Below, one piece after another: positions 1 to 48,806 of a stretch of DNA of 48,806 nt. Made by a program: the position numbers and the translations under genes. Below the pieces are notes generated by a model. That model was not told the DNA's origin. It was given only the letters and a program-made list of their open reading frames with translations, and searched no databases. The stretch comes from a virus, in IMG/VR virus record IMGVR_UViG_3300030103_001630, positions 1 through 48,806 of that record. One strand, given 5' to 3'. The number at the start of each line of letters is the position of its first letter. Positions within the stretch are counted from its first letter, which is position 1.

Positions 1-32
1 AAGTTGTTAATGTCTTCTAAAATATCATTCAT
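1..32 (-). CDS. 5' end of a small minus-strand gene, complete at 48563-48739
   Basis: The minus strand carries an AGGAG-type ribosome site (around 40-44) and an ATG at 32-30, then runs off the left edge of the window. The same bases at the right end continue into a 58-codon gene, so this is a duplicate produced by the terminal repeat and not a second gene. Confidence 0.8.
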   Translation of the reverse strand, partial: MNDILEDINN

Positions 33-62
33 TTATTTACTCCTGTTGTTGTTTATAAACTC

Positions 63-90
63 ATAGTACAGTAAATAATATTATATGCAA
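63..90 (-). promoter_or_regulatory. Minus-strand promoter (left copy)
   Basis: Read on the minus strand, TTGCAT (90-85) is followed after 16 bases by TACTAT (68-63) and then by the AGGAG and ATG of the small gene. It is the same site as 48770-48797 because of the terminal repeat. It would drive the small gene and the DUF3846-like gene behind it. Confidence 0.55.
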
Positions 91-117
91 GTTTTTTTGT
101 ACAAAAAGTAAAAGATA

Positions 118-144
118 TTTGAAATAAAATAAATTTAGTATAAA
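118..144 (+). promoter_or_regulatory. Possible promoter of the replication operon
   Basis: TATAAA at 139-144 lies nine bases before the ATG at 154, and no Shine-Dalgarno sequence precedes that ATG. The best -35 match, TTTGAA at 118-123, is weak and the spacer is only 15 bases. If real, the mRNA leader would be only about three bases, resembling the better leaderless promoters at 2512 and 46207. Confidence 0.35.
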
Positions 145-153
145 GTCAAATTT

Positions 154-786
154 ATGAGTTTTAAATGTATAGCAAATTGTATTGAGGTAAATGATATAAA
201 ATCCACTACAAAACTCATATTAATTATGTTAGCAAATTATGCTGATGAAAATAATCAAACATTTCCAAGTAAAAAACATTTAGCAAAAATTTGTAATTGT
301 GACGACAGAACTGTTACCAGATGCCTTTTAGAATTAGAGCAAAAAAGGTACATAAAAAAAGAAACGAGATTTATTGATGGTAGACAAACATCAAACCTTT
401 ACACAATAAAAGTAAAAGACATAGGGGGTACAATTCTGTCACCCTCCCCCACTACAAATATGTCACCCCATTATACTATCAATAAAGATACTAAAGAGGT
501 TATAAATAAAAAAAGTAATGGGAGGAATATATATACAGAAGAATTTGAAGAGTTCTGGAAACTATACCCAGACTCCGACTATAAAACCAAAAAAGATAAG
601 ACCTTTATAGAGTGGAAAAAATATCCAGATAAACAAGAATTAAAAAAGTTTCTTAATAATTACATTCAAAGAAAGGGGGGGAAATTTATACATAATCCAT
701 ACAATTGGTTTAAAGATAAAGTTTATTTAAACTTTAAATCTGATATATTAGAAACACAAAAAACAAAAAACTCACTAGCTGGGTAA
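154..786 (+). CDS. Phage replication initiator-like protein with winged-helix N-terminus
   Basis: This 210-residue protein looks like a phage replication initiation protein. Residues about 15-95 form a helix-turn-helix of the HTH_36 type found in phage O-like initiators: a helix rich in I/L/M, then PSKKHLAKICNCDDRTVTR as the recognition region and a basic beta wing. A low-complexity linker (100-125) leads to a C-terminal FEEFWKLYP...W segment that is common in phage initiators and helicase loaders. It lies nine bases upstream of the primase-helicase gene, which supports origin binding or helicase loading. No Shine-Dalgarno precedes the ATG, so translation may be leaderless. The exact role is inferred from fold and neighbour, not from catalytic residues. 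Confidence 0.75.
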   Translation: MSFKCIANCIEVNDIKSTTKLILIMLANYADENNQTFPSKKHLAKICNCDDRTVTRCLLELEQKRYIKKETRFIDGRQTSNLYTIKVKDIGGTILSPSPTTNMSPHYTINKDTKEVINKKSNGRNIYTEEFEEFWKLYPDSDYKTKKDKTFIEWKKYPDKQELKKFLNNYIQRKGGKFIHNPYNWFKDKVYLNFKSDILETQKTKNSLAG

Positions 787-795
787 GGAGTAGTA

Positions 796-2508
796 ATGGA
801 AAGACAACTAAACGAACAAGGAATTTATCTAACTTCCTACAGTATTGGAACATATAAAACATTTTGTCCTAAATGCAGAAACAGTAGAAAGTCACAAAAC
901 CGACACGACACACCATTATCAGTTACAATTGAAAATGACAAAGCATTATTTAATTGTCATAATTGTGACAATACTGGCATAGCAAGTGACAAACAAACTT
1001 ATCAAACTGTACCTAAGTCAAATCCAGATAAATTAAATTCTTGGTTTGCAAAAAGAGGAATTAGCAAAAAGACAACAGACGATTTAGGAATCTATGAATG
1101 GAACGAGAATATTTGTTTTCCATATATTCAAGACGGAGAAACAAAAAATGTAAAATATAGAACTTATGATAAAAGGTTTAGACAAAAACCAAATGCTCAA
1201 AGAACTCTATATAATATTGACAATGTAAAAAAATATTGGGAAGCAACTGGAAACAAAAATATTATAATTTGCGAAGGTGAGATGGATGTTATTGCATTCT
1301 ATGAAGCTGGAGTTATAAATGCCGTATCACTTCCAGATGGTGCGCCTAAATCTGCAAAGTTTGATTTAAAAGATTTAAGATTTAGTGCATTAAAAAATTG
1401 TTCTTTTCTTAATGAGGTTGATAAAGTCTATATTGCAACAGACCAAGACGAAGCTGGTAAGGCATTACATCTGGAATTAGTGCATAGATTTGGTAAAGAC
1501 AGATGCTTACGAGTTCAATTTCCAGACCAGCAAGGAGACATTCCAACTAAAGATGCAAATGAATGTTTAATGAAACTTGGAAGAAATACTCTAATACAAT
1601 GTTTAAAAGATGCTATTCCATACCCTATAGATGGGATACACACAGTCAAGAATTACCAACAAGAAGTTTTTGATATCTATGAAGGTAAAATACAAAGACC
1701 CCTCTCTACAGGCTTTAAAATCCTTGATACGATATATAAAATTCAAGCTGGTACATTTCACTTAGTTACTGGTGTACCCAATCACGGAAAGTCAAATTTT
1801 ATAGACCAACTAGCAGTCAATATGTTAAGAGAACACGGATGGAAGTTTTGTATATTTTCTCCAGAGCATTCAACACCTCAACATATCAGAAGGATAGTAG
1901 AAAAGATTGTAAAGAAACCATTTGATGATGGGGTGTCGCAAAGAATGAGTGTTGATGAACTTAACAGAGGTTTAAATGTTTTAAATAACAATTTCTATTT
2001 TATGGAAAACAAAAATGACATTCCCACGATTGATTGGATACTTGATAAAGCAAAGCAATCAGTATTGAAGTTTGGTGTAAAAGGGATTATAATTGACCCC
2101 TATAATGAGATAAACTCAACTAGAGAAGGGAATAAAAGAGAAGATGAACATATTAGAGATATTATCAGCAAAGCTAAAAAGTTTTGTAGAACACACGAAG
2201 TCACTATGTGGATGGTTGCCCACCCAAGTAAAATGCCTAGAGCAGAAGATGGTTCAATCCAAGTGCCGACCTTGTATGATGTTAGTGGTTCTGCTCATTG
2301 GAATAATATGTGTGATGTTGGTCTGGTAGTTGCAAGAAATTTTGACACACAACAAACCAGAGTAATTACAAGAAAAGTTAGAGAGCAAGGAGTATATGGA
2401 AACATAGGAGAATGTTTTTTTAATTATGATTTATCTGAAAGAGTATATAAGGAAGTTTTAGAATCAAAAAAAACAGAAGATAATCAACAAAAATGGTACA
2501 ATGATTAA
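796..2508 (+). CDS. T7 gp4-like bifunctional primase-helicase
   Basis: The 570-residue protein has the order expected of a fused DNA primase and replicative helicase. A four-cysteine zinc ribbon (C24, C27, C54, C57) comes first. A TOPRIM domain follows, with the acidic motif CEGEMD at about 159-164 and TDQDEAG at about 215-221. The DnaB/RecA-type helicase has a Walker A GVPNHGKS at 326-333 and a hydrophobic Walker B strand ending in D near 430. It should unwind the fork and lay primers for a polymerase supplied by the host, since no phage polymerase is seen. The start is supported by AAGGAG six bases upstream. It follows the initiator gene closely, probably in one operon. Confidence 0.93.
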   Translation: MERQLNEQGIYLTSYSIGTYKTFCPKCRNSRKSQNRHDTPLSVTIENDKALFNCHNCDNTGIASDKQTYQTVPKSNPDKLNSWFAKRGISKKTTDDLGIYEWNENICFPYIQDGETKNVKYRTYDKRFRQKPNAQRTLYNIDNVKKYWEATGNKNIIICEGEMDVIAFYEAGVINAVSLPDGAPKSAKFDLKDLRFSALKNCSFLNEVDKVYIATDQDEAGKALHLELVHRFGKDRCLRVQFPDQQGDIPTKDANECLMKLGRNTLIQCLKDAIPYPIDGIHTVKNYQQEVFDIYEGKIQRPLSTGFKILDTIYKIQAGTFHLVTGVPNHGKSNFIDQLAVNMLREHGWKFCIFSPEHSTPQHIRRIVEKIVKKPFDDGVSQRMSVDELNRGLNVLNNNFYFMENKNDIPTIDWILDKAKQSVLKFGVKGIIIDPYNEINSTREGNKREDEHIRDIISKAKKFCRTHEVTMWMVAHPSKMPRAEDGSIQVPTLYDVSGSAHWNNMCDVGLVVARNFDTQQTRVITRKVREQGVYGNIGECFFNYDLSERVYKEVLESKKTEDNQQKWYND

Positions 2509-2511
2509 AAG

Positions 2512-2540
2512 TTGCTATTTATACTTTGTGTAGCTATAAT
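2512..2540 (+). promoter_or_regulatory. Promoter of the ParB/PP-loop cassette; mRNA predicted leaderless
   Basis: TTGCTA at 2512-2517, a 17-base spacer and a perfect TATAAT at 2535-2540 form a good sigma70-type promoter. Exactly six bases separate the -10 box from the ATG at 2547, so the normal start site is the A of that ATG. No Shine-Dalgarno is present. This promoter makes the cassette a separate unit from the replication genes. Confidence 0.7.
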
Positions 2541-2546
2541 ATTTTT

Positions 2547-3137
2547 ATGTTTATAGAAGAAATAGAAACAGAAAAACTTAAACCATATACAAATAATCCA
2601 CGAATTATACCAGAAGTTGCTATAACAAATGTAGCAAATAGTATTAAAAAATTTGGATGGCAACAACCCATAGTTATAGATGAAGAAAATAATATTATTG
2701 TTGGTCATACTAGATACTTGGCATCCAAAAAACTTTTGTTAAAAAAAGTTCCAGTAAAAAAAATTAATGGTCTCTCACCAGATGATATAAATGCTTATAG
2801 ATTGTTGGATAATAAATTAAATGAATTTACTTCTTGGGAGACTAATATTTTAGACTTTGAATTAGAACAAATTAAATCTAAGGAATTAGAAAAATTGTTA
2901 TCTGTATTTAAAGAAGAAGAATTAGAAATAAAAAATCTTAATACTGATTTTCAAGAAATTGAAAATAACGAGGAAAAAGAAAAGTTTTTAATGGACGATA
3001 ATTTTGTTAATCTAAATTTTACTATGACTCAAAGTGAAAAACAAATATGCACAACAAAATTAAAAAAAATTATGGAAGAAAAAAATATTGATACAATGTC
3101 TAATGCTTTAGTTAATATTTTAAAGAACGAAAGATGA
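2547..3137 (+). CDS. ParB/sulfiredoxin-fold protein (first ParB-like gene)
   Basis: The 196-residue protein begins with a ParB-like N-terminal domain (about 1-95): KPYTNNPRI, then SIKKFGWQQPIVID, then the active-site-like VGHTRYLA at 52-59 and INAYRLLDNKLNE. This form is usual in phage ParB domains fused to DNA methyltransferases, but here no methyltransferase follows. The rest is a charged helix and a short C-terminal TMTQSEKQ...ALVNIL segment seen in phage ParB-like proteins. The start is set by the promoter just upstream; an in-frame start at 2526 would lie between the promoter boxes. It overlaps the cupin gene by ATGA. A role as nuclease, NTP-dependent DNA binder or partner of the PP-loop enzyme is possible; none is proven. 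Confidence 0.8.
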   Translation: MFIEEIETEKLKPYTNNPRIIPEVAITNVANSIKKFGWQQPIVIDEENNIIVGHTRYLASKKLLLKKVPVKKINGLSPDDINAYRLLDNKLNEFTSWETNILDFELEQIKSKELEKLLSVFKEEELEIKNLNTDFQEIENNEEKEKFLMDDNFVNLNFTMTQSEKQICTTKLKKIMEEKNIDTMSNALVNILKNER

Positions 3138-3814
3138 TTATAAATTACGAACCAAAACATCAAAGCACGATAGATGCAATCAAAACTATGTATCCCACAA
3201 AATCTGTGTGGATTACACAAAATAGTGTATTAGGACAAGAGAGTTCATCAATTTTTGGATATGTCTTAGACGGAGATGTCCAGATAAAGGCCAACAATCA
3301 ATTATGGCATCTTAAAAGTGGCAATTACTTTTCTTTTACTGACAAAGTTGAATTTTTTCTTAAAGATAAAAGTTCAGTATGGACAGTAGAAAAAAAAGGA
3401 TACAGATGTATGCCAATGGTAGGACAAGTTGAAAATAATGGGAGATTATCATATATAGATGGTTGTTCAGATTCTGTTTTGGTTGCAATGCCAAGAATGG
3501 GTGACCCAGTTCTGAATTATCTACATTTTCCGACAGGAATATATCAAACACAACACACACATCCTTCTATAAGAATGGGACTGGTTATTAGAGGTTCTGG
3601 CCAAGCATTTCAAGAAAAAAGTAACTATTCAGATGGGTGGGTTAAAGAATTAAAAAAAGGATGTATGTTTATGTTGCAAGAGCAAGAACTTCATTCATTT
3701 AGAACCACATCAGATATTATGGATATTATTGCATTTCACCCAGATTCAGATACAGGGCCAACAGACGAAAATCATCCAATGATTAACAGAACATACATAG
3801 ACAATGGAAAATAA
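3134..3814 (+). CDS. Double-cupin protein in the ParB/PP-loop cassette
   Basis: The 226-residue protein shows two beta-barrel cupin repeats. The first (about 38-75) lacks histidine ligands: VLDGDVQIKANN...LKSGNYFSF. The second (about 130-200) has HTHPSIRMGLVIRGSG and a later ELHSFRT, giving the HxH pair and the third histidine of a metal site, but the usual glutamate of the first cupin motif is missing. Its end carries FHPDSDTGPTDENHP, a further His/Asp-rich stretch. It overlaps both neighbours (ATGA upstream, 11 bases downstream), so it is translated with the ParB and DUF3440 genes. A metal-dependent oxygenase or a small-molecule sensor are the two obvious options; the substrate is unknown. 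Confidence 0.7.
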   Translation: MIINYEPKHQSTIDAIKTMYPTKSVWITQNSVLGQESSSIFGYVLDGDVQIKANNQLWHLKSGNYFSFTDKVEFFLKDKSSVWTVEKKGYRCMPMVGQVENNGRLSYIDGCSDSVLVAMPRMGDPVLNYLHFPTGIYQTQHTHPSIRMGLVIRGSGQAFQEKSNYSDGWVKELKKGCMFMLQEQELHSFRTTSDIMDIIAFHPDSDTGPTDENHPMINRTYIDNGK

Positions 3815-5036
3815 AAATTATAAATCTTTCAGAGGATATGGAACAAAAGATATTATTAATAAAAATGTTTATGAATTAGCTATTGAAAGATTAAATATAG
3901 CATTTGATAAATTAGACCAACTTGTAGTAATGTTTAGTGGTGGCAAAGATTCAACTGCGTGTCTTAATTTAACACTTGAAGTCATACGACAAAGAAAAGA
4001 AAAAAACCTAGAGGTTCATTTTATTGATGAAGAAGCAATACCATACGAAACAATAAATTATGTTAGAAGAATTAAAAACATCCCAGAAGTAGATTTGAAT
4101 TGGTGGTGTTTGCCTATAAAACATAGAAATGGTTGTTCATCAAAAAAACCTTTTTGGTATCCTTGGGCGCCAGAGGATAAAGAAAAATGGGTAAGGGATA
4201 TTCCAGAAGAAGCAATAACCGAAATTGAAGGTTATGAAAACAATAAACCAGAAAAAAGACTAATGATTCCAGATATGAATGGATATTTTTTTAATCCAAA
4301 AAAATATGGAAATGTTGGAATTGTTATGGGAATAAGAGCAGATGAATCGCTTGTAAGAACCAGAGCAATTCTAAACAGCAGAACAAGAGAAGATACACAT
4401 ATTTTAAAAAATAGTGATGGTACAAGTTTTGGGAATACATATAAAATATACCCAATTTATGATTGGTCAACAGAAGATGTTTGGACAGCACCGAAAAAAT
4501 TTAATTGGGATTATAATACTACATATGATGTTTATGATAAAATGGGTGTTAGTCCGAATGCACAAAGATGTGCGCCACCATTTGGCGAAGAACCTATGCG
4601 TGGTCTTTACCAATTTAAAGAAGGTTTCCCAGATATTTGGGAAAAAATGCAATATAGAGTAGAAGGAGCGGCAACTGCGGCAAGGTATGCTAGAAGTAAA
4701 TTGTATGCTTTTGGTAATTTACCAGACAAACCAAAAGAAATGAAGTGGGAGGATTTTTTAAAATATTATATAAAACAACATAAAAAAGAAAATCAAAAAG
4801 AAATAGCAAAAAGAGTTGATTTGTTTATTAGACAACATAAAAATAAAACAGATGAACCTTTAATGATTAAATCACCTCATCCCATAAGTGGAATTTCTTG
4901 GAATTTTTTACTAAAAATAGCAATGAGAGGCGATAGTAAACAAAGAAAAACACCACCTTTTAGTGGAGTTAAAGAAGTTCAAATTAAACAAAGGAGAAAA
5001 TATAATGAAGAAAGGTTTGGAGTTTCAACCAATTAA
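3804..5036 (+). CDS. DUF3440 PP-loop ATPase of the PAPS reductase superfamily (IbrA-like)
   Basis: The 410-residue protein has the PP-loop SGGKDS at 45-50, which binds ATP pyrophosphate, in the PAPS reductase/adenine-hydrolase fold. Family features follow: FIDEEA, the aromatic WWCLPIKHRNGCS segment, GIRADES, a YPIYDWSTEDVW motif and AQRCAPPFGEEP. These match the DUF3440 family, represented by E. coli IbrA, which is typically encoded beside a ParB-like partner (IbrB). It lacks the ECGLH catalytic cysteine motif of true PAPS reductases, so adenylylation or thiolation of another substrate is more likely than sulfate reduction. Its last 32 bases overlap the start of the second ParB-like gene. The biochemical target is unknown. 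Confidence 0.85.
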   Translation: MENKNYKSFRGYGTKDIINKNVYELAIERLNIAFDKLDQLVVMFSGGKDSTACLNLTLEVIRQRKEKNLEVHFIDEEAIPYETINYVRRIKNIPEVDLNWWCLPIKHRNGCSSKKPFWYPWAPEDKEKWVRDIPEEAITEIEGYENNKPEKRLMIPDMNGYFFNPKKYGNVGIVMGIRADESLVRTRAILNSRTREDTHILKNSDGTSFGNTYKIYPIYDWSTEDVWTAPKKFNWDYNTTYDVYDKMGVSPNAQRCAPPFGEEPMRGLYQFKEGFPDIWEKMQYRVEGAATAARYARSKLYAFGNLPDKPKEMKWEDFLKYYIKQHKKENQKEIAKRVDLFIRQHKNKTDEPLMIKSPHPISGISWNFLLKIAMRGDSKQRKTPPFSGVKEVQIKQRRKYNEERFGVSTN

Positions 5037-5523
5037 TAATGTTCAATGGGTAGATAGAAATAAATTAAAAGCCAATAATTATAACCCAAATAAAGTAGCA
5101 CCAATAGAATTAAAATTATTAGTTAATTCAATTTTAACTTCTGGATGGACACAGCCTATCGTAATTAGGTCTGACTATGAAATTGTTGACGGATATCATA
5201 GATGGCTTGTAGCAGATAAAAAAGAGATAAAAGAAAAATTAGATGGAAAAGTGCCTGTTGTTTTTATATCTGACGAAATGAGTCAAGCAGAACAAATATC
5301 AGCCACAATCACTCATAACAGAGCAAGGGGAACACATTATATTATGCGAATGGCATCAATTGTCCGTGAACTAAAAGATGTTCAAAAAAAAGATGACCTA
5401 TGGATTCAAAATAAATTAGGTATGGAACAAGAAGAAATAAATAGACTTTATGATAATTCAACTTCTAAAGAAACAAAAAGCAAAGAAGAATTTAATAATG
5501 GTTGGGTGCCAAAATTTGAATAA
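5005..5523 (+). CDS. ParB-like IbrB-type protein (second ParB-like gene)
   Basis: The 172-residue protein contains a ParB/sulfiredoxin-like domain: SILTSGWTQPIVIR, then VDGYHRWLVA with DGYHR at 62-66, then VPVVFI. A helical part with TITHNRARGTHY, typical of the partner of DUF3440 proteins (IbrB), follows. The start at 5005 is chosen because AAGGAG lies eight bases upstream; an in-frame ATG at 4963 has no such site. The gene lies between two PP-loop ATPase genes, overlapping one and touching the other (TAATG), so it may serve both. The DGYHR motif resembles the DGQHR motif of DndB from DNA phosphorothioation systems; that is a resemblance of motif, not proof of function. Confidence 0.82.
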   Translation: MKKGLEFQPINNVQWVDRNKLKANNYNPNKVAPIELKLLVNSILTSGWTQPIVIRSDYEIVDGYHRWLVADKKEIKEKLDGKVPVVFISDEMSQAEQISATITHNRARGTHYIMRMASIVRELKDVQKKDDLWIQNKLGMEQEEINRLYDNSTSKETKSKEEFNNGWVPKFE

Positions 5524-6251
5524 TGAATTTAGATATTTTAATTAATGACTCATTAAATGTTTTAGAAAAATTGCTTTCTATGACTGAAAAACCTCTCATA
5601 GCATACTCTGGTGGCAAAGATGCTATTGTTGTCAGTCATATAGCTTCACAAATGGGTTTAAAAGATGCAGTTTGTGAAACATCTTTTTATTTTGAAAAAC
5701 AACTATGTTCAGTAAAAAAGTTGTCAAATTTACTTAATCTAAATACAACATATTATGATACACAAGGTTGGGAATGGTTAAAAAAAAATAAAGATATAGT
5801 GTTTACATCTGATACAAAAAAAAGGTCTTGGACATTTTCAGTAAGACAACAAAAGACAGTTAAAAATCACGCAAAGAAATTTGGTTACGATTCTATAATA
5901 TTTGGCAGAAGAAAAGACGAAAACTGTGTAAAAGATACGATTTATAAAACTAGAGATTACATATCTTGTCATCCATTAGCAAATTGGAAAAAAGAAAACA
6001 TATGGGAATATTTTGCACGACATAAAATTCCAATACCATATATTTATTCAACAAAATTTGGATTATTGGAAGGCAATGCGCCCTTTTATACATTAAATAA
6101 AAAATATGTAGGTACTATAGAGCAATGCTGGGAAATTGTTTCTTCAATAGACCCAAGATATAATTCTAGTTGTCTTGAAGAACATTATATCAATAGAGAA
6201 GAGTCAAATGATGTTAAACCAGATTGGCAAACAAAACTTGCAGAGGATTAA
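5523..6251 (+). CDS. PP-loop / PAPS-reductase-like ATPase (second)
   Basis: The 242-residue protein carries the PP-loop SGGKDA at 29-34, FTSDTKKRSW, and FGRRKDEN in the position where the superfamily binds its nucleotide substrate, followed by HPLANWKKENIWEYF. The overall size matches PAPS reductases, but the C-terminal ECGLH cysteine motif is absent; a different cysteine (NSSCLEEH) sits near the end. It is not a duplicate of the DUF3440 protein upstream: size and flanking motifs differ. It is the last gene before a hairpin terminator. A nucleotide or nucleic-acid sulfur-transfer role is inferred from fold and context; auxiliary sulfur metabolism is an alternative. Confidence 0.85.
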   Translation: MNLDILINDSLNVLEKLLSMTEKPLIAYSGGKDAIVVSHIASQMGLKDAVCETSFYFEKQLCSVKKLSNLLNLNTTYYDTQGWEWLKKNKDIVFTSDTKKRSWTFSVRQQKTVKNHAKKFGYDSIIFGRRKDENCVKDTIYKTRDYISCHPLANWKKENIWEYFARHKIPIPYIYSTKFGLLEGNAPFYTLNKKYVGTIEQCWEIVSSIDPRYNSSCLEEHYINREESNDVKPDWQTKLAED

Positions 6252-6288
6252 GGGTCACTACGGAGACAAACAAACTTTAGTGACCCTT
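6250..6288. terminator. Perfect 11-bp hairpin between convergent genes
   Basis: AAGGGTCACTA at 6250-6260 pairs perfectly with TAGTGACCCTT at 6278-6288 around a 17-base loop. It lies between the end of the + strand PP-loop cassette and the end of the - strand amidoligase operon, where a two-way terminator is expected. No clear U tract follows on either side, so it may act with Rho or protect mRNA 3' ends. Confidence 0.65.
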
Positions 6289-6301
6289 ATACAAGGTTGC
6301 T

Positions 6302-6721
6302 CTAAAACATATTATAAGCACTCTCTTTACTAGCATCCGTTCTTGCATCATACAAAAACTTTTGGTCTAGCGAGAAGTCCTCATAACCCCTAGCGATTGT
6401 ATTGAAATAATCACGACTAGGTGGAGCAATTCTATTTGTGTTCATTGTATAAGTGAGAGCAACTTTACCATCAATATCAAAATACAACTTTCTATACAGA
6501 TGAGGAAAACCTTCATAGATATCTAATGCTTTTTCACAGGCATCTGAAATCTCCCAAAGACCCATAGGACAACTTGCACCTTTGTATTCCTCAATGTCTG
6601 CAACACCTCTGAATACTAATCTAAAATCTGGAACAAGAATTTTACCTAATGGTTTAGCAAGAGGACAACGAAATTTCATTTGTCCTCTGTGTAAGTTACT
6701 ACCATAAGCTAAATATAACAT
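6302..6721 (-). CDS. Gamma-glutamylcyclotransferase-like (AIG2-type) enzyme
   Basis: The 139-residue protein has the hallmarks of the GGCT/AIG2 family: an N-terminal LYLAYGSNL substrate-binding loop, PLAKPLG...DFRLVFRG, the GLWEIS strand, and the catalytic glutamate in DIYEGFPHLYRK (about residue 69). These enzymes cyclise gamma-glutamyl amines to 5-oxoproline or release gamma-linked peptides. The gene starts directly at the end of the amidoligase gene (the stop and start regions touch at 6721), so the two are co-translated. The pairing suggests making and trimming amide-linked glutamyl groups on a small molecule, cell-wall peptide or protein; the substrate cannot be read from the sequence. 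Confidence 0.88.
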   Translation of the reverse strand: MLYLAYGSNLHRGQMKFRCPLAKPLGKILVPDFRLVFRGVADIEEYKGASCPMGLWEISDACEKALDIYEGFPHLYRKLYFDIDGKVALTYTMNTNRIAPPSRDYFNTIARGYEDFSLDQKFLYDARTDASKESAYNMF

Positions 6722-7731
6722 TATGCTACCTCCGTGCTGAAGTTATCACTACGACCCATATAGTAGTAAGAAATTTTCTCATCAACTCCACCAAAAAGAT
6801 TATCCTCATCACCAATAAGATTTCTAATCCACTCTTCAAACCTAATGTTATTTATAGATTTTTGAGGAGTTCTTGGGTTGTCATATAAATCTCTTAAAGA
6901 TTGAGTTTCAAATTTTTTGATAATAGTATTAGTAGTAGTATCAACTAATGACCACTTTCCTTTGAACTGTAAATCATAATTGTAAGCAAGCAATCTATTT
7001 CTAATTGCAGAAAAATTTGCAGACTTAGCAACTGTTACATTTCCATCTTGTGCTCTTGCAGAAGTTTTACCAATAAGATTTTTTGACTCTACAATAAAAT
7101 CAGCAAGAAAAGAAACCCAATTTCTAATCTTGAAAGCATTAGCAGTTCCAGAATGATGTCTGAACTCAATAGTTCCCGTTCTACCATAAATACTTGTTAA
7201 GTTTACTTTCTGTTGTCTTCTGCTCTGTCTTGATAAAGTTCTAGCACAATCAGAATCAAAGTTCATATTGATAAGAGTAGAGCAATAATGATTAGTATCT
7301 GCTCTTCTACTTCTTGGCATAAATCCATCAATCTGATTCTCAAATCTTTGGTAACGAGTAACTATGCTTTTGATTACTGCACCATCTTCTTTGATACCAT
7401 TCCAAGAGAAGTGAATGTGTAGTCCACAGTTTCTGTCAATGTTTGCATTTGCAGATTTAAGTACAGAACAAATCTTGTCAATCTGACCTAAGTCATTAAG
7501 TGTAAGGATTGGAGATACAAGTTCACCACCAATCATATTTCTTGGATTACTGTAAGAACCACGACTTACTGTACCATCCCAACAAATCTTCCAAGTATCA
7601 AAATTTGTATTGTTATGGTATCCCTCAATGACTGATGCAATACCAATGTCTTGAAGAAGTTTTTGTACCTTCTTAGCTGAAGCATCTTTGAATTCAATTT
7701 CAACTCCAAATGTTAGTTCGTTTTTTTCCAT
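6721..7731 (-). CDS. Amidoligase family enzyme (COOH-NH2 ligase)
   Basis: The 336-residue protein matches the glutamine-synthetase-like amidoligase family: TFGVEIEF near the N-terminus, WKICWDGTV, GGELVSPIL, the GLHIHFSW motif and TIEFRHHSGT. The Glu and His residues in these motifs correspond to metal and ATP binding in the fold. Such ligases join carboxyl and amino groups using ATP. AGGAG lies upstream of the ATG, and a good promoter is 40-70 bases further upstream. It forms an operon with the cyclotransferase-like gene. The family occurs in phages and has been proposed to modify host wall peptides or proteins; here that is inference. Confidence 0.88.
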   Translation of the reverse strand: MEKNELTFGVEIEFKDASAKKVQKLLQDIGIASVIEGYHNNTNFDTWKICWDGTVSRGSYSNPRNMIGGELVSPILTLNDLGQIDKICSVLKSANANIDRNCGLHIHFSWNGIKEDGAVIKSIVTRYQRFENQIDGFMPRSRRADTNHYCSTLINMNFDSDCARTLSRQSRRQQKVNLTSIYGRTGTIEFRHHSGTANAFKIRNWVSFLADFIVESKNLIGKTSARAQDGNVTVAKSANFSAIRNRLLAYNYDLQFKGKWSLVDTTTNTIIKKFETQSLRDLYDNPRTPQKSINNIRFEEWIRNLIGDEDNLFGGVDEKISYYYMGRSDNFSTEVA

Positions 7732-7768
7732 ATCGTCTCCTAGTAAAAGTTTGTTTGTTTATACTAAC

Positions 7769-7797
7769 ATAGTACGAAATCCGTTGATGTATGTCAA
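7769..7797 (-). promoter_or_regulatory. Minus-strand promoter of the amidoligase operon, with shared operator-like box
   Basis: On the minus strand TTGACA (7797-7792), a 17-base spacer and TACTAT (7774-7769) precede the amidoligase start. The -35 box lies inside the inverted repeat GTTGA-N6-TCAAC, and the upstream side carries AAATAAATAT. Almost the same block is found at 40258 and 16164, pointing to common regulation. Inverted copies of a TCAATGACTTAC word (7839-7850) lie further upstream. Confidence 0.65.
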
Positions 7798-7892
7798 CAC
7801 TATTTAAAAATAAATATCAATTTTTTTTTCTAACAATATCAATGACTTACGAGGATTGGATAATTTTTTTTGTTGATGGGTATAAATAATTG

Positions 7893-7922
7893 TTGATTTT
7901 TAGAAACTTTTTGTGTTATAAC
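7893..7922 (+). promoter_or_regulatory. Candidate plus-strand promoter, divergent from the amidoligase promoter
   Basis: TTGATT at 7893-7898 and TATAAC at 7917-7922 are separated by 18 bases and lie 27 bases before the ATG at 7949, leaving room for the GGAG ribosome site. It would start the late region that includes the terminase genes. Confidence 0.5.
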
Positions 7923-7948
7923 TGTATTAACAAATGACGGAGTATAAG

Positions 7949-9040
7949 ATGAAAACAAAATATGAAAATTTTTTACAACAGTTGATTCACGGATTAGATG
8001 ACCCAAAAAAAACATATATGACTCATCATAGAATCGGATTCAACAAAGATATATTCAAGTTGAAGGGTAAATTATTGTCAGCTACAAAAATTTTTTTAAG
8101 TGACGATTTTGTCCATAAAGATTTAGCAAAATGGAATAATGAGGATAGCAAAAGATTGGATAAAGAGAATCCCAAAATTACAAATTTTGAACAAGTGTTA
8201 GATATGCACCGAAAAATTTTTGCAGAATCTTTGCCCGTTTATGACAATCTTTTACTTATATACCCACATAGATGGAGTTATGGGGAGGAGACTTTTGAAT
8301 GTATGGCTGGTGCTTGGGTTCGTAAAGTAGATGAGAAAAATTTTTACAGGGTTTCAACATTTGATGATGCTTGTAAAATTAGTGGATATCATCAAAGACT
8401 AAATCTCAGTCTTGTAGATTTCATAATTAATTATGATGACAATTATTTATATGGTGATGAAAGTAGTAGTGAAAAAGAAATTTTTAATTCTTATGATGAC
8501 ATAGCCAATATGAAAAAGTTTCCAAACTGCAAAAAGATTCCCCAATGGTTAAATATGGAAACAAAGCGATTCAACGAAGTAGTTCAATCATCATATCTTA
8601 ATTTTGTACTTACTGTAGGTTCAGAGTTTTGTGATGTCAAAAAATTCCCAAAAGAACTTCCTTCACATTCAGCCTTTCAAGATTGGGTAATTAAATATCT
8701 TCCACAGGTTGATACAGTTGGTTCAACAGTTAGCATTTTTCGTAACCTTGCAATTCTTAAATTTATAAATGCAAAAGGTTCAGAAACGATTGCATTCAAA
8801 TCGCATCTTCCAATAAAGAAAAGAAGTAATGTAATAAAAGGTTTTGAATACAAAATGTTAGAAGTACGAAAAGCCAATACTATCACAACTAGATATGGAG
8901 ATTCAATTAACAAGAATAGATTACATCAAGTTAGAGGTCATATGAGACATTATCAAAGTGGTAAAAGAACTTGGATTAAATCACACGAGAGAGGTGATGA
9001 AAAGATGGGAGTAATAATCAAAGATTATAACTTCAAATAA
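7949..9040 (+). CDS. Conserved phage protein of unknown function with C-terminal RGH/RGD-like motif
   Basis: The protein has 363 residues from the ATG at 7949, chosen because CGGAG ends six bases before it; an in-frame ATG at 7934 has no ribosome site. No signal peptide or membrane segment is visible. Most of the chain is mixed alpha/beta with many aromatic residues. The most distinctive part is the last 35 residues: LHQVRGHMRHY, KRTWIKSH and ERGDEKMG. I recall similar histidine/arginine-rich endings in other phage proteins without a known function. The gene is first in the block that leads to the terminase, so a packaging or virion role is possible, but so is an early role. Confidence 0.6.
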   Translation: MKTKYENFLQQLIHGLDDPKKTYMTHHRIGFNKDIFKLKGKLLSATKIFLSDDFVHKDLAKWNNEDSKRLDKENPKITNFEQVLDMHRKIFAESLPVYDNLLLIYPHRWSYGEETFECMAGAWVRKVDEKNFYRVSTFDDACKISGYHQRLNLSLVDFIINYDDNYLYGDESSSEKEIFNSYDDIANMKKFPNCKKIPQWLNMETKRFNEVVQSSYLNFVLTVGSEFCDVKKFPKELPSHSAFQDWVIKYLPQVDTVGSTVSIFRNLAILKFINAKGSETIAFKSHLPIKKRSNVIKGFEYKMLEVRKANTITTRYGDSINKNRLHQVRGHMRHYQSGKRTWIKSHERGDEKMGVIIKDYNFK

Positions 9041-9107
9041 AATTTGCTTAATGACAACTTTATGATTAAAATATGATTAAATTTTTTACATAGTATAAGG
9101 AGAATAA

Positions 9108-9296
9108 ATGTTTAGTTTTATTACAAATCTATTTAAATCCAAACCAAAAAGACCAATGACTATAAGTCGTTTACATATTATGACTAAGAAAGAACTAGAA
9201 ACATTTGGTCGCAAGAACGGAATAGAACTTGATAGAAGGTTTCATAAAAGCGATTTAGTAGACCAGTTATTCAAGCATCTACAGAAAAAAAAGTAA
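9108..9296 (+). CDS. Small basic protein with SAP/HeH-like helical motif
   Basis: The 62-residue protein starts after a clear AAGGAG. Its second half (ISRLHIMTKKELETFGRKNG, then DRRFHKSDLVDQLF) has the helix-extended loop-helix pattern of SAP or Rho-N-like DNA/RNA-binding motifs: a Leu/Lys helix, a glycine turn and a helix ending in a pair of leucines. The N-terminus is a short hydrophobic/basic stretch. It lies just before the terminase genes. Nucleic-acid binding is an inference from this pattern. Confidence 0.6.
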   Translation: MFSFITNLFKSKPKRPMTISRLHIMTKKELETFGRKNGIELDRRFHKSDLVDQLFKHLQKKK

Positions 9297-9307
9297 GGTG
9301 TCACAGT

Positions 9308-9420
9308 ATTATGACTATAGCAAACACTTGCTGAGAGTCCTTATATTGCTTTAATATTTGACAAAATGTCTAAAATAATTGAAATTATGACTATTCGTGG
9401 TATTTTATTATTATGACTAG
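9308..9420. repeat. Three copies of ATTATGACTA before and at the small terminase start
   Basis: ATTATGACTA occurs at 9308-9317, 9384-9393 and 9410-9419; the first two extend by one more shared T, and the last contains the ATG of the putative small terminase gene. The segment 9297-9412 has no gene. Repeated words beside a small terminase gene can be the recognition site for packaging. They could also be chance in AT-rich DNA. Confidence 0.45.
9379..9406 (+). promoter_or_regulatory. Candidate terminase promoter; mRNA predicted leaderless
   Basis: TTGAAA at 9379-9384, a 16-base spacer and TATTTT at 9401-9406 are followed by exactly six bases and then the ATG at 9413. No Shine-Dalgarno precedes that ATG. 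The -10 box is imperfect, so support is moderate, but the geometry repeats that of 2512 and 46207. Confidence 0.45.
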
Positions 9421-9961
9421 ACACAATGCAGATACAATAGAACTTATAAGACAAGAGTATGTTCAAGGAATTGTAGATGCCAATGGTGTTCGGTCATATC
9501 CAACAATAGATGAGTTATCAAAAAAACACTCAATACCCTCAATCACTTTGTATAGGAAATCTCAAGGAGAAGAATGGAAGAAACAAAAGACTGACTTTCA
9601 AGAAACTTTAAGGATTGAAATAGACAAAGAGAAAAGAAAAAAGATGGCAAAAGATTCTATTGAATTTGATGAGAATAATTTACGATTAGCAAAAGCCTTA
9701 CAAAATGAGATTGTTGCATTAATTACATTGTCAAACAAGAAAAGAACTGAAGGAGAGAAAAGACCATTTTTTTCTGCAAGTTCATTAAACAGTTTGGGTA
9801 TGGCATTAATGACCTGTCAAAAGGTAGGGCGATTAGCATTAGGAGAATCAACTGACAACACAAACATCACAACAACAGAGTCCACAGTTAACGAGGCTTT
9901 CCAACTTATTGACGAAATATTCAGAGGAAAGTCAAAAGAAAGCGACTCTCAATTACATTAA
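9413..9961 (+). CDS. Putative terminase small subunit
   Basis: The 182-residue protein sits directly in front of, and overlaps, the large terminase gene, the usual place of the small subunit. Residues about 10-60 look like a helix-turn-helix (YPTIDELSKKHSIPSITLYRKSQGEEW), the DNA-recognition part of such subunits. A long basic/acidic helix follows (about 60-95), then a C-terminal region that may bind the large subunit. The small subunit marks the packaging start on concatemeric DNA. The first ATG has no ribosome site but lies six bases after a -10-like box. The assignment rests on position and HTH pattern. Confidence 0.72.
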   Translation: MTRHNADTIELIRQEYVQGIVDANGVRSYPTIDELSKKHSIPSITLYRKSQGEEWKKQKTDFQETLRIEIDKEKRKKMAKDSIEFDENNLRLAKALQNEIVALITLSNKKRTEGEKRPFFSASSLNSLGMALMTCQKVGRLALGESTDNTNITTTESTVNEAFQLIDEIFRGKSKESDSQLH

Positions 9962-11174
9962 ATACTGGAAACTTGCTAGAGACAAACAAGTAACGCCTTT
10001 AGGAGATTGGAATGTATGGTTAATACTTGCTGGTAGAGGTTTTGGTAAAACTTGGACTGGAGCATATGACATAGTAAATTATGCAATGACACATCCAAAT
10101 ACAATAAGTGCAGTTCTTGCTCCTACATTTGGTGACTTGAGAAGAGTTTGTTTTGAAGGTGTAAGTGGCATAAATCAGTTGATTCCTCAAGAATGTTATT
10201 TTAACTCAAAGGCAAGTGGATATAACAGAAGTACATCAGAGATAAAGTTATGGAATGGGTCAAAGATTGTAGGATTCTCTGCAAGTGAACCAGACAGATT
10301 GCGAGGAAGCCAGTATCATAGGGCGTGGTGTGACGAGTTGGCGGCGTGGAGATATCCAGAGGCATATGACCAACTTCAATTTGGTTTGCGATTAGGAAAG
10401 AATCCACAAGTTGTAATAACTACAACTCCCAGACCAACACCAATAATAAAAGAACTGATGAAAAGAGCAGAGGATGATGTGTATGTAACTCAAGGGTCAA
10501 CCTTTGAAAACAAACAAAATCTTGCTCAGTCAGCTTTAAAACAGTTTGTAGATAGGTATGAGGGAACAAGGTTAGGTAGACAAGAACTATACGCAGAAAT
10601 ACTTGATGACTTTGAAGGTGCTTTATGGAATTACACTATGCTGGAGGATTGTAGAGTTACAAAAGAACACTTACCAGAAATGACTAAAATCATTGTCAGC
10701 ATTGACCCAGCCGTAACGGCCAACGCAAATTCTGATGAAACAGGCATTATTGTTACAGCGTTAGGTGAAGATGAAAGATACTATGTACTGGAAGACAAAA
10801 CTGGTAAATATTCCCCAGATGAATGGGGAAGGGTTGCCATAGAACTGTTTTATCGCTATAATGCCAATATGATTGTTGCCGAGGTAAACAATGGTGGCGA
10901 TTTGGTGGAAAGATTATTACGGAGTATTGAACGAAATATTCCTTATAAATCAGTCCACGCAACAAGAGGAAAGATGGTGAGAGCAGAGCCAATTTCTGCT
11001 TTATACGAACAAGGAAAGGTATATCACTTGGGAACTTTTCCAAAATTGGAGGAACAAATGTGTTCTTTTACAGGAGATAACAGAGGAGCATCTCCAGATA
11101 GATTAGATGCTTTAGTTTGGGGTTTAACTGAACTAAGTATCTCAAACGGAAAACCAATTTGGAGAATAAGCTAA
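9909..11174 (+). CDS. Terminase large subunit
   Basis: The 421-residue protein has the ATPase Walker A AGRGFGKT at 41-48, a WCDELAAW Walker B-type strand, the TTPRPT coupling motif and a C-terminal RNase H-like nuclease starting with SIDPAV near residue 265 and containing a later LDALVWG. It cuts and pumps DNA into the prohead. Only a TTG start (9909) gives a full N-terminus, and this overlaps the small subunit gene by 53 bases; there is no ATG before the Walker A motif. The stop overlaps the portal ATG (TAATG), so the two are coupled. Confidence 0.92.
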   Translation: MTKYSEESQKKATLNYIKYWKLARDKQVTPLGDWNVWLILAGRGFGKTWTGAYDIVNYAMTHPNTISAVLAPTFGDLRRVCFEGVSGINQLIPQECYFNSKASGYNRSTSEIKLWNGSKIVGFSASEPDRLRGSQYHRAWCDELAAWRYPEAYDQLQFGLRLGKNPQVVITTTPRPTPIIKELMKRAEDDVYVTQGSTFENKQNLAQSALKQFVDRYEGTRLGRQELYAEILDDFEGALWNYTMLEDCRVTKEHLPEMTKIIVSIDPAVTANANSDETGIIVTALGEDERYYVLEDKTGKYSPDEWGRVAIELFYRYNANMIVAEVNNGGDLVERLLRSIERNIPYKSVHATRGKMVRAEPISALYEQGKVYHLGTFPKLEEQMCSFTGDNRGASPDRLDALVWGLTELSISNGKPIWRIS

Positions 11175-13510
11175 TGGGTATATTTGATAACATAAAAAAA
11201 ATCTTTAAGAAAGAAATCACAACAAAACAAGCACCTATAACAATGATGAATAATGTTGGTTATTCAGCACCACGAAAAGATAGTTACCAACAGTATGCTC
11301 AAGAAGGATATCAACAAAACGCAGTTGTTTATAAATGTATCAATGAGATTGCCAATGGTGCGTCTGCTGTTGACCTCTGTGTATATGATGATGACATTAA
11401 GTTGGATGCTCATCCACTTCTAAACTTACTGGATAGACCAAATCCATTACAAGCTGGTAACGAATATTTTAAATCCTTGTATTCATTTTTGCTTATAGCT
11501 GGAAACAGTTATGCTTTGAGAGTGGGTGCAGAGAACGGAGAACCACGAGAACTGTATTTACTTAGACCAGATAGGGTGAAAGTCAAACCAAGTAATAATA
11601 TGATTCCTAGAGGGTATATTTACGAGGTAGGTGGTAAGGTAATAAAAGAATATGATGTAGACCCACAGACAGGACAAAGTGAAGTCAAACATTTTAAGTT
11701 ATGGAATCCAATAGATGATTATTACGGATTAAGTCCCATTCATTCAGCTAGTACAGATATTGACCAGCACAATTTTGCCGCCAAACACAATGTAAGTCTT
11801 TTGATGAATGGCGCAAGACCAAGTGGTGCGATTGTGTTCAAACCAAAAGATGAATCTGGACAATCAGTTCAATTGACTGAATACCAAAGGGCGCAACTTT
11901 TACAAGATATGCAAGTAAGGTTTCAAGGAACAGATAATAGTGGAAGACCAATGTTGTTGGAAGGTGACTTTGATTGGAAAGAAATGGGATTAAGTCCGAA
12001 GGATATGGACTTCTTACAATTAAAAAATATGAGTGCAAGAGACATAGCAATGTGTTTTGGTGTACCTAGTCAACTTATTGGGATACCAGATGCACAGACT
12101 TATTCAAACATACAAGAAGCAAGACTAGCATTATATGAAGAAACAATCATTCCATTGATAAGAAGAGTTGAATCTGACTTGAATGAATATTTAGCACCAT
12201 TATATGGTGAGTCAATAAATCTTAGATACGATATTGATTCTATACCAGCAATGGCAGAACGAAGAAAACGAATCTATGAAAATGTTACTGTTGCAGTAAG
12301 AGAAGGAATCATATCAAGAAATGAAGCAAGAGAACGATTAGGACTAGAACCAATCTCTGGTGGAGATGATGTTTACATTGCCGCCAATCTTTTCCCATTA
12401 GGTGAACCACAAGATTCACCATTAGAAGACGAAAAGCCTAATCCAGATAAGGAAGCCGAAGATGCCTATGGATACAAAACAGAGGTTAGAAGAGATGTTT
12501 TCACAACAAGAGAAGAAGCTGAAGAAAGAGCAAATGAAATAGGATGTCAAGGTACTCACTTCCACGACTCAGATGGTAAAAGAGTTTATATGCCTTGTGC
12601 ATCTCATAGTGATTATAGAGAACTTACTGGGAGAGATTTAAAGTATCATACTGCTGACCCAGAGTATTTAGTAAATCAAGAACTTAGAAGAGATGTGTTT
12701 ACAAGTCAAGAAGAAGCAGAGGATAGAGCAGAGGAGATAGGATGTGAGGGATTCCATACCCACAATGAAGAAGGTGATATTGTTTATATGCCGTGTAGAA
12801 CTCACGAAGAATACACAAGACTGACAGGAGAAGAATTAAAACAGATAGACCTTAAACCGACTGAAGGTATGGCAACTGAAGCAAAAAGAGCATTGGAATG
12901 GAGAAAAGAATTTAAGAGAGGTGGTACTGCTGTTGGTGTTGCTAGAGCAAATCAACTTGTAAACAGAGAAAATCTTTCTGAAAGAACTGTTCTTAGAATG
13001 TATAGTTTCTTTTCCAGACACGAGGTAGACAAACAAGCAGAGGGATTCTCTCAAGGAGAAAAGGGATATCCAAGTGCTGGAAGGATAGCTTGGGGTCTAT
13101 GGGGTGGAGATGCTGGATTTACTTGGAGTACAAAGAAAAGAGAACAAATTAACAGAGAGATAGAAAAGTTAGCTTGTGAAGATAACGAAGAAAAAGCCGT
13201 AAGTGGTAAAATAAAAAAGGCATTAGAAAAAAAGGTCAAAGACCACAACGATAAGCACGGAGACAAAAAAGGTAAACGAGTAACTGTTGGAATGCTTGGT
13301 AAAGTCTTTGTTAGAGGTGTAGGTGCATACCGAACAAACCCACAATCAGTACGCCCAAATGTGACAGGGCCAGACCAATGGGGTCTTGCACGAGTTAATG
13401 CCTTTCTGTTTGCAGTTAGAAGTGGTAGATTTAGAAGTGGACAGTTTGATAGAGATTTACTTCCAAAAGACCATCCCTTATATAGAGCAAAAGAAAAAGA
13501 CAAAAAGTAA
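11174..13510 (+). CDS. Portal protein with C-terminal Cys/His repeats and a DUF5824-like domain
   Basis: The protein has 778 residues from the ATG at 11174 (GGAG upstream), far longer than the roughly 400 of an HK97-type portal. Residues 1 to about 410 are the portal: VYKCINEIA, LLDRPNPLQ, GNSYALR, SARDIAMCFGVPSQLIG and NEARERLGLEP. Two near-identical repeats follow (about 437-490 and 503-556), each beginning RRDVFT and carrying a C-x3-H-x-H-x10-C-x2-H pattern, perhaps zinc binding. A helical region then contains RHEVDKQAEGF and AWGLWGGDAG. The end (about 700-770) resembles DUF5824: VFVRGVGAYRTNP, LARVNAFLFAVRSG, DLLPKDHPL. The extra parts may bind DNA or other head proteins. Confidence 0.88.
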   Translation: MGIFDNIKKIFKKEITTKQAPITMMNNVGYSAPRKDSYQQYAQEGYQQNAVVYKCINEIANGASAVDLCVYDDDIKLDAHPLLNLLDRPNPLQAGNEYFKSLYSFLLIAGNSYALRVGAENGEPRELYLLRPDRVKVKPSNNMIPRGYIYEVGGKVIKEYDVDPQTGQSEVKHFKLWNPIDDYYGLSPIHSASTDIDQHNFAAKHNVSLLMNGARPSGAIVFKPKDESGQSVQLTEYQRAQLLQDMQVRFQGTDNSGRPMLLEGDFDWKEMGLSPKDMDFLQLKNMSARDIAMCFGVPSQLIGIPDAQTYSNIQEARLALYEETIIPLIRRVESDLNEYLAPLYGESINLRYDIDSIPAMAERRKRIYENVTVAVREGIISRNEARERLGLEPISGGDDVYIAANLFPLGEPQDSPLEDEKPNPDKEAEDAYGYKTEVRRDVFTTREEAEERANEIGCQGTHFHDSDGKRVYMPCASHSDYRELTGRDLKYHTADPEYLVNQELRRDVFTSQEEAEDRAEEIGCEGFHTHNEEGDIVYMPCRTHEEYTRLTGEELKQIDLKPTEGMATEAKRALEWRKEFKRGGTAVGVARANQLVNRENLSERTVLRMYSFFSRHEVDKQAEGFSQGEKGYPSAGRIAWGLWGGDAGFTWSTKKREQINREIEKLACEDNEEKAVSGKIKKALEKKVKDHNDKHGDKKGKRVTVGMLGKVFVRGVGAYRTNPQSVRPNVTGPDQWGLARVNAFLFAVRSGRFRSGQFDRDLLPKDHPLYRAKEKDKK

Positions 13511-15162
13511 TGTTTACTAAGAAACAAGTAAAACAAACTTTTTTTAATTCCAAAAAAAGAATAAACATCCGTAGAGAGTTTGCATCACAGAATAGACTAA
13601 GGATAAACTTTGAACGAAAACTAAGAAAGCAACTCAAGGGATACTTTACTAAGGTGTTCAATGACTTCGCAACAGAGTACGAGAATATGGGATTGATTGA
13701 GACAGCATTCTCAAGAAACCAAGATATGATATTTAAGATACTTGACAATCATTACAGAGTTGTCATAGAGGCATTTGGTACAAGGATGCTTAAACAATTT
13801 ACAAAAGAAGACTCCCAATTTGAAGCAATCTACAGGGAGTTTGCTAGAGAACACACAGGTAAAAACATTGTTGGCATAAATCAAACCACCAGAAAACACA
13901 TAGCAAAGATTGTAACTATCAACCTTACTGAAAATCTAGGAGTTGCACAGATAGCAAAGAAAATACGAGAAGAAAGCGACAGTAGGTTTACCAAATTAAG
14001 AAGTGCTACAATTGCTAGGACGGAGACACACAATGCCTCAAGTTTTGCAAATCATAGGATTGCACAATCAATGAACATACCAGACCAACAAAAGCAATGG
14101 GTTGCTACTCTGGATAACAGAAGCAGAGATGCACATTTAGCAATGAATGGTAAGACAGTACCAATAGACGAGGATTTTATCGTTGGTGGTAGACCTATGG
14201 GGTATCCAAGCGACCCTAGAGGTGGTGCAAGTAATGTTATCAACTGTAGGTGTGTTGTTATCTATACATCACCAGAAGATGTGATTACAGACGATACAAC
14301 ATTAACTCCAAAACCAAGACAAGCACGAGATTTACCAAAGCCAGTTCAGTTTAGTATTACTGATGTAGTTATAGCTAGAAATTTAAGAGGAACAGATACA
14401 CCAAAAGATTATGATAGGAAACTATTAGATGGAACAAATGAAACACAAAAAAAAGTTATGGCAAATTTACCAAAACCAAGAGCAATTATTGGTGGTAGTG
14501 GATATATGGAGTGGGGTACTCATACTCTTTCTTCACCTCTAACAAGAAGCACATTAGTCCACGAGTACGGACACCACATTGACCAACAAATAGGATATTT
14601 AGAGAAACTTGGAAAAACAGAAGCAATCAACAAAACAAAAAAAGGATTTGATGGAAGTAACTTAGGATTTACTCAAGGAAATAAAGAGTTAAGAGAAGCA
14701 TTTGAAAAAGATAAAGATAAGCTAAAATTTGGTAAACTAACAACAGTTCCAAAAAAAGATAGAGAGGAATATAAAAGACTGAGGGAAAGAAATTTACAAG
14801 GATTTAGGGATGAGTTATTTACCATAAAAAAAGACACTATAAGAGAAGTCAATTTGGGAGATGGAGTGAAAGGGGTGATTACAACGAGAGGAAAAAAAGA
14901 ATTTAAATACAAGAACTCAGATTCGCTTTCAGATATTGTAGATGGTATGGTCAAAGGTGATTTTAGATATACCTATGATACTTTTGGTCACTCCAGAGGT
15001 TATTGGAAAAAAAGGAAAGATAGAGATTTATCTGAAACTTTTGCTAATTTCTTTTCTGCATATGCTGATGAAGGTGGTAAGGCATTTATGCAAAAATATA
15101 TTCCGAATACATTTAAGATTATGGAGAAAAAGTTAATAGAGATATCAAACCTACCAAACTAA
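13510..15162 (+). CDS. MuF-type head protein fused to an HExxH metallopeptidase domain
   Basis: The 550-residue protein starts at the portal stop (TAATG). Residues about 1-130 are helical and basic. The MuF head-morphogenesis domain (about 130-255) ends with the usual MGYPSDPRGG and NCRCVVIY. The C-terminal part has TLVHEYGHHID with HEYGH at 351-355, a zinc-peptidase HExxH motif, and a downstream acidic helix LSETFANFFSAY whose glutamate near 508 could be the third ligand. MuF proteins enter the head through the portal region and often carry effector domains. Here a peptidase might act in head maturation or enter the cell with the DNA. The activity is inferred from the motif. Confidence 0.85.
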   Translation: MFTKKQVKQTFFNSKKRINIRREFASQNRLRINFERKLRKQLKGYFTKVFNDFATEYENMGLIETAFSRNQDMIFKILDNHYRVVIEAFGTRMLKQFTKEDSQFEAIYREFAREHTGKNIVGINQTTRKHIAKIVTINLTENLGVAQIAKKIREESDSRFTKLRSATIARTETHNASSFANHRIAQSMNIPDQQKQWVATLDNRSRDAHLAMNGKTVPIDEDFIVGGRPMGYPSDPRGGASNVINCRCVVIYTSPEDVITDDTTLTPKPRQARDLPKPVQFSITDVVIARNLRGTDTPKDYDRKLLDGTNETQKKVMANLPKPRAIIGGSGYMEWGTHTLSSPLTRSTLVHEYGHHIDQQIGYLEKLGKTEAINKTKKGFDGSNLGFTQGNKELREAFEKDKDKLKFGKLTTVPKKDREEYKRLRERNLQGFRDELFTIKKDTIREVNLGDGVKGVITTRGKKEFKYKNSDSLSDIVDGMVKGDFRYTYDTFGHSRGYWKKRKDRDLSETFANFFSAYADEGGKAFMQKYIPNTFKIMEKKLIEISNLPN

Positions 15163-15358
15163 ATAAGATATTTTTTTTTCTTTCTTTTGGTATTTTTTTT
15201 CCACTAACTAAAGCATCAATGATGATATCTGATTCCAATTCAAACCAATTACTTGAATTTGGTTCTGGCTCTTCACCAAAGACCTTTTTATACAAGTCAC
15301 GATAGTCTTGTGGGGTCTTGGCTTTATTTAAAGCATCTATAATTTCTTCTTTTGTCAT
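15119..15358 (-). CDS. Small acidic/hydrophobic protein of unknown function
   Basis: The 79-residue protein has an AGGAG site six bases before its ATG and its own promoter. The first 60 residues are helical and charged, with DALNKAKTPQDYRDLYKKVFG as the clearest helix pair (split here: DALNKAKTPQDY, RDLYKKVFG). The last 16 residues are hydrophobic, overlap the end of the oppositely oriented MuF gene by 44 bases, and may be a membrane tail. I do not recognise a family. Confidence 0.6.
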   Translation of the reverse strand: MTKEEIIDALNKAKTPQDYRDLYKKVFGEEPEPNSSNWFELESDIIIDALVSGKKIPKERKKNILFSLVGLISLLTFSP

Positions 15359-15377
15359 AATATTACTCCTATATAAG

Positions 15378-15406
15378 TTTATACATTGTTGTTACACATA
15401 AATCAA
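15378..15406 (-). promoter_or_regulatory. Minus-strand promoter of the 79-residue gene
   Basis: TTGATT (15406-15401), a 17-base spacer and TATAAA (15383-15378) on the minus strand lie just before the AGGAG and ATG of the gene at 15358. It does not carry the GTTGA/TCAAC box of the other minus-strand promoters. Confidence 0.55.
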
Positions 15407-15417
15407 ATACAAAAAAA

Positions 15418-15436
15418 AAGGGTCATTACGACCCTT
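15418..15436 (-). terminator. Rho-independent terminator, probably two-way
   Basis: AAGGGTC (15418-15424), loop ATTAC and GACCCTT (15430-15436) form a seven-pair hairpin. On the minus strand it is followed by a run of Ts (the A run at 15411-15419), and on the plus strand by CTTTTTC. It ends the minus-strand transcripts from 16132-15469 before the next gene. Confidence 0.75.
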
Positions 15437-15468
15437 CTTTTTCAGCAATGTATTTTTATTTTTCTAAT

Positions 15469-15702
15469 CTAAACTAAGATAAATGGATTTAAATATGTAC
15501 CAATAAACAAATTTTTACCAGTATAATCCATTTTATATATATTTTTTTCAATAATCCAATCTATGTAACTTCCATCAGTATTAAAAATGTCTATATTTGC
15601 TTTTTCTACATTCACCCATCTTGCATTGCCACCCGATATAACATACACATAAACACCAGTGGCTTTTTTTATTAATTTTTTTAATTGATTTTCTTTTCTC
15701 AT
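15469..15702 (-). CDS. Small protein of unknown function
   Basis: The 77-residue protein has CTAGGAG eight bases before its ATG. It begins with a lysine-rich helix (NQLKKLIKKATG), then alternating beta-like strands with VYVYVISGGNARWVNV and FNTDGSYIDWII. No membrane segment or catalytic motif is evident. It is 13 bases after the gene upstream and shares its transcript. The small mixed beta fold gives no family. Confidence 0.6.
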   Translation of the reverse strand: MRKENQLKKLIKKATGVYVYVISGGNARWVNVEKANIDIFNTDGSYIDWIIEKNIYKMDYTGKNLFIGTYLNPFILV

Positions 15703-15715
15703 TTTTTCTCCTAGT

Positions 15716-15949
15716 TTAATATCTTTGTATTAATATTTCATCCCACATATCTTTAGCCATCTCATCCATTTCTTCTTGTCCAGAAATTATATATTCAACT
15801 TCTTGATATGCTGATTCATTAGCAGTCTTATAATCCATACCTAAGTCAATACATCTTTTTACTTCAGAAATATATCTGACTTCACAGTTATGGTCTTTTG
15901 CGTGTCTATATAACTTTTCATCAATTTTATATATTTTTTTATTATTCAT
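15716..15949 (-). CDS. Small acidic helical protein of unknown function
   Basis: The 77-residue protein starts after AAGGA. It is acidic with charged helices: DEKLYRHAKDHNCEVRYISE and GQEEMDEMAKDMWDEIL. One cysteine is present and no transmembrane segment. It is the second gene of a minus-strand unit that opens with the 51-residue gene at 16132. I cannot assign a function; small acidic early proteins of phages often bind host enzymes, which is only a guess. Confidence 0.58.
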   Translation of the reverse strand: MNNKKIYKIDEKLYRHAKDHNCEVRYISEVKRCIDLGMDYKTANESAYQEVEYIISGQEEMDEMAKDMWDEILIQRY

Positions 15950-15976
15950 TTTTTTTCCTTGTTTGTTTAATTAATA

Positions 15977-16132
15977 TTAATTGCTATTGATTATTTCCAT
16001 AACACGATGAAGTGTACTTCCTTCAAATCGCTCATCAAAAAGCATTTCCGTTGTAACACCACGACTTATGGTGTTACGGAGTACAGTAAGTTCTTCTTCG
16101 GTAAAAGTAAGAGTAGTTGTTGATGTTGTCAT
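15977..16132 (-). CDS. Very small Thr-rich protein, first gene of the minus-strand island
   Basis: The 51-residue protein starts MTTSTTTLTFTEEEL and ends with a helical segment around LHRVMEIINSN. CTAGGAG lies eight bases before the ATG, identical to the ribosome site of the gene at 15702. The promoter at 16191-16164 is just upstream. The pattern TEEEL, then a gap, a helix and another charged helix could be a small HTH, but this is not certain. Confidence 0.6.
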   Translation of the reverse strand: MTTSTTTLTFTEEELTVLRNTISRGVTTEMLFDERFEGSTLHRVMEIINSN

Positions 16133-16163
16133 TTTTTCTCCTAGTTTGTTTGTTTGTTATCTT

Positions 16164-16191
16164 ATAATACCAAATTGTTGTTCTATGTCAA
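16164..16191 (-). promoter_or_regulatory. Minus-strand promoter of the small-gene island
   Basis: On the minus strand TTGACA (16191-16186), a 16-base spacer and TATTAT (16169-16164) precede the ATG at 16132. The downstream side of the -35 reads TAGAACAACA and the upstream side carries AGTG and AAATAAATATT, like the promoters at 7769 and 40258. Confidence 0.65.
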
Positions 16192-16270
16192 CACTAAATG
16201 CAAATAAATATTACTTATCGTTGTAAGTCATTGATTTTATTTAAATCTTTTTTTTATATTTTTTTGGGAA

Positions 16271-16321
16271 TAGAGGGAAGATAAACAAACAAAGGTCGGA
16301 GTAACGACAAACTTCCCTCTA
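16271..16321. terminator. Perfect 10-bp inverted repeat upstream of the capsid operon
   Basis: TAGAGGGAAG (16271-16280) pairs with CTTCCCTCTA (16312-16321) around a 31-base loop that holds an inner GTCG/CGAC pair. It lacks a U tract, so it may be an mRNA 5' structure or processing site and not a terminator. Its loop shares the word ACAAACAAA-like sequence and CGGAG with the hairpin at 6250. Confidence 0.4.
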
Positions 16322-16452
16322 GGTGCTACTTTAACAAATTATTAACGAATTACAAGAAAAATCCCTTTGCTATTGGCTTTTTGTTTTAAATGTGCTACAA
16401 AAATTATTATGCCTATTGCAAAAACAATTTGGTGTGAAAGGAACAACAAAGT

Positions 16453-17145
16453 ATGAGTGAAATGCAAACTGAAACCCAAGAACAAGAATTTAAATACATT
16501 GACATTCAATGTGAACTAAAAATGGAAACTGATGAGGAGAAAGGGTCTGGAAGATTTTCTGGATATGCTTCTATATTTGGTAACAAAGACTTAGGTAATG
16601 ATGTCGTTGAAGAAGGGGCATTTGCAAAATCATTAAGGAATAAAAGTGCAAAGTCAGTCAAGATGTTATATCAGCACAAAACAGATGAGCCAATAGGAGT
16701 TTACAAAAAAGTAGTGGAAGATGAAAAAGGTTTATATGTTGAAGGTCAACTCGCAATGGGTACTCAAAGAGGTAAAGAAGTTTATGAGTTAATGAAAATG
16801 GGTGCTATTGATGGTTTATCTATTGGATACAAAGTTGATGCTAAAGGATATGAATATGACGAAAGAGGTAAAAGAAGGAAACTTAAAGAAGTAGACCTTA
16901 TGGAAATTTCAGCAGTAACCTTTCCTATGAATCCCAAAGCTAGGGTTCGTAAAGTGAAAGGAGTTGAAAATACGATTCGTGAATGGGAAGAAATGTTACG
17001 AGAGGTAGGAGGACTTTCACGGAACGAATCTAAAATGGGTGCAAAAGCACTTACACAGGCACTTTCTCAGCGAGATGTTGAAGATGGTAAGCCAGAACTA
17101 TTAAACTCAATAACAAACTTAACTCAACTGATAAAAGGAGAATAA
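16453..17145 (+). CDS. HK97-family prohead protease
   Basis: The 230-residue protein has the prohead protease pattern: FSGYASIFGNKDLGNDVV, then MLYQHKTDEPIG with catalytic His75, and IDGLSIGY with catalytic Ser123, followed by LMEISAVTFPMNP. It cleaves the scaffold part of the capsid protein during head maturation and then is lost. AAAGGA precedes the ATG. The major capsid gene starts two bases after its stop. Its C-terminal tail (about 175-230) is helical and may be a targeting or scaffold segment. Confidence 0.93.
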   Translation: MSEMQTETQEQEFKYIDIQCELKMETDEEKGSGRFSGYASIFGNKDLGNDVVEEGAFAKSLRNKSAKSVKMLYQHKTDEPIGVYKKVVEDEKGLYVEGQLAMGTQRGKEVYELMKMGAIDGLSIGYKVDAKGYEYDERGKRRKLKEVDLMEISAVTFPMNPKARVRKVKGVENTIREWEEMLREVGGLSRNESKMGAKALTQALSQRDVEDGKPELLNSITNLTQLIKGE

Positions 17146-17146
17146 T

Positions 17147-18367
17147 ATGTCAGAAGTTGACCAAAATGAAGTTAAGTCAGCAGTTGAGGGTATTGGAAAA
17201 GCATTTGAAGAATTTAAAGCTACCAATGACCAGAAAATTGCAGACTTAGAGAAAAAAGGTACAACAGACCCTCTTGTTGAAGAAAAACTTGTTAAAATTG
17301 AAAAGTCGTTAGATAGTTTGGAAGATATCAACCAAAAAGTAACACTTGCTCAAAAGAAACAAGAAGAATTTGACGAGAAAGTCAACAACTTTGAATCTTT
17401 ATTAAAAAGACCAAATGTTGGTGGTACTGTTGAACAAATTGATAAAAAAGTAAACATCTTTGATAGATGGTTACGAAAAGGTAAAGAAAACTTAGCACCA
17501 GAGGAAGTCAAAGCATTAACTGTTTCTGATGATACTCAAGCTGGTTATCTTGCTCCACCAGAGTATGTAAGAGAATTATTAAAGACTCTTACTGAAATCT
17601 CTCCAGTTCGTTCTATTGCGAGAGTCAGAGCAACTTCACAAAGAAGTGTTCAGATTCCTGTAAGAAGTGCAACATTTACTGCACAATGGACTGCTGAGTC
17701 TGGAACAAGAAGTGAAACTACTGGATATACAACACAACTAGAAGAAATTCCAGCACACGAAGTATATGCGTTAGTAGACATTTCAGAACAAGAACTTGAA
17801 GATTCTGTTTTTGACCTTGAGTCAGAAATGCAACAGGAATTTGCAACACAATTTGCCAAAGCAGAAGGTAATGCAATGACAGTTGGTGACAAAATCAATA
17901 AACCAGAAGGATTTACTGCTGGTATTACTGCTTCTGTTGCTGGTGGTTCTGGTGCTGTAACAGCAGACACTTTAGTTACCCTTGTTCACTCTTTAAAAAC
18001 ACCTTATAACCAAAATGCAGTTCTAGCTTTTAATAGAAATACATTGTCAGCTATAAGAAAACTTAAAGATGGAAATAACCAATATATATTTCAGCCAGGA
18101 ATGACTCTGGTTCAAGGAATGCCAAATACTATTCTTGGTGTACCTTATGTAGAAATGCCAGATATGGCAGATGTTGGTTCAAGTGCAATCTGTGTCGTTT
18201 ACGGAGATTTCCGTTCTGGATATATGGTTGTTGATAGAGTAAACCTCTCTGTACTGCGTGACCCATTCACTCAAGCTACTTCTGGTAATGTAAGATATGT
18301 TGCAAGAAGAAGAGTTGGTGGTCAAGTTGTACTTCCAGAGGCTTTTGTTAAATATGTACCGAGCTAG
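17147..18367 (+). CDS. Major capsid protein, HK97 fold
   Basis: The 406-residue protein has an N-terminal acidic coiled coil (about 1-110, KIADLEKKG, SLDSLEDINQKV, EFDEKVNNFESLL), the delta scaffold domain cut by the protease. The HK97-fold shell domain begins near 120 with AGYLAPPEYV and continues with SPVRSIARV, AQWTAESGTRSE and a C-terminal VRYVARRRVGGQVV. AAGGAG precedes the ATG. Its place after the protease and the two-domain build make the call firm. Confidence 0.94.
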   Translation: MSEVDQNEVKSAVEGIGKAFEEFKATNDQKIADLEKKGTTDPLVEEKLVKIEKSLDSLEDINQKVTLAQKKQEEFDEKVNNFESLLKRPNVGGTVEQIDKKVNIFDRWLRKGKENLAPEEVKALTVSDDTQAGYLAPPEYVRELLKTLTEISPVRSIARVRATSQRSVQIPVRSATFTAQWTAESGTRSETTGYTTQLEEIPAHEVYALVDISEQELEDSVFDLESEMQQEFATQFAKAEGNAMTVGDKINKPEGFTAGITASVAGGSGAVTADTLVTLVHSLKTPYNQNAVLAFNRNTLSAIRKLKDGNNQYIFQPGMTLVQGMPNTILGVPYVEMPDMADVGSSAICVVYGDFRSGYMVVDRVNLSVLRDPFTQATSGNVRYVARRRVGGQVVLPEAFVKYVPS

Positions 18368-18381
18368 GAAAGGAGCAAGTT

Positions 18382-18852
18382 ATGAACTTTGATTTAGGAA
18401 ATAATATAGCTGTTGCACTTAGCTTAAAATCTGCTGTAACAACTGCGAGTGCTAATGGCACAGGGGTTGATTTACAAGGTTACAAAAGTGCAGTTTGTTT
18501 AGCTACAGTCGGAGCAGAAGGGGATACTTTATCTTCATCTGTTTACTTTGAATTTAGACTAGAGCATTCAGACGATAATTCAACATTTACTGCTGTCACA
18601 TCTGCTGACATTACTAACGGAGAAATTCAAGGAAGTAATGGTAACTGGTGGAAACTAGACGGAACTGCTGGAGGTAATCCAGATACGGCTGGTGCAGTTA
18701 ATATGATTGGATATATTGGTGGTAAGAGATATATCAGAGGAGTAATCCATAAAACTGGGTCACACTCTACTGGTACACCTCTAGGCATTACAATTATTAA
18801 AGGAGATGCAATTCACTCTTCTTCTAATACATTGACACCTCATACTGCTTAA
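18382..18852 (+). CDS. Probable head decoration/stabilisation protein
   Basis: The 156-residue protein follows the major capsid gene with AAAGGAG before its ATG. It is rich in Ser, Thr and Gly, with short beta strands: VDLQGYKSAVCLATVG, FEFRLEHSDDNSTF, IGYIGGKRYIRGVIH. I recall proteins with this GYIGGKRYIR pattern next to phage capsid genes, where they are taken as decoration proteins. A terminator directly follows. No biochemical evidence can be read from the sequence, so the role is by position and pattern. Confidence 0.65.
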   Translation: MNFDLGNNIAVALSLKSAVTTASANGTGVDLQGYKSAVCLATVGAEGDTLSSSVYFEFRLEHSDDNSTFTAVTSADITNGEIQGSNGNWWKLDGTAGGNPDTAGAVNMIGYIGGKRYIRGVIHKTGSHSTGTPLGITIIKGDAIHSSSNTLTPHTA

Positions 18853-18863
18853 TAGACGAGAAT

Positions 18864-18887
18864 ACAGGGGGGGTAACTCCCCCTTGT
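18864..18887 (+). terminator. Rho-independent terminator after the capsid genes
   Basis: A G-rich arm (ACAGGGGGGG) pairs with CTCCCCCTTGT around a three-base TAA loop, with two G-T pairs, followed by TTTCTTTT. It lies between the decoration gene and the next ribosome site and would let capsid genes be expressed above the downstream tail genes. Confidence 0.75.
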
Positions 18888-18905
18888 TTCTTTTAGGAGA
18901 AAACA

Positions 18906-19175
18906 ATGGCTTATAAAATGATAGCAATAGGAACAGGAATTAATGACCCTTTAGGTGTAACAACTAGGTCATATCAAATAGACGAGATTATAGAGAGCAA
19001 TCCAGAATGGAAAGACACAGTTGGTAAGAACTTTGTCAGAACTGGACACGCAATAGAGATTCAAGGAAACAAAAAAATTCCAAACACAAAAGATGGATAT
19101 GATGGTTTACCTTCGGATGTTGAACCAAAGGAATCAAAAAAAACAAAAAGTAAAATAAAATTTTTCTCAAAGTAG
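18906..19175 (+). CDS. Small virion-region protein of unknown function
   Basis: The 89-residue protein begins after TTTTAGGAG. It has an N-terminal beta-like part (MIAIGTGINDPLG, TRSYQIDEIIES) and a lysine-rich end (KESKKTKSKIKFFSK) that is probably disordered. It lies between the capsid and tail-tip genes, where small head-completion proteins occur in related phages, but I do not recognise the family. Confidence 0.6.
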   Translation: MAYKMIAIGTGINDPLGVTTRSYQIDEIIESNPEWKDTVGKNFVRTGHAIEIQGNKKIPNTKDGYDGLPSDVEPKESKKTKSKIKFFSK

Positions 19176-19186
19176 GGGGATAGTAT

Positions 19187-19747
19187 ATGTCAAGAGGATT
19201 AACAAGTGATTTCTTGACAGAATTATCTGCAAGTTCCCTTAAACCCTTTCTTGCAATGAAAGCAGAGTTTTTAGAAGGTGATGTTAGACTTTGGACAGGA
19301 TATGGAGATATCTCTATTAGTTCTGAAACTTATACAGGGGGTGGCACTCTTTTGGGTGTGTCTGGAGTGGAAGAGACATCTGAAATCAAAGCTACTGGAC
19401 TCAATGTTTCCTTATCTGGTGTGGATAGTTCTATTCTATCTATTGCTTTGACTGCTAACTATCAAAACAGAACATTTACTATGTATCTAGGTATGCTTAA
19501 CGAAGCACACCAAATCATATCAAGTGTCTATCAATTATTTCAAGGAAGGATGGACACGATTAGCATTAATGATAGTGGTGATACAGTACAATTTACCCTT
19601 ACAGTAGAATCAAGACTTATAGATTTAGAAAAGCCAAATGAGACACGATATACTGGGGTAGAGCAGAAAAGATTATTTGCTGGAGATTTAGGATTAGACT
19701 TTGTTGCAGACCTACAAGATAAAACAATCAATTGGGGTGGAGGATGA
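19187..19747 (+). CDS. Tail-tip protein with DUF2163-like N-terminal domain
   Basis: The 186-residue protein resembles the DUF2163 hub protein of gene transfer agents and related siphophages: KPFLAMKAEFLEGDVRLWTG, a LNVSLSGVDSSIL strand pair, then QLFQGRMDTISIND and VESRLIDLEKPN. Usually a hub protein of this family is about 280 residues and has a C-terminal extension; here only about 186 are present. The ATGA-like overlap with the next gene, also a tail-tip protein, supports the role. It links the tail tube to the J-like tip. Confidence 0.75.
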   Translation: MSRGLTSDFLTELSASSLKPFLAMKAEFLEGDVRLWTGYGDISISSETYTGGGTLLGVSGVEETSEIKATGLNVSLSGVDSSILSIALTANYQNRTFTMYLGMLNEAHQIISSVYQLFQGRMDTISINDSGDTVQFTLTVESRLIDLEKPNETRYTGVEQKRLFAGDLGLDFVADLQDKTINWGGG

Positions 19748-20148
19748 GACTACCACTATGGGAAAGCAAACTTAATGATTATATCTATGCAAACCAATTT
19801 AAGGGGTTTGAGTACGGAAAACACGATTGTTGTAGTTTTACTATAGAAGCACAGAAGATACTAACTGGCAGTACCTTATTTCCAGAATTTGATGGTACTT
19901 ACGAAGACTTAGAGGGTGGAAAAGCAATATTACATAAACTAGGATATAAAACTTGGATAGGTGCGTGTAATGACAGATTAGAAAAAATCCCTGTTGCTCT
20001 TGCAAAAAGAGGAGATGTAGTTTCAATGAGAACTAATGATAGTTTTGCTATGGGATTATGTATGGGTAAAGTCGGTGCATTTGTAGGAATAGAAAAAATG
20101 GAATTTATACCACGAGAAGATTTAAAACTTGCTTGGAGGATTGACTAA
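19744..20148 (+). CDS. NlpC/P60-like tail protein (DUF6950 type)
   Basis: The protein has 134 residues from the ATG at 19744; GGGGTGG lies just upstream. Cysteine and acidic residues in YGKHDCCSFTIEA mark the N-terminal catalytic helix of an NlpC/P60-type fold, and RGDVVSM and FAMGLCMGKVGAFV are the following strands. The usual catalytic histidine is not clear, as is common in the DUF6950 group. In GTA-like tails this gene sits between the DUF2163 hub and the J-like tip, as here, and is thought to cleave wall peptide during injection. Confidence 0.78.
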   Translation: MRLPLWESKLNDYIYANQFKGFEYGKHDCCSFTIEAQKILTGSTLFPEFDGTYEDLEGGKAILHKLGYKTWIGACNDRLEKIPVALAKRGDVVSMRTNDSFAMGLCMGKVGAFVGIEKMEFIPREDLKLAWRID

Positions 20149-23100
20149 TGCCACCAGTAGTTGCCGCTGTTGCCGCTACAGTCGCATCCGTAGCATCTGC
20201 TGGAGGTATTGCCGCCTTTACAGCATTTGGTCTCTCTGGGTTTGCCGCTGTTGCCGCTACTTTTGCAGTTAATATGGCAGTTGGTGCTTTGATGTCAATG
20301 GCAACAAAAGCATTGACTCCTAAACCAAAAATACCCAACCTCAGTCCAAACTTCTCGGATTTAGGTACTTCTGCATCTGGAAGATTAGTTAATGTAAAAC
20401 AAGCAATTATGACACGACAAGTTGCTTACGGAACAGTAAGAATGGCTGGTAGTCTAGTATATACGGAATCTACAGATAATGACGAATTTTTGCATTTGAT
20501 ATTTGCCGTTGCTGGTCACGAAATAAATAGCTTTGAAAGTTTTCTAATCAATGAAGATTCAGTTACTATTGATGCAAATGGATTTGTTGAACAAGATAAA
20601 TACAAAAGTGGAGATACATCTTTTGTTAGACTCAAAACTCATTTAGGTGCAGATGACCAAACTGCTGATGCTGATTTAATAGCAGAGTCTAATAATTTAT
20701 GGACAAGTAATCATAGACTTAGAGGTATAGCATACATTTATGCACGATTAAAATTTAGTAATGACATTTTTCCTAACGGAATACCAACAATATCTGCAAT
20801 CATACAAGGAAAAAAGGTATATGACCCTAGAAGTTCAACAACAACTTTCTCAGCTAACTCAGCATTATGTATTAGAGATTATTTGACTAATACACGATTT
20901 GGACTAGGTGTTAAAACATCAGAGGTAAATGACACCTCTTTTATTGCTGGAGCAAATGTCTGTGACGAAGTAGTTACATTAGATGTTCCTAGAACAAAAT
21001 CTTTTAATACAGAAACAAGTGTATCATCAGATAACGAGACGATTACAATAGATTCACACGGATACTTTACAGGAGATGCAGTTCAATATTCAAATGAAAG
21101 TGGTACGAACCTTTCTGGACTTACATCTGGTACAACTTATTATGTTATAAAAGTTGATGGAAATACTATTAAATTAGCAACTAGTTCTTCTAATGCTTCT
21201 GCTGGAACAGCTATCAATATAACAGCGGCGAGTGAGGACGAAGGGCAAACACAAGTCTTTAAAAGGTTAATAGAAAATAGATATGAATGTAATGGAGTGA
21301 TAGATGTTGGAGAAACTCCATCTAAGATACTTAATGATATGACTTCTTCTTGTATTGGACTAGTGACCTATTCTGGAGGTAAATGGAATATTAAAACTGG
21401 AGAATATGTAAGTCCAACTGTCACACTCACGGATGATGATTTAAGAGACTCAATATCTGTAACAACACGAAACACAAGACGAGACAGCTTTAATGCTGTA
21501 AAAGGTGTATTTGTTAATCCAGATAATTTCTATCAACCAACAGACTTTCCAAGTGTTACATCCAGTACATTTAAATCAGAAGACAACAACGAGGAGATAT
21601 TTTCTGACATAGAACTATCATTTACGACCTCACCATCTATGGCGCAAAGAATTGCAAAGATTATACTTTATAGAGCAAGAGAACAGATTACCTTAAATTA
21701 TCCTTGTAAAACTACTGCATTCAATCTGGAAGTTGGGGATACTGTCAATGTCACGAACACAAGATTAGGATTTAGTGCAAAACCTTTTGAGGTTGCTGGT
21801 TGGTCATTTGCACAATCACAAATGGGTGGAGGAATGGGATTAGGGGTAGACCTTAATCTTAGAGAAATATCTTCTAGTGTCTACGATTGGAGTGCAGACG
21901 AACAAGCAATAATCTCAAATAACTCCGTACTTCCAGATGCGTTTAATATTCCAGCACCGACCTTAACAGCTACAGATATTCTAACAACTTTTAACGAGGA
22001 AGCAATATCAACACTTGTTGCAGATGTTTCATCTGTCAATGGGTTTACAGACCAATTTGAGGTACAAGCAAAACAATCAACAGCAGACACCTATGTTAGT
22101 ATGGGTAGAAGTTCAGATAGTCGTTATGAACTGATAAATGTGCAAGATAATGTGACATATAACATAAGAGCAAGAGCAGTAAGCACATTAGGAGTTAAAT
22201 CAGAATATTCTACTGTAGACCATCTTGTCATAGGTAAGGCCGCTCCCCCACAGGATGTTCAAGATTTCTCAGTAAATATTGTAGGAGATGATGCTCATTT
22301 ATCTTGGACTCCAGTTACAGATTTAGATTTATCACATTACAAGATAAGACATAGTAAACAGACGACTGGAGCAACTTATGCCAACTCAATGGATATTGTT
22401 CCTAAAGTTGCACGACCAGCACAGTCAGTAACAGTTCCAGCAGTAACAGGAACATATTTTTGTAAGGCAGTTGACAAAACTGGAAACACATCATTACAGG
22501 AAGCAAGTAGTGTTGCAATTATAGATAAAATACCATTTCAGAATGTTGTTGGTACATTCAATGAAAACCCTTCGTTTGCTGGTACAAAAACAAATATTGT
22601 AAAAACAACTGGTGGTAAATTAATCTTAGACACTACCAATAATTTTGATTCTGTTTCTGGTAACTTTGATGATGTAGATGGAAACTTTGATGCTGGTGGA
22701 GGGAGTATTGCTACAACAGGAACTTATGAGTTTGCAACCAAGTTTGATACTGGAGGTAAGTTTACATCTAAACTGACACCAAATTTTGATATATCAAGAG
22801 TTGACAATGCAACATTCTTTGATGATGCACTTGGTGACTTTGATGCAAAGGTGGGATTTTTTGATGGATTGTTTGACTCAACAACTGTAGAGTTTTTTGT
22901 TGCTACTACTGATGATGACCCTAATAGTGGTAGTGCGACCTTTACGGAGTTTAGAAGGTTTATATCTGGAGACTATACTGCAAGAGGATTTAAGTTTAAA
23001 TTAGTTCTAAACACGACAGATGTAAATGCTACACCTCAAGTTAACACTTTAGGTATGGAGATTGATATGCCAGATAAAACTCTTGCAGATGATGATATAG

Positions 23101-23324
23101 CAAGTGGAACTGCATCAAGTGGTAAAGTTGTTACATTTGCAAGTGCATTTAAAGAATTAAAAGGTGTAGGAATTTCTGCACAGAACTTGGCAAGTGGAGA
23201 TTATTATGCTATAACCAATAAAAGTGCGACTGGTTTCACAATTAAGTTTCTTAATAGTGGTGGTTCGGTTGTAAACAGAACTTTTGATTATGTTGCACGA
23301 GGTTACGGAGTCTTATCAACTTAG
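20148..23324 (+). CDS. J-like host-specificity tail-tip protein
   Basis: The 1058-residue protein starts with an Ala/Val-rich hydrophobic stretch (1-55), then the J-like tail domain (RQVAYGTVRMAGSLVY, IFAVAGHEINSFE, RLRGIAYIYARLKF). A beta module with TGTTYYVIKVDGNTIKLA is inserted at about 287-370. The second half of the phage tail domain (RDSFNAVKGVFVNP, DVNVTNTRLGF equivalent) follows, then two fibronectin-type III-like repeats at about 595-785 (ITYNIRARAVST-like, and DAHLSWTPVTDLDLSHYKIRH). A beta-rich C-terminus (DDVDGNFDAGGG) may face the host. It should form the central tip that recognises the cell surface. Confidence 0.87.
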   Translation: MPPVVAAVAATVASVASAGGIAAFTAFGLSGFAAVAATFAVNMAVGALMSMATKALTPKPKIPNLSPNFSDLGTSASGRLVNVKQAIMTRQVAYGTVRMAGSLVYTESTDNDEFLHLIFAVAGHEINSFESFLINEDSVTIDANGFVEQDKYKSGDTSFVRLKTHLGADDQTADADLIAESNNLWTSNHRLRGIAYIYARLKFSNDIFPNGIPTISAIIQGKKVYDPRSSTTTFSANSALCIRDYLTNTRFGLGVKTSEVNDTSFIAGANVCDEVVTLDVPRTKSFNTETSVSSDNETITIDSHGYFTGDAVQYSNESGTNLSGLTSGTTYYVIKVDGNTIKLATSSSNASAGTAINITAASEDEGQTQVFKRLIENRYECNGVIDVGETPSKILNDMTSSCIGLVTYSGGKWNIKTGEYVSPTVTLTDDDLRDSISVTTRNTRRDSFNAVKGVFVNPDNFYQPTDFPSVTSSTFKSEDNNEEIFSDIELSFTTSPSMAQRIAKIILYRAREQITLNYPCKTTAFNLEVGDTVNVTNTRLGFSAKPFEVAGWSFAQSQMGGGMGLGVDLNLREISSSVYDWSADEQAIISNNSVLPDAFNIPAPTLTATDILTTFNEEAISTLVADVSSVNGFTDQFEVQAKQSTADTYVSMGRSSDSRYELINVQDNVTYNIRARAVSTLGVKSEYSTVDHLVIGKAAPPQDVQDFSVNIVGDDAHLSWTPVTDLDLSHYKIRHSKQTTGATYANSMDIVPKVARPAQSVTVPAVTGTYFCKAVDKTGNTSLQEASSVAIIDKIPFQNVVGTFNENPSFAGTKTNIVKTTGGKLILDTTNNFDSVSGNFDDVDGNFDAGGGSIATTGTYEFATKFDTGGKFTSKLTPNFDISRVDNATFFDDALGDFDAKVGFFDGLFDSTTVEFFVATTDDDPNSGSATFTEFRRFISGDYTARGFKFKLVLNTTDVNATPQVNTLGMEIDMPDKTLADDDIASGTASSGKVVTFASAFKELKGVGISAQNLASGDYYAITNKSATGFTIKFLNSGGSVVNRTFDYVARGYGVLST

Positions 23325-23333
23325 GAGGTATGT

Positions 23334-23639
23334 ATGAGTCAGAATGATATGGTTATTGCTAACCAAACCTTTCCTAACTTTAGGTCAGATTTAAATGGTG
23401 CATTGCAAGCATTAGCAAGCACATCAAATGGTACTTCTGCACCATCAACCACTTATGGTTATCAAATGTGGGTTGATACAACAACAACTACATCCAACAA
23501 ACTTTATATAAGAAATAGTGCAAACAATGCAAACATAGAAATAGGAACAATTAATCAAACTGCTGGTACTTTTTCAGCAAACACAACTGGTGGAGTCTCA
23601 GAAGATACTGTTATTGCTTTAGCGATTGCATTAGGTTGA
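23334..23639 (+). CDS. Small tail-fibre-associated protein
   Basis: The 101-residue protein begins after AGGAGG and is short, Thr/Ser/Asn-rich and beta-like: MSQNDMVIANQTFPNFRSDL, LQALASTSNG, YQMWVDTTTT, LYIRNSAN. I recall this MSQND...NFRADLN-type start in marine phage fibre regions. It is probably part of the fibre base or a virion protein that joins the J-like tip to the fibres. The catalytic repertoire is nil. Confidence 0.6.
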   Translation: MSQNDMVIANQTFPNFRSDLNGALQALASTSNGTSAPSTTYGYQMWVDTTTTTSNKLYIRNSANNANIEIGTINQTAGTFSANTTGGVSEDTVIALAIALG

Positions 23640-23665
23640 TTACTCGGCTAGGATAAGGAAATAAT

Positions 23666-24010
23666 ATGGCTAATACATTTAAAGTAAAAACAAAAGCAAG
23701 TGTCTCTCATAGTAGTCTTGCGACAGTCTATACAGTACCCTCAAGCACAACAACTGTGATTTTGGGTCTCATACTATGTAACAAGACAACAAACGCAATC
23801 ACAGCAGATGTACAGCTTGTTTCGGATACATCTGATACAGAAACAAATGCAAATGTTTATTTACTAAAAAGCACATCTATTCCTGGCGGCTCTTCTTTAG
23901 AAGTTCTTTCTGGAGGAAAGGTGAATCTGCAAACAACTGATGTTCTAAAAATACAAGCAAGTGTTGCAAGTGCTTTAGATGTGTCATTGTCCATTATGGA
24001 GATTACCTAG
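23666..24010 (+). CDS. Beta-sandwich virion protein
   Basis: The 114-residue protein has a regular run of beta strands (SVSHSSLATVYTVPS, TVILGLILCNKTTN, ADVQLVSDTSD, GKVNLQTTDVLKIQASV), with no charged helix. It resembles the small jelly-roll proteins often seen beside tail-fibre genes in marine phages. It starts after AAGGAA and its stop abuts the next gene's start. Its exact place in the particle is unknown. Confidence 0.6.
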   Translation: MANTFKVKTKASVSHSSLATVYTVPSSTTTVILGLILCNKTTNAITADVQLVSDTSDTETNANVYLLKSTSIPGGSSLEVLSGGKVNLQTTDVLKIQASVASALDVSLSIMEIT

Positions 24011-24832
24011 ATGAGTTATATAGGAAGTAAACCAGCTACGAGTTTTGTAGGATTATCTTCCCAATCATTTACAGGAGGGAGTGGAACTTCCTTCACTCTA
24101 AACAAATCAGTATCAAGCACATCAGATATTGCAGTTTTTGTAAATAATGTTAGGCAAAGTCCAGTTAACAGTAGTTATTCAGTAAGTGGTGTAACTTTAA
24201 CTATGAGTGCGAGTATTGCATCTAGTGATAATTTTTATGTAGTATTTTTAGGTGCTACAACTGGAACAGTTAATCCACAAGCTGGAAGTGTAGGGTTAGC
24301 ACAGTTATCAGCATCTGGAACAAAGAGTAGTAGTACATTTTTTAGAGGTGATAATACTTTTGCAACTGTAAGTGGTACAAATGACCCAGCATTTTTTGCA
24401 CATTTAAGTGCAAATCAAACATTAACAAATAATGCTCGTAATAAAATTCAATGCAATACTGAGGTTTTAGATTCTGGTGGGCAATATGACAACTCAACTA
24501 ATTATAGATTTACACCCACAACTGCTGGTAAATATTATGTATTTGCTAATTGCGATATTGCAAGTGAAGGTCAAGGAACAGTTAATTGGATGTTAAATGA
24601 AATTTTTAAAAATGGAACATCAAGTAATTTAAGAGTTTATGGTTATATGGATTTAAGAAATAATGGTGGAAATGGTGGTAACATATTTGCTGGAGGTGTT
24701 TTTGATATGAATGGTTCAAGTGATTATATAGAGTTTTATTCATATCCAGGCTTATCAAGTGGAACTCCCACAGCTTATGGTAATGCAACAACATATAATA
24801 CTTTTTTTGGAGCATTTAAATTAGGAATTTAA
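24011..24832 (+). CDS. Tail fibre protein with C1q-like C-terminal domain
   Basis: The 273-residue protein starts MSYIGSKPATSF, the same opening as the protein at 26709. About residues 8-85 form a beta domain (FTLNKSVSS, VFVNNVRQSP, FYVVFLGATTG); a linker with SKSSSTFFRGDNTF-like sequence follows. Residues about 120-273 match the C1q/TNF jelly roll: FFAHLSANQTLTN, NKIQCNTEVLDSGG, YRFTPTTAGKYYVFA and a FGAFKLGI end. C1q domains trimerise and bind ligands, so this is a likely receptor-binding tip. Confidence 0.75.
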   Translation: MSYIGSKPATSFVGLSSQSFTGGSGTSFTLNKSVSSTSDIAVFVNNVRQSPVNSSYSVSGVTLTMSASIASSDNFYVVFLGATTGTVNPQAGSVGLAQLSASGTKSSSTFFRGDNTFATVSGTNDPAFFAHLSANQTLTNNARNKIQCNTEVLDSGGQYDNSTNYRFTPTTAGKYYVFANCDIASEGQGTVNWMLNEIFKNGTSSNLRVYGYMDLRNNGGNGGNIFAGGVFDMNGSSDYIEFYSYPGLSSGTPTAYGNATTYNTFFGAFKLGI

Positions 24833-24833
24833 T

Positions 24834-25151
24834 ATGACAAATCTTGATAAAAAAATAGAAGCATATATGGGAAGAAGTGTTGACTTTTTAACAGAAGTAA
24901 CTTTGCAAGATGATGGTAAAGGTGCATATATTTCTGAATGGAATATAAAAGATAAAGCAAAACCAACAGATGACCAACTAAAAGATAAAGAATCTGATGC
25001 AGATAAACTAGAAAAAAATGCAACAGCAATAGATAATAGAAAAGCAGAGTATGGAACTGTTGCACAACAGCTTGAATATATAACAGAAAATGGATTAACC
25101 AAGTGGCAAGAAAATGTTACTGCAATTAAGAAGAAATACCCAAAGGAATAA
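24834..25151 (+). CDS. Helical fibre-associated protein, possible assembly chaperone
   Basis: The 105-residue protein is entirely helical and charged, unlike its beta-rich neighbours: DLEKKIEAYMG-like start, AYISEWNIKDKAKPTDDQL, ADKLEKNATAI and LTKWQENVTAIKKKY. The WN(I).....KPTDDQL part resembles XkdW-like fibre proteins of other phages. It directly follows the C1q fibre gene (one base apart), so a chaperone or coiled-coil connector of that fibre fits best. Confidence 0.55.
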   Translation: MTNLDKKIEAYMGRSVDFLTEVTLQDDGKGAYISEWNIKDKAKPTDDQLKDKESDADKLEKNATAIDNRKAEYGTVAQQLEYITENGLTKWQENVTAIKKKYPKE

Positions 25152-25154
25152 TTT

Positions 25155-25733
25155 ATGGCAATAGATAAAATACAAGCAGAGGGAATAAATTTAGCAGATA
25201 CATTTGCTTTTACTGGAACTGTTACTGGTGCTGGTAATTTAACACTCTTAAATACAACAACTTTATCATCAAGCACATCAGCTACAATTCAAGGTTTAAT
25301 GACAGGATATGATAATTATTTGGTTTTATATAAACTAACAAGAAGTACAAATTCAATTCCAAGATTAACATTTTTAAGTGGTGCAACTGAACTTACTTCT
25401 GGGTATCATTCACAAGGAGTGTATGGTTCTGGTTCTTCAGCTGGTTCTACTGGTGATGATGGACAAAGTTTTATTAATTTAACTTCAACTTATTCTGACT
25501 CTTGGGGAGCAACAGCACCTGTAAGTGGGCATATTTTTATTATTGACCCAGATGATGCAAGTGATGTAACATCTGTTGTTGGGCAAAATACAATATGGTC
25601 ATCAAGTTCAAATTTAATTATTAATAATTTTACTGGGTCATCAACAACAGCACAGGCACAAGATGGATTAAAATTTACAATAAGCACAGGTAACTATGTT
25701 GATGGATTTATTAAACTTTATGGGATTACATAA
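25155..25733 (+). CDS. Tail fibre/receptor-binding protein, jelly-roll type
   Basis: The 192-residue protein has beta strands and Gly/Ser loops: AFTGTVTGAGNLTLLN, ATIQGLMTGYDNYLVLYKL, GHIFIIDPDDAS, and a terminal FIKLYGIT. The short N-terminal MAIDKIQAEGINLADT is a virion-attachment tag. It appears distantly related to the next gene (both have a TYDNYxxxYxx strand and end in xxxYGI). The fold is likely a receptor-binding jelly roll; the ligand is unknown. Confidence 0.65.
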   Translation: MAIDKIQAEGINLADTFAFTGTVTGAGNLTLLNTTTLSSSTSATIQGLMTGYDNYLVLYKLTRSTNSIPRLTFLSGATELTSGYHSQGVYGSGSSAGSTGDDGQSFINLTSTYSDSWGATAPVSGHIFIIDPDDASDVTSVVGQNTIWSSSSNLIINNFTGSSTTAQAQDGLKFTISTGNYVDGFIKLYGIT

Positions 25734-26389
25734 TGGCAATTATAAGAGCAAATAACCGAAGTCTTTTAAATGTAACTGCATTGCCTACTGCGATTGAAAC
25801 TGGTGGGTTAGTAAAATTATCCTCAACAACTGTCGCAAGTGGTTCAGATGCAACAGAGGGATTTGTGTTTGCAAGTGTTTTTACTTCTACTTATACAAAT
25901 TACAGAATTTATTACAACATAAGAGAAAAAGCCAGTACAGCAAATGCTGGAAATGGTGGATTGCTATTTAGATTTGGAAGTGGTGGTAGTGTTGGAACAA
26001 CTGGTTCAACAACTATAAATCATACATCCAATTACACACGAGCAGATGCAAGTGATAATGGTGTAGTTTATGGAGATGGTTACGATATAGGAACACTTGC
26101 TCAAAATTCATCAAGCAATGAAGATATGTATTTTAATGGTTTTTGTGATGTTTTAAATCCACAAGTTAGTACAGACCCAATGACAGTTTATGGTAATGCA
26201 ATTATGCACGGAGATACAAATGCAAATTATTATCACAATAGTATAAATATTTGTACTGCAAATACAGCTTACGATACTATTTCATTTATGTTAGGTGTAT
26301 CTGGTGGTGGGTCTGGTGGTTCACTAAACCATACAACAACAAAATTTTTATCACACGGAACAGTAACTGTTTATGGAATTGTTAAATAA
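25733..26389 (+). CDS. Tail fibre/receptor-binding protein, paralogue of the gene upstream
   Basis: The 218-residue protein starts on the stop of the previous gene (TAATG). N-terminal MAIIRANNRSLLNVTALP differs from the previous protein, but the core (VFTSTYTNYRIYYNIRE, GLLFRFGSGGSVG, YFNGFCDVLNP, YDTISFMLGVSGG) and end (TVTVYGIVK) share its plan. Tandem, diverged receptor-binding proteins are usual in phages that vary their host range. No enzyme motif is seen. Confidence 0.65.
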   Translation: MAIIRANNRSLLNVTALPTAIETGGLVKLSSTTVASGSDATEGFVFASVFTSTYTNYRIYYNIREKASTANAGNGGLLFRFGSGGSVGTTGSTTINHTSNYTRADASDNGVVYGDGYDIGTLAQNSSSNEDMYFNGFCDVLNPQVSTDPMTVYGNAIMHGDTNANYYHNSINICTANTAYDTISFMLGVSGGGSGGSLNHTTTKFLSHGTVTVYGIVK

Positions 26390-26400
26390 AAAGAGGTAAT

Positions 26401-26697
26401 ATGGCGTATAAATATAAAATGGTTAATGGTAAACAAGTAGAATTAACTGTTAAAGAAATTAAAGAATTAGAAGCTAGAGATAAAGAATGGGCAGACGGAG
26501 AGTATGACAGACTAATTGGTAGTATTCGTCAAGAAAGAACAAATCTTTTAGCTGAATGCGATTGGTTGGCAAACTCAGATGTTACTATGTCTTCAGAGTG
26601 GAAAACTTATAGACAAAAATTAAGAGATATAACTAAAGGTGTTGATACAGTTGATAAAGCCAAAGCTGTAACTATGCCAGAGAAACCAAAAACATAA
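26401..26697 (+). CDS. Tail-fibre assembly chaperone (Phage_tail_APC type)
   Basis: The 98-residue helical protein has the pattern of the PF16778-type tail assembly chaperone: IRQERTNLLAECDWLANSD followed by SSEWKTYRQKLRDITKGV. The DW and YRQxLRDI words are the core signature. GAGG lies ahead of the ATG. It sits among fibre genes, so it most likely helps fold or attach one of them. Confidence 0.78.
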   Translation: MAYKYKMVNGKQVELTVKEIKELEARDKEWADGEYDRLIGSIRQERTNLLAECDWLANSDVTMSSEWKTYRQKLRDITKGVDTVDKAKAVTMPEKPKT

Positions 26698-26708
26698 CAG
26701 GAGATTGA

Positions 26709-27362
26709 ATGAGTTATATTGGTAAAGAACCCATAGTTGGAAACTACATTAAGTTGGATGCTATAACAGTAGTTAACGGACAAGCAACATACACAATGCA
26801 AAGTGCTGGTGTTGCATTTAGTCCAGAAACTGCACAAAATATGATAGTGAGTTTAAATGGCGTTATACAAGCACCAATTTCTTCTTACACGATTTCTGGG
26901 TCAAGTATAGTTTTTGCGAGTAACCTAGCGACTGGTGACTCAATAGATTTTATAGTGGTCTTAGGAGATGCTCTTTCTATAGGAATACCTTCCGATTCAA
27001 CAGTTAATAGTGCAAAGCTAACTGGTAATTTAACATTTACACCAGTAACATCATCTTCAAGTGGTTCTGTTTCATTAGACTTTTCAACAGGAAATAATTT
27101 TACAATTACCTTAACTGGTAACATTACCAGTCTATCTGTAGCAAACGAAGTTGCTGGACAATCTGGTGTTATTACTTTTATTCAAGATGGTACTGGTGGG
27201 AGAACAGTAAGTTTAAATGCTAGTGATTTTGAAACAGCATCTGGGGGTGGTAGTCCAGCTATCACATTAAGTTCAACAGCAAGTGCAGTAGATGTTGTTC
27301 CTTTTTATTGTAGAGCAAGTGGGGGAATAGTTTTAGGCACACCTATACTGGCAGTAGGATAA
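26709..27362 (+). CDS. Tail fibre protein with MSYIG N-terminus
   Basis: The 217-residue protein begins MSYIGKEPIVGNYIKL. The first half matches the adaptor of the fibre at 24011 (MIVSLNGVIQAPISSYTISG versus VFVNNVRQSP...YSVSG, then DFIVVLG versus FYVVFLG). The second half is a different beta domain (GNNFTITLTGNITSLSV, GVITFIQDGTGGRTVSL), found in phage fibres. It lacks the C1q tip. The adaptor probably attaches the protein to the same site on the tail. Confidence 0.7.
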   Translation: MSYIGKEPIVGNYIKLDAITVVNGQATYTMQSAGVAFSPETAQNMIVSLNGVIQAPISSYTISGSSIVFASNLATGDSIDFIVVLGDALSIGIPSDSTVNSAKLTGNLTFTPVTSSSSGSVSLDFSTGNNFTITLTGNITSLSVANEVAGQSGVITFIQDGTGGRTVSLNASDFETASGGGSPAITLSSTASAVDVVPFYCRASGGIVLGTPILAVG

Positions 27363-27363
27363 G

Positions 27364-28803
27364 ATGTCTATAGTCAAAAGTCCAACTCTAATGACTGGTG
27401 TAGCACCACCTTACAACATAAGTCAATCAATTAGATTTTCCTCTGCTGATAGTGCTTATATGTCAAGAACAGTAGGGTCTGGAGGTAACACTAAAACTTG
27501 GACAGTAAGTTGTTGGTTTAAAATAGGTAAATTAACTTCAACAAGAGGTGCATCATCTTTTCTTTGGGTTTGTCATCAAAGTGATGGTAATAGATTACAA
27601 CTTAGTTTTGATAGTGGTACTTTAGGTAATGCTGGGGATTATTTAAGCATATATGATGGTGCTTCTGCATCAACTATCTTTAGAACAAATAGAGTTTTTC
27701 GTGACCCAAGTGCTTGGTATCATTTAATAATAGTTGCCGATACATCCAATGCGATTTCAACGGAAAGGTTTAGAGTGTATTTAAATGGCGAGAGAGAGAC
27801 ATCTTTTTCTACTATTAACTATCCAGCTTTGAATGCAGACTTAGGTTGGAATCAAAATGGGTCAACTTATTATTTAGGTGATTATTTTGCATCACATAAT
27901 GGAACATATAGTTTTGATGGATATATTGCAGAATTTGTACATATAGATGGGACAGCACTAGACCCATCTAGCTTTGGATTAACCAATGAATCTGGCATAT
28001 GGATTCCCAAAGATGTAAGTGACTTAACATTTGGAACTAAAGGTTTTCATATTGATGGAAGAGATAGTGCTGATTTGGGCGATGATGAATCTGGACAAGG
28101 TAATGATTTTAGTACAAGTGGACTTGGTACACACGACCAAATGGTAGGAGAAAGTCCTACAAATAATTTTGCAGTTTTAAATCCTTTAGATGAAAGAGGG
28201 AGTGGAACACTATCAGATGGAAATTTACAAATGGCTTTTGGAGCAACTAATGATAATGTAACTGCAACACAAGGTTTAAATACTGGTAAATTGTATTGGG
28301 AGGTTTACATAGTTGATAAAGATGACCCATATGTAGGTGTTCAAGATAGTGGAGTAGCATCAACTGGATACACAGAAGATGCAGTCGCTTTGTGGGTAGA
28401 TGGTGGATATATATATGAAGATGGTTCAGATACTGGTGATAGAAGTACAACTTATGCTAATGGAGATATTGTTGGAGTTGCATTTGATGTAGACAACAAA
28501 AAAATCTGGTGGTCAAAAAATGGACAATGGTATTCAGCTGATGATTCAAGTACAGCCACAATTAATATATCAGAAGTTGAAGCTGGTAATCAAGCCCAAG
28601 TAATTACAAGAAGTCCAGATTTTTTTATGCCGTTTGTAGGAAATTACAATACTGGTACTGTTATAATGAACTTTGGACAAGAAGGAACATTTGCTGGGAA
28701 TGTAACTGCTGGTGGTAATAGTGATGGTAATGGAGTAGGTAATTTTAAATATAGTGTACCAAGTGGGTACTTGGCACTTTGCACTAAAAATTTAGGGAGT
28801 TAA
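27364..28803 (+). CDS. Tail fibre protein with LamG and SPRY domains
   Basis: The 479-residue protein has a concanavalin/LamG-type domain at about 20-215 (SIRFSSADSAYMSRTVG, TWTVSCWFKIGKL, WYHLIIVADTSN, FRVYLNGERET, FDGYIAEFVHIDG) and a SPRY-type domain at about 290-440 (LYWEVYIVDKDDPYVGVQD, VGVAFDVDNKKIWWSKNGQW). The linker carries LGDDESGQGNDF. Both folds bind glycans or proteins, which suits a side fibre that binds the host surface. The next gene shows the same plan with an extra domain. Confidence 0.82.
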   Translation: MSIVKSPTLMTGVAPPYNISQSIRFSSADSAYMSRTVGSGGNTKTWTVSCWFKIGKLTSTRGASSFLWVCHQSDGNRLQLSFDSGTLGNAGDYLSIYDGASASTIFRTNRVFRDPSAWYHLIIVADTSNAISTERFRVYLNGERETSFSTINYPALNADLGWNQNGSTYYLGDYFASHNGTYSFDGYIAEFVHIDGTALDPSSFGLTNESGIWIPKDVSDLTFGTKGFHIDGRDSADLGDDESGQGNDFSTSGLGTHDQMVGESPTNNFAVLNPLDERGSGTLSDGNLQMAFGATNDNVTATQGLNTGKLYWEVYIVDKDDPYVGVQDSGVASTGYTEDAVALWVDGGYIYEDGSDTGDRSTTYANGDIVGVAFDVDNKKIWWSKNGQWYSADDSSTATINISEVEAGNQAQVITRSPDFFMPFVGNYNTGTVIMNFGQEGTFAGNVTAGGNSDGNGVGNFKYSVPSGYLALCTKNLGS

Positions 28804-28804
28804 T

Positions 28805-31606
28805 ATGACAACACCAACAATACCAAATGGTGAAACGCAGTTCTTTCCGATAATCTACGAAGGCAACGGAGCTGGGCAAAGAGTCGGTAAGTTTGTACCT
28901 TTTACTGATAGTGGCACTATTGCTCATAGTGTTATGTTTAATGATGATGATGATGCTTATTTAGCAAGAACATTTTCAACACCTACTAATAATAAAAAAT
29001 GGACATATAGTGTTTGGATTAAAAGAGGTAATTTAGGTACAAATCAAGCTATTATGTCTGCTGATTATGAGGGTGCTTCTTATTGGGATATGAGGTTTAA
29101 TACAAGCGACCAAATACTCATACAAAATCGTATCGGTTCTTCAAATATTTTATTAGCAAATACAACAAGAACTTTTGAAGATACAAGTAAATGGTATCAT
29201 CTGGTTTTTGTTTATGATTCTGATAATTCAACTTCAACAAGTAGAGCAATTCTTTACATAGATGGTGATATTCAAACACTTAGTGCATATCCAAGTTCTG
29301 GTGATGCTAGTGCGTACAATGTAAATTCAGAACCTCATCATATAGGAGTTTCAAGAACTTCTGATACTTCTGGTGGTATTTGGTCAGAGTTTGATGGTTA
29401 TTTTGCAGAAGCTAATTTCGTTGATGGTCAAGCACTAACACCAGCATCTTTTGGCGAAATTAATACATCAACTGGAAGATGGGTGCCTTCAACTGTAACT
29501 CCATATCCTACTACGACTACAAGCTACGCAGTAACTGTTGTTGGAGGGAATCCTTCAAATCATCCATATCACAATGTTGGTTCTACTAATAAGTTTGCTA
29601 TAGATGGTTCAACGGCAACTGCGAATGTTACTCTAAATTTAGTAGAAGGAGCAACCTATCGTTTTGACCAAAGTGATAATTCAAATTCTGGACATCCACT
29701 TCGCTTTAGCACTACGGCAAATGGAACACACGGAGGAGGTAGTGAATATACAACTGGAGTGACAACAAATGGAACGCCTGGCTCAAGTGGAGCGTATACA
29801 GAAATCACAGTTGCAAGTGGCGCACCGACATTATATTATTATTGTACAAATCACTCAGCTATGGGTTGGACAGCTAATACACCAGCACCTTACGGAACAA
29901 ATGGATTTAGATTGCAGTTTGGAACAGCTTCAGCACTCGGAGATGACACGAGTGGACTTACGAATGATTTCACAGCTACAAATTTAGCTACGACAGACCA
30001 AACTACGGATAGTCCTACCCAACTCTTTAACACTATGGGTAGTTTTAATTCTAGTGTTACAAAAGCTGAAGGTAATTTAAAAATAACAACACCAGCTTCT
30101 GGTGGAGGTGGTGGTTTTGAACAATGTGTAGGACAACCAGCATTTGGAGTAAGGTCTGGTAAATGGTATTGGGAAGTTAAAGTAAATGTAAAAGGTCAGA
30201 ATGGTTATGGGTGGAAAAGTGATGACAATACTGGTGGTTCACAAGCATCAGATGGGGTTAGTACTGGATATACTAATTATCAAAATGGCCCAATATATGT
30301 TGTAGGTGGTGTTGGTGGTTATGCTGATGGAACTTGGGATGTCAATCTTTCAACTGGTGCATCAGAGTTTTCAGCTTTCACAACTGCTAGTGTTAATGAT
30401 GTAATTATGTTTGCTTTAGATTTAGATAATAAAAAAGGATATGTTGGTTTGAATGGCACTTGGTTTAATAGTGCAAATCCAGCTAATGGAACGGGTAGTA
30501 TAGGACTTGGTAGAACACCAGTTCCATCTGCAAATGCAAGGTTTTATCCAATGTGTATGCGATTAGGTACAACTGCTACTGGAACTTATAATTTTGGTGC
30601 AACATCTTTTGCACATACACCACCAACTGGATTTCTGGCTTTAGGACAGGACAACCTCCCAGAGGCAACTAAAGGCATAAGTGGCTTAGTGTGGACAAAG
30701 AACAGAGATTCTTCGGATAATCAAATTTGGATGGATTCAAGTAGAGGTGCTGGTCAAAGACTTGAATCAGCAGAAACTGGTGCTCAAGTATTAGTAAACA
30801 ATTCTTTAAATAAATTCTTGGCTGGTGGTCAACAGATTGGTGACTATGCTGATATGAATAGAAGTGGTAATTCTTTTGTATCGTGGAACTGGGTAGCAAA
30901 CGGAGGAACGACTGTTTCAAATACTGATGGCTCAATTACCTCAACTGTTCAAGTTAATCAAACGGCTGGTTTTAGTGTTGTCCGATTCACTCCAGCTTCA
31001 GCTGGAACAGTTGGTCACGGCTTGTCAACAGCACCAGAGTGGATTATAATGAAAGACACAACCAGAAGTGTTTTGTGGTTGATTTATCACAAAGATATTG
31101 GTGCAGATAAATATTTACAATTTACAAGTGCGGCCGCTGTTTCTAACTCAACAGTATTTTCTACAGAGCCAACTGCTACTGTATTTGACCCAGGCACGGG
31201 ATACACAAGTGCTTCATCTTATGGTGCAACAGTAGCATACTGCTGGCATAGTGTAGAAGGCTTTAGTAAATTTGGAAAATTTATTGGTAACGGAAATGCA
31301 GATGGTTCATTTATTTATACAGGATTTAAACCATCTTTAGTAATAATTAAGTCATCTTCACACGGAAATAATTGGATTATGTGGGATAATAAAAGAAGTG
31401 TAATCAACCCTTGTGATAATGTTCTTTATCCAGATTTAACTCAAGCTGAAACAACATCTGGAAATGATTTAGATTTTTTATCTAATGGTTTTAAGTGTCG
31501 TGGAACTAACACAAATTATAATGGTTCATCAAGAACATATGTCTATATGGCATTTGCTAGCCATCCATTTGTAGGAGATGGGACAAGTCCAGTTACTGCT
31601 AGATAA
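28805..31606 (+). CDS. Large tail fibre: LamG, inserted cupredoxin-like domain, SPRY and DUF7483-like end
   Basis: The 933-residue protein has LamG at about 40-225 (FSTPTNNKKWTYSVWIKRGN, GYFAEANFVDG). At about 240-362 a cupredoxin-like domain is inserted (NVTLNLVEGATYRFDQSD, then LYYYCTNHSAMG, resembling the copper-loop Cys/His/Met end). The LamG-SPRY linker (LGDDTSGLTNDFTA) and SPRY (about 430-600, GKWYWEVKVNVKG, DLDNKKGYVGLNGTW) follow. The last 320 residues match a DUF7483-like fibre end (GLVWTKNRDSSDNQIWMD, FVSWNWVANGGTT, APEWIIMKDT). It probably forms the main side fibre. The metal ligands of the cupredoxin part look plausible but unproven. Confidence 0.8.
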   Translation: MTTPTIPNGETQFFPIIYEGNGAGQRVGKFVPFTDSGTIAHSVMFNDDDDAYLARTFSTPTNNKKWTYSVWIKRGNLGTNQAIMSADYEGASYWDMRFNTSDQILIQNRIGSSNILLANTTRTFEDTSKWYHLVFVYDSDNSTSTSRAILYIDGDIQTLSAYPSSGDASAYNVNSEPHHIGVSRTSDTSGGIWSEFDGYFAEANFVDGQALTPASFGEINTSTGRWVPSTVTPYPTTTTSYAVTVVGGNPSNHPYHNVGSTNKFAIDGSTATANVTLNLVEGATYRFDQSDNSNSGHPLRFSTTANGTHGGGSEYTTGVTTNGTPGSSGAYTEITVASGAPTLYYYCTNHSAMGWTANTPAPYGTNGFRLQFGTASALGDDTSGLTNDFTATNLATTDQTTDSPTQLFNTMGSFNSSVTKAEGNLKITTPASGGGGGFEQCVGQPAFGVRSGKWYWEVKVNVKGQNGYGWKSDDNTGGSQASDGVSTGYTNYQNGPIYVVGGVGGYADGTWDVNLSTGASEFSAFTTASVNDVIMFALDLDNKKGYVGLNGTWFNSANPANGTGSIGLGRTPVPSANARFYPMCMRLGTTATGTYNFGATSFAHTPPTGFLALGQDNLPEATKGISGLVWTKNRDSSDNQIWMDSSRGAGQRLESAETGAQVLVNNSLNKFLAGGQQIGDYADMNRSGNSFVSWNWVANGGTTVSNTDGSITSTVQVNQTAGFSVVRFTPASAGTVGHGLSTAPEWIIMKDTTRSVLWLIYHKDIGADKYLQFTSAAAVSNSTVFSTEPTATVFDPGTGYTSASSYGATVAYCWHSVEGFSKFGKFIGNGNADGSFIYTGFKPSLVIIKSSSHGNNWIMWDNKRSVINPCDNVLYPDLTQAETTSGNDLDFLSNGFKCRGTNTNYNGSSRTYVYMAFASHPFVGDGTSPVTAR

Positions 31607-31644
31607 AATTATGAATATATGGTATATAAAGAAAAGGAGTTATT

Positions 31645-32277
31645 ATGAAAGCAATAGTAAAAGGAAGTAAACTGGTTGAGATTATATCAAGTCCAAAATC
31701 TGTAACTATTGATGGAACAGCACATCCCAAAGAGATTTTTACATATTGGGAACGACAAGCATTAAAAGATTTGGGAATATATGAATTTATACAAGACACT
31801 CCACCAGATAACCGATTTGAAACTGGAGGAGCAGTTTCATATACTGTTGACGATAAAAATGGAATTGTAACAGAAAAGATTACAAAAAAAGATAAATCAT
31901 TAGAGGATGTAAAAGAAGTAGATGCAAAAGGGGATAAGGTTTTAGATGAAAACGGAAATCAGATTGTTACAGAGGGATTAAAGTCAATTTATATCCAATC
32001 CATCAAACAACAAGCAAATTCTTCTCTAGCACCCTCAGATTGGATTGTACATAGGTTTGTAGAGGATGAAACAAAGAAAATTCCAGATGATGTAAAAACT
32101 TATAGAAAAAAGGTTAGAGATACATCAGATTCAATAGTAACTAAAATAAAAGCAACAAAAACACTTAGTGATTTGAAAAAATTATTTAATGATGCAACTA
32201 TTAAAGATGGTAAGGTTACCACACCAAACACAATGGATAGTATCCCAGAATCAACCATTCAAGAATATGAGAGGTAA
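31645..32277 (+). CDS. Fibre-region protein, helical C-terminus, possible fibre chaperone
   Basis: The 210-residue protein begins after AAGGAG. Its N-terminus (VKGSKLVEIISSPKSVTIDG, FTYWERQALKDLGIYEF, TPPDNRFETGG) is the type seen in marine phage fibre-associated proteins. The C-terminal half (about 100-210) is helical and resembles the DUF4376-like fibre assembly parts: SLAPSDWIVHRFVEDET, DVKTYRKKVRDTSDS. The DW...R....Y...R pattern also occurs in the tail chaperone at 26401. It is likely an assembly protein of the large fibre upstream, although a structural role is possible. Confidence 0.6.
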   Translation: MKAIVKGSKLVEIISSPKSVTIDGTAHPKEIFTYWERQALKDLGIYEFIQDTPPDNRFETGGAVSYTVDDKNGIVTEKITKKDKSLEDVKEVDAKGDKVLDENGNQIVTEGLKSIYIQSIKQQANSSLAPSDWIVHRFVEDETKKIPDDVKTYRKKVRDTSDSIVTKIKATKTLSDLKKLFNDATIKDGKVTTPNTMDSIPESTIQEYER

Positions 32278-32279
32278 TT

Positions 32280-32942
32280 ATGGCTGGATTAGAACTTATT
32301 ACACCACCAAGTGCAGAGCCAATAGCACAATCTGTTGCTAAGACCTTTTTAAAAATAGATATAAGTGATGATGACACTTTAGTTACAGAACTAATTAAAA
32401 CTGCAAGACAATTTTGTGAAGAATATACTGGAAGAGCATTAATTAATCAAACTTGGAAATTATCATTAGATGGTTTTGTAGAAGCTGATGTACCTATCAA
32501 AGAAGGTATATATCAAGCACCATTTATGAATTTCTATAAAAGGTATATAACCCTCCCAAGAACTCCTACTGCTTCTGTAACCCACATAAAAACCTTTACA
32601 GATGATGATACAGAATCAACCTATGCAAGTTCTAATTATTATGTAGACAAAGCAAGACAACCAGCACGAGTTGTTTTACGAGATGGGTCAACTTGGCCAA
32701 CAAGTCTTAGAGTAGCAAATGCAGTTGAAATAACCTATGTATCTGGATATGGTACTGCTGGTTCAGATGTACCTAGTCCTCTGATTGTTGGTATGAAAGA
32801 ACATATAGCTTATCTTTACGAACATAGAGGAGATGCAGAACCAAATCTTGCAACTGTTCCAATCATTGCAAAACAATTATATCAACCTTATAGAGTATTA
32901 AACTTTTCTAACGACCCATTTGCGAACTCTGGAGGTTACTAA
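32280..32942 (+). CDS. Head-tail connector, HK97 gp6-like
   Basis: The 220-residue protein has the gp6-like connector pattern: PISAxSVAKTFLKIDISDDDTLV-type start (VAKTFLKIDISDDDTL), then ELIKTARQFCEEYTGRALI, LPRTPTASVTHIKTF and a helical end (MKEHIAYLYEHRGDA). It binds the portal to form the neck ring. It starts three bases after the fibre-region gene and overlaps the next connector gene by one base. Confidence 0.88.
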   Translation: MAGLELITPPSAEPIAQSVAKTFLKIDISDDDTLVTELIKTARQFCEEYTGRALINQTWKLSLDGFVEADVPIKEGIYQAPFMNFYKRYITLPRTPTASVTHIKTFTDDDTESTYASSNYYVDKARQPARVVLRDGSTWPTSLRVANAVEITYVSGYGTAGSDVPSPLIVGMKEHIAYLYEHRGDAEPNLATVPIIAKQLYQPYRVLNFSNDPFANSGGY

Positions 32943-33265
32943 TGCCTTTGGGTAAAATGCGACACAGAATCAATATCCAAACCATAGGCAGAACAACGGA
33001 TAATATGGGGGGTAATGCTACATCATACTCAACAACTGTTACAGTATGGGGTATGGTAGAACCAGTAGTCGGTAATGAAAAGGTAGAAGGTCAACAGATT
33101 GAGTCCAGACAACGATTCAAATTTACACTACGATACAACTCTAATCTAACAACTGACGATAGATTAAATTATGATAGTACGGATTTTAGGATATTATCTA
33201 TTGTAAAAAAATACGATATAGACAAATATCAAGTAGTCATAGCAGAAAAAGGAGTAGCAACCTAA
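32942..33265 (+). CDS. Head-tail adaptor / head closure protein (SPP1 gp16-like)
   Basis: The 107-residue protein matches the phage head-tail joining family: MRHRINIQTIGRTTDNMGG, TVWGMVEPVVGNE, FKFTLRYNSNLTTDDRL and FRILSIVKKYD. It caps the connector and closes the filled head. It overlaps both neighbours by one base (TAATG), showing tight coupling. Confidence 0.9.
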   Translation: MPLGKMRHRINIQTIGRTTDNMGGNATSYSTTVTVWGMVEPVVGNEKVEGQQIESRQRFKFTLRYNSNLTTDDRLNYDSTDFRILSIVKKYDIDKYQVVIAEKGVAT

Positions 33266-33696
33266 TGGGAATAAAAGCAAAAGTAATATCTAAAAATCCC
33301 AATGGGTTTAAAAGGGTTGCAAAGAGTTATGAAAAGCAAATTCTTAATCTCTTAGGTACTGCTGGAAATATGGTGAGAAACACAGCAGTTCAATCTATTC
33401 TTTCTGGGGGTGGTGGAGGAAAAACCTATGAAAAGTATAATCCAAGACGAACTCATACTGCAAGTGCAGAGGGTCAACCTCCGTCTAGTGATACTGGTTT
33501 CTTAGCAAGTAACATTGAAGTTAAACTTAACAGAAAAGAGTTATCAGTAGATGTAGAATCAAGAGCAGATTATTCAATTCATTTAGAATTTGGAACGCAG
33601 AATATGAAAGCAAGACCTTTTATGTTTCCAGCATTAGAAGCGAACAAACCAAAAATAAGACGAATGTATAAAAATCTAAAAGGTAAAGCAAAATGA
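33265..33696 (+). CDS. Tail completion protein, HK97 gp10-like
   Basis: The 143-residue protein has the HK97 gp10 pattern: a helical N-terminus (LLGTAGNMVRNTAV), a glycine-rich loop with SAEGQPPSSDTGFLASNI, then the strand ADYSIHLEFGTQNMKARPFM. It joins the neck to the tail. It lies in the usual order of adaptor, gp10, DUF3168, tail tube. Confidence 0.9.
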   Translation: MGIKAKVISKNPNGFKRVAKSYEKQILNLLGTAGNMVRNTAVQSILSGGGGGKTYEKYNPRRTHTASAEGQPPSSDTGFLASNIEVKLNRKELSVDVESRADYSIHLEFGTQNMKARPFMFPALEANKPKIRRMYKNLKGKAK

Positions 33697-34100
33697 GTTT
33701 ACATTCTACAGCACTACAAACAGCAATATTTACTTTACTAAGTGGAGATTCAACTCTTGATGGATTAGTTGGAAACAATAGAATCTATGATGAAGTTCCA
33801 CAGAACTCTGCATATCCTTATATCGTCATTGGGGAAGAAACTACTATTGATGCTAGTACGAAAGATAAGGATGCACAAGAATTTACACAAACTATCCACA
33901 TTTGGAGTAGGTACAGAGGAGGTAAGCAAACTAAAGAAATTGCCCAACGAATCTATACTTTATTGCATAATGTTGCTATAAGTGTAAGTGGCGCATCATT
34001 TGTTAATAGTCGTAATGAATTTTTTACGATATTACTAGATGATGATGGACTAACAAGACACGGAGTTATGAGATTCCGTGTTGTAATTTTTGATAGCTAG
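33693..34100 (+). CDS. Tail terminator/completion protein (DUF3168-like)
   Basis: The 135-residue protein starts inside the end of the gp10-like gene (ATGA). Its pattern, LHSTALQTAIFTLLSGDSTL, PQNSAYPYIVIGEETT, TIHIWSRYRGGKQTKEIA and a beta end (HGVMRFRVVIFD), is the DUF3168 fold used by tail terminators of siphophages and gene transfer agents. It fixes the end of the tail tube. Confidence 0.88.
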   Translation: MSLHSTALQTAIFTLLSGDSTLDGLVGNNRIYDEVPQNSAYPYIVIGEETTIDASTKDKDAQEFTQTIHIWSRYRGGKQTKEIAQRIYTLLHNVAISVSGASFVNSRNEFFTILLDDDGLTRHGVMRFRVVIFDS

Positions 34101-34113
34101 AAAGGAGATTACT

Positions 34114-34527
34114 ATGGCGGCTCAAAAAGGTAGTGCATTATTGATGAAGATTGGAAATGCGGCTTCACCAGAAGTCTTTACAACGATTGCTGGTATGCGT
34201 TCAACATCTATATCAATGAATGACGAAATAGTTGATATCACAAATAAAGATTCTAGCAGAGCAAGAACTCTGTTGGCACAAGGTGGTGTGAACTCAATGT
34301 CTGTTTCTGGGAGTGGGGTTTTTTTAGATTCTGCATCTGAAGCAACATTAGAAGGTAAATTTGATAGTGCAACACTAACGAATTATCAGTTTTTAGTTCC
34401 AGACTTTGGAACATATACTGGTGCATTTCAATTAACTTCACTTGAATATGCTGGTGAATTTAATGGTGAAGTAACATATTCATTTACTTTTGAATCTTCT
34501 GGTGCAATCACATTTGCGACTGTGTAG
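34114..34527 (+). CDS. Major tail tube protein
   Basis: The protein has 137 residues from ATG 34114, which is preceded by AAGGAG; an in-frame TTG at 34090 is less likely. It matches phage tail tube proteins of the TP901-1/GTA type: LLMKIGNAASPEVFTTIAGM, SMNDEIVDITNKDS, VSGSGVFLDSASE, and an ending of VTYSFTFESSGAITF. Many copies form the tail tube. Confidence 0.9.
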   Translation: MAAQKGSALLMKIGNAASPEVFTTIAGMRSTSISMNDEIVDITNKDSSRARTLLAQGGVNSMSVSGSGVFLDSASEATLEGKFDSATLTNYQFLVPDFGTYTGAFQLTSLEYAGEFNGEVTYSFTFESSGAITFATV

Positions 34528-34533
34528 GTATCT

Positions 34534-34815
34534 ATGACTTGGACATCATACATAGTTGAACACAAAGGTAAATCAATGGAAGGTTGGGTTGACTTAGGAA
34601 CTCTTGAATTTGAAGTTCCTTATGAACTTAACATAAAACCCAATGATATTTTTGATGTGAATGGACAGAAGGTAATAGCCAAAGTTGTTAGAGACATTGG
34701 TGATAGAAACGAAACTTTACAAATACAAGGAGAACTTAAAGATGGTAAATCCCAAAAGGGGGGAACTGCAACTAAGTCTGGGGAAGCAAAAGCTGACAGC
34801 AAGACTGACGATTGA
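34534..34815 (+). CDS. Small tail-region protein of unknown function
   Basis: The 93-residue protein lies between the tail tube and chaperone genes. It has a beta-rich part (SYIVEHKGKSMEGWVDLG, LEFEVPYELNIKP) and a lysine/glycine tail. It starts seven bases after the tail tube gene, with no strong Shine-Dalgarno, suggesting translation coupled to it. The last 74 bases overlap the chaperone gene. A minor tail or tube-associated role is likely from position alone. Confidence 0.6.
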   Translation: MTWTSYIVEHKGKSMEGWVDLGTLEFEVPYELNIKPNDIFDVNGQKVIAKVVRDIGDRNETLQIQGELKDGKSQKGGTATKSGEAKADSKTDD

Positions 34816-35092
34816 TTCTTTAATTAGAATTGAGAACTCAATAGGTGGTTCTATCGTGCAAATAGCACAAAAATTAAGTGAAGGTAAAGCGACAGTAACA
34901 GAGATTGTTAATGTCTTAACTCCAGCCATCAAAGGTGGTGGAAATGATGTTGATGCAAAACAAGTCCAACAATGGGTTTGGGAAGCTGGACTCATTGAAG
35001 GTATGAGATGTGCTGGAGAAATAGTAACAATGGCTTTGAATAGTGGACAAGATGAGGGAAACGAAGGAGCAGAGGAGAACCCAGCGACATAG
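34742..35092 (+). CDS. Tail assembly chaperone, TAC_11-like (lambda gpG counterpart)
   Basis: The 116-residue protein begins with MVNPKRGELQLSLGKQKL and continues with LRIENSIGG-like, LSEGKATVTEIVNVLTPAI and GLIEGMRCAGEIVTMAL, the pattern of the GTA gene 10 / TAC_11 family. The ATG at 34742 has AAGGAG nine bases upstream and lies inside the previous gene. The reading frame ends at 35092 but carries a GGGAAAC slip site at 35056-35062 that would shift some ribosomes into the next frame. The chaperone coats the tape measure during tail assembly. Confidence 0.85.
   Translation: MVNPKRGELQLSLGKQKLTARLTIDSLIRIENSIGGSIVQIAQKLSEGKATVTEIVNVLTPAIKGGGNDVDAKQVQQWVWEAGLIEGMRCAGEIVTMALNSGQDEGNEGAEENPAT
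35056..35062 (+). other. Programmed -1 ribosomal frameshift site GGGAAAC
   Basis: In the TAC_11 frame the codons are gaG GGA AAC (35054-35062), i.e. a canonical X_XXY_YYZ heptamer. In the -1 frame a TGA stop lies directly before the site (35053-35055), and the frame stays open to 35277, encoding the second chaperone. Lambda G/GT uses the very similar GGGAAAG. A hairpin downstream was not clearly seen. Confidence 0.85.
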
Positions 35093-35277
35093 AGTGGCAA
35101 AGACTGATGGAAATAGGATTAGGGATTCTAAGACTATCGCCAGAAAGTTTTTGGAATATGTCAATGATTGAGTTGTTCTCTGCTATTGAAGGTTTTAAAG
35201 AATTTAACACCGACCAGTCCAAAAAACCACTATCCAAAGACGAATTGAAGGATTTGATGGAAAGGTATCCAGACTAA
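35062..35277 (+). CDS. Tail assembly chaperone, TAC_6-like, expressed as a -1 frameshift extension (lambda gpGT counterpart)
   Basis: In the -1 frame from 35062 there are 71 codons. They read a short charged linker and then DIEWQRLMEIGLGILRLSPE, FWNMSMIELFSAIEGF and KPLSKDELKDLMERYPD, the GTA-type TAC_6 pattern. The conserved WQRLM part lies upstream of the first ATG (35107), and no start codon exists between the TGA and that ATG, so free translation would lose conserved residues. Fusion with TAC_11 gives about 178 residues. The stop overlaps the tape measure ATG (TAATG). In GTAs the two parts are usually separate genes. Confidence 0.82.
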   Translation, partial: RRSRGEPSDIEWQRLMEIGLGILRLSPESFWNMSMIELFSAIEGFKEFNTDQSKKPLSKDELKDLMERYPD

Positions 35278-37631
35278 TGGCTAAAACAACAGTTGACACT
35301 CTTTTAGTTAAAATTGAAGCCGATTTAAATTCTGTAAAAAAAGAATTAAATAAAGCACAGAAACAAACTAAGCATTTCTCAAGAGATTTTAAGAAAAATT
35401 TCCAAAGTATGGGGAAAGCAACTCTGGGCGTTGCAAAAAATCTTGCATTAGTAGGTGGAGGAATAGGACTTGCATTTGGTGCAGTTTCCGTAAAAAAAGT
35501 TGTTAATGTCGGAATGGAGATAGAAGGACTCCAAGTAAGGTTAAAAAATCTTTTTGGAGGAGCAAAAGCTGGTCAACGAGCATTTGATGAACTAGCAAAG
35601 TTTGCATCAAAAGTTCCCTTTAGTCTACAAGAAATCCAACAGGGTGCTGGGTCACTTGCTGTTGTTGCAGATAACGCAGAACATTTACAAAGACTCTTAG
35701 TAATCACAGGTAATGCTGCCGCTTTAACAGGACTTGATTTTGCGACTGCTTCTGGACAAATACAAAGGGCATTTGCTGGAGGAGCGGCCGCATCAGATTT
35801 ATTTAGAGAAAGAGGTCTTAATGCCTTACTTGGATTTAAAGCTGGAACACAAGTTACAGCAGAAGAAACAGCTAAAATATTTGAACAGAATCTAGGTGCG
35901 AATGGTAAGTTCGGACAAACGACAGATGAACTAGCACAAACCCTATCTGGTACTTTATCAATGATAGGGGATAAAGTATTTAACTTCCAGAGAGTTATTG
36001 CAGACGAAAAATTTTTTGGGGAAGTCAAGTCACAATTTGAATCACTCAATCTGCATCTTGAAGAAAATCAAGAAGCATTAGATATGCTAGGAAAAGAAAT
36101 TGGTATTGGGTTAGCAAACGCAGTAGAAAAAGCAGTAGATGCTTTAGTTCTAATGAGTGAGAATATGGATAAAGTAAAATTAGGGATTCAAGCAATAGGT
36201 GCGTTAGCAGTTGTTGCAATCTTTGGTAAGATATCAGTTGCTATTGCTGGAGTGGTTGCGATAACAATCAAAGCAGTAAATAAACTGCACGAGATGAATG
36301 AAGCATTGGGTGAAACATTAGGATTTAGACCCAACAGAAAAAAAGCAAGAGGTGCTGGAACAGATGAAGCTGGTAGATTAAGACTGCAAAGTAATTTAGG
36401 TGCTGGGGGTATGGGTTTTCACGAGTTACACGGAAAGGGAAGAAGTAGTCAAGGGGCATTTAGTACAACATCAAACCTTGCATTAGGTAGTCCAGACTTT
36501 TCAAGGGCAGGTCAAATAGGAGAAATTAAGAATCCAGTAACATCAAAAATGAGACCAGATATAGCTGGTTTAGAAGACGAGGAGTTAATCAAACAAATAA
36601 AATTACTTGATGATAGAATCAAGGTAATGAGTATCGGAAATGAGAAAGAAGCAGAATTTCAAGAACTTCTTATCAAAACTGGAATCCAAAGTGAAGAAAA
36701 TGTAGAGAGATTAAGAGTTAGATTTGATGCAATAAAAGAATTAGAAGAAGCAGAGGAAGCAAGAGTAAAACTATTAGAAGACCAAGAAGATGCAGAAAAA
36801 AAATTAGAAGAACGAAGAAAAGATGCATTAGACATAATTGATTCATATAAGTCTGAACAAGTGTTATTAAATGAAAAAATAACACACTTTAAGTCATTGA
36901 TGGGTACACTTACTGCTGAAGAAATGCCACTAGCTACAGAAGCGTTGGCAAAAATGGAAAATGAATTAGAAAGAATGAATCCTACGATTCAAATTCTTGA
37001 AGATAATTTTAATAGAGCATTTGACGGAATAGCACAATCTATTGCTGATTCTATGACAGAAGGTAAAAACGCAATGGAGAGTTTTAAAGATGTTGCAAGA
37101 GCAGTTCTTAATTCAATCATCAGAGATTTTATAAGATTACAAATGACACAAATGCAGACTCAAGCTGGTGGTGGTGGTGGTATTCTAAAAGGTATTGTTG
37201 GTGGTATAGGTAGTATATTTGGAGGAATGTTTGGTGGAAGTCCAGCATCAGTTGGGGGTTCATTTGCTGGTAATGCTTCACAAATAAATGTAGGGGGTGG
37301 TGCATTTAATACTGCTGGTGGAGGAATGGTTTTTCGTGCTGGTGGAGGTAGAGTAGCACCAGATATGCCACATATAGTAGGAGAAAGAGGTGCAGAACTG
37401 TTTGTACCAAATACGAGTGGTAAGATAGTACCAAAGTCTGGATTGTCTAGTGCTTTGGGTGGGAATCAAACAATAGTCAATCAAACTATTAATGTAAGTG
37501 CTGGGGTTGCACAGACTATTAGAGCAGAGATGATGAATATGTTACCAAAATTTAAACAAGATACAATGGCGGCAGTTGCAGAATCACGACTTAGAGGTGG
37601 TGAATTTGCAAGTGCATTTACAGGAGCATAA
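35277..37631 (+). CDS. Tail tape measure protein
   Basis: The 784-residue protein starts with a helical N-terminus (DTLLVKIEADLNSVKKELNK), a hydrophobic stretch (about 48-75), then FDELAKFASKVPFSLQEIQQ and the conserved ALTGLDFATASGQIQRAF. Helical and membrane-like segments follow (about 300-340, AIGALAVVAIFGKISVAIAG), then a long charged coiled coil (about 440-560). The end has ESFKDVARAVLNSIIRDFIR and glycine-rich repeats plus the GERGAELFVPNTSGKI tail-end motif. It sets tail length; at about 0.15 nm per residue the tail would be near 110-120 nm. It directly follows the tail chaperones. Confidence 0.92.
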   Translation: MAKTTVDTLLVKIEADLNSVKKELNKAQKQTKHFSRDFKKNFQSMGKATLGVAKNLALVGGGIGLAFGAVSVKKVVNVGMEIEGLQVRLKNLFGGAKAGQRAFDELAKFASKVPFSLQEIQQGAGSLAVVADNAEHLQRLLVITGNAAALTGLDFATASGQIQRAFAGGAAASDLFRERGLNALLGFKAGTQVTAEETAKIFEQNLGANGKFGQTTDELAQTLSGTLSMIGDKVFNFQRVIADEKFFGEVKSQFESLNLHLEENQEALDMLGKEIGIGLANAVEKAVDALVLMSENMDKVKLGIQAIGALAVVAIFGKISVAIAGVVAITIKAVNKLHEMNEALGETLGFRPNRKKARGAGTDEAGRLRLQSNLGAGGMGFHELHGKGRSSQGAFSTTSNLALGSPDFSRAGQIGEIKNPVTSKMRPDIAGLEDEELIKQIKLLDDRIKVMSIGNEKEAEFQELLIKTGIQSEENVERLRVRFDAIKELEEAEEARVKLLEDQEDAEKKLEERRKDALDIIDSYKSEQVLLNEKITHFKSLMGTLTAEEMPLATEALAKMENELERMNPTIQILEDNFNRAFDGIAQSIADSMTEGKNAMESFKDVARAVLNSIIRDFIRLQMTQMQTQAGGGGGILKGIVGGIGSIFGGMFGGSPASVGGSFAGNASQINVGGGAFNTAGGGMVFRAGGGRVAPDMPHIVGERGAELFVPNTSGKIVPKSGLSSALGGNQTIVNQTINVSAGVAQTIRAEMMNMLPKFKQDTMAAVAESRLRGGEFASAFTGA

Positions 37632-37633
37632 TT

Positions 37634-38263
37634 ATGTCAGCACCAACTTATCCATTAACATTTCCAACAACTCAAGGTGTGCAGAAATCCTCTTGGGGAT
37701 TACAAAGAGCAGTAGGTGTATCAACCTCACCATTTACTGGAAGTCAACAAGCATACGAACACGACTTTGCGTTATGGAAAGCAACTATCACTTTACCACC
37801 AATGAATAGAGCAACAAGTGCAGAATATCAAACTTTCTTTATGCAGTTGCACGGAAGAAAAGGCACTTTTATTATGGGAGACCCAGACGGAAAAACAAAA
37901 CGAGGAAATGCAAGTCAGAATAACTTAACTATCGCAAGTAACACAGCTATTGGTGCATATGAAATTCCTGTTAGTGGATTGACAAATTCACAAAGTAATG
38001 CCTTAGTTAAAGGGGATTATATCCAGTTTGGAACTGGTGCAAGTGCAAAATTGCATATGATAGTAGCAGATGCTTCAGCTAGTGGTAGTGGTACAGCTAC
38101 ATTAACAATTGAACCATCATTGAAAGTTGCAATCACAGCATCAACAACTTGTGTTATAACAAACACAGTAGGAGTATGGAGAATGGATACGAATGATTTA
38201 AATTGGGATTCAAACCACGCATCAATTTATGGATTTAGTTTTAGTTGTATGGAGGCTATGTAA
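37634..38263 (+). CDS. Distal/minor tail protein
   Basis: The 209-residue protein comes directly after the tape measure. It reads YPLTFPTTQGVQKSSWGLQR, SPFTGSQQAYEHDFALWKATITLPPM, LHGRKGTFIMGDPDGKTKRG and a GVWRMD...YGFSFSCMEAM end, a pattern of minor tail proteins at the tail tip of siphophages. It is not the DUF2460 family. In most relatives a DUF2163 gene follows; here that gene lies 18 kb upstream. Confidence 0.75.
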   Translation: MSAPTYPLTFPTTQGVQKSSWGLQRAVGVSTSPFTGSQQAYEHDFALWKATITLPPMNRATSAEYQTFFMQLHGRKGTFIMGDPDGKTKRGNASQNNLTIASNTAIGAYEIPVSGLTNSQSNALVKGDYIQFGTGASAKLHMIVADASASGSGTATLTIEPSLKVAITASTTCVITNTVGVWRMDTNDLNWDSNHASIYGFSFSCMEAM

Positions 38264-38532
38264 TGAAGAAAGACGAATTAGAAATTATAGTAAGAGAAGA
38301 CCCAAAACTTATGATTATGCTTAGAGTCGCATCAGAAGAAGGTGCAAAAAGAGCATTAGCAAAAGTTGGGTTAGAAGATGTTGATGCTGGAAAAGATATT
38401 CACGATTTAAGGTCGTTGATAGAAAGCTACAGAACAGCAAAACGAACAGCAACAGAAACAATAGTAAAAGCATTTGTTGTATTTACTCTTGGTTTAATAT
38501 CAATGGGTGTCTATTCCAAATGGTGGAGGTAA
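38263..38532 (+). CDS. Small membrane-anchored protein, DUF6127-like
   Basis: The protein has 89 residues from ATG 38263 (GGAGG upstream). The middle matches the DUF6127 pattern: ASEEGAKRALAKVGLEDVDAG, KDIHDLRSLIESYRTAKRT, then one transmembrane helix at about 70-85. The family is found in the lysis/tail end of alphaproteobacterial phages. Its role is unknown; a lysis accessory function fits the neighbouring endolysin and holin. Confidence 0.75.
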   Translation: MKKDELEIIVREDPKLMIMLRVASEEGAKRALAKVGLEDVDAGKDIHDLRSLIESYRTAKRTATETIVKAFVVFTLGLISMGVYSKWWR

Positions 38533-38534
38533 AT

Positions 38535-38993
38535 ATGCAATTAACAAAACATTTTAGTTTACAAGAGTTTACAAAATCACAAACAGCAGAAAGAATGGGA
38601 ATAGACAATACACCTCCAGACGATATTATTCCTAAACTTTCTTTTCTGGCAACTCAAATATTAGAACCACTCCGAGAAAAAATAGATAAACCAATTCTTA
38701 TTACTTCTGGATACAGATGCCCAAAGTTATGTGAAGCTATTGGCTCAAAACCAACATCTCAACATACAAAAGGGGAAGCAGTTGATATTGAAGCAATAGG
38801 AATGTCAACACTCAATCTTGCAGAGATGATTATTAATCATTTTGACTTTGACCAAGTTATCCTTGAGTGTTTTAACAAAGACAAAGGTTTGGATTCTGGG
38901 TGGGTTCATTGTTCTCTTACGAGTGGAGAAAATAGAAAAGAAGTTTTAACTTATACAAAAGCAAAGGGATATCAGAAAGGGTTAGTTATATGA
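38535..38993 (+). CDS. Endolysin, peptidase M15 (D-Ala-D-Ala carboxypeptidase-like)
   Basis: The protein has 152 residues from ATG 38535, with GGAGG in front. It has the M15 zinc peptidase pattern: HFSLQEFTKSQTAERMGI, PILITSGYRCPKLCEAIG, then SQHTKGEAVDIEA (zinc His and Asp) and a later SGWVHCSL (zinc His). It cuts peptide bonds in the cell wall at lysis. The following gene is a holin, giving a lysis cassette. No signal peptide is visible, so it needs the holin for release. Confidence 0.9.
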   Translation: MQLTKHFSLQEFTKSQTAERMGIDNTPPDDIIPKLSFLATQILEPLREKIDKPILITSGYRCPKLCEAIGSKPTSQHTKGEAVDIEAIGMSTLNLAEMIINHFDFDQVILECFNKDKGLDSGWVHCSLTSGENRKEVLTYTKAKGYQKGLVI

Positions 38994-39409
38994 TAGGCGC
39001 ATTTTTAGGGCCAATAGGAGATATTGCATCTACTTGGCTAAAAGGTAGAAACGAAAAGATTAGAGCAGAAGCAGAAACAAAAATTGCTCAAGTAAAATCA
39101 AAAGCAGTCATTGCTCAGAAACAAGCGACTGGAGAAATAGAATTACAACAAAGTTTGACCGAACAAATGGGAGATTCGTGGAAAGACGAATTTTGGACAA
39201 TTTTGATAGGAGGAATACTTTTGTGTTGTTTTTTACCTTTTACACAAGATTATGTAAAAAAGGGATTTGAGTTTTTAAATACATCAACTCCAGAATGGTT
39301 TACACATATTATTCTCATATCTGTGAGTGCATCATACGGCATTAGAGTTGGTAAAGGTGCAGTTGGTATTTTTTCAAAAAGGATTGAGAATGGAAAAAAA
39401 CCCAAGTGA
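38990..39409 (+). CDS. Holin, GTA-type with transmembrane helices
   Basis: The 139-residue protein overlaps the endolysin stop (ATGA). It has an amphipathic N-terminus (GPIGDIASTWLKGRNEKIRA), a charged helix, and two strong membrane segments (about 64-84, FWTILIGGILLCCFLPF, and 105-125, FTHIILISVSASYGIR). This matches the holin family of gene transfer agents (three helices, the first amphipathic). It forms the pore that releases the endolysin. Confidence 0.82.
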   Translation: MIGAFLGPIGDIASTWLKGRNEKIRAEAETKIAQVKSKAVIAQKQATGEIELQQSLTEQMGDSWKDEFWTILIGGILLCCFLPFTQDYVKKGFEFLNTSTPEWFTHIILISVSASYGIRVGKGAVGIFSKRIENGKKPK

Positions 39410-39644
39410 GTTTAGGAAAAGAAAACCTATACTAAGCTGGTCTCAATGTAAACGACTTGGAGGGATAGTATCTATATTAATGAACAAAGAACCCATAGAA
39501 GAGATTGTTGTGCATCTAAAGTCCTTAAATATGATTGTAGAGCATAACAATAATTTATTAGTAAACGAATCTGGTATAGAGGAAGCTAGAAGACTTTTGA
39601 AGATAACTGGCATCAGTTTAGAGATAAAAAAAAAGGGATTCTAA
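39390..39644 (+). CDS. Small HTH-like protein at the end of the late operon
   Basis: The protein has 84 residues from ATG 39390, with AAGGA upstream; the gene overlaps the holin end by 20 bases. The sequence is mostly helical: SQCKRLGGIVSILMNKEPIE, EIVVHLKSLNMIVEHNNN, ESGIEEARRLLKITGI. This spacing could form a helix-turn-helix, but the family is not recognised. It is followed by a terminator that overlaps its stop. Low expression of a lysis or late regulatory protein is plausible. Confidence 0.6.
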   Translation: MEKNPSEFRKRKPILSWSQCKRLGGIVSILMNKEPIEEIVVHLKSLNMIVEHNNNLLVNESGIEEARRLLKITGISLEIKKKGF

Positions 39645-39655
39645 TGAACCCCTTT
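39632..39655. terminator. Rho-independent terminator ending the late operon
   Basis: A-rich/GGG arm (39632-39641) pairs with GAACCCCTTT (39646-39655) with a single bulge on each side and a TAAT loop. On the plus strand CTTTCTTTTT follows; on the minus strand the A run at 39626-39634 gives a T run. It lies between the convergent gene ends at 39644 and 39680, and part of it is inside the stop region of the 84-residue gene. Confidence 0.65.
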
Positions 39656-39679
39656 CTTTCTTTTTCTAGGAAGGAAAAA

Positions 39680-39832
39680 CTATTTAATTTTTTTTGCTAA
39701 TATTCTTGTTATACTTTTCATCCCATCCTCAGACAATGCACCTAGTACTTCTTGATGTGTACCAACTTTTTTAAGAGTAAGACCATCATCTGCAAATTGT
39801 ATTTTAAATTCATATTTAGTAATGTTATCCAT
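39680..39832 (-). CDS. Small protein of unknown function
   Basis: The 50-residue protein starts at ATG 39832; GGAGG formed by the end of the gene before it lies nine bases upstream. A longer in-frame start exists at 39934, but it has no ribosome site and overlaps that gene fully. It reads as two strands and a helix: KYEFKIQFADDGLTLKKVG, HQEVLGALSEDGMKSITRIL. No function is recognised. Confidence 0.58.
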   Translation of the reverse strand: MDNITKYEFKIQFADDGLTLKKVGTHQEVLGALSEDGMKSITRILAKKIK

Positions 39833-39833
39833 C

Positions 39834-40040
39834 TTAACCTCCATACCTTTTGGCTTGTTTTTTTGCATCTTTGAAATATCCATCAAAATACCCAAGAACT
39901 TCATATGCTGGTGAATCCCAAATTTGGTAGTCATCAGTTTCCCATACTGAAATACTTCCGACTTTGTTACCCTTTACAATTTTTCCAGCACTAACAAAGT
40001 CTGTATTTTTAATCCATTTAATTATTACCCAACTTTTCAT
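39834..40040 (-). CDS. Small beta-rich protein of unknown function
   Basis: The 68-residue protein starts four bases after GGAGG of the previous gene's end. It has short beta strands (SWVIIKWIKNTDFVSAGKIV, GSISVWETDDYQIW) and a helical basic end (KDAKKQAKRYGG). Its last codons GGA GGT plus stop TAA supply the ribosome site of the next gene. It is the middle gene of three tiny minus-strand genes. Confidence 0.6.
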   Translation of the reverse strand: MKSWVIIKWIKNTDFVSAGKIVKGNKVGSISVWETDDYQIWDSPAYEVLGYFDGYFKDAKKQAKRYGG

Positions 40041-40041
40041 A

Positions 40042-40236
40042 TTAACCTCCCAACTTCTTAGAAAGATAAAGTGCTACTATCCAGAAACCTCTTTCAAGAT
40101 TTTGAGATATATTATCTACATTCACATCAAAGAATACTGCTAGTAGAGTTAGAGTTTGTATTACCAAAAATATCCATAAAAGATTATCTTTGATTTTACA
40201 TAGTAAAGTGTTTTTTTTGTTTGTTTGTTTTTTCAT
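40042..40236 (-). CDS. Small membrane protein of unknown function
   Basis: The 64-residue protein has AGGAG before its ATG. A basic N-terminus (KKQTNKKNTLLCKIKDN) is followed by one hydrophobic helix (LLWIFLVIQTLTLLAVFF), an acidic loop and a second, weaker hydrophobic part (FWIVALYLSKKLGG). It is likely an inner-membrane protein. Its end codons GGA GGT TAA form the ribosome site of the next gene. Confidence 0.62.
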   Translation of the reverse strand: MKKQTNKKNTLLCKIKDNLLWIFLVIQTLTLLAVFFDVNVDNISQNLERGFWIVALYLSKKLGG

Positions 40237-40257
40237 AATTACTCCTAGTATATTATA

Positions 40258-40286
40258 AATATATAGATGTTGTTGATGTATGTCAA
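40258..40286 (-). promoter_or_regulatory. Minus-strand promoter with shared operator-like box
   Basis: On the minus strand TTGACA (40286-40281), a 17-base spacer and TATATT (40263-40258) precede the gene at 40236. The -35 lies in GTTGACATACATCAAC, a perfect GTTGA/TCAAC inverted repeat identical to the one at 7769. Upstream lie AAATAAATATT and the word AAGTCATTGATTTTATT (40320-40336), as near 16224. Confidence 0.7.
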
Positions 40287-40352
40287 CACAATATATAAAT
40301 AAATATTAGGAATGCTTATAAGTCATTGATTTTATTATATTCTTTTTTTTAA

Positions 40353-40595
40353 TTATTTTTCAAATTTACCAAGATATTTACCATAAGGGTCGTAAATTTT
40401 TCCGTCTTTGGTTATAGTCCATTGAAGTTTACCTTTAGGACTATAGAATTTACCTTTGTCTATTTGACCTTGATACCTACCATAGTTATCAAAAAATTTT
40501 TGTTTATCATATTTCTCTTTAGCATACACATTTAAAATCTCTTGAGACTTTGGTAACGATAAAACAAATAGTGTAAATAATAATAATGTTCTCAT
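40353..40595 (-). CDS. Small secreted/periplasmic protein with signal peptide
   Basis: The protein has 80 residues from the ATG at 40595, which overlaps the oxygenase stop (ATGA). MRTLLLFTLFVLSLP is a clear hydrophobic signal/anchor; the mature part has lysine-rich strand repeats (KFFDNYGRYQGQIDKGKFY, GKLQWTITKDGKIYDPYGKY) resembling short beta-strand repeats. A longer in-frame reading lies inside the oxygenase gene and is rejected. A surface or envelope-modifying role is possible; superinfection exclusion is one guess. Confidence 0.65.
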   Translation of the reverse strand: MRTLLLFTLFVLSLPKSQEILNVYAKEKYDKQKFFDNYGRYQGQIDKGKFYSPKGKLQWTITKDGKIYDPYGKYLGKFEK

Positions 40596-41206
40596 CTGAA
40601 TGGTTCTCCACTTATCCAAGCTACTAATGCCCACCGAACACCCTGTCTTACAGGCAAAACTTTGTGCGATAAAAAACTTGGAAATGCAATACACTTACCC
40701 AAAGGTAGTTTAAGTTTATATAATTCATCAGAAAAAAATAATAATTCTCCTCCGACAAAATCTTCATTTAGACATATAGATATAGAAATTTTTCTTGTTG
40801 ATGCTTCCCCTTGACCCAAATCAATGTGCCAATTATACCCTTTGCTCGGACTTGTATATCTAAGTAATTGTGGTCTTTCTAATAATCCAACTAGATTATA
40901 GTCTAAATAACTCATAGCAGTCTCAGCAGTAGATATAATTATTTCATCTATCCATTGTTGTTTCTCATCTATAATCCAACAATCAACTTCTCTTTTTTTA
41001 CTGAGTTTATAACTCCCATCACTTTGTATTCTACCCTTTACAGATTTATTAGATGGTCGTGTTCTTTCATTAATAATTTTTCTACAAGTGTATGCAGACA
41101 AATCTCCACAATCCACAACTCCGTGTGATGTAGTAACTTGTTTCGGATTTATTGCTAATGCCATTTTGTCAGACTCCCATAATGTGTCGGATAGTATCTT
41201 CTCCAT
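40592..41206 (-). CDS. 2-oxoglutarate/Fe(II)-dependent oxygenase (prolyl-4-hydroxylase/PiuC-like)
   Basis: The protein has 204 residues from ATG 41206, eight codons after a possible TTG start. It has the facial triad of the family: His127 and Asp129 in NWHIDLG and His181 in FLSHKVLPV, followed by Arg191 in VRWALVAW that binds 2-oxoglutarate. Strands such as ISISICLNEDFVGGELLFF are typical of the double-stranded beta helix. Phages carry such enzymes for unknown hydroxylation of proteins, nucleic acids or small molecules. It is embedded among tiny minus-strand genes, so its product may be an accessory activity against the host. Confidence 0.88.
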   Translation of the reverse strand: MEKILSDTLWESDKMALAINPKQVTTSHGVVDCGDLSAYTCRKIINERTRPSNKSVKGRIQSDGSYKLSKKREVDCWIIDEKQQWIDEIIISTAETAMSYLDYNLVGLLERPQLLRYTSPSKGYNWHIDLGQGEASTRKISISICLNEDFVGGELLFFSDELYKLKLPLGKCIAFPSFLSHKVLPVRQGVRWALVAWISGEPFR

Positions 41207-41315
41207 AATCAAACCCTTTAAGACCAACAACTACTAAAAATAAAGTTCCATATACAATTATTACAATACAAAACAATATATACAATGCCTTAAAGAAAAT
41301 TATGATATTCTTCAT
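41169..41315 (-). CDS. Tiny single-helix membrane protein overlapping the oxygenase gene
   Basis: This frame encodes 48 residues beginning MKNIIIFFKALYILFCIVII, then VYGTLFLVVVGL, then a short charged end. Its start lies two bases after the stop of the gene upstream, and it overlaps the oxygenase start by 38 bases, so it is packed like its neighbours. No good ribosome site precedes it. The long hydrophobic helix is unusual for a chance frame, but AT-rich DNA does give such runs, so support is moderate. Confidence 0.5.
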   Translation of the reverse strand: MKNIIIFFKALYILFCIVIIVYGTLFLVVVGLKGFDYGEDTIRHIMGV

Positions 41316-41317
41316 AC

Positions 41318-41563
41318 TTATGGTTTAGCGACTGCTTTTGGTATATTCTCACAAACTTGTTTGAATAAAATATATTTGTTTCCCTCTGGGTCTGTAAGTT
41401 CAAAGAGTCGTTCACCATCTTGTACAATAGTTTTTCCTACATATTTAAATTCACAATGAGTATTATTTCTTTCAGCAGTTTGTTTAGCATAAAAGTAATC
41501 TTCATTAAAATATTTTGTTAGACCATAAGTTAGACCAAAGGCACTAAACATTTCCATTATCAT
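41318..41563 (-). CDS. Small protein of unknown function
   Basis: The 81-residue protein starts at the ATG at 41563, seven bases after GGAG, and overlaps the gene upstream by 20 bases. It has an N-terminal helical part (MFSAFGLTYGLTKYF, YAKQTAERNNTHCEF), then beta strands (KTIVQDGERLFELTDPEG, YILFKQVCENI). No family is recognised. Two cysteines (CEF and VCE) could form a metal or disulphide pair, but nothing else supports that. Confidence 0.6.
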   Translation of the reverse strand: MIMEMFSAFGLTYGLTKYFNEDYFYAKQTAERNNTHCEFKYVGKTIVQDGERLFELTDPEGNKYILFKQVCENIPKAVAKP

Positions 41564-41780
41564 TATTCATCTCCATATAGTTTTTCATTAAGTTGCATAG
41601 TAATGCTTTCTGTTTTGACATCTTGTTCCCTTTTTCATAGAAACAAATAGATGACCTATCTTTGAAAGCTAAAAGATTTGCCATCTCTTGTTGAGTCTTA
41701 TACATTTGTTTTCTTAGCAATTTTAAATCTTCGCTAGAAAATTCATAAAAACTTTCTGTAATTTGTTTAATATGCTTCAT
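41544..41780 (-). CDS. Helix-turn-helix protein (XRE-like)
   Basis: The protein has 78 residues from ATG 41780 with GGAG six bases upstream. A basic HTH lies in LKLLRKQMYKTQQEMANLL and the following FKDRSSICFYEKGNKM, matching the XRE/Cro pattern (RKQxxxTQQEMANLL...S..SxFYEKG). The end is helical and acidic. It is one of a run of minus-strand genes starting at the promoter 41943-41971; it could regulate those promoters, since their boxes are repeated. Confidence 0.72.
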   Translation of the reverse strand: MKHIKQITESFYEFSSEDLKLLRKQMYKTQQEMANLLAFKDRSSICFYEKGNKMSKQKALLCNLMKNYMEMNNDNGNV

Positions 41781-41919
41781 TACATTCTCCAATAAACTTT
41801 GCTTCTTCACCAAACTGAAATTGCATTCTTGTAATTGCATCATCCTTAGAGTAAGCACTCAAAGTCATTCTAGCACCAGTATCAAATTGTATTATATATC
41901 TTTTTAGTTCATCATTCAT
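41767..41919 (-). CDS. Very small protein, first gene of the minus-strand accessory operon
   Basis: The 50-residue protein starts at ATG 41919, nine bases after AGGAG. It reads MNDELKRYIIQFDTGARMTL, SAYSKDDAITRMQFQFGEEAK and a short end. It overlaps the HTH gene by 14 bases, and its ribosome site follows the promoter directly. Beta-alpha-like, no family recognised. The short length and overlap are typical of this operon. Confidence 0.6.
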   Translation of the reverse strand: MNDELKRYIIQFDTGARMTLSAYSKDDAITRMQFQFGEEAKFIGECNEAY

Positions 41920-41942
41920 TATTACTCCTATATTAAAGGTGC

Positions 41943-41971
41943 ATCATAGTACCTCTGTTGTTGTAAGTCAA
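41943..41971 (-). promoter_or_regulatory. Minus-strand promoter of the accessory operon, sharing the -35 neighbourhood
   Basis: On the minus strand TTGACT (41971-41966), a 17-base spacer and TATGAT (41948-41943) precede the ATG at 41919. Downstream of the -35 it reads TACAACAACA, close to the other minus-strand promoters. The plus-strand promoter at 41998 points the other way about 30 bases to the right, so the two could share control. Confidence 0.6.
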
Positions 41972-41997
41972 TATATGTTTGTAAATAAAAACTTTTG

Positions 41998-42025
41998 TTG
42001 ACAAATAAACACAATTAACTAATAT
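41998..42025 (+). promoter_or_regulatory. Plus-strand promoter of the lipoprotein operon
   Basis: TTGACA at 41998-42003, a 16-base spacer and TAATAT at 42020-42025 lie 22 bases before the ATG at 42048, with AAGGAG between. The -35 box is perfect, the -10 box weak. Confidence 0.55.
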
Positions 42026-42047
42026 GTAAAAAAAAGGAGTAACAATT

Positions 42048-42437
42048 ATGTTAAAAAAAATATCAATGATTTGTGCAACATCATTGCTGGTCAGTTGTGC
42101 AAGTAACCAATATATTATAGACCCAAAGAGTTCTACTAATCCAGAGAATTACTATGCTGATAAAATGGAATGTGAAAATATCTCTGAACAAGAATCCTAT
42201 ACTAGCAATATTGCTTGGGGTGCATTAAAAAGTGGAATATTAGGAGCAATTGTCTCTGGTGGTCTTGCTTATGCTGGATTAACAAGTGGCAATATTAGTG
42301 TGCAAAATTCTGCAATAATCGGTGCTGGAGGTGGTATTGTTACTGGTGGGATATTCTCTGGTGGAAATACTTATAGCACTAGGAAAGAAATTGTGCGAAA
42401 ATGTATGGAAGGAAGAGGATATAATATTTTAAAATGA
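42048..42437 (+). CDS. Lipoprotein with glycine-zipper membrane segments
   Basis: The 129-residue protein begins with a lipoprotein signal peptide: MLKKISMICATSLLVSCAS, with the lipobox cysteine at 17. The following region has an ordinary soluble part, then glycine-rich helices (about 62-105, GALKSGILGAIVSGGLAYAG, IIGAGGGIVTGGIFSGG) resembling the glycine-zipper (SlyB/2TM) type. It would sit in the cell envelope. Phage-encoded envelope lipoproteins often block superinfection or help lysis, but nothing here proves either. AAAGGAG precedes the ATG, and a promoter lies just upstream. Confidence 0.8.
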   Translation: MLKKISMICATSLLVSCASNQYIIDPKSSTNPENYYADKMECENISEQESYTSNIAWGALKSGILGAIVSGGLAYAGLTSGNISVQNSAIIGAGGGIVTGGIFSGGNTYSTRKEIVRKCMEGRGYNILK

Positions 42438-42694
42438 CAAAAGATTTTATAAAGATACCTAAAACATTTGTTATAAGAGATGACATAATTAAGTATGATT
42501 ATAAATCAATGAGAGATTATTTTGATAGCATTTTAAAAGCAATGGGAGAAGATATGAATAACAAAGACAAACTAGCATTATTTAAACAACTTGTTTCTGA
42601 AATTAGTATCAAAAGGTATTCACAAGAAGAATATGTTGATGTGATTAATGCTATTTATAAAGAAATATATAAGGAAAAAACAAATGACATTTAA
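42434..42694 (+). CDS. Small helical protein of unknown function
   Basis: The 86-residue protein overlaps the lipoprotein stop (ATGA). It is helical and charged: IPKTFVIRDDIIKYDYKSMR, DYFDSILKAMGEDMNNKDK, ALFKQLVSEISIKRYSQEE, with no membrane segment. It may be a small regulator or antagonist of a host protein, but I recognise no family. Confidence 0.6.
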   Translation: MTKDFIKIPKTFVIRDDIIKYDYKSMRDYFDSILKAMGEDMNNKDKLALFKQLVSEISIKRYSQEEYVDVINAIYKEIYKEKTNDI

Positions 42695-42866
42695 CAAACA
42701 AAAAGAAGAATTATTAGACTTGGACTATGAAATAGCAAAAATTATGGTTGAAGAGCAAAAAACTAGATTTGAGGACATCTGGGAAAGGTTAGACCCTAAG
42801 TGGAAAAACAATAACAATAGATGGTACATACAAGTAAAACTAGAAGACTATTGTGACATTATATAG
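42684..42866 (+). CDS. Small helical protein of unknown function
   Basis: The protein has 60 residues from the ATG at 42684, eleven bases before the stop of the gene upstream; AAGGA lies about eight bases before it. A start at 42648 inside the upstream gene is less likely. It reads as acidic helices (KEELLDLDYEIAKIMVEEQ, FEDIWERLDPKWKNN) and a short WYIQVKLEDY strand. Function unknown. Confidence 0.58.
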   Translation: MTFNKQKEELLDLDYEIAKIMVEEQKTRFEDIWERLDPKWKNNNNRWYIQVKLEDYCDII

Positions 42867-43254
42867 AGACCAAATTAAATTTTTTTTTGATAAATTAAAT
42901 TTAGCAAAAGTGCATTGGAATATTATAGCAGATGATGAGACTATTCATCCATTCACAAATATTGATGTAATAAATAGTTTTCAAAACTGTCCAGAAGATG
43001 GTCTTAAAAATACATATGTGACTCTCTGTCAAATGCACGGAGATAGAATGCAGATTAACTCATTCTTAAAAGGTGTTGCTACTCACTATTGTAATAATAG
43101 GTTTACACTTATTCAAGCACTCAAAGAAGATTATGAAAAACAAACCTCCAAAGAAGGTAAAAAGTTTTTTTATGATTTATTAGCAAAATTTACAGAGAGT
43201 GATTTAAAAAAAGCAGAAGTCTTAGATTTTTGGAAAAAAATTAATTCTCAATAG
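42853..43254 (+). CDS. Unknown protein, GTG start
   Basis: The 133-residue protein begins at a GTG inside the previous gene (14-base overlap), since no ATG covers the N-terminus. It is helical with aromatic/charged positions: YRDQIKFFFDKLNLAKVHWN, CPEDGLKNTYVTLCQMHGDR, GKKFFYDLLAKFTESDLKKA. The pattern resembles nothing I can name. It converges on, and overlaps by 14 bases, the end of the minus-strand gene at 43241. Confidence 0.55.
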   Translation: MTLYRDQIKFFFDKLNLAKVHWNIIADDETIHPFTNIDVINSFQNCPEDGLKNTYVTLCQMHGDRMQINSFLKGVATHYCNNRFTLIQALKEDYEKQTSKEGKKFFYDLLAKFTESDLKKAEVLDFWKKINSQ

Positions 43255-43681
43255 TCCATTTCTCATATTCACTTTTTAATCTATTAAATGTCATTACAGA
43301 TACTGGGTCAGTATGAAAATCTGTTCTTGATTTAATTCCAAGTATTGCTCTTAACCCTTTAGCAATAGTATCTTCTTGATTTGGAATAACATCTAACATC
43401 TTTTTTTGTGTTCTTAGAAATCTACCAAAGTTTACTTCTTTACATAACATTCCAGCTTGTTGAATTGTCTTAACAACCTCTTCGTTCTTGTTGACAACTT
43501 CCTCATTCAAACCAGCAATAGCTACCCACTTTTCTGTAGATGGTTGCGGCATTCCGAACATTGATACAAATTCTTCTGCCTTCTCAATAGGTATTTCCAC
43601 CCCAATCTGTATTACATTTCTTGATTTAATTAGTTTATAATCAGAATAAGTACCTTTAATTATTCTATTTTGTTTATTCAT
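43241..43681 (-). CDS. Conserved phage protein of unknown function in the recombination module
   Basis: The 146-residue protein has AGGAG eight bases before its ATG and starts inside the HNH gene end. It has a beta start (IQIGVEIPIEKAEEFVSMFG) with a PQPSTEKWVAIAGL turn, a helical centre (AGMLCKEVNFGRFLRTQKKM) and a LRAILGIKSRTDFHTDPVSV end with W. I recall this type of protein next to DUF968/HNH genes of other phages. A nuclease accessory or DNA-binding role is plausible, but unproven. Confidence 0.62.
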   Translation of the reverse strand: MNKQNRIIKGTYSDYKLIKSRNVIQIGVEIPIEKAEEFVSMFGMPQPSTEKWVAIAGLNEEVVNKNEEVVKTIQQAGMLCKEVNFGRFLRTQKKMLDVIPNQEDTIAKGLRAILGIKSRTDFHTDPVSVMTFNRLKSEYEKWTIEN

Positions 43682-43976
43682 AAGCTGGACTCCTCAACCA
43701 ATATTGTTGGGCCAACACTTTAAGACTTTCACTATCTCCAAAATATTTTTTGGAAAATTTAGATTCACTTCCCATTCTATGCAACTCCGTGTGATGAAAT
43801 AAGCATAAGGGAACGAGGTTCTTGTCATTAGACTTTCTTCCCATTCCCTTAATACCATCAAAGGGTTTTAACAGATGATGTGCTTGTAGGGGAGGTTGGC
43901 ATTTATCATCACCTACTATGCACCTTTGATTATGTATCCAAGAAAGATGTTGTTTATTTACATATCGCTTTGTCAT
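43674..43976 (-). CDS. HNH/DUF968-like nuclease
   Basis: The protein has 100 residues from ATG 43976; a TTG start nine codons earlier is possible. It carries the His/Asn pattern of the DUF968/Ref HNH-like family: CIVGDDKCQPPLQAHHLL, then a GMGRKSNDKNLVPLC turn and LFHHTELHRMG. Such nucleases cut DNA together with recombination proteins; in P1, Ref acts with RecA. It lies in an operon with ERF and a nuclease, so a recombination role fits. Confidence 0.82.
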   Translation of the reverse strand: MTKRYVNKQHLSWIHNQRCIVGDDKCQPPLQAHHLLKPFDGIKGMGRKSNDKNLVPLCLFHHTELHRMGSESKFSKKYFGDSESLKVLAQQYWLRSPAYE

Positions 43977-44097
43977 AATATTTTCTATATGCAGACGGAA
44001 CAAGTATCTTTTTCCCCTTATGGTCTATAACACAAACACCTTTTTCATCTGTAATATATCCATCCTTATTAATGAAACCAATCTTAGAAGGGTACAT
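43954..44097 (-). CDS. Putative tiny protein between the SSB-like and HNH genes
   Basis: This 47-codon frame reads YPSKIGFINKDGYITDEKG, VCVIDHKGKKILVPSAYRKY. It overlaps the SSB-like gene by 14 bases and the HNH gene by 23, so it fills the gap between them without intergenic space, as is usual here. There is no good ribosome site. The beta-hairpin-like sequence is reasonable but the evidence is weak. Confidence 0.42.
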   Translation of the reverse strand: MYPSKIGFINKDGYITDEKGVCVIDHKGKKILVPSAYRKYYDKAICK

Positions 44098-44488
44098 TGT
44101 CATCTAAATCCTTATCATCCAGTTTCTTTTCAATTTCGTCAAGACCTTTCTCTTGCTCTTTGTCAAACTCAACAGAGACAGATAAGTAATTTAATTCAGA
44201 CCCATCATCTCTTTTCTTTACTTGTTTCCATCCAGCAATCTTAAATTTAAAAGTATTAAATTCAAAATTACCATATACATCTGGCTGGTTTGAACCTTGT
44301 TCTTTTTTTGTATTAATATTAAAATAACCAACATTGACATAAATAGGAAACTTTTTTTTCCCTTCTTTGTTTGTATATTCTGAAACAAGAAACTGTTGGT
44401 CATTTCCATTAACATTTATTTTTCCACCTTTAAATATCTTATCAGTAGAATTATACAATGCTCCTCTGTTTAATTTTTTATCTTCCAT
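44084..44488 (-). CDS. SSB-like protein with acidic DDNVPF tail
   Basis: The protein has 134 residues from ATG 44488, preceded by GGGAGT. It starts NRGALYNSTDKIFKGGKINV, with later strands KFPIYVNVGYFNINTKKEQ, FKFKIAGWKQVKK and LNYLSVSVEF; this order resembles DUF736-type proteins. The C-terminus is acidic and ends DDNVPF, the signature of bacterial SSB tails that bind other replication and recombination proteins. Thus a single-strand DNA-binding role is likely, though the OB fold is not certain. It lies in the recombination operon between the winged-helix and HNH genes. Confidence 0.72.
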   Translation of the reverse strand: MEDKKLNRGALYNSTDKIFKGGKINVNGNDQQFLVSEYTNKEGKKKFPIYVNVGYFNINTKKEQGSNQPDVYGNFEFNTFKFKIAGWKQVKKRDDGSELNYLSVSVEFDKEQEKGLDEIEKKLDDKDLDDNVPF

Positions 44489-44489
44489 A

Positions 44490-44720
44490 TTATACTCCCT
44501 TGATTTCACCTTTATATTTATATCTAGCATATCTGACTTTATTATCATACTTGTCAGTTGCTACTTCAAACTCTGTAAGAATATTATAGTTTTCTTTAAG
44601 ATTATAAATTATACCACTTAATCTCATTGAACCATAATATTCATAAGCATCTTTTGGTGTAATTGATTTATATTTTTTTAAATGTGCTAAGACTTTTTGT
44701 GTTTTATTAAATTTACGCAT
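44490..44720 (-). CDS. Small winged-helix/HTH protein
   Basis: The 76-residue protein has GGAG seven bases before the ATG and overlaps the ERF gene end by eight bases. It reads FNKTQKVLAHLKKYKSITPKD (basic helix and turn), AYEYYGSMRLSGIIYNLKEN (recognition helix) and a beta wing (TDKYDNKVRYARYKYKG). This matches HTH proteins found beside recombination genes of other phages. It may be an operon regulator or a recombinase partner. Confidence 0.7.
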   Translation of the reverse strand: MRKFNKTQKVLAHLKKYKSITPKDAYEYYGSMRLSGIIYNLKENYNILTEFEVATDKYDNKVRYARYKYKGEIKGV

Positions 44721-45408
44721 TAAGTATCTCCGTTGCTAAGTTAATATTTCTTTGAACTATTTCATTTGGATTATCTTTTAAATATGCAACTGCATCATCT
44801 AAAGATTTTTTATTGGCTAGAAGTGTTGGTATACCTTTTGTTCTATTATTTTCTTTTATATAATCTAAAAGATTTTCTAACTTCTTAGACCAAAGAACAA
44901 TGTCAGATGTGTTAATTTCTTCCTTACCATTCCAAGTATACCATCTAAATTTATTATCTTCATAAGGTTTGTCGGCTTTTTGACCAGCATTTCCATCATC
45001 ATCCGTATCCATATCACCCTCAAGGTTCAACATAGGTTGAAGCAGATACCTTCTTAGATAGGTTATTTTGCTACCTACAGTTTGGATATTGTCAAATGTA
45101 CCCATATCTGCACTAGAACTAAGAAACTGTCCACTCTCGGTGTGTATAATCGTTTGTACGAAAAAGTTTTTAGTATTGATTCTACACATACAAGAATGTA
45201 TGGAAAGTTTGTTTTTTTTTAAGCTAGGCATACACGATTCAAAAATGTCTGCTAGTGTAGAATACTCACTTCTAAAATGAGGATTCTTTCCAGACTTTTT
45301 TAAAGGTGCAAAATCTTCTTGCGATTTTGATAAAGCAACAAGTATCTTATCAGTTTCAGCGCTAGAATATTTTATGAAGGGATTACCTTCAGCAGTTGTA
45401 TGTATCAT
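44713..45408 (-). CDS. ERF-family single-strand annealing protein
   Basis: The protein has 231 residues from the ATG at 45408, chosen because GGAG ends six bases before it. It matches the ERF family: ILVALSKSQEDFAPLKKSGK with NPHFRSEYSTLADI, then a beta part (VQTIIHTESGQFLSS) and YLRRYLLQPMLNLEGDMDTDDDG. ERF proteins anneal complementary single strands in phage recombination. A helical C-terminus follows. It is coupled to the nuclease upstream by ATGA, the same plan as exonuclease-annealase pairs (lambda Red-like). Confidence 0.9.
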   Translation of the reverse strand: MIHTTAEGNPFIKYSSAETDKILVALSKSQEDFAPLKKSGKNPHFRSEYSTLADIFESCMPSLKKNKLSIHSCMCRINTKNFFVQTIIHTESGQFLSSSADMGTFDNIQTVGSKITYLRRYLLQPMLNLEGDMDTDDDGNAGQKADKPYEDNKFRWYTWNGKEEINTSDIVLWSKKLENLLDYIKENNRTKGIPTLLANKKSLDDAVAYLKDNPNEIVQRNINLATEILNA

Positions 45409-46157
45409 TTTATACTCCATAGTTTTTTTGCATTGTTAATATCATCTTGACCCCATTCCCAAGAGTCCAGATTTGGATAGTGCATTGAAGCGATTTCTTT
45501 TATATCATCAGATATAGATAGAAACTTCTCAATACCTTGACAGATAGCAACGACTTCTTTCATTGTGTTTTCAATATTACTAACACGATAAGTGGTGCAA
45601 TGTTTTTTAGAAGCATAGTCAACCCAAGCATCCTTATTTGTTGCAGTAGAATATATTGCTAATTGTCTATTAACCGAATGAGGTAATGCAGATGGAATTG
45701 CTCTAGTGGTTTTTAAATCTCTAATGCTTCTTTCACATTCTAAATCTATGTAACCAATAATAGGTAACTTTAGACCATCTATATTTAATTCAACTTTGGA
45801 TTGCATTTTGATAGGTTCATCATCAATATTATAATAAGTCGGAAATCCAGACATAACATAGTGTGGAATATCTGCTCTTTCTTTTTCTATTTTTTTCTCA
45901 TCAAATTTTTGATTAAGACCTAGTAACTCAGAACTATAAAATGCTAAAGCATCATCTATATGCTCTTGGATGTTTTTTTCTTTATAAAAAGGAACTGATA
46001 ATAATTGTTTCTCAACTGCACTCCCTCGTAGTGTTGAAGGATTACCATTGAAATCATCATACCCAGCAACCTTTAAAATAAATTTTGATTTATCACGAAC
46101 AAATAAATTTATTGTTGATGCAGAAAAATATTCTATATAGTTTTCTAGTTTACTCAT
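45405..46157 (-). CDS. PD-(D/E)XK nuclease (Cas4/RecB-like), likely recombination exonuclease
   Basis: The 250-residue protein has the conserved nuclease order: RGSAVEKQL with Glu49, GYIDLE with Asp138, RDLKTT with Asp147 and Lys149, and RQLAIYS with Gln165. The ATG has CGAGG upstream. The pattern fits Cas4/RecB-like phage exonucleases that resect DNA ends for the ERF protein. It is the first gene of the minus-strand recombination operon, with its promoter at 46186-46213. Confidence 0.88.
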   Translation of the reverse strand: MSKLENYIEYFSASTINLFVRDKSKFILKVAGYDDFNGNPSTLRGSAVEKQLLSVPFYKEKNIQEHIDDALAFYSSELLGLNQKFDEKKIEKERADIPHYVMSGFPTYYNIDDEPIKMQSKVELNIDGLKLPIIGYIDLECERSIRDLKTTRAIPSALPHSVNRQLAIYSTATNKDAWVDYASKKHCTTYRVSNIENTMKEVVAICQGIEKFLSISDDIKEIASMHYPNLDSWEWGQDDINNAKKLWSIK

Positions 46158-46185
46158 ATTACCTCGTTGGGTTTTTTATGAGTTC

Positions 46186-46213
46186 AGTATATACAAAAAG
46201 TACAACTTGTCAA
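46186..46213 (-). promoter_or_regulatory. Minus-strand promoter of the recombination operon
   Basis: On the minus strand TTGACA (46213-46208), a 16-base spacer and TATACT (46191-46186) precede the nuclease gene. Its -35 box overlaps the -35 box of the opposite promoter at 46207, so the two cannot easily be used at once. Confidence 0.7.
46202..46210. promoter_or_regulatory. Candidate operator between divergent promoters
   Basis: ACAACTTGT (ACAA-C-TTGT) is an inverted repeat that covers part of both -35 boxes. The small HTH protein encoded just to the right could bind here and control both promoters, as in lambdoid switch regions. Only one such site was clearly seen, and it is short. Confidence 0.35.
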
Positions 46214-46234
46214 ATTAAAATAATGCCTTATAAT
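46207..46234 (+). promoter_or_regulatory. Promoter of the HTH gene; mRNA predicted leaderless
   Basis: TTGTCA at 46207-46212, a 16-base spacer and a perfect TATAAT at 46229-46234 are followed by six bases and the ATG at 46241. The expected start site is the A of the ATG, and no Shine-Dalgarno is present. In lambda the cI mRNA from PRM is leaderless in the same way. Confidence 0.75.
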
Positions 46235-46240
46235 ATTAGT

Positions 46241-46438
46241 ATGAATTTAAAAGACTATTTAAAACTAAATGGCATATCCAGAGAGAAGTTTGCAAACGAA
46301 ATGGGCGTCAGCTACGCATCTGTGATAAAATGGGTTTATGGTGGTAGATTTCCAAGACCAAGTGCATTAAATAAAATATATGAACTTACAGAAGGAAAAG
46401 TACAAGCCAATGACTTCTTACAACAAATTCAAAAATAA
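46241..46438 (+). CDS. Small HTH regulator (Cro/CI-type)
   Basis: The protein has 65 residues from ATG 46241, the base where the mRNA is expected to start. LKLNGISREKFANEMGVSYASVIKWVYGG is a complete XRE-type HTH (split: GISREKFANEMG, VSYASVIKWVYGG), followed by RPSALNKIYELTEGK. It lies divergent from the recombination operon with overlapping promoters, so it is likely a repressor of that operon and of itself. No integrase is present, so a lysogeny switch is not implied. Its end overlaps the nuclease gene by 29 bases. Confidence 0.82.
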   Translation: MNLKDYLKLNGISREKFANEMGVSYASVIKWVYGGRFPRPSALNKIYELTEGKVQANDFLQQIQK

Positions 46439-46742
46439 ACCTCAAGTTGTTGACGGAATTAGATTTGATTCTATCAAAGAAGCAAATAGATATTCTGAAT
46501 TAAAACTAATGTTAAGAGAAAATGAAATAAAAGATTTGGAATGTCATCCAAAGATTCCATTAATTGTCAATGATAAAAAAATTGGAACTTATGTAGCAGA
46601 CTTTAGATATTACGATAATGCTTTTAAGAAAACAATAATTGAAGATGTAAAGTCAATCGCAACAAAAACTCCAGTATACAATTTAAAAAAAAAGATACTC
46701 GCAACATACACTCCCCCCATTGAAATTGTAGAGATTTTCTAG
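46410..46742 (+). CDS. DUF1064 nuclease-like protein
   Basis: The protein has 110 residues from ATG 46410. It matches the DUF1064 pattern of PD-(D/E)XK-like phage nucleases: NKPQVVDGIRFDSIKEANRY with Glu, YVADFRYYDN with Asp, then IIEDVKSIATK with the Asp-x-Lys-like pair, and ATYTPPIEIVEIF. Such proteins may process junctions or host DNA. An ATG at 46380 would lie inside the HTH gene and has no better support. It overlaps the HTH gene by 29 bases. Confidence 0.85.
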   Translation: MTSYNKFKNKPQVVDGIRFDSIKEANRYSELKLMLRENEIKDLECHPKIPLIVNDKKIGTYVADFRYYDNAFKKTIIEDVKSIATKTPVYNLKKKILATYTPPIEIVEIF

Positions 46743-46753
46743 TATATTATAAT
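46726..46753 (+). promoter_or_regulatory. Candidate promoter of the small membrane-protein cluster
   Basis: TTGTAG at 46726-46731, a 16-base spacer and TATAAT at 46748-46753 lie near the DUF1064 stop and 57 bases before the ATG at 46811. The -35 is imperfect. It would let the cluster be expressed apart from the HTH gene. Confidence 0.5.
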
Positions 46754-46810
46754 TAGCCAGATGGCAAATTAATCAGATTCCAAATGGGATTTACAAAAAG
46801 GGAAAACTAA

Positions 46811-47260
46811 ATGTTAGACCCAATCTCAGTTCTTGGAATTGCAACAACAGCATTTAACACATTGAAAAAAGGATTTGAACTTGGTAAGGATGCCGAGTCA
46901 ATGATTAAAGATGTGGGTAGGTTTATGCACTCTGTTGACGATATTAAAAATGCTCACAAAAGTAAAAAAAAGGGAAAAATTGGTTCTGTAGAAGAAGAAA
47001 GTTTAGAAACATATGTTGCGTTAAAAAAAGCAAAACAAATGGAAGATGAGTTACGAAATTTTATGAACGGCAATTATGGACTCAATGCTTGGAATGACAT
47101 ATTACGCATTCAAGCTAGATTACGCAAAGAAAGAAAAGAAGCAATTCTTAAAGCAAAAAGAGAAAGAGAAAAATTAATAATGTATGTATTGATTGCTGTT
47201 GGTGGTTTATGTTCATTGTGGGTAGTGTTCTACATTATCTGGAAAGCAATGGGAAGATAA
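46811..47260 (+). CDS. Membrane-anchored coiled-coil protein
   Basis: The 149-residue protein has AAGGG before its ATG. It has a mildly hydrophobic N-terminus (LGIATTAFNTLKKGFELGKD), an acidic/basic helical middle (KAKQMEDELRNFMNGNYGLN, ARLRKERKEAILKAKRERE) and one strong C-terminal transmembrane helix (about 121-143). I recall similar proteins of unknown role in marine phage genomes. It opens a run of seven small genes, most with a membrane helix. Confidence 0.65.
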   Translation: MLDPISVLGIATTAFNTLKKGFELGKDAESMIKDVGRFMHSVDDIKNAHKSKKKGKIGSVEEESLETYVALKKAKQMEDELRNFMNGNYGLNAWNDILRIQARLRKERKEAILKAKREREKLIMYVLIAVGGLCSLWVVFYIIWKAMGR

Positions 47261-47263
47261 TCA

Positions 47264-47371
47264 ATGGATAAATTTCTAAAAAAATGTATGTCATCACATT
47301 GGTTTTGGATATATTTATTTGTTATCATATCTTCTGCAATAATTACATTCATTGAGTTTTTGACTTCATAA
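47264..47371 (+). CDS. Tiny single-helix membrane protein (35 residues)
   Basis: The frame begins MDKFLKKCMSSHWFWIYLFV and ends with IISSAIITFIEFLTS, one transmembrane helix. It starts three bases after the gene upstream, with GGAAG about seven bases before its ATG. The spacing and hydrophobic character fit a real small membrane protein; a chance frame is the alternative. Confidence 0.55.
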   Translation: MDKFLKKCMSSHWFWIYLFVIISSAIITFIEFLTS

Positions 47372-47445
47372 TTGCAAAAAACGACTCAATATAAAGACTG
47401 TGAGTGCGTATTCTTATGACTTCTATTACTAGGATACCTTGCTAA

Positions 47446-47613
47446 ATGGGTAAATTAAAAAGAAAACTTAAATGGAAACGATTCCCAAAAATTTCTGTTT
47501 TGCCTTACAAATCTCCTGTTGTGTGTTGGCATAGTACAAAAAAAAGTGTATTGTTAGAGGGAGAAGAAGAGTATAGAGATATAATTATACCGAAGGACAA
47601 AAAAAATGATTAA
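47446..47613 (+). CDS. Small basic protein of unknown function
   Basis: The 55-residue protein begins MGKLKRKLKWKRFPKISVLP, followed by YKSPVVCWHSTKKSVLLEG and an acidic end EEEYRDIIIPKD. AGGAT lies upstream of its ATG. It overlaps the next gene by eight bases. No membrane segment is seen, unlike its neighbours; nucleic-acid binding is possible from the basic start. Confidence 0.55.
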   Translation: MGKLKRKLKWKRFPKISVLPYKSPVVCWHSTKKSVLLEGEEEYRDIIIPKDKKND

Positions 47614-47815
47614 CAAAACGACTTATCAAAAAAACAGAAGATATATGGCTTGGTGTGCTTTGATTATGATGTTTATTTCCACCATTGCCGTTCTAATCAA
47701 TCCAGATAAATTTGCAAAAGCTGATTCAATATTGATGATGATGTATGGTTCTTTATCAGCACTTGTTGGTGCATATTTTGGATTTGCAAAAAACAACAAT
47801 GACAAAAGCAAATAA
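47606..47815 (+). CDS. Small two-helix membrane protein, holin-like
   Basis: The 69-residue protein has two hydrophobic helices (about 13-31, YMAWCALIMMFISTIAVLI, and 41-60, SILMMMYGSLSALVGAYFGF) joined by a short charged turn, and a polar end. AAGGA is upstream. The hairpin size resembles small holins, but it lies far from the endolysin and the role could be in the envelope. Confidence 0.65.
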   Translation: MINKTTYQKNRRYMAWCALIMMFISTIAVLINPDKFAKADSILMMMYGSLSALVGAYFGFAKNNNDKSK

Positions 47816-47915
47816 AATAATATTTGTGCTTCTGGTTATAGAAATATCCTTACACATAGCAGAAATTCTTTTTGATATGTTTCAACATATTCACTTTTAC
47901 GGATTTAATTGGTGA
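47799..47915 (+). CDS. Tiny single-helix membrane protein (38 residues)
   Basis: The frame reads MTKANKIIFVLLVIEISLHI, then AEILFDMFQHIHFYGFNW. It overlaps the previous gene by 17 bases and the next one by four (GTGA). The helix resembles that of the next protein (LL, then LHI-x-E-x3-D), so the two probably arose by duplication. Confidence 0.55.
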   Translation: MTKANKIIFVLLVIEISLHIAEILFDMFQHIHFYGFNW

Positions 47916-48052
47916 GATACGCTTATAAAAATAAAGCTAACAAACGAATGTACTATATTTTATTGTTTGGTATAGGCTTACATATTTTAGAATTGTGGTT
48001 AGATATATCTTTTTTTGATTATTTAAAAAAATTGGATTGGGAAGATGATTAA
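47912..48052 (+). CDS. Tiny single-helix membrane protein (46 residues), paralogue of the gene upstream
   Basis: A GTG overlapping the previous stop (GTGA) starts MRYAYKNKANKRMYYILLFG, IGLHILELWLDISFFDYLKK. An internal ATG (47948) is an alternative start. Its helix shares LL, LHI, E and D positions with the gene upstream. It overlaps the next gene by eight bases, supporting translation as part of the cluster. Confidence 0.55.
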   Translation: MRYAYKNKANKRMYYILLFGIGLHILELWLDISFFDYLKKLDWEDD

Positions 48053-48257
48053 GATTGTAAAAAAAATAAAAGAAAGGTTTGCAAATGCAGACAATGTAAT
48101 TGATGGAATAGTGGATATTGGATTGTTAGTCTTTGATGTCTTGTCATCACCAATTTTGTTAGTGATGAGACTTGTACGATATTACATAAAGAAATGGATA
48201 AAAACATTCATCAAAACATTCTTAAAAAAAACATATCACAAAATATATGATAAATAA
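48045..48257 (+). CDS. Small basic amphipathic membrane protein
   Basis: The 70-residue protein has a basic start (IKIVKKIKERFANADN), one hydrophobic helix (about 20-45, GIVDIGLLVFDVLSSPILLV) and a very basic end (KKWIKTFIKTFLKKTYHK). It may bind the membrane from the inside. It is the last of the cluster and converges exactly on the DUF3846-like gene (stop codons abut). Confidence 0.62.
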   Translation: MIKIVKKIKERFANADNVIDGIVDIGLLVFDVLSSPILLVMRLVRYYIKKWIKTFIKTFLKKTYHKIYDK

Positions 48258-48563
48258 TTACCAATGGTCTTTTCTTAGATTCTTTGGAATATAGATAGCA
48301 TTCCCAACAATGACATCATAGAACTGATATGAATTGTTATCAGAAGAAAAACTTTGCTCCCAGACCTCAGTTGCATATCTATTAATACTTTTGTTCCTTA
48401 GTTTACCTTCTTCACAGATTAAGAAACAATCTCCACCCATAAGATTGACACATTCAATGATATCAGTTCCTACTAATTCATATGCTTCTTTTAGGGTTGG
48501 AATCTCTTCTTCTTTTTTTACAATGTAAGTCAAGATTCCATTAGCACCTAAGTTTACTTTCAC
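48258..48563 (-). CDS. DUF3846-like protein, GTG start
   Basis: The 101-residue protein starts at a GTG that overlaps the stop of the gene upstream (TAGTG). It shows the DUF3846 pattern: an N-terminal beta strand, LKEAYELVGTDIIECVNLMG, then the strand FLICEEGKLRNKSINRYATEVW and the end YDVIVGNAIYIP. Proteins of this family are small phage proteins of unknown function. The match is by memory of the pattern and has not been searched. Confidence 0.72.
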   Translation of the reverse strand: MKVNLGANGILTYIVKKEEEIPTLKEAYELVGTDIIECVNLMGGDCFLICEEGKLRNKSINRYATEVWEQSFSSDNNSYQFYDVIVGNAIYIPKNLRKDHW

Positions 48564-48739
48564 TATTCCTCCATTCTCTCAAAGTCAGTAATAATATCTT
48601 CTTTGTTTTTTATTACTGTATTAATCTTATCTATTGCTACACCAAGATTAGCTTCTGCTTCATCATTAGTTGTAACTGCTTTTAGCATAAAAGATTTTAC
48701 CTTTTGTAAGTTGTTAATGTCTTCTAAAATATCATTCAT
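48563..48739 (-). CDS. Small acidic helical protein (58 residues)
   Basis: The protein starts at ATG 48739, about eight bases after AGGAG on the minus strand. It is helical: NDILEDINNLQKVKSFMLKA, TTNDEAEANLGVAIDKINTV, IKNKEDIITDFERMEE. Its start recurs at 32-1 in the left copy of the terminal repeat. It is the first gene of a two-gene minus-strand operon. No family is recognised. Confidence 0.68.
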   Translation of the reverse strand: MNDILEDINNLQKVKSFMLKAVTTNDEAEANLGVAIDKINTVIKNKEDIITDFERMEE

Positions 48740-48805
48740 TTATTTACTCCTGTTGTTGTTTATAAACTCATAGTACAGTAAATAATATTATATGCAAGTT
48801 TTTTT
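48708..48805. repeat. Right copy of the 98-bp terminal direct repeat
   Basis: It is identical to bases 1-98. If the ends are merged, the small minus-strand gene and its promoter become continuous, and the unit genome is about 48,707 bp. The last base (48806) adds one T to a T run relative to the left copy, which is a likely assembly or homopolymer error. Confidence 0.95.
48770..48797 (-). promoter_or_regulatory. Minus-strand promoter of the 58-residue gene (right copy)
   Basis: On the minus strand TTGCAT (48797-48792), a 16-base spacer and TACTAT (48775-48770) precede AGGAG and the ATG at 48739. The word around the -10 box (CATAGTAC on the plus strand) also occurs at the promoters 7769 and 41943, so it may be part of the same control system. 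Confidence 0.55.
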
Positions 48806-48806
48806 T

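Follow-up and report, generated by a model that had tools for sequence, protein, structure and literature searches.

In Synechococcus phage S-B43, the asparagine-synthetase homologue CmoY couples glycine to 5-carboxymethylcytosine, and ParBc genes are common beside CmoX (PMC12783734). The cassette studied here, from an uncultured record of a marine virus infecting bacteria, recalls the CmoA/CmoX/CmoY type of locus, a phage operon that brings together a donor-supply gene, a DNA-acting enzyme, an asparagine-synthetase-family ligase, and a frequent ParBc neighbor (PMC12783734). Its PP-loop proteins, however, are of the PAPS-reductase class and not AsnB, there is no CmoA or C5-methyltransferase, and the donor is apparently imported or processed by a cupin; as the cassette holds no AsnB-type ligase, Cx-SAM synthase, or methyltransferase, we rejected membership in that system.

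The second likeness is to the IbrA/IbrB pair, known from phages, prophages, and E. coli (there ybdNM), in which a DUF3440 PP-loop gene is followed by a ParB gene. The preliminary description of this DNA had recognized such a pair as a part of the cassette, and rightly so: the DUF3440 protein also has a PAPS_reduct domain, its neighbor is a ParB partner (ParB2), and the two match PHROG 2302 and PHROG 2159, their genes overlapping by 32 bases. Compared with the pair, the cassette adds a further ParB protein (ParB1), a gene in a variable "supply" slot, and often a second PP-loop protein (PPL). It is not a two-gene unit: each of the 73 non-redundant ParB1-bearing operons in our survey has a slot gene as well as ParB1 along with the pair, and seven sampled DUF3440 proteins of phages with IbrA/IbrB only form one starred clade, apart from the DUF3440 proteins of the cassettes.

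Other systems share single traits. Loci with Mom or a TET-associated glycosyltransferase (TAGT) occupy the same genome site, with an adjoining ParB1 relative and a related terminase, but their enzymes differ from those of the cassette and the chemistry presumably differs too. In Dpd, the ParB-like DpdB works beside a base-modifying enzyme, DpdA, and in Fusobacterium phage phiFN37, IbrA/IbrB and a ParB lie beside a queuine tRNA-ribosyltransferase, whereas the cassette has no TGT or 7-deazaguanine gene. DndC, SspD, and BrxP belong to the PAPS-reductase-like PP-loop superfamily; the cassette proteins, however, fall far under the cut-offs of these families, have no conserved cysteines, and are not joined by the partner genes.

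Layout of the cassette and its genome site

Five same-strand genes lie at positions 2547–6251 of the window, by which we mean the whole stretch of 48,806 nucleotides analyzed, with successive overlaps of 4, 11, 32, and 1 bases. The features are

2480–6169, no strand: replaceable block (blastn, window 1–12,000 against phage L253)
2512–2540, plus strand: possible sigma-70-like promoter, TTGCTA-17-TATAAT (10 of 12 matches)
2547–3137, plus strand: ParB1, ParB/Srx N-terminal domain protein (Pfam ParB_N, 7e-8)
3134–3814, plus strand: double cupin (bicupin), occupying the variable supply slot (from model, motifs, and operon position of homologues)
3804–5036, plus strand: DUF3440 (IbrA-like) PP-loop ATP pyrophosphatase (PAPS_reduct, 2e-12; DUF3440, 1.6e-9)
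5005–5523, plus strand: ParB2, IbrB-like (ParB_N, 6e-8)
5523–6251, plus strand: PPL, second CysD-like PP-loop ATP pyrophosphatase (PAPS_reduct, 4e-13)
6170–6251, plus strand: right recombination junction (DNA alignment to L253)
6249–6290, no strand: strong hairpin between convergent genes (fold z −4.3; common to L253)

The linkage and order of the five genes claimed earlier agree with the ORF coordinates, the consecutive overlaps, and the Pfam domains, and the double cupin does sit between ParB1 and DUF3440. Since the gene set is found again in dozens of unrelated phages and dN/dS is 0.05–0.10 in the close pairs measured, the arrangement is beyond chance. For ParB2 (PHROG 2159, 2.4e-62), we prefer a start at ATG 5005 over the mechanical GTG 4963; counted from the same start, the protein is 52% identical to ParB2 of locus L004.

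The cassette was also said to have a clean promoter and a terminator of its own. A promoter at 2512–2540 is plausible, the 10/12 site being present and a match of the same quality lying 36–38 bases upstream of ParB1 in loci L202, L204, and L205, but the region holds 48 such matches against 46 expected, no excess over shuffled sequence, which does not bear out "clean". The terminator had to be abandoned: the hairpin, strong as it is, lacks a T-run, the terminator scan passes over it, and it occurs also in the near-identical phage L253, which is without this cassette, so that it belongs to the phage backbone. The same is true of an amidoligase/GGACT pair that we considered as part of the system and rejected, as it is limited to the clade of the window.

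Bases 2480–6169 are wholly different in L253, which has a different DUF3440–ParB–ParB block in the equivalent place, and the flanks are ~95% identical on the left and 92–96% on the right. At the right-hand end, the DNA alignment shows homology between the final 27 codons of PPL and the tail of the L253 ParB1, whose C terminus reads ...CLKEHYVNREELNNFKPDWQTKLAEE. Judging from these alignments, the cassette is exchanged horizontally as a block between related phages.

The site, which lies upstream of the terminase, has a characteristic content. In phages with a related terminase (TerL), it holds a ParB_N protein beside DNA-modifying genes: a ParB next to Mom (Pfam, 7e-44), TAGT (1e-45 and 2e-36), a ParB_N–N6_N4_Mtase fusion (7e-29), or the series ParB1, AdoMet decarboxylase, methyltransferase, DUF3440, methyltransferase, and ParB2. 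Because terminase relatives carry Mom, TAGT, and the ParB-methyltransferase fusion there, the site is, by its predicted gene content, a DNA-modification island. ParB1 itself matches PHROG 620 (2e-38) and the N-terminal parts of PHROG 498, a DNA methyltransferase (5.5e-32), and of PADLOC MTase_II (1.2e-16), and is a probable DNA-recognition subunit. The earlier idea of a nucleic-acid modification system that perhaps protects phage DNA is well backed by this site, its sulfur part excepted, and the resemblance of ParB1 to the ParB region of DNA methyltransferases points to DNA. We therefore favor, with moderate confidence, a reading of the cassette as a horizontally exchanged phage DNA-hypermodification module with predicted small-molecule attachment.

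Could the module be regulatory instead, with DUF3440 and ParB2 acting as IbrA/IbrB-like co-activators and the other genes tuning them to a metabolite, and no DNA modified at all? In Streptococcus phages, the annotation of IbrA/B is that of co-activators of prophage gene expression, and the E. coli homologous pair ybdNM is repressed by CitR, ybdM being a predicted regulator (PMC9068703). We hold this to be unlikely, as it leaves unexplained the conserved PP-loop residues, the symporter, TctC, or cupin in the slot, and the Mom, TAGT, and methyltransferase genes at the same site.

PP-loop enzymes and the question of sulfur

Both PP-loop proteins had been reported to lack the ECGLH motif. The motif is indeed absent, and alignments of homologues hold no invariant Cys in either family; the PP-loop catalytic residues are conserved in both. 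The DUF3440 protein scores above the gathering score for DUF3440 and matches PHROG 2302 at 5.8e-90; the folds nearest to its model (pLDDT 86) are the PAPS domain of FAD synthase, CysH, and CysD, and the fold searches with this model, as with that of the cupin, give answers at the superfamily level only. PPL matches CysD at 2.8e-14 and the PDB entry 1zun_A, a CysD, at 1.6e-10, with a CysD score below the cut-off (53 of 195 bits). TilS, TtuA, and NcsA are also among the structure matches of the PP-loop proteins.

The names of these domains, PAPS reductase and sulfate adenylyltransferase-like, together with the symporters and TctC proteins of nutrient transport found in relatives, could be taken to mean that the cassette is a set of auxiliary metabolic genes that simply assimilate sulfur or take up nutrients in the infected cell. 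Identity with CysH is, however, ruled out by the missing ECGLH and by NCBIfam cysH scores of 19.6–22.8 out of 165.1 bits for the two proteins, and a CysD/CysN sulfate adenylyltransferase by the low score of PPL and the lack of CysN in the cassette. Add to this that the genes are invariably tied to two ParB-domain proteins and a DNA-modification site, and a metabolic role becomes very improbable.

We give equally little credence to a Dnd- or Ssp-like modification of DNA with sulfur, whether by phosphorothioation or otherwise. In scans of the cassette proteins, DUF3440 gave weak matches to PADLOC DndC (6e-12, partial) and SspD (0.0056), but the NCBIfam DndC score is 37 of 290 bits and comes from one 64-residue stretch, and no DndA- or DndD-like gene is found within the cassette. 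With scores below cut-off and no invariant Cys, we rejected membership in DndABCDE or SspABCD. The earlier proposal of sulfur or adenylyl transfer is thus halved: adenylyl chemistry of the PP-loop enzymes remains likely, whereas sulfur transfer is not supported, catalytic cysteines, CysN, and a cysteine desulfurase all being absent from the cassette.

A proposed supply slot with exchangeable genes

The double cupin matches Pfam Cupin_2 only below the cut-off. Its model (pLDDT 92) has two barrels, the nearest PDB folds are small-molecule bicupins, and GRLxYIDGC, HxHP, and HPxSD are invariant in 24 homologues; those in IMG/VR sit in the same kind of operon. As INPHARED gave no tblastn match for the cupin and one for PPL, we studied the operon through IMG/VR and GTDB genomes; four further INPHARED matches to the symporter (L006–L009), distant and without the cassette, were left out as probable bacterial contamination. 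A second scan for PPL, made with an alignment, added nothing.

Across the 73 operons, the core consists of ParB1, DUF3440, ParB2, and often PPL, to which one variable gene is added. This is mostly a sodium:solute symporter (SSF, 1e-22), as in L004, L005, and most relatives, and otherwise the bicupin of the window operon, a smaller cupin, or a TctC-type solute receptor (3e-32 to 3e-38). Prophages with the symporter form occur in cultured gut isolates, namely Anaerotruncus colihominis DSM 17241 (L131), Acetatifactor muris DSM 23669 (L135), and Agathobaculum desmolans ATCC 43058 (L150). Slot genes of two classes meet only in L208 (symporter and small cupin), every other operon having exactly one class; symporter and bicupin never occur together (0 of 73), and the DUF3440 tree implies at least four switches between these two. 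The pattern holds also in a DUF3440-anchored sample, chosen independently of the slot gene. The five genes do recur together across loci, as the check proposed earlier asked, with the cupin position usually taken by a symporter and sometimes by TctC, and an arrangement once called impossible to place is now placed as a known kind of locus with an exchangeable slot. In the literature searched, neither such a slot nor a symporter linked to DUF3440/ParB is described. Roughly half of the operons lack PPL, so the core chemistry must be able to proceed without it, unless DUF3440 or an enzyme of the host takes its place.

On bacterial chromosomes, cellular relatives of the slot symporter lie near AsnB-type PP-loop genes, and in a different phage type a symporter of the slot family lies beside two of them; the partnership of symporter and PP-loop enzyme therefore recurs. 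In L118, the cellular relative occurs with YcaO and nitroreductase-family genes. A GATase II in L248, considered as a sign of amidation, was set aside as a single case. The neighborhoods of the cellular symporter relatives, and the several PP-loop relatives that act on tRNA, TilS, TtuA, and NcsA among the structure matches, would also suit a cassette that modifies RNA (tRNA) or protein with the same PP-loop activation chemistry. We regard this as rather unlikely, given that the ParB_N domains of the cassette relate to the N termini of DNA methyltransferases and that related phages carry genes for DNA modification at this site.

A possible route to modified DNA

If the cassette modifies DNA, ParB1 and ParB2 would recognize or position it, and the slot gene would supply or prepare a small metabolite, taken up from the medium in phages with a symporter or TctC and bound or converted in those with a cupin. 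The PP-loop enzymes could then spend ATP to adenylate the metabolite or a base carbonyl, DUF3440/ParB2 would finish the transfer onto the base, and the resulting DNA would go unrecognized by host nucleases. For a PP-loop ligase that works on phage DNA, CmoY is the precedent. Against the DNA reading, ParB domains and PP-loop enzymes act on other targets too, and a role in co-activating transcription has been ascribed to IbrA/IbrB.

To our knowledge, known phage DNA hypermodifications use host metabolites or phage-made cofactors. The interchange of symporter, TctC, and cupin beside two ATP pyrophosphatases and two ParB proteins suggests a class with a dedicated uptake step, and we tentatively put forward, as a possibility rather than an expectation, that these are phage operons with their own importer, in which the symporter, TctC, or cupin provides an external molecule, the PP-loop enzymes attach it to DNA bases, and the supply part is swapped. 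Were this true, the chemical identity of the phage DNA would be tied to what the infected cell takes up as a nutrient. The cassette also gives the IbrA/IbrB (DUF3440/ParB) pair, which is frequent in phages, a function that can be put to the test.

Module composition and boundaries

The window, a 48.8 kb virus record, contains a cassette of five plus-strand genes whose ends overlap or abut:

2547-3137, +, ParB1 (ParB_N)
3134-3814, +, double cupin (Cupin_2 below cut-off; two-barrel structure model)
3804-5036, +, DUF3440 PP-loop (PAPS_reduct, DUF3440)
5005-5523, +, ParB2 (ParB_N)
5523-6251, +, PPL, the second PP-loop gene (PAPS_reduct)

The domains named in the preliminary description (ParB_N twice, PAPS_reduct twice, DUF3440 once) were found again; as it stated, ECGLH is absent from both PP-loop proteins, and family alignments show no invariant cysteine in either PP-loop family. 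The cupin, whose Cupin_2 score lies under the family cut-off, is modelled confidently as a two-barrel cupin, with AerE and oxalate decarboxylase, both small-molecule bicupins, among the nearest solved folds, a likeness at superfamily level only.

The same description gave the cassette its own promoter and terminator. With a z of -4.3 the hairpin at 6249-6290 is a good fold, but it has no T-run and recurs in L253, a phage nearly identical to the window but without its cassette; it is therefore part of the phage backbone, and the terminator is not upheld. A 9 kb stretch contains 48 promoter matches against an expected 46, the one at 2512-2540 among them, but similar matches lie 36-38 bases 5' of ParB1 in the related loci L202, L204 and L205, and a role as cassette promoter is at best plausible.

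Upstream of the cassette lie replication protein and helicase-primase genes; downstream, on the opposite strand, come genes for a gamma-glutamylcyclotransferase-like protein and an amidoligase, followed by terS and terL. The former pair (6302-7731, - strand; Amidoligase_2) is kept across the window's clade (L015, L201, L203, L204, L218, L253). A 368-aa protein without assigned function (7934-9040) has homologues in L253 and L257 and an oppositely oriented one in L263, and a 2OG-Fe(II) oxygenase is encoded at 40592-41230, - strand (PHROG 61, 1.5e-23).

Slot genes are mutually exclusive and switch

The closest PPL relatives in IMG/VR (L002-L004, 52% identity) share the window's order ParB1, X, DUF3440, ParB2, PPL, X being a sodium:solute symporter (SSF 1e-22) where the window has the cupin; in one record from a gut phage the order is symporter, PPL, ParB, DUF3440-like. 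Symporter and cupin scans and an HMM survey of neighbourhoods found the same components at more than 100 loci, prophages of cultured Firmicutes among them, so the genes do co-occur as proposed, but usually with a symporter instead of a cupin. The window's cassette represents one variant of a widely distributed operon. The relatives are all known as sequence records, and many are fragments; counts are of loci, not independent events, and family names are based on profile matches. After redundancy removal at 80% DUF3440 identity, 73 operons had ParB1 and a slot gene, symporter and double cupin never occurring together among them.

Slot occupants in the non-redundant operons
Symporter: 49/73
Double cupin: 20/73
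TctC receptor: 2/73
Small cupin: 1/73
Symporter with small cupin: 1/73

Nine loci with DUF3440 and ParB2 only (IbrA/IbrB type) have neither ParB1 nor slot gene. Because loci found via symporter or cupin are skewed towards having one, a DUF3440-anchored scan was added; in it, no locus whose ParB1-DUF3440 interval was complete lacked a slot occupant. Its seven loci without symporter or cupin have a signal-peptide TctC-type receptor instead, read and profiled in three, the remaining four sharing the same gap. The DUF3440 tree requires at least four switches between symporter and cupin labels and places the seven sampled IbrA-only proteins in a separate starred clade; its long branches join at the base, making deep placement uncertain. 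Between close pairs, dN/dS is 0.05-0.10 for PPL, DUF3440 and cupin. Conserved in more than 90% of 47 symporters, S330 and T331 presumably resemble the sodium-site serine/threonine of the symporter family; DUR3 and a choline transporter are the nearest solved structures, a likeness that does not fix the substrate.

Some operons contain extra genes. In cupin forms such as L029, DUF3440 and ParB2 are separated by a 165-aa gene that matches no family (7922-8419); in the L248 operon, PPL and a pair of DUF3440 genes flank a gene for a class II glutamine amidotransferase (5354-5953).

Block exchange at a DNA-modification island

Phages with the window's TerL were collected independently of cassette presence. 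L253 shares 95% identity with window positions 1-2479 and 92-96% across most of what follows 6170; between these flanks it has DUF3440-ParB2-ParB1 in place of the cassette. The right junction falls inside PPL: the final 27 codons of this gene correspond to the end of L253 ParB1 and are an exchange scar. L259 has the window's cassette minus PPL, and relatives more distant than L253 carry other genes.

Contents of the same site in more distant relatives
L260: ParB1, Mom (Pfam 7e-44)
L271: methyltransferase, ParB1, TET-associated glycosyltransferase (1e-45)
L274: ParB1, TET-associated glycosyltransferase, sugar-nucleotide epimerase
L284, L286: ParB_N-N6_N4_Mtase fusions (L286 by sequence)
L267: ParB1, AdoMet decarboxylase, DNA-methylase-like, DUF3440, methyltransferase, ParB2

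ParB1 is similar to the ParB portion of phage DNA methyltransferases (PHROG 498, 5.5e-32; MTase_II, 1.2e-16). In many unrelated relatives the operon immediately precedes terS/terL. The gene content of the site marks it as a DNA-modification island.

In L267 the decarboxylase and DNA-methylase-like (DPPW) genes occupy 3238-4252, between ParB1 and DUF3440, and the decarboxylase could possibly supply an aminopropyl donor for DNA modification. The same interval of L265 (3398-4487) holds two genes, one glucosyltransferase-like and one of 176 aa that is unassigned. In Fusobacterium phage phiFN37 (L197), ParB and queuine tRNA-ribosyltransferase genes lie side by side, a few kb away from an IbrA/IbrB pair, so that a single phage has a second ParB-linked modification locus.

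Proposed chemistry and substrate supply

Sulfur or adenylyl transfer had been proposed. The nearest relative of PPL is CysD, and for DUF3440 the nearest folds are FAD synthase, CysH and CysD; adenylyl transfer by the PP-loop enzymes is therefore likely, while sulfur transfer is unsupported. The best biochemical precedent, by analogy, comes from Synechococcus phage S-B43, whose CmoY, homologous to asparagine synthetase, joins glycine to 5-carboxymethylcytosine in DNA; operons of this kind include a gene for cofactor supply and, in many cases, one for ParBc (PMC12783734). The likeness lies in a PP-loop-type ligase acting on phage DNA, a supply gene and a ParBc neighbour.

We suggest that the ParB proteins would position the machinery on DNA, that the slot gene would supply or prepare a small molecule, and that the PP-loop enzymes would spend ATP adenylating this molecule or a base. 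Supply by the slot gene is favoured because two slot families are uptake proteins, because donor-making genes adjoin a transferase (the decarboxylase after ParB1 in L267, the epimerase 3' of the glycosyltransferase in L274) and because the symporter family recurs near AsnB-type PP-loop genes, as on bacterial chromosomes. In L070, a different, contractile-tailed phage type (sheath gene nearby), two AsnB-like SGGIDSS PP-loop genes come immediately after a gene of the same symporter family (6001-9507), ParB and DUF3440 being absent from the stretch examined. Symporter, AsnB-like gene and cupin homologue lie within ~10 kb in L118, which may offer a clue to a shared substrate; this bacterial locus (1195-11286) also includes nitroreductase-family and YcaO genes.
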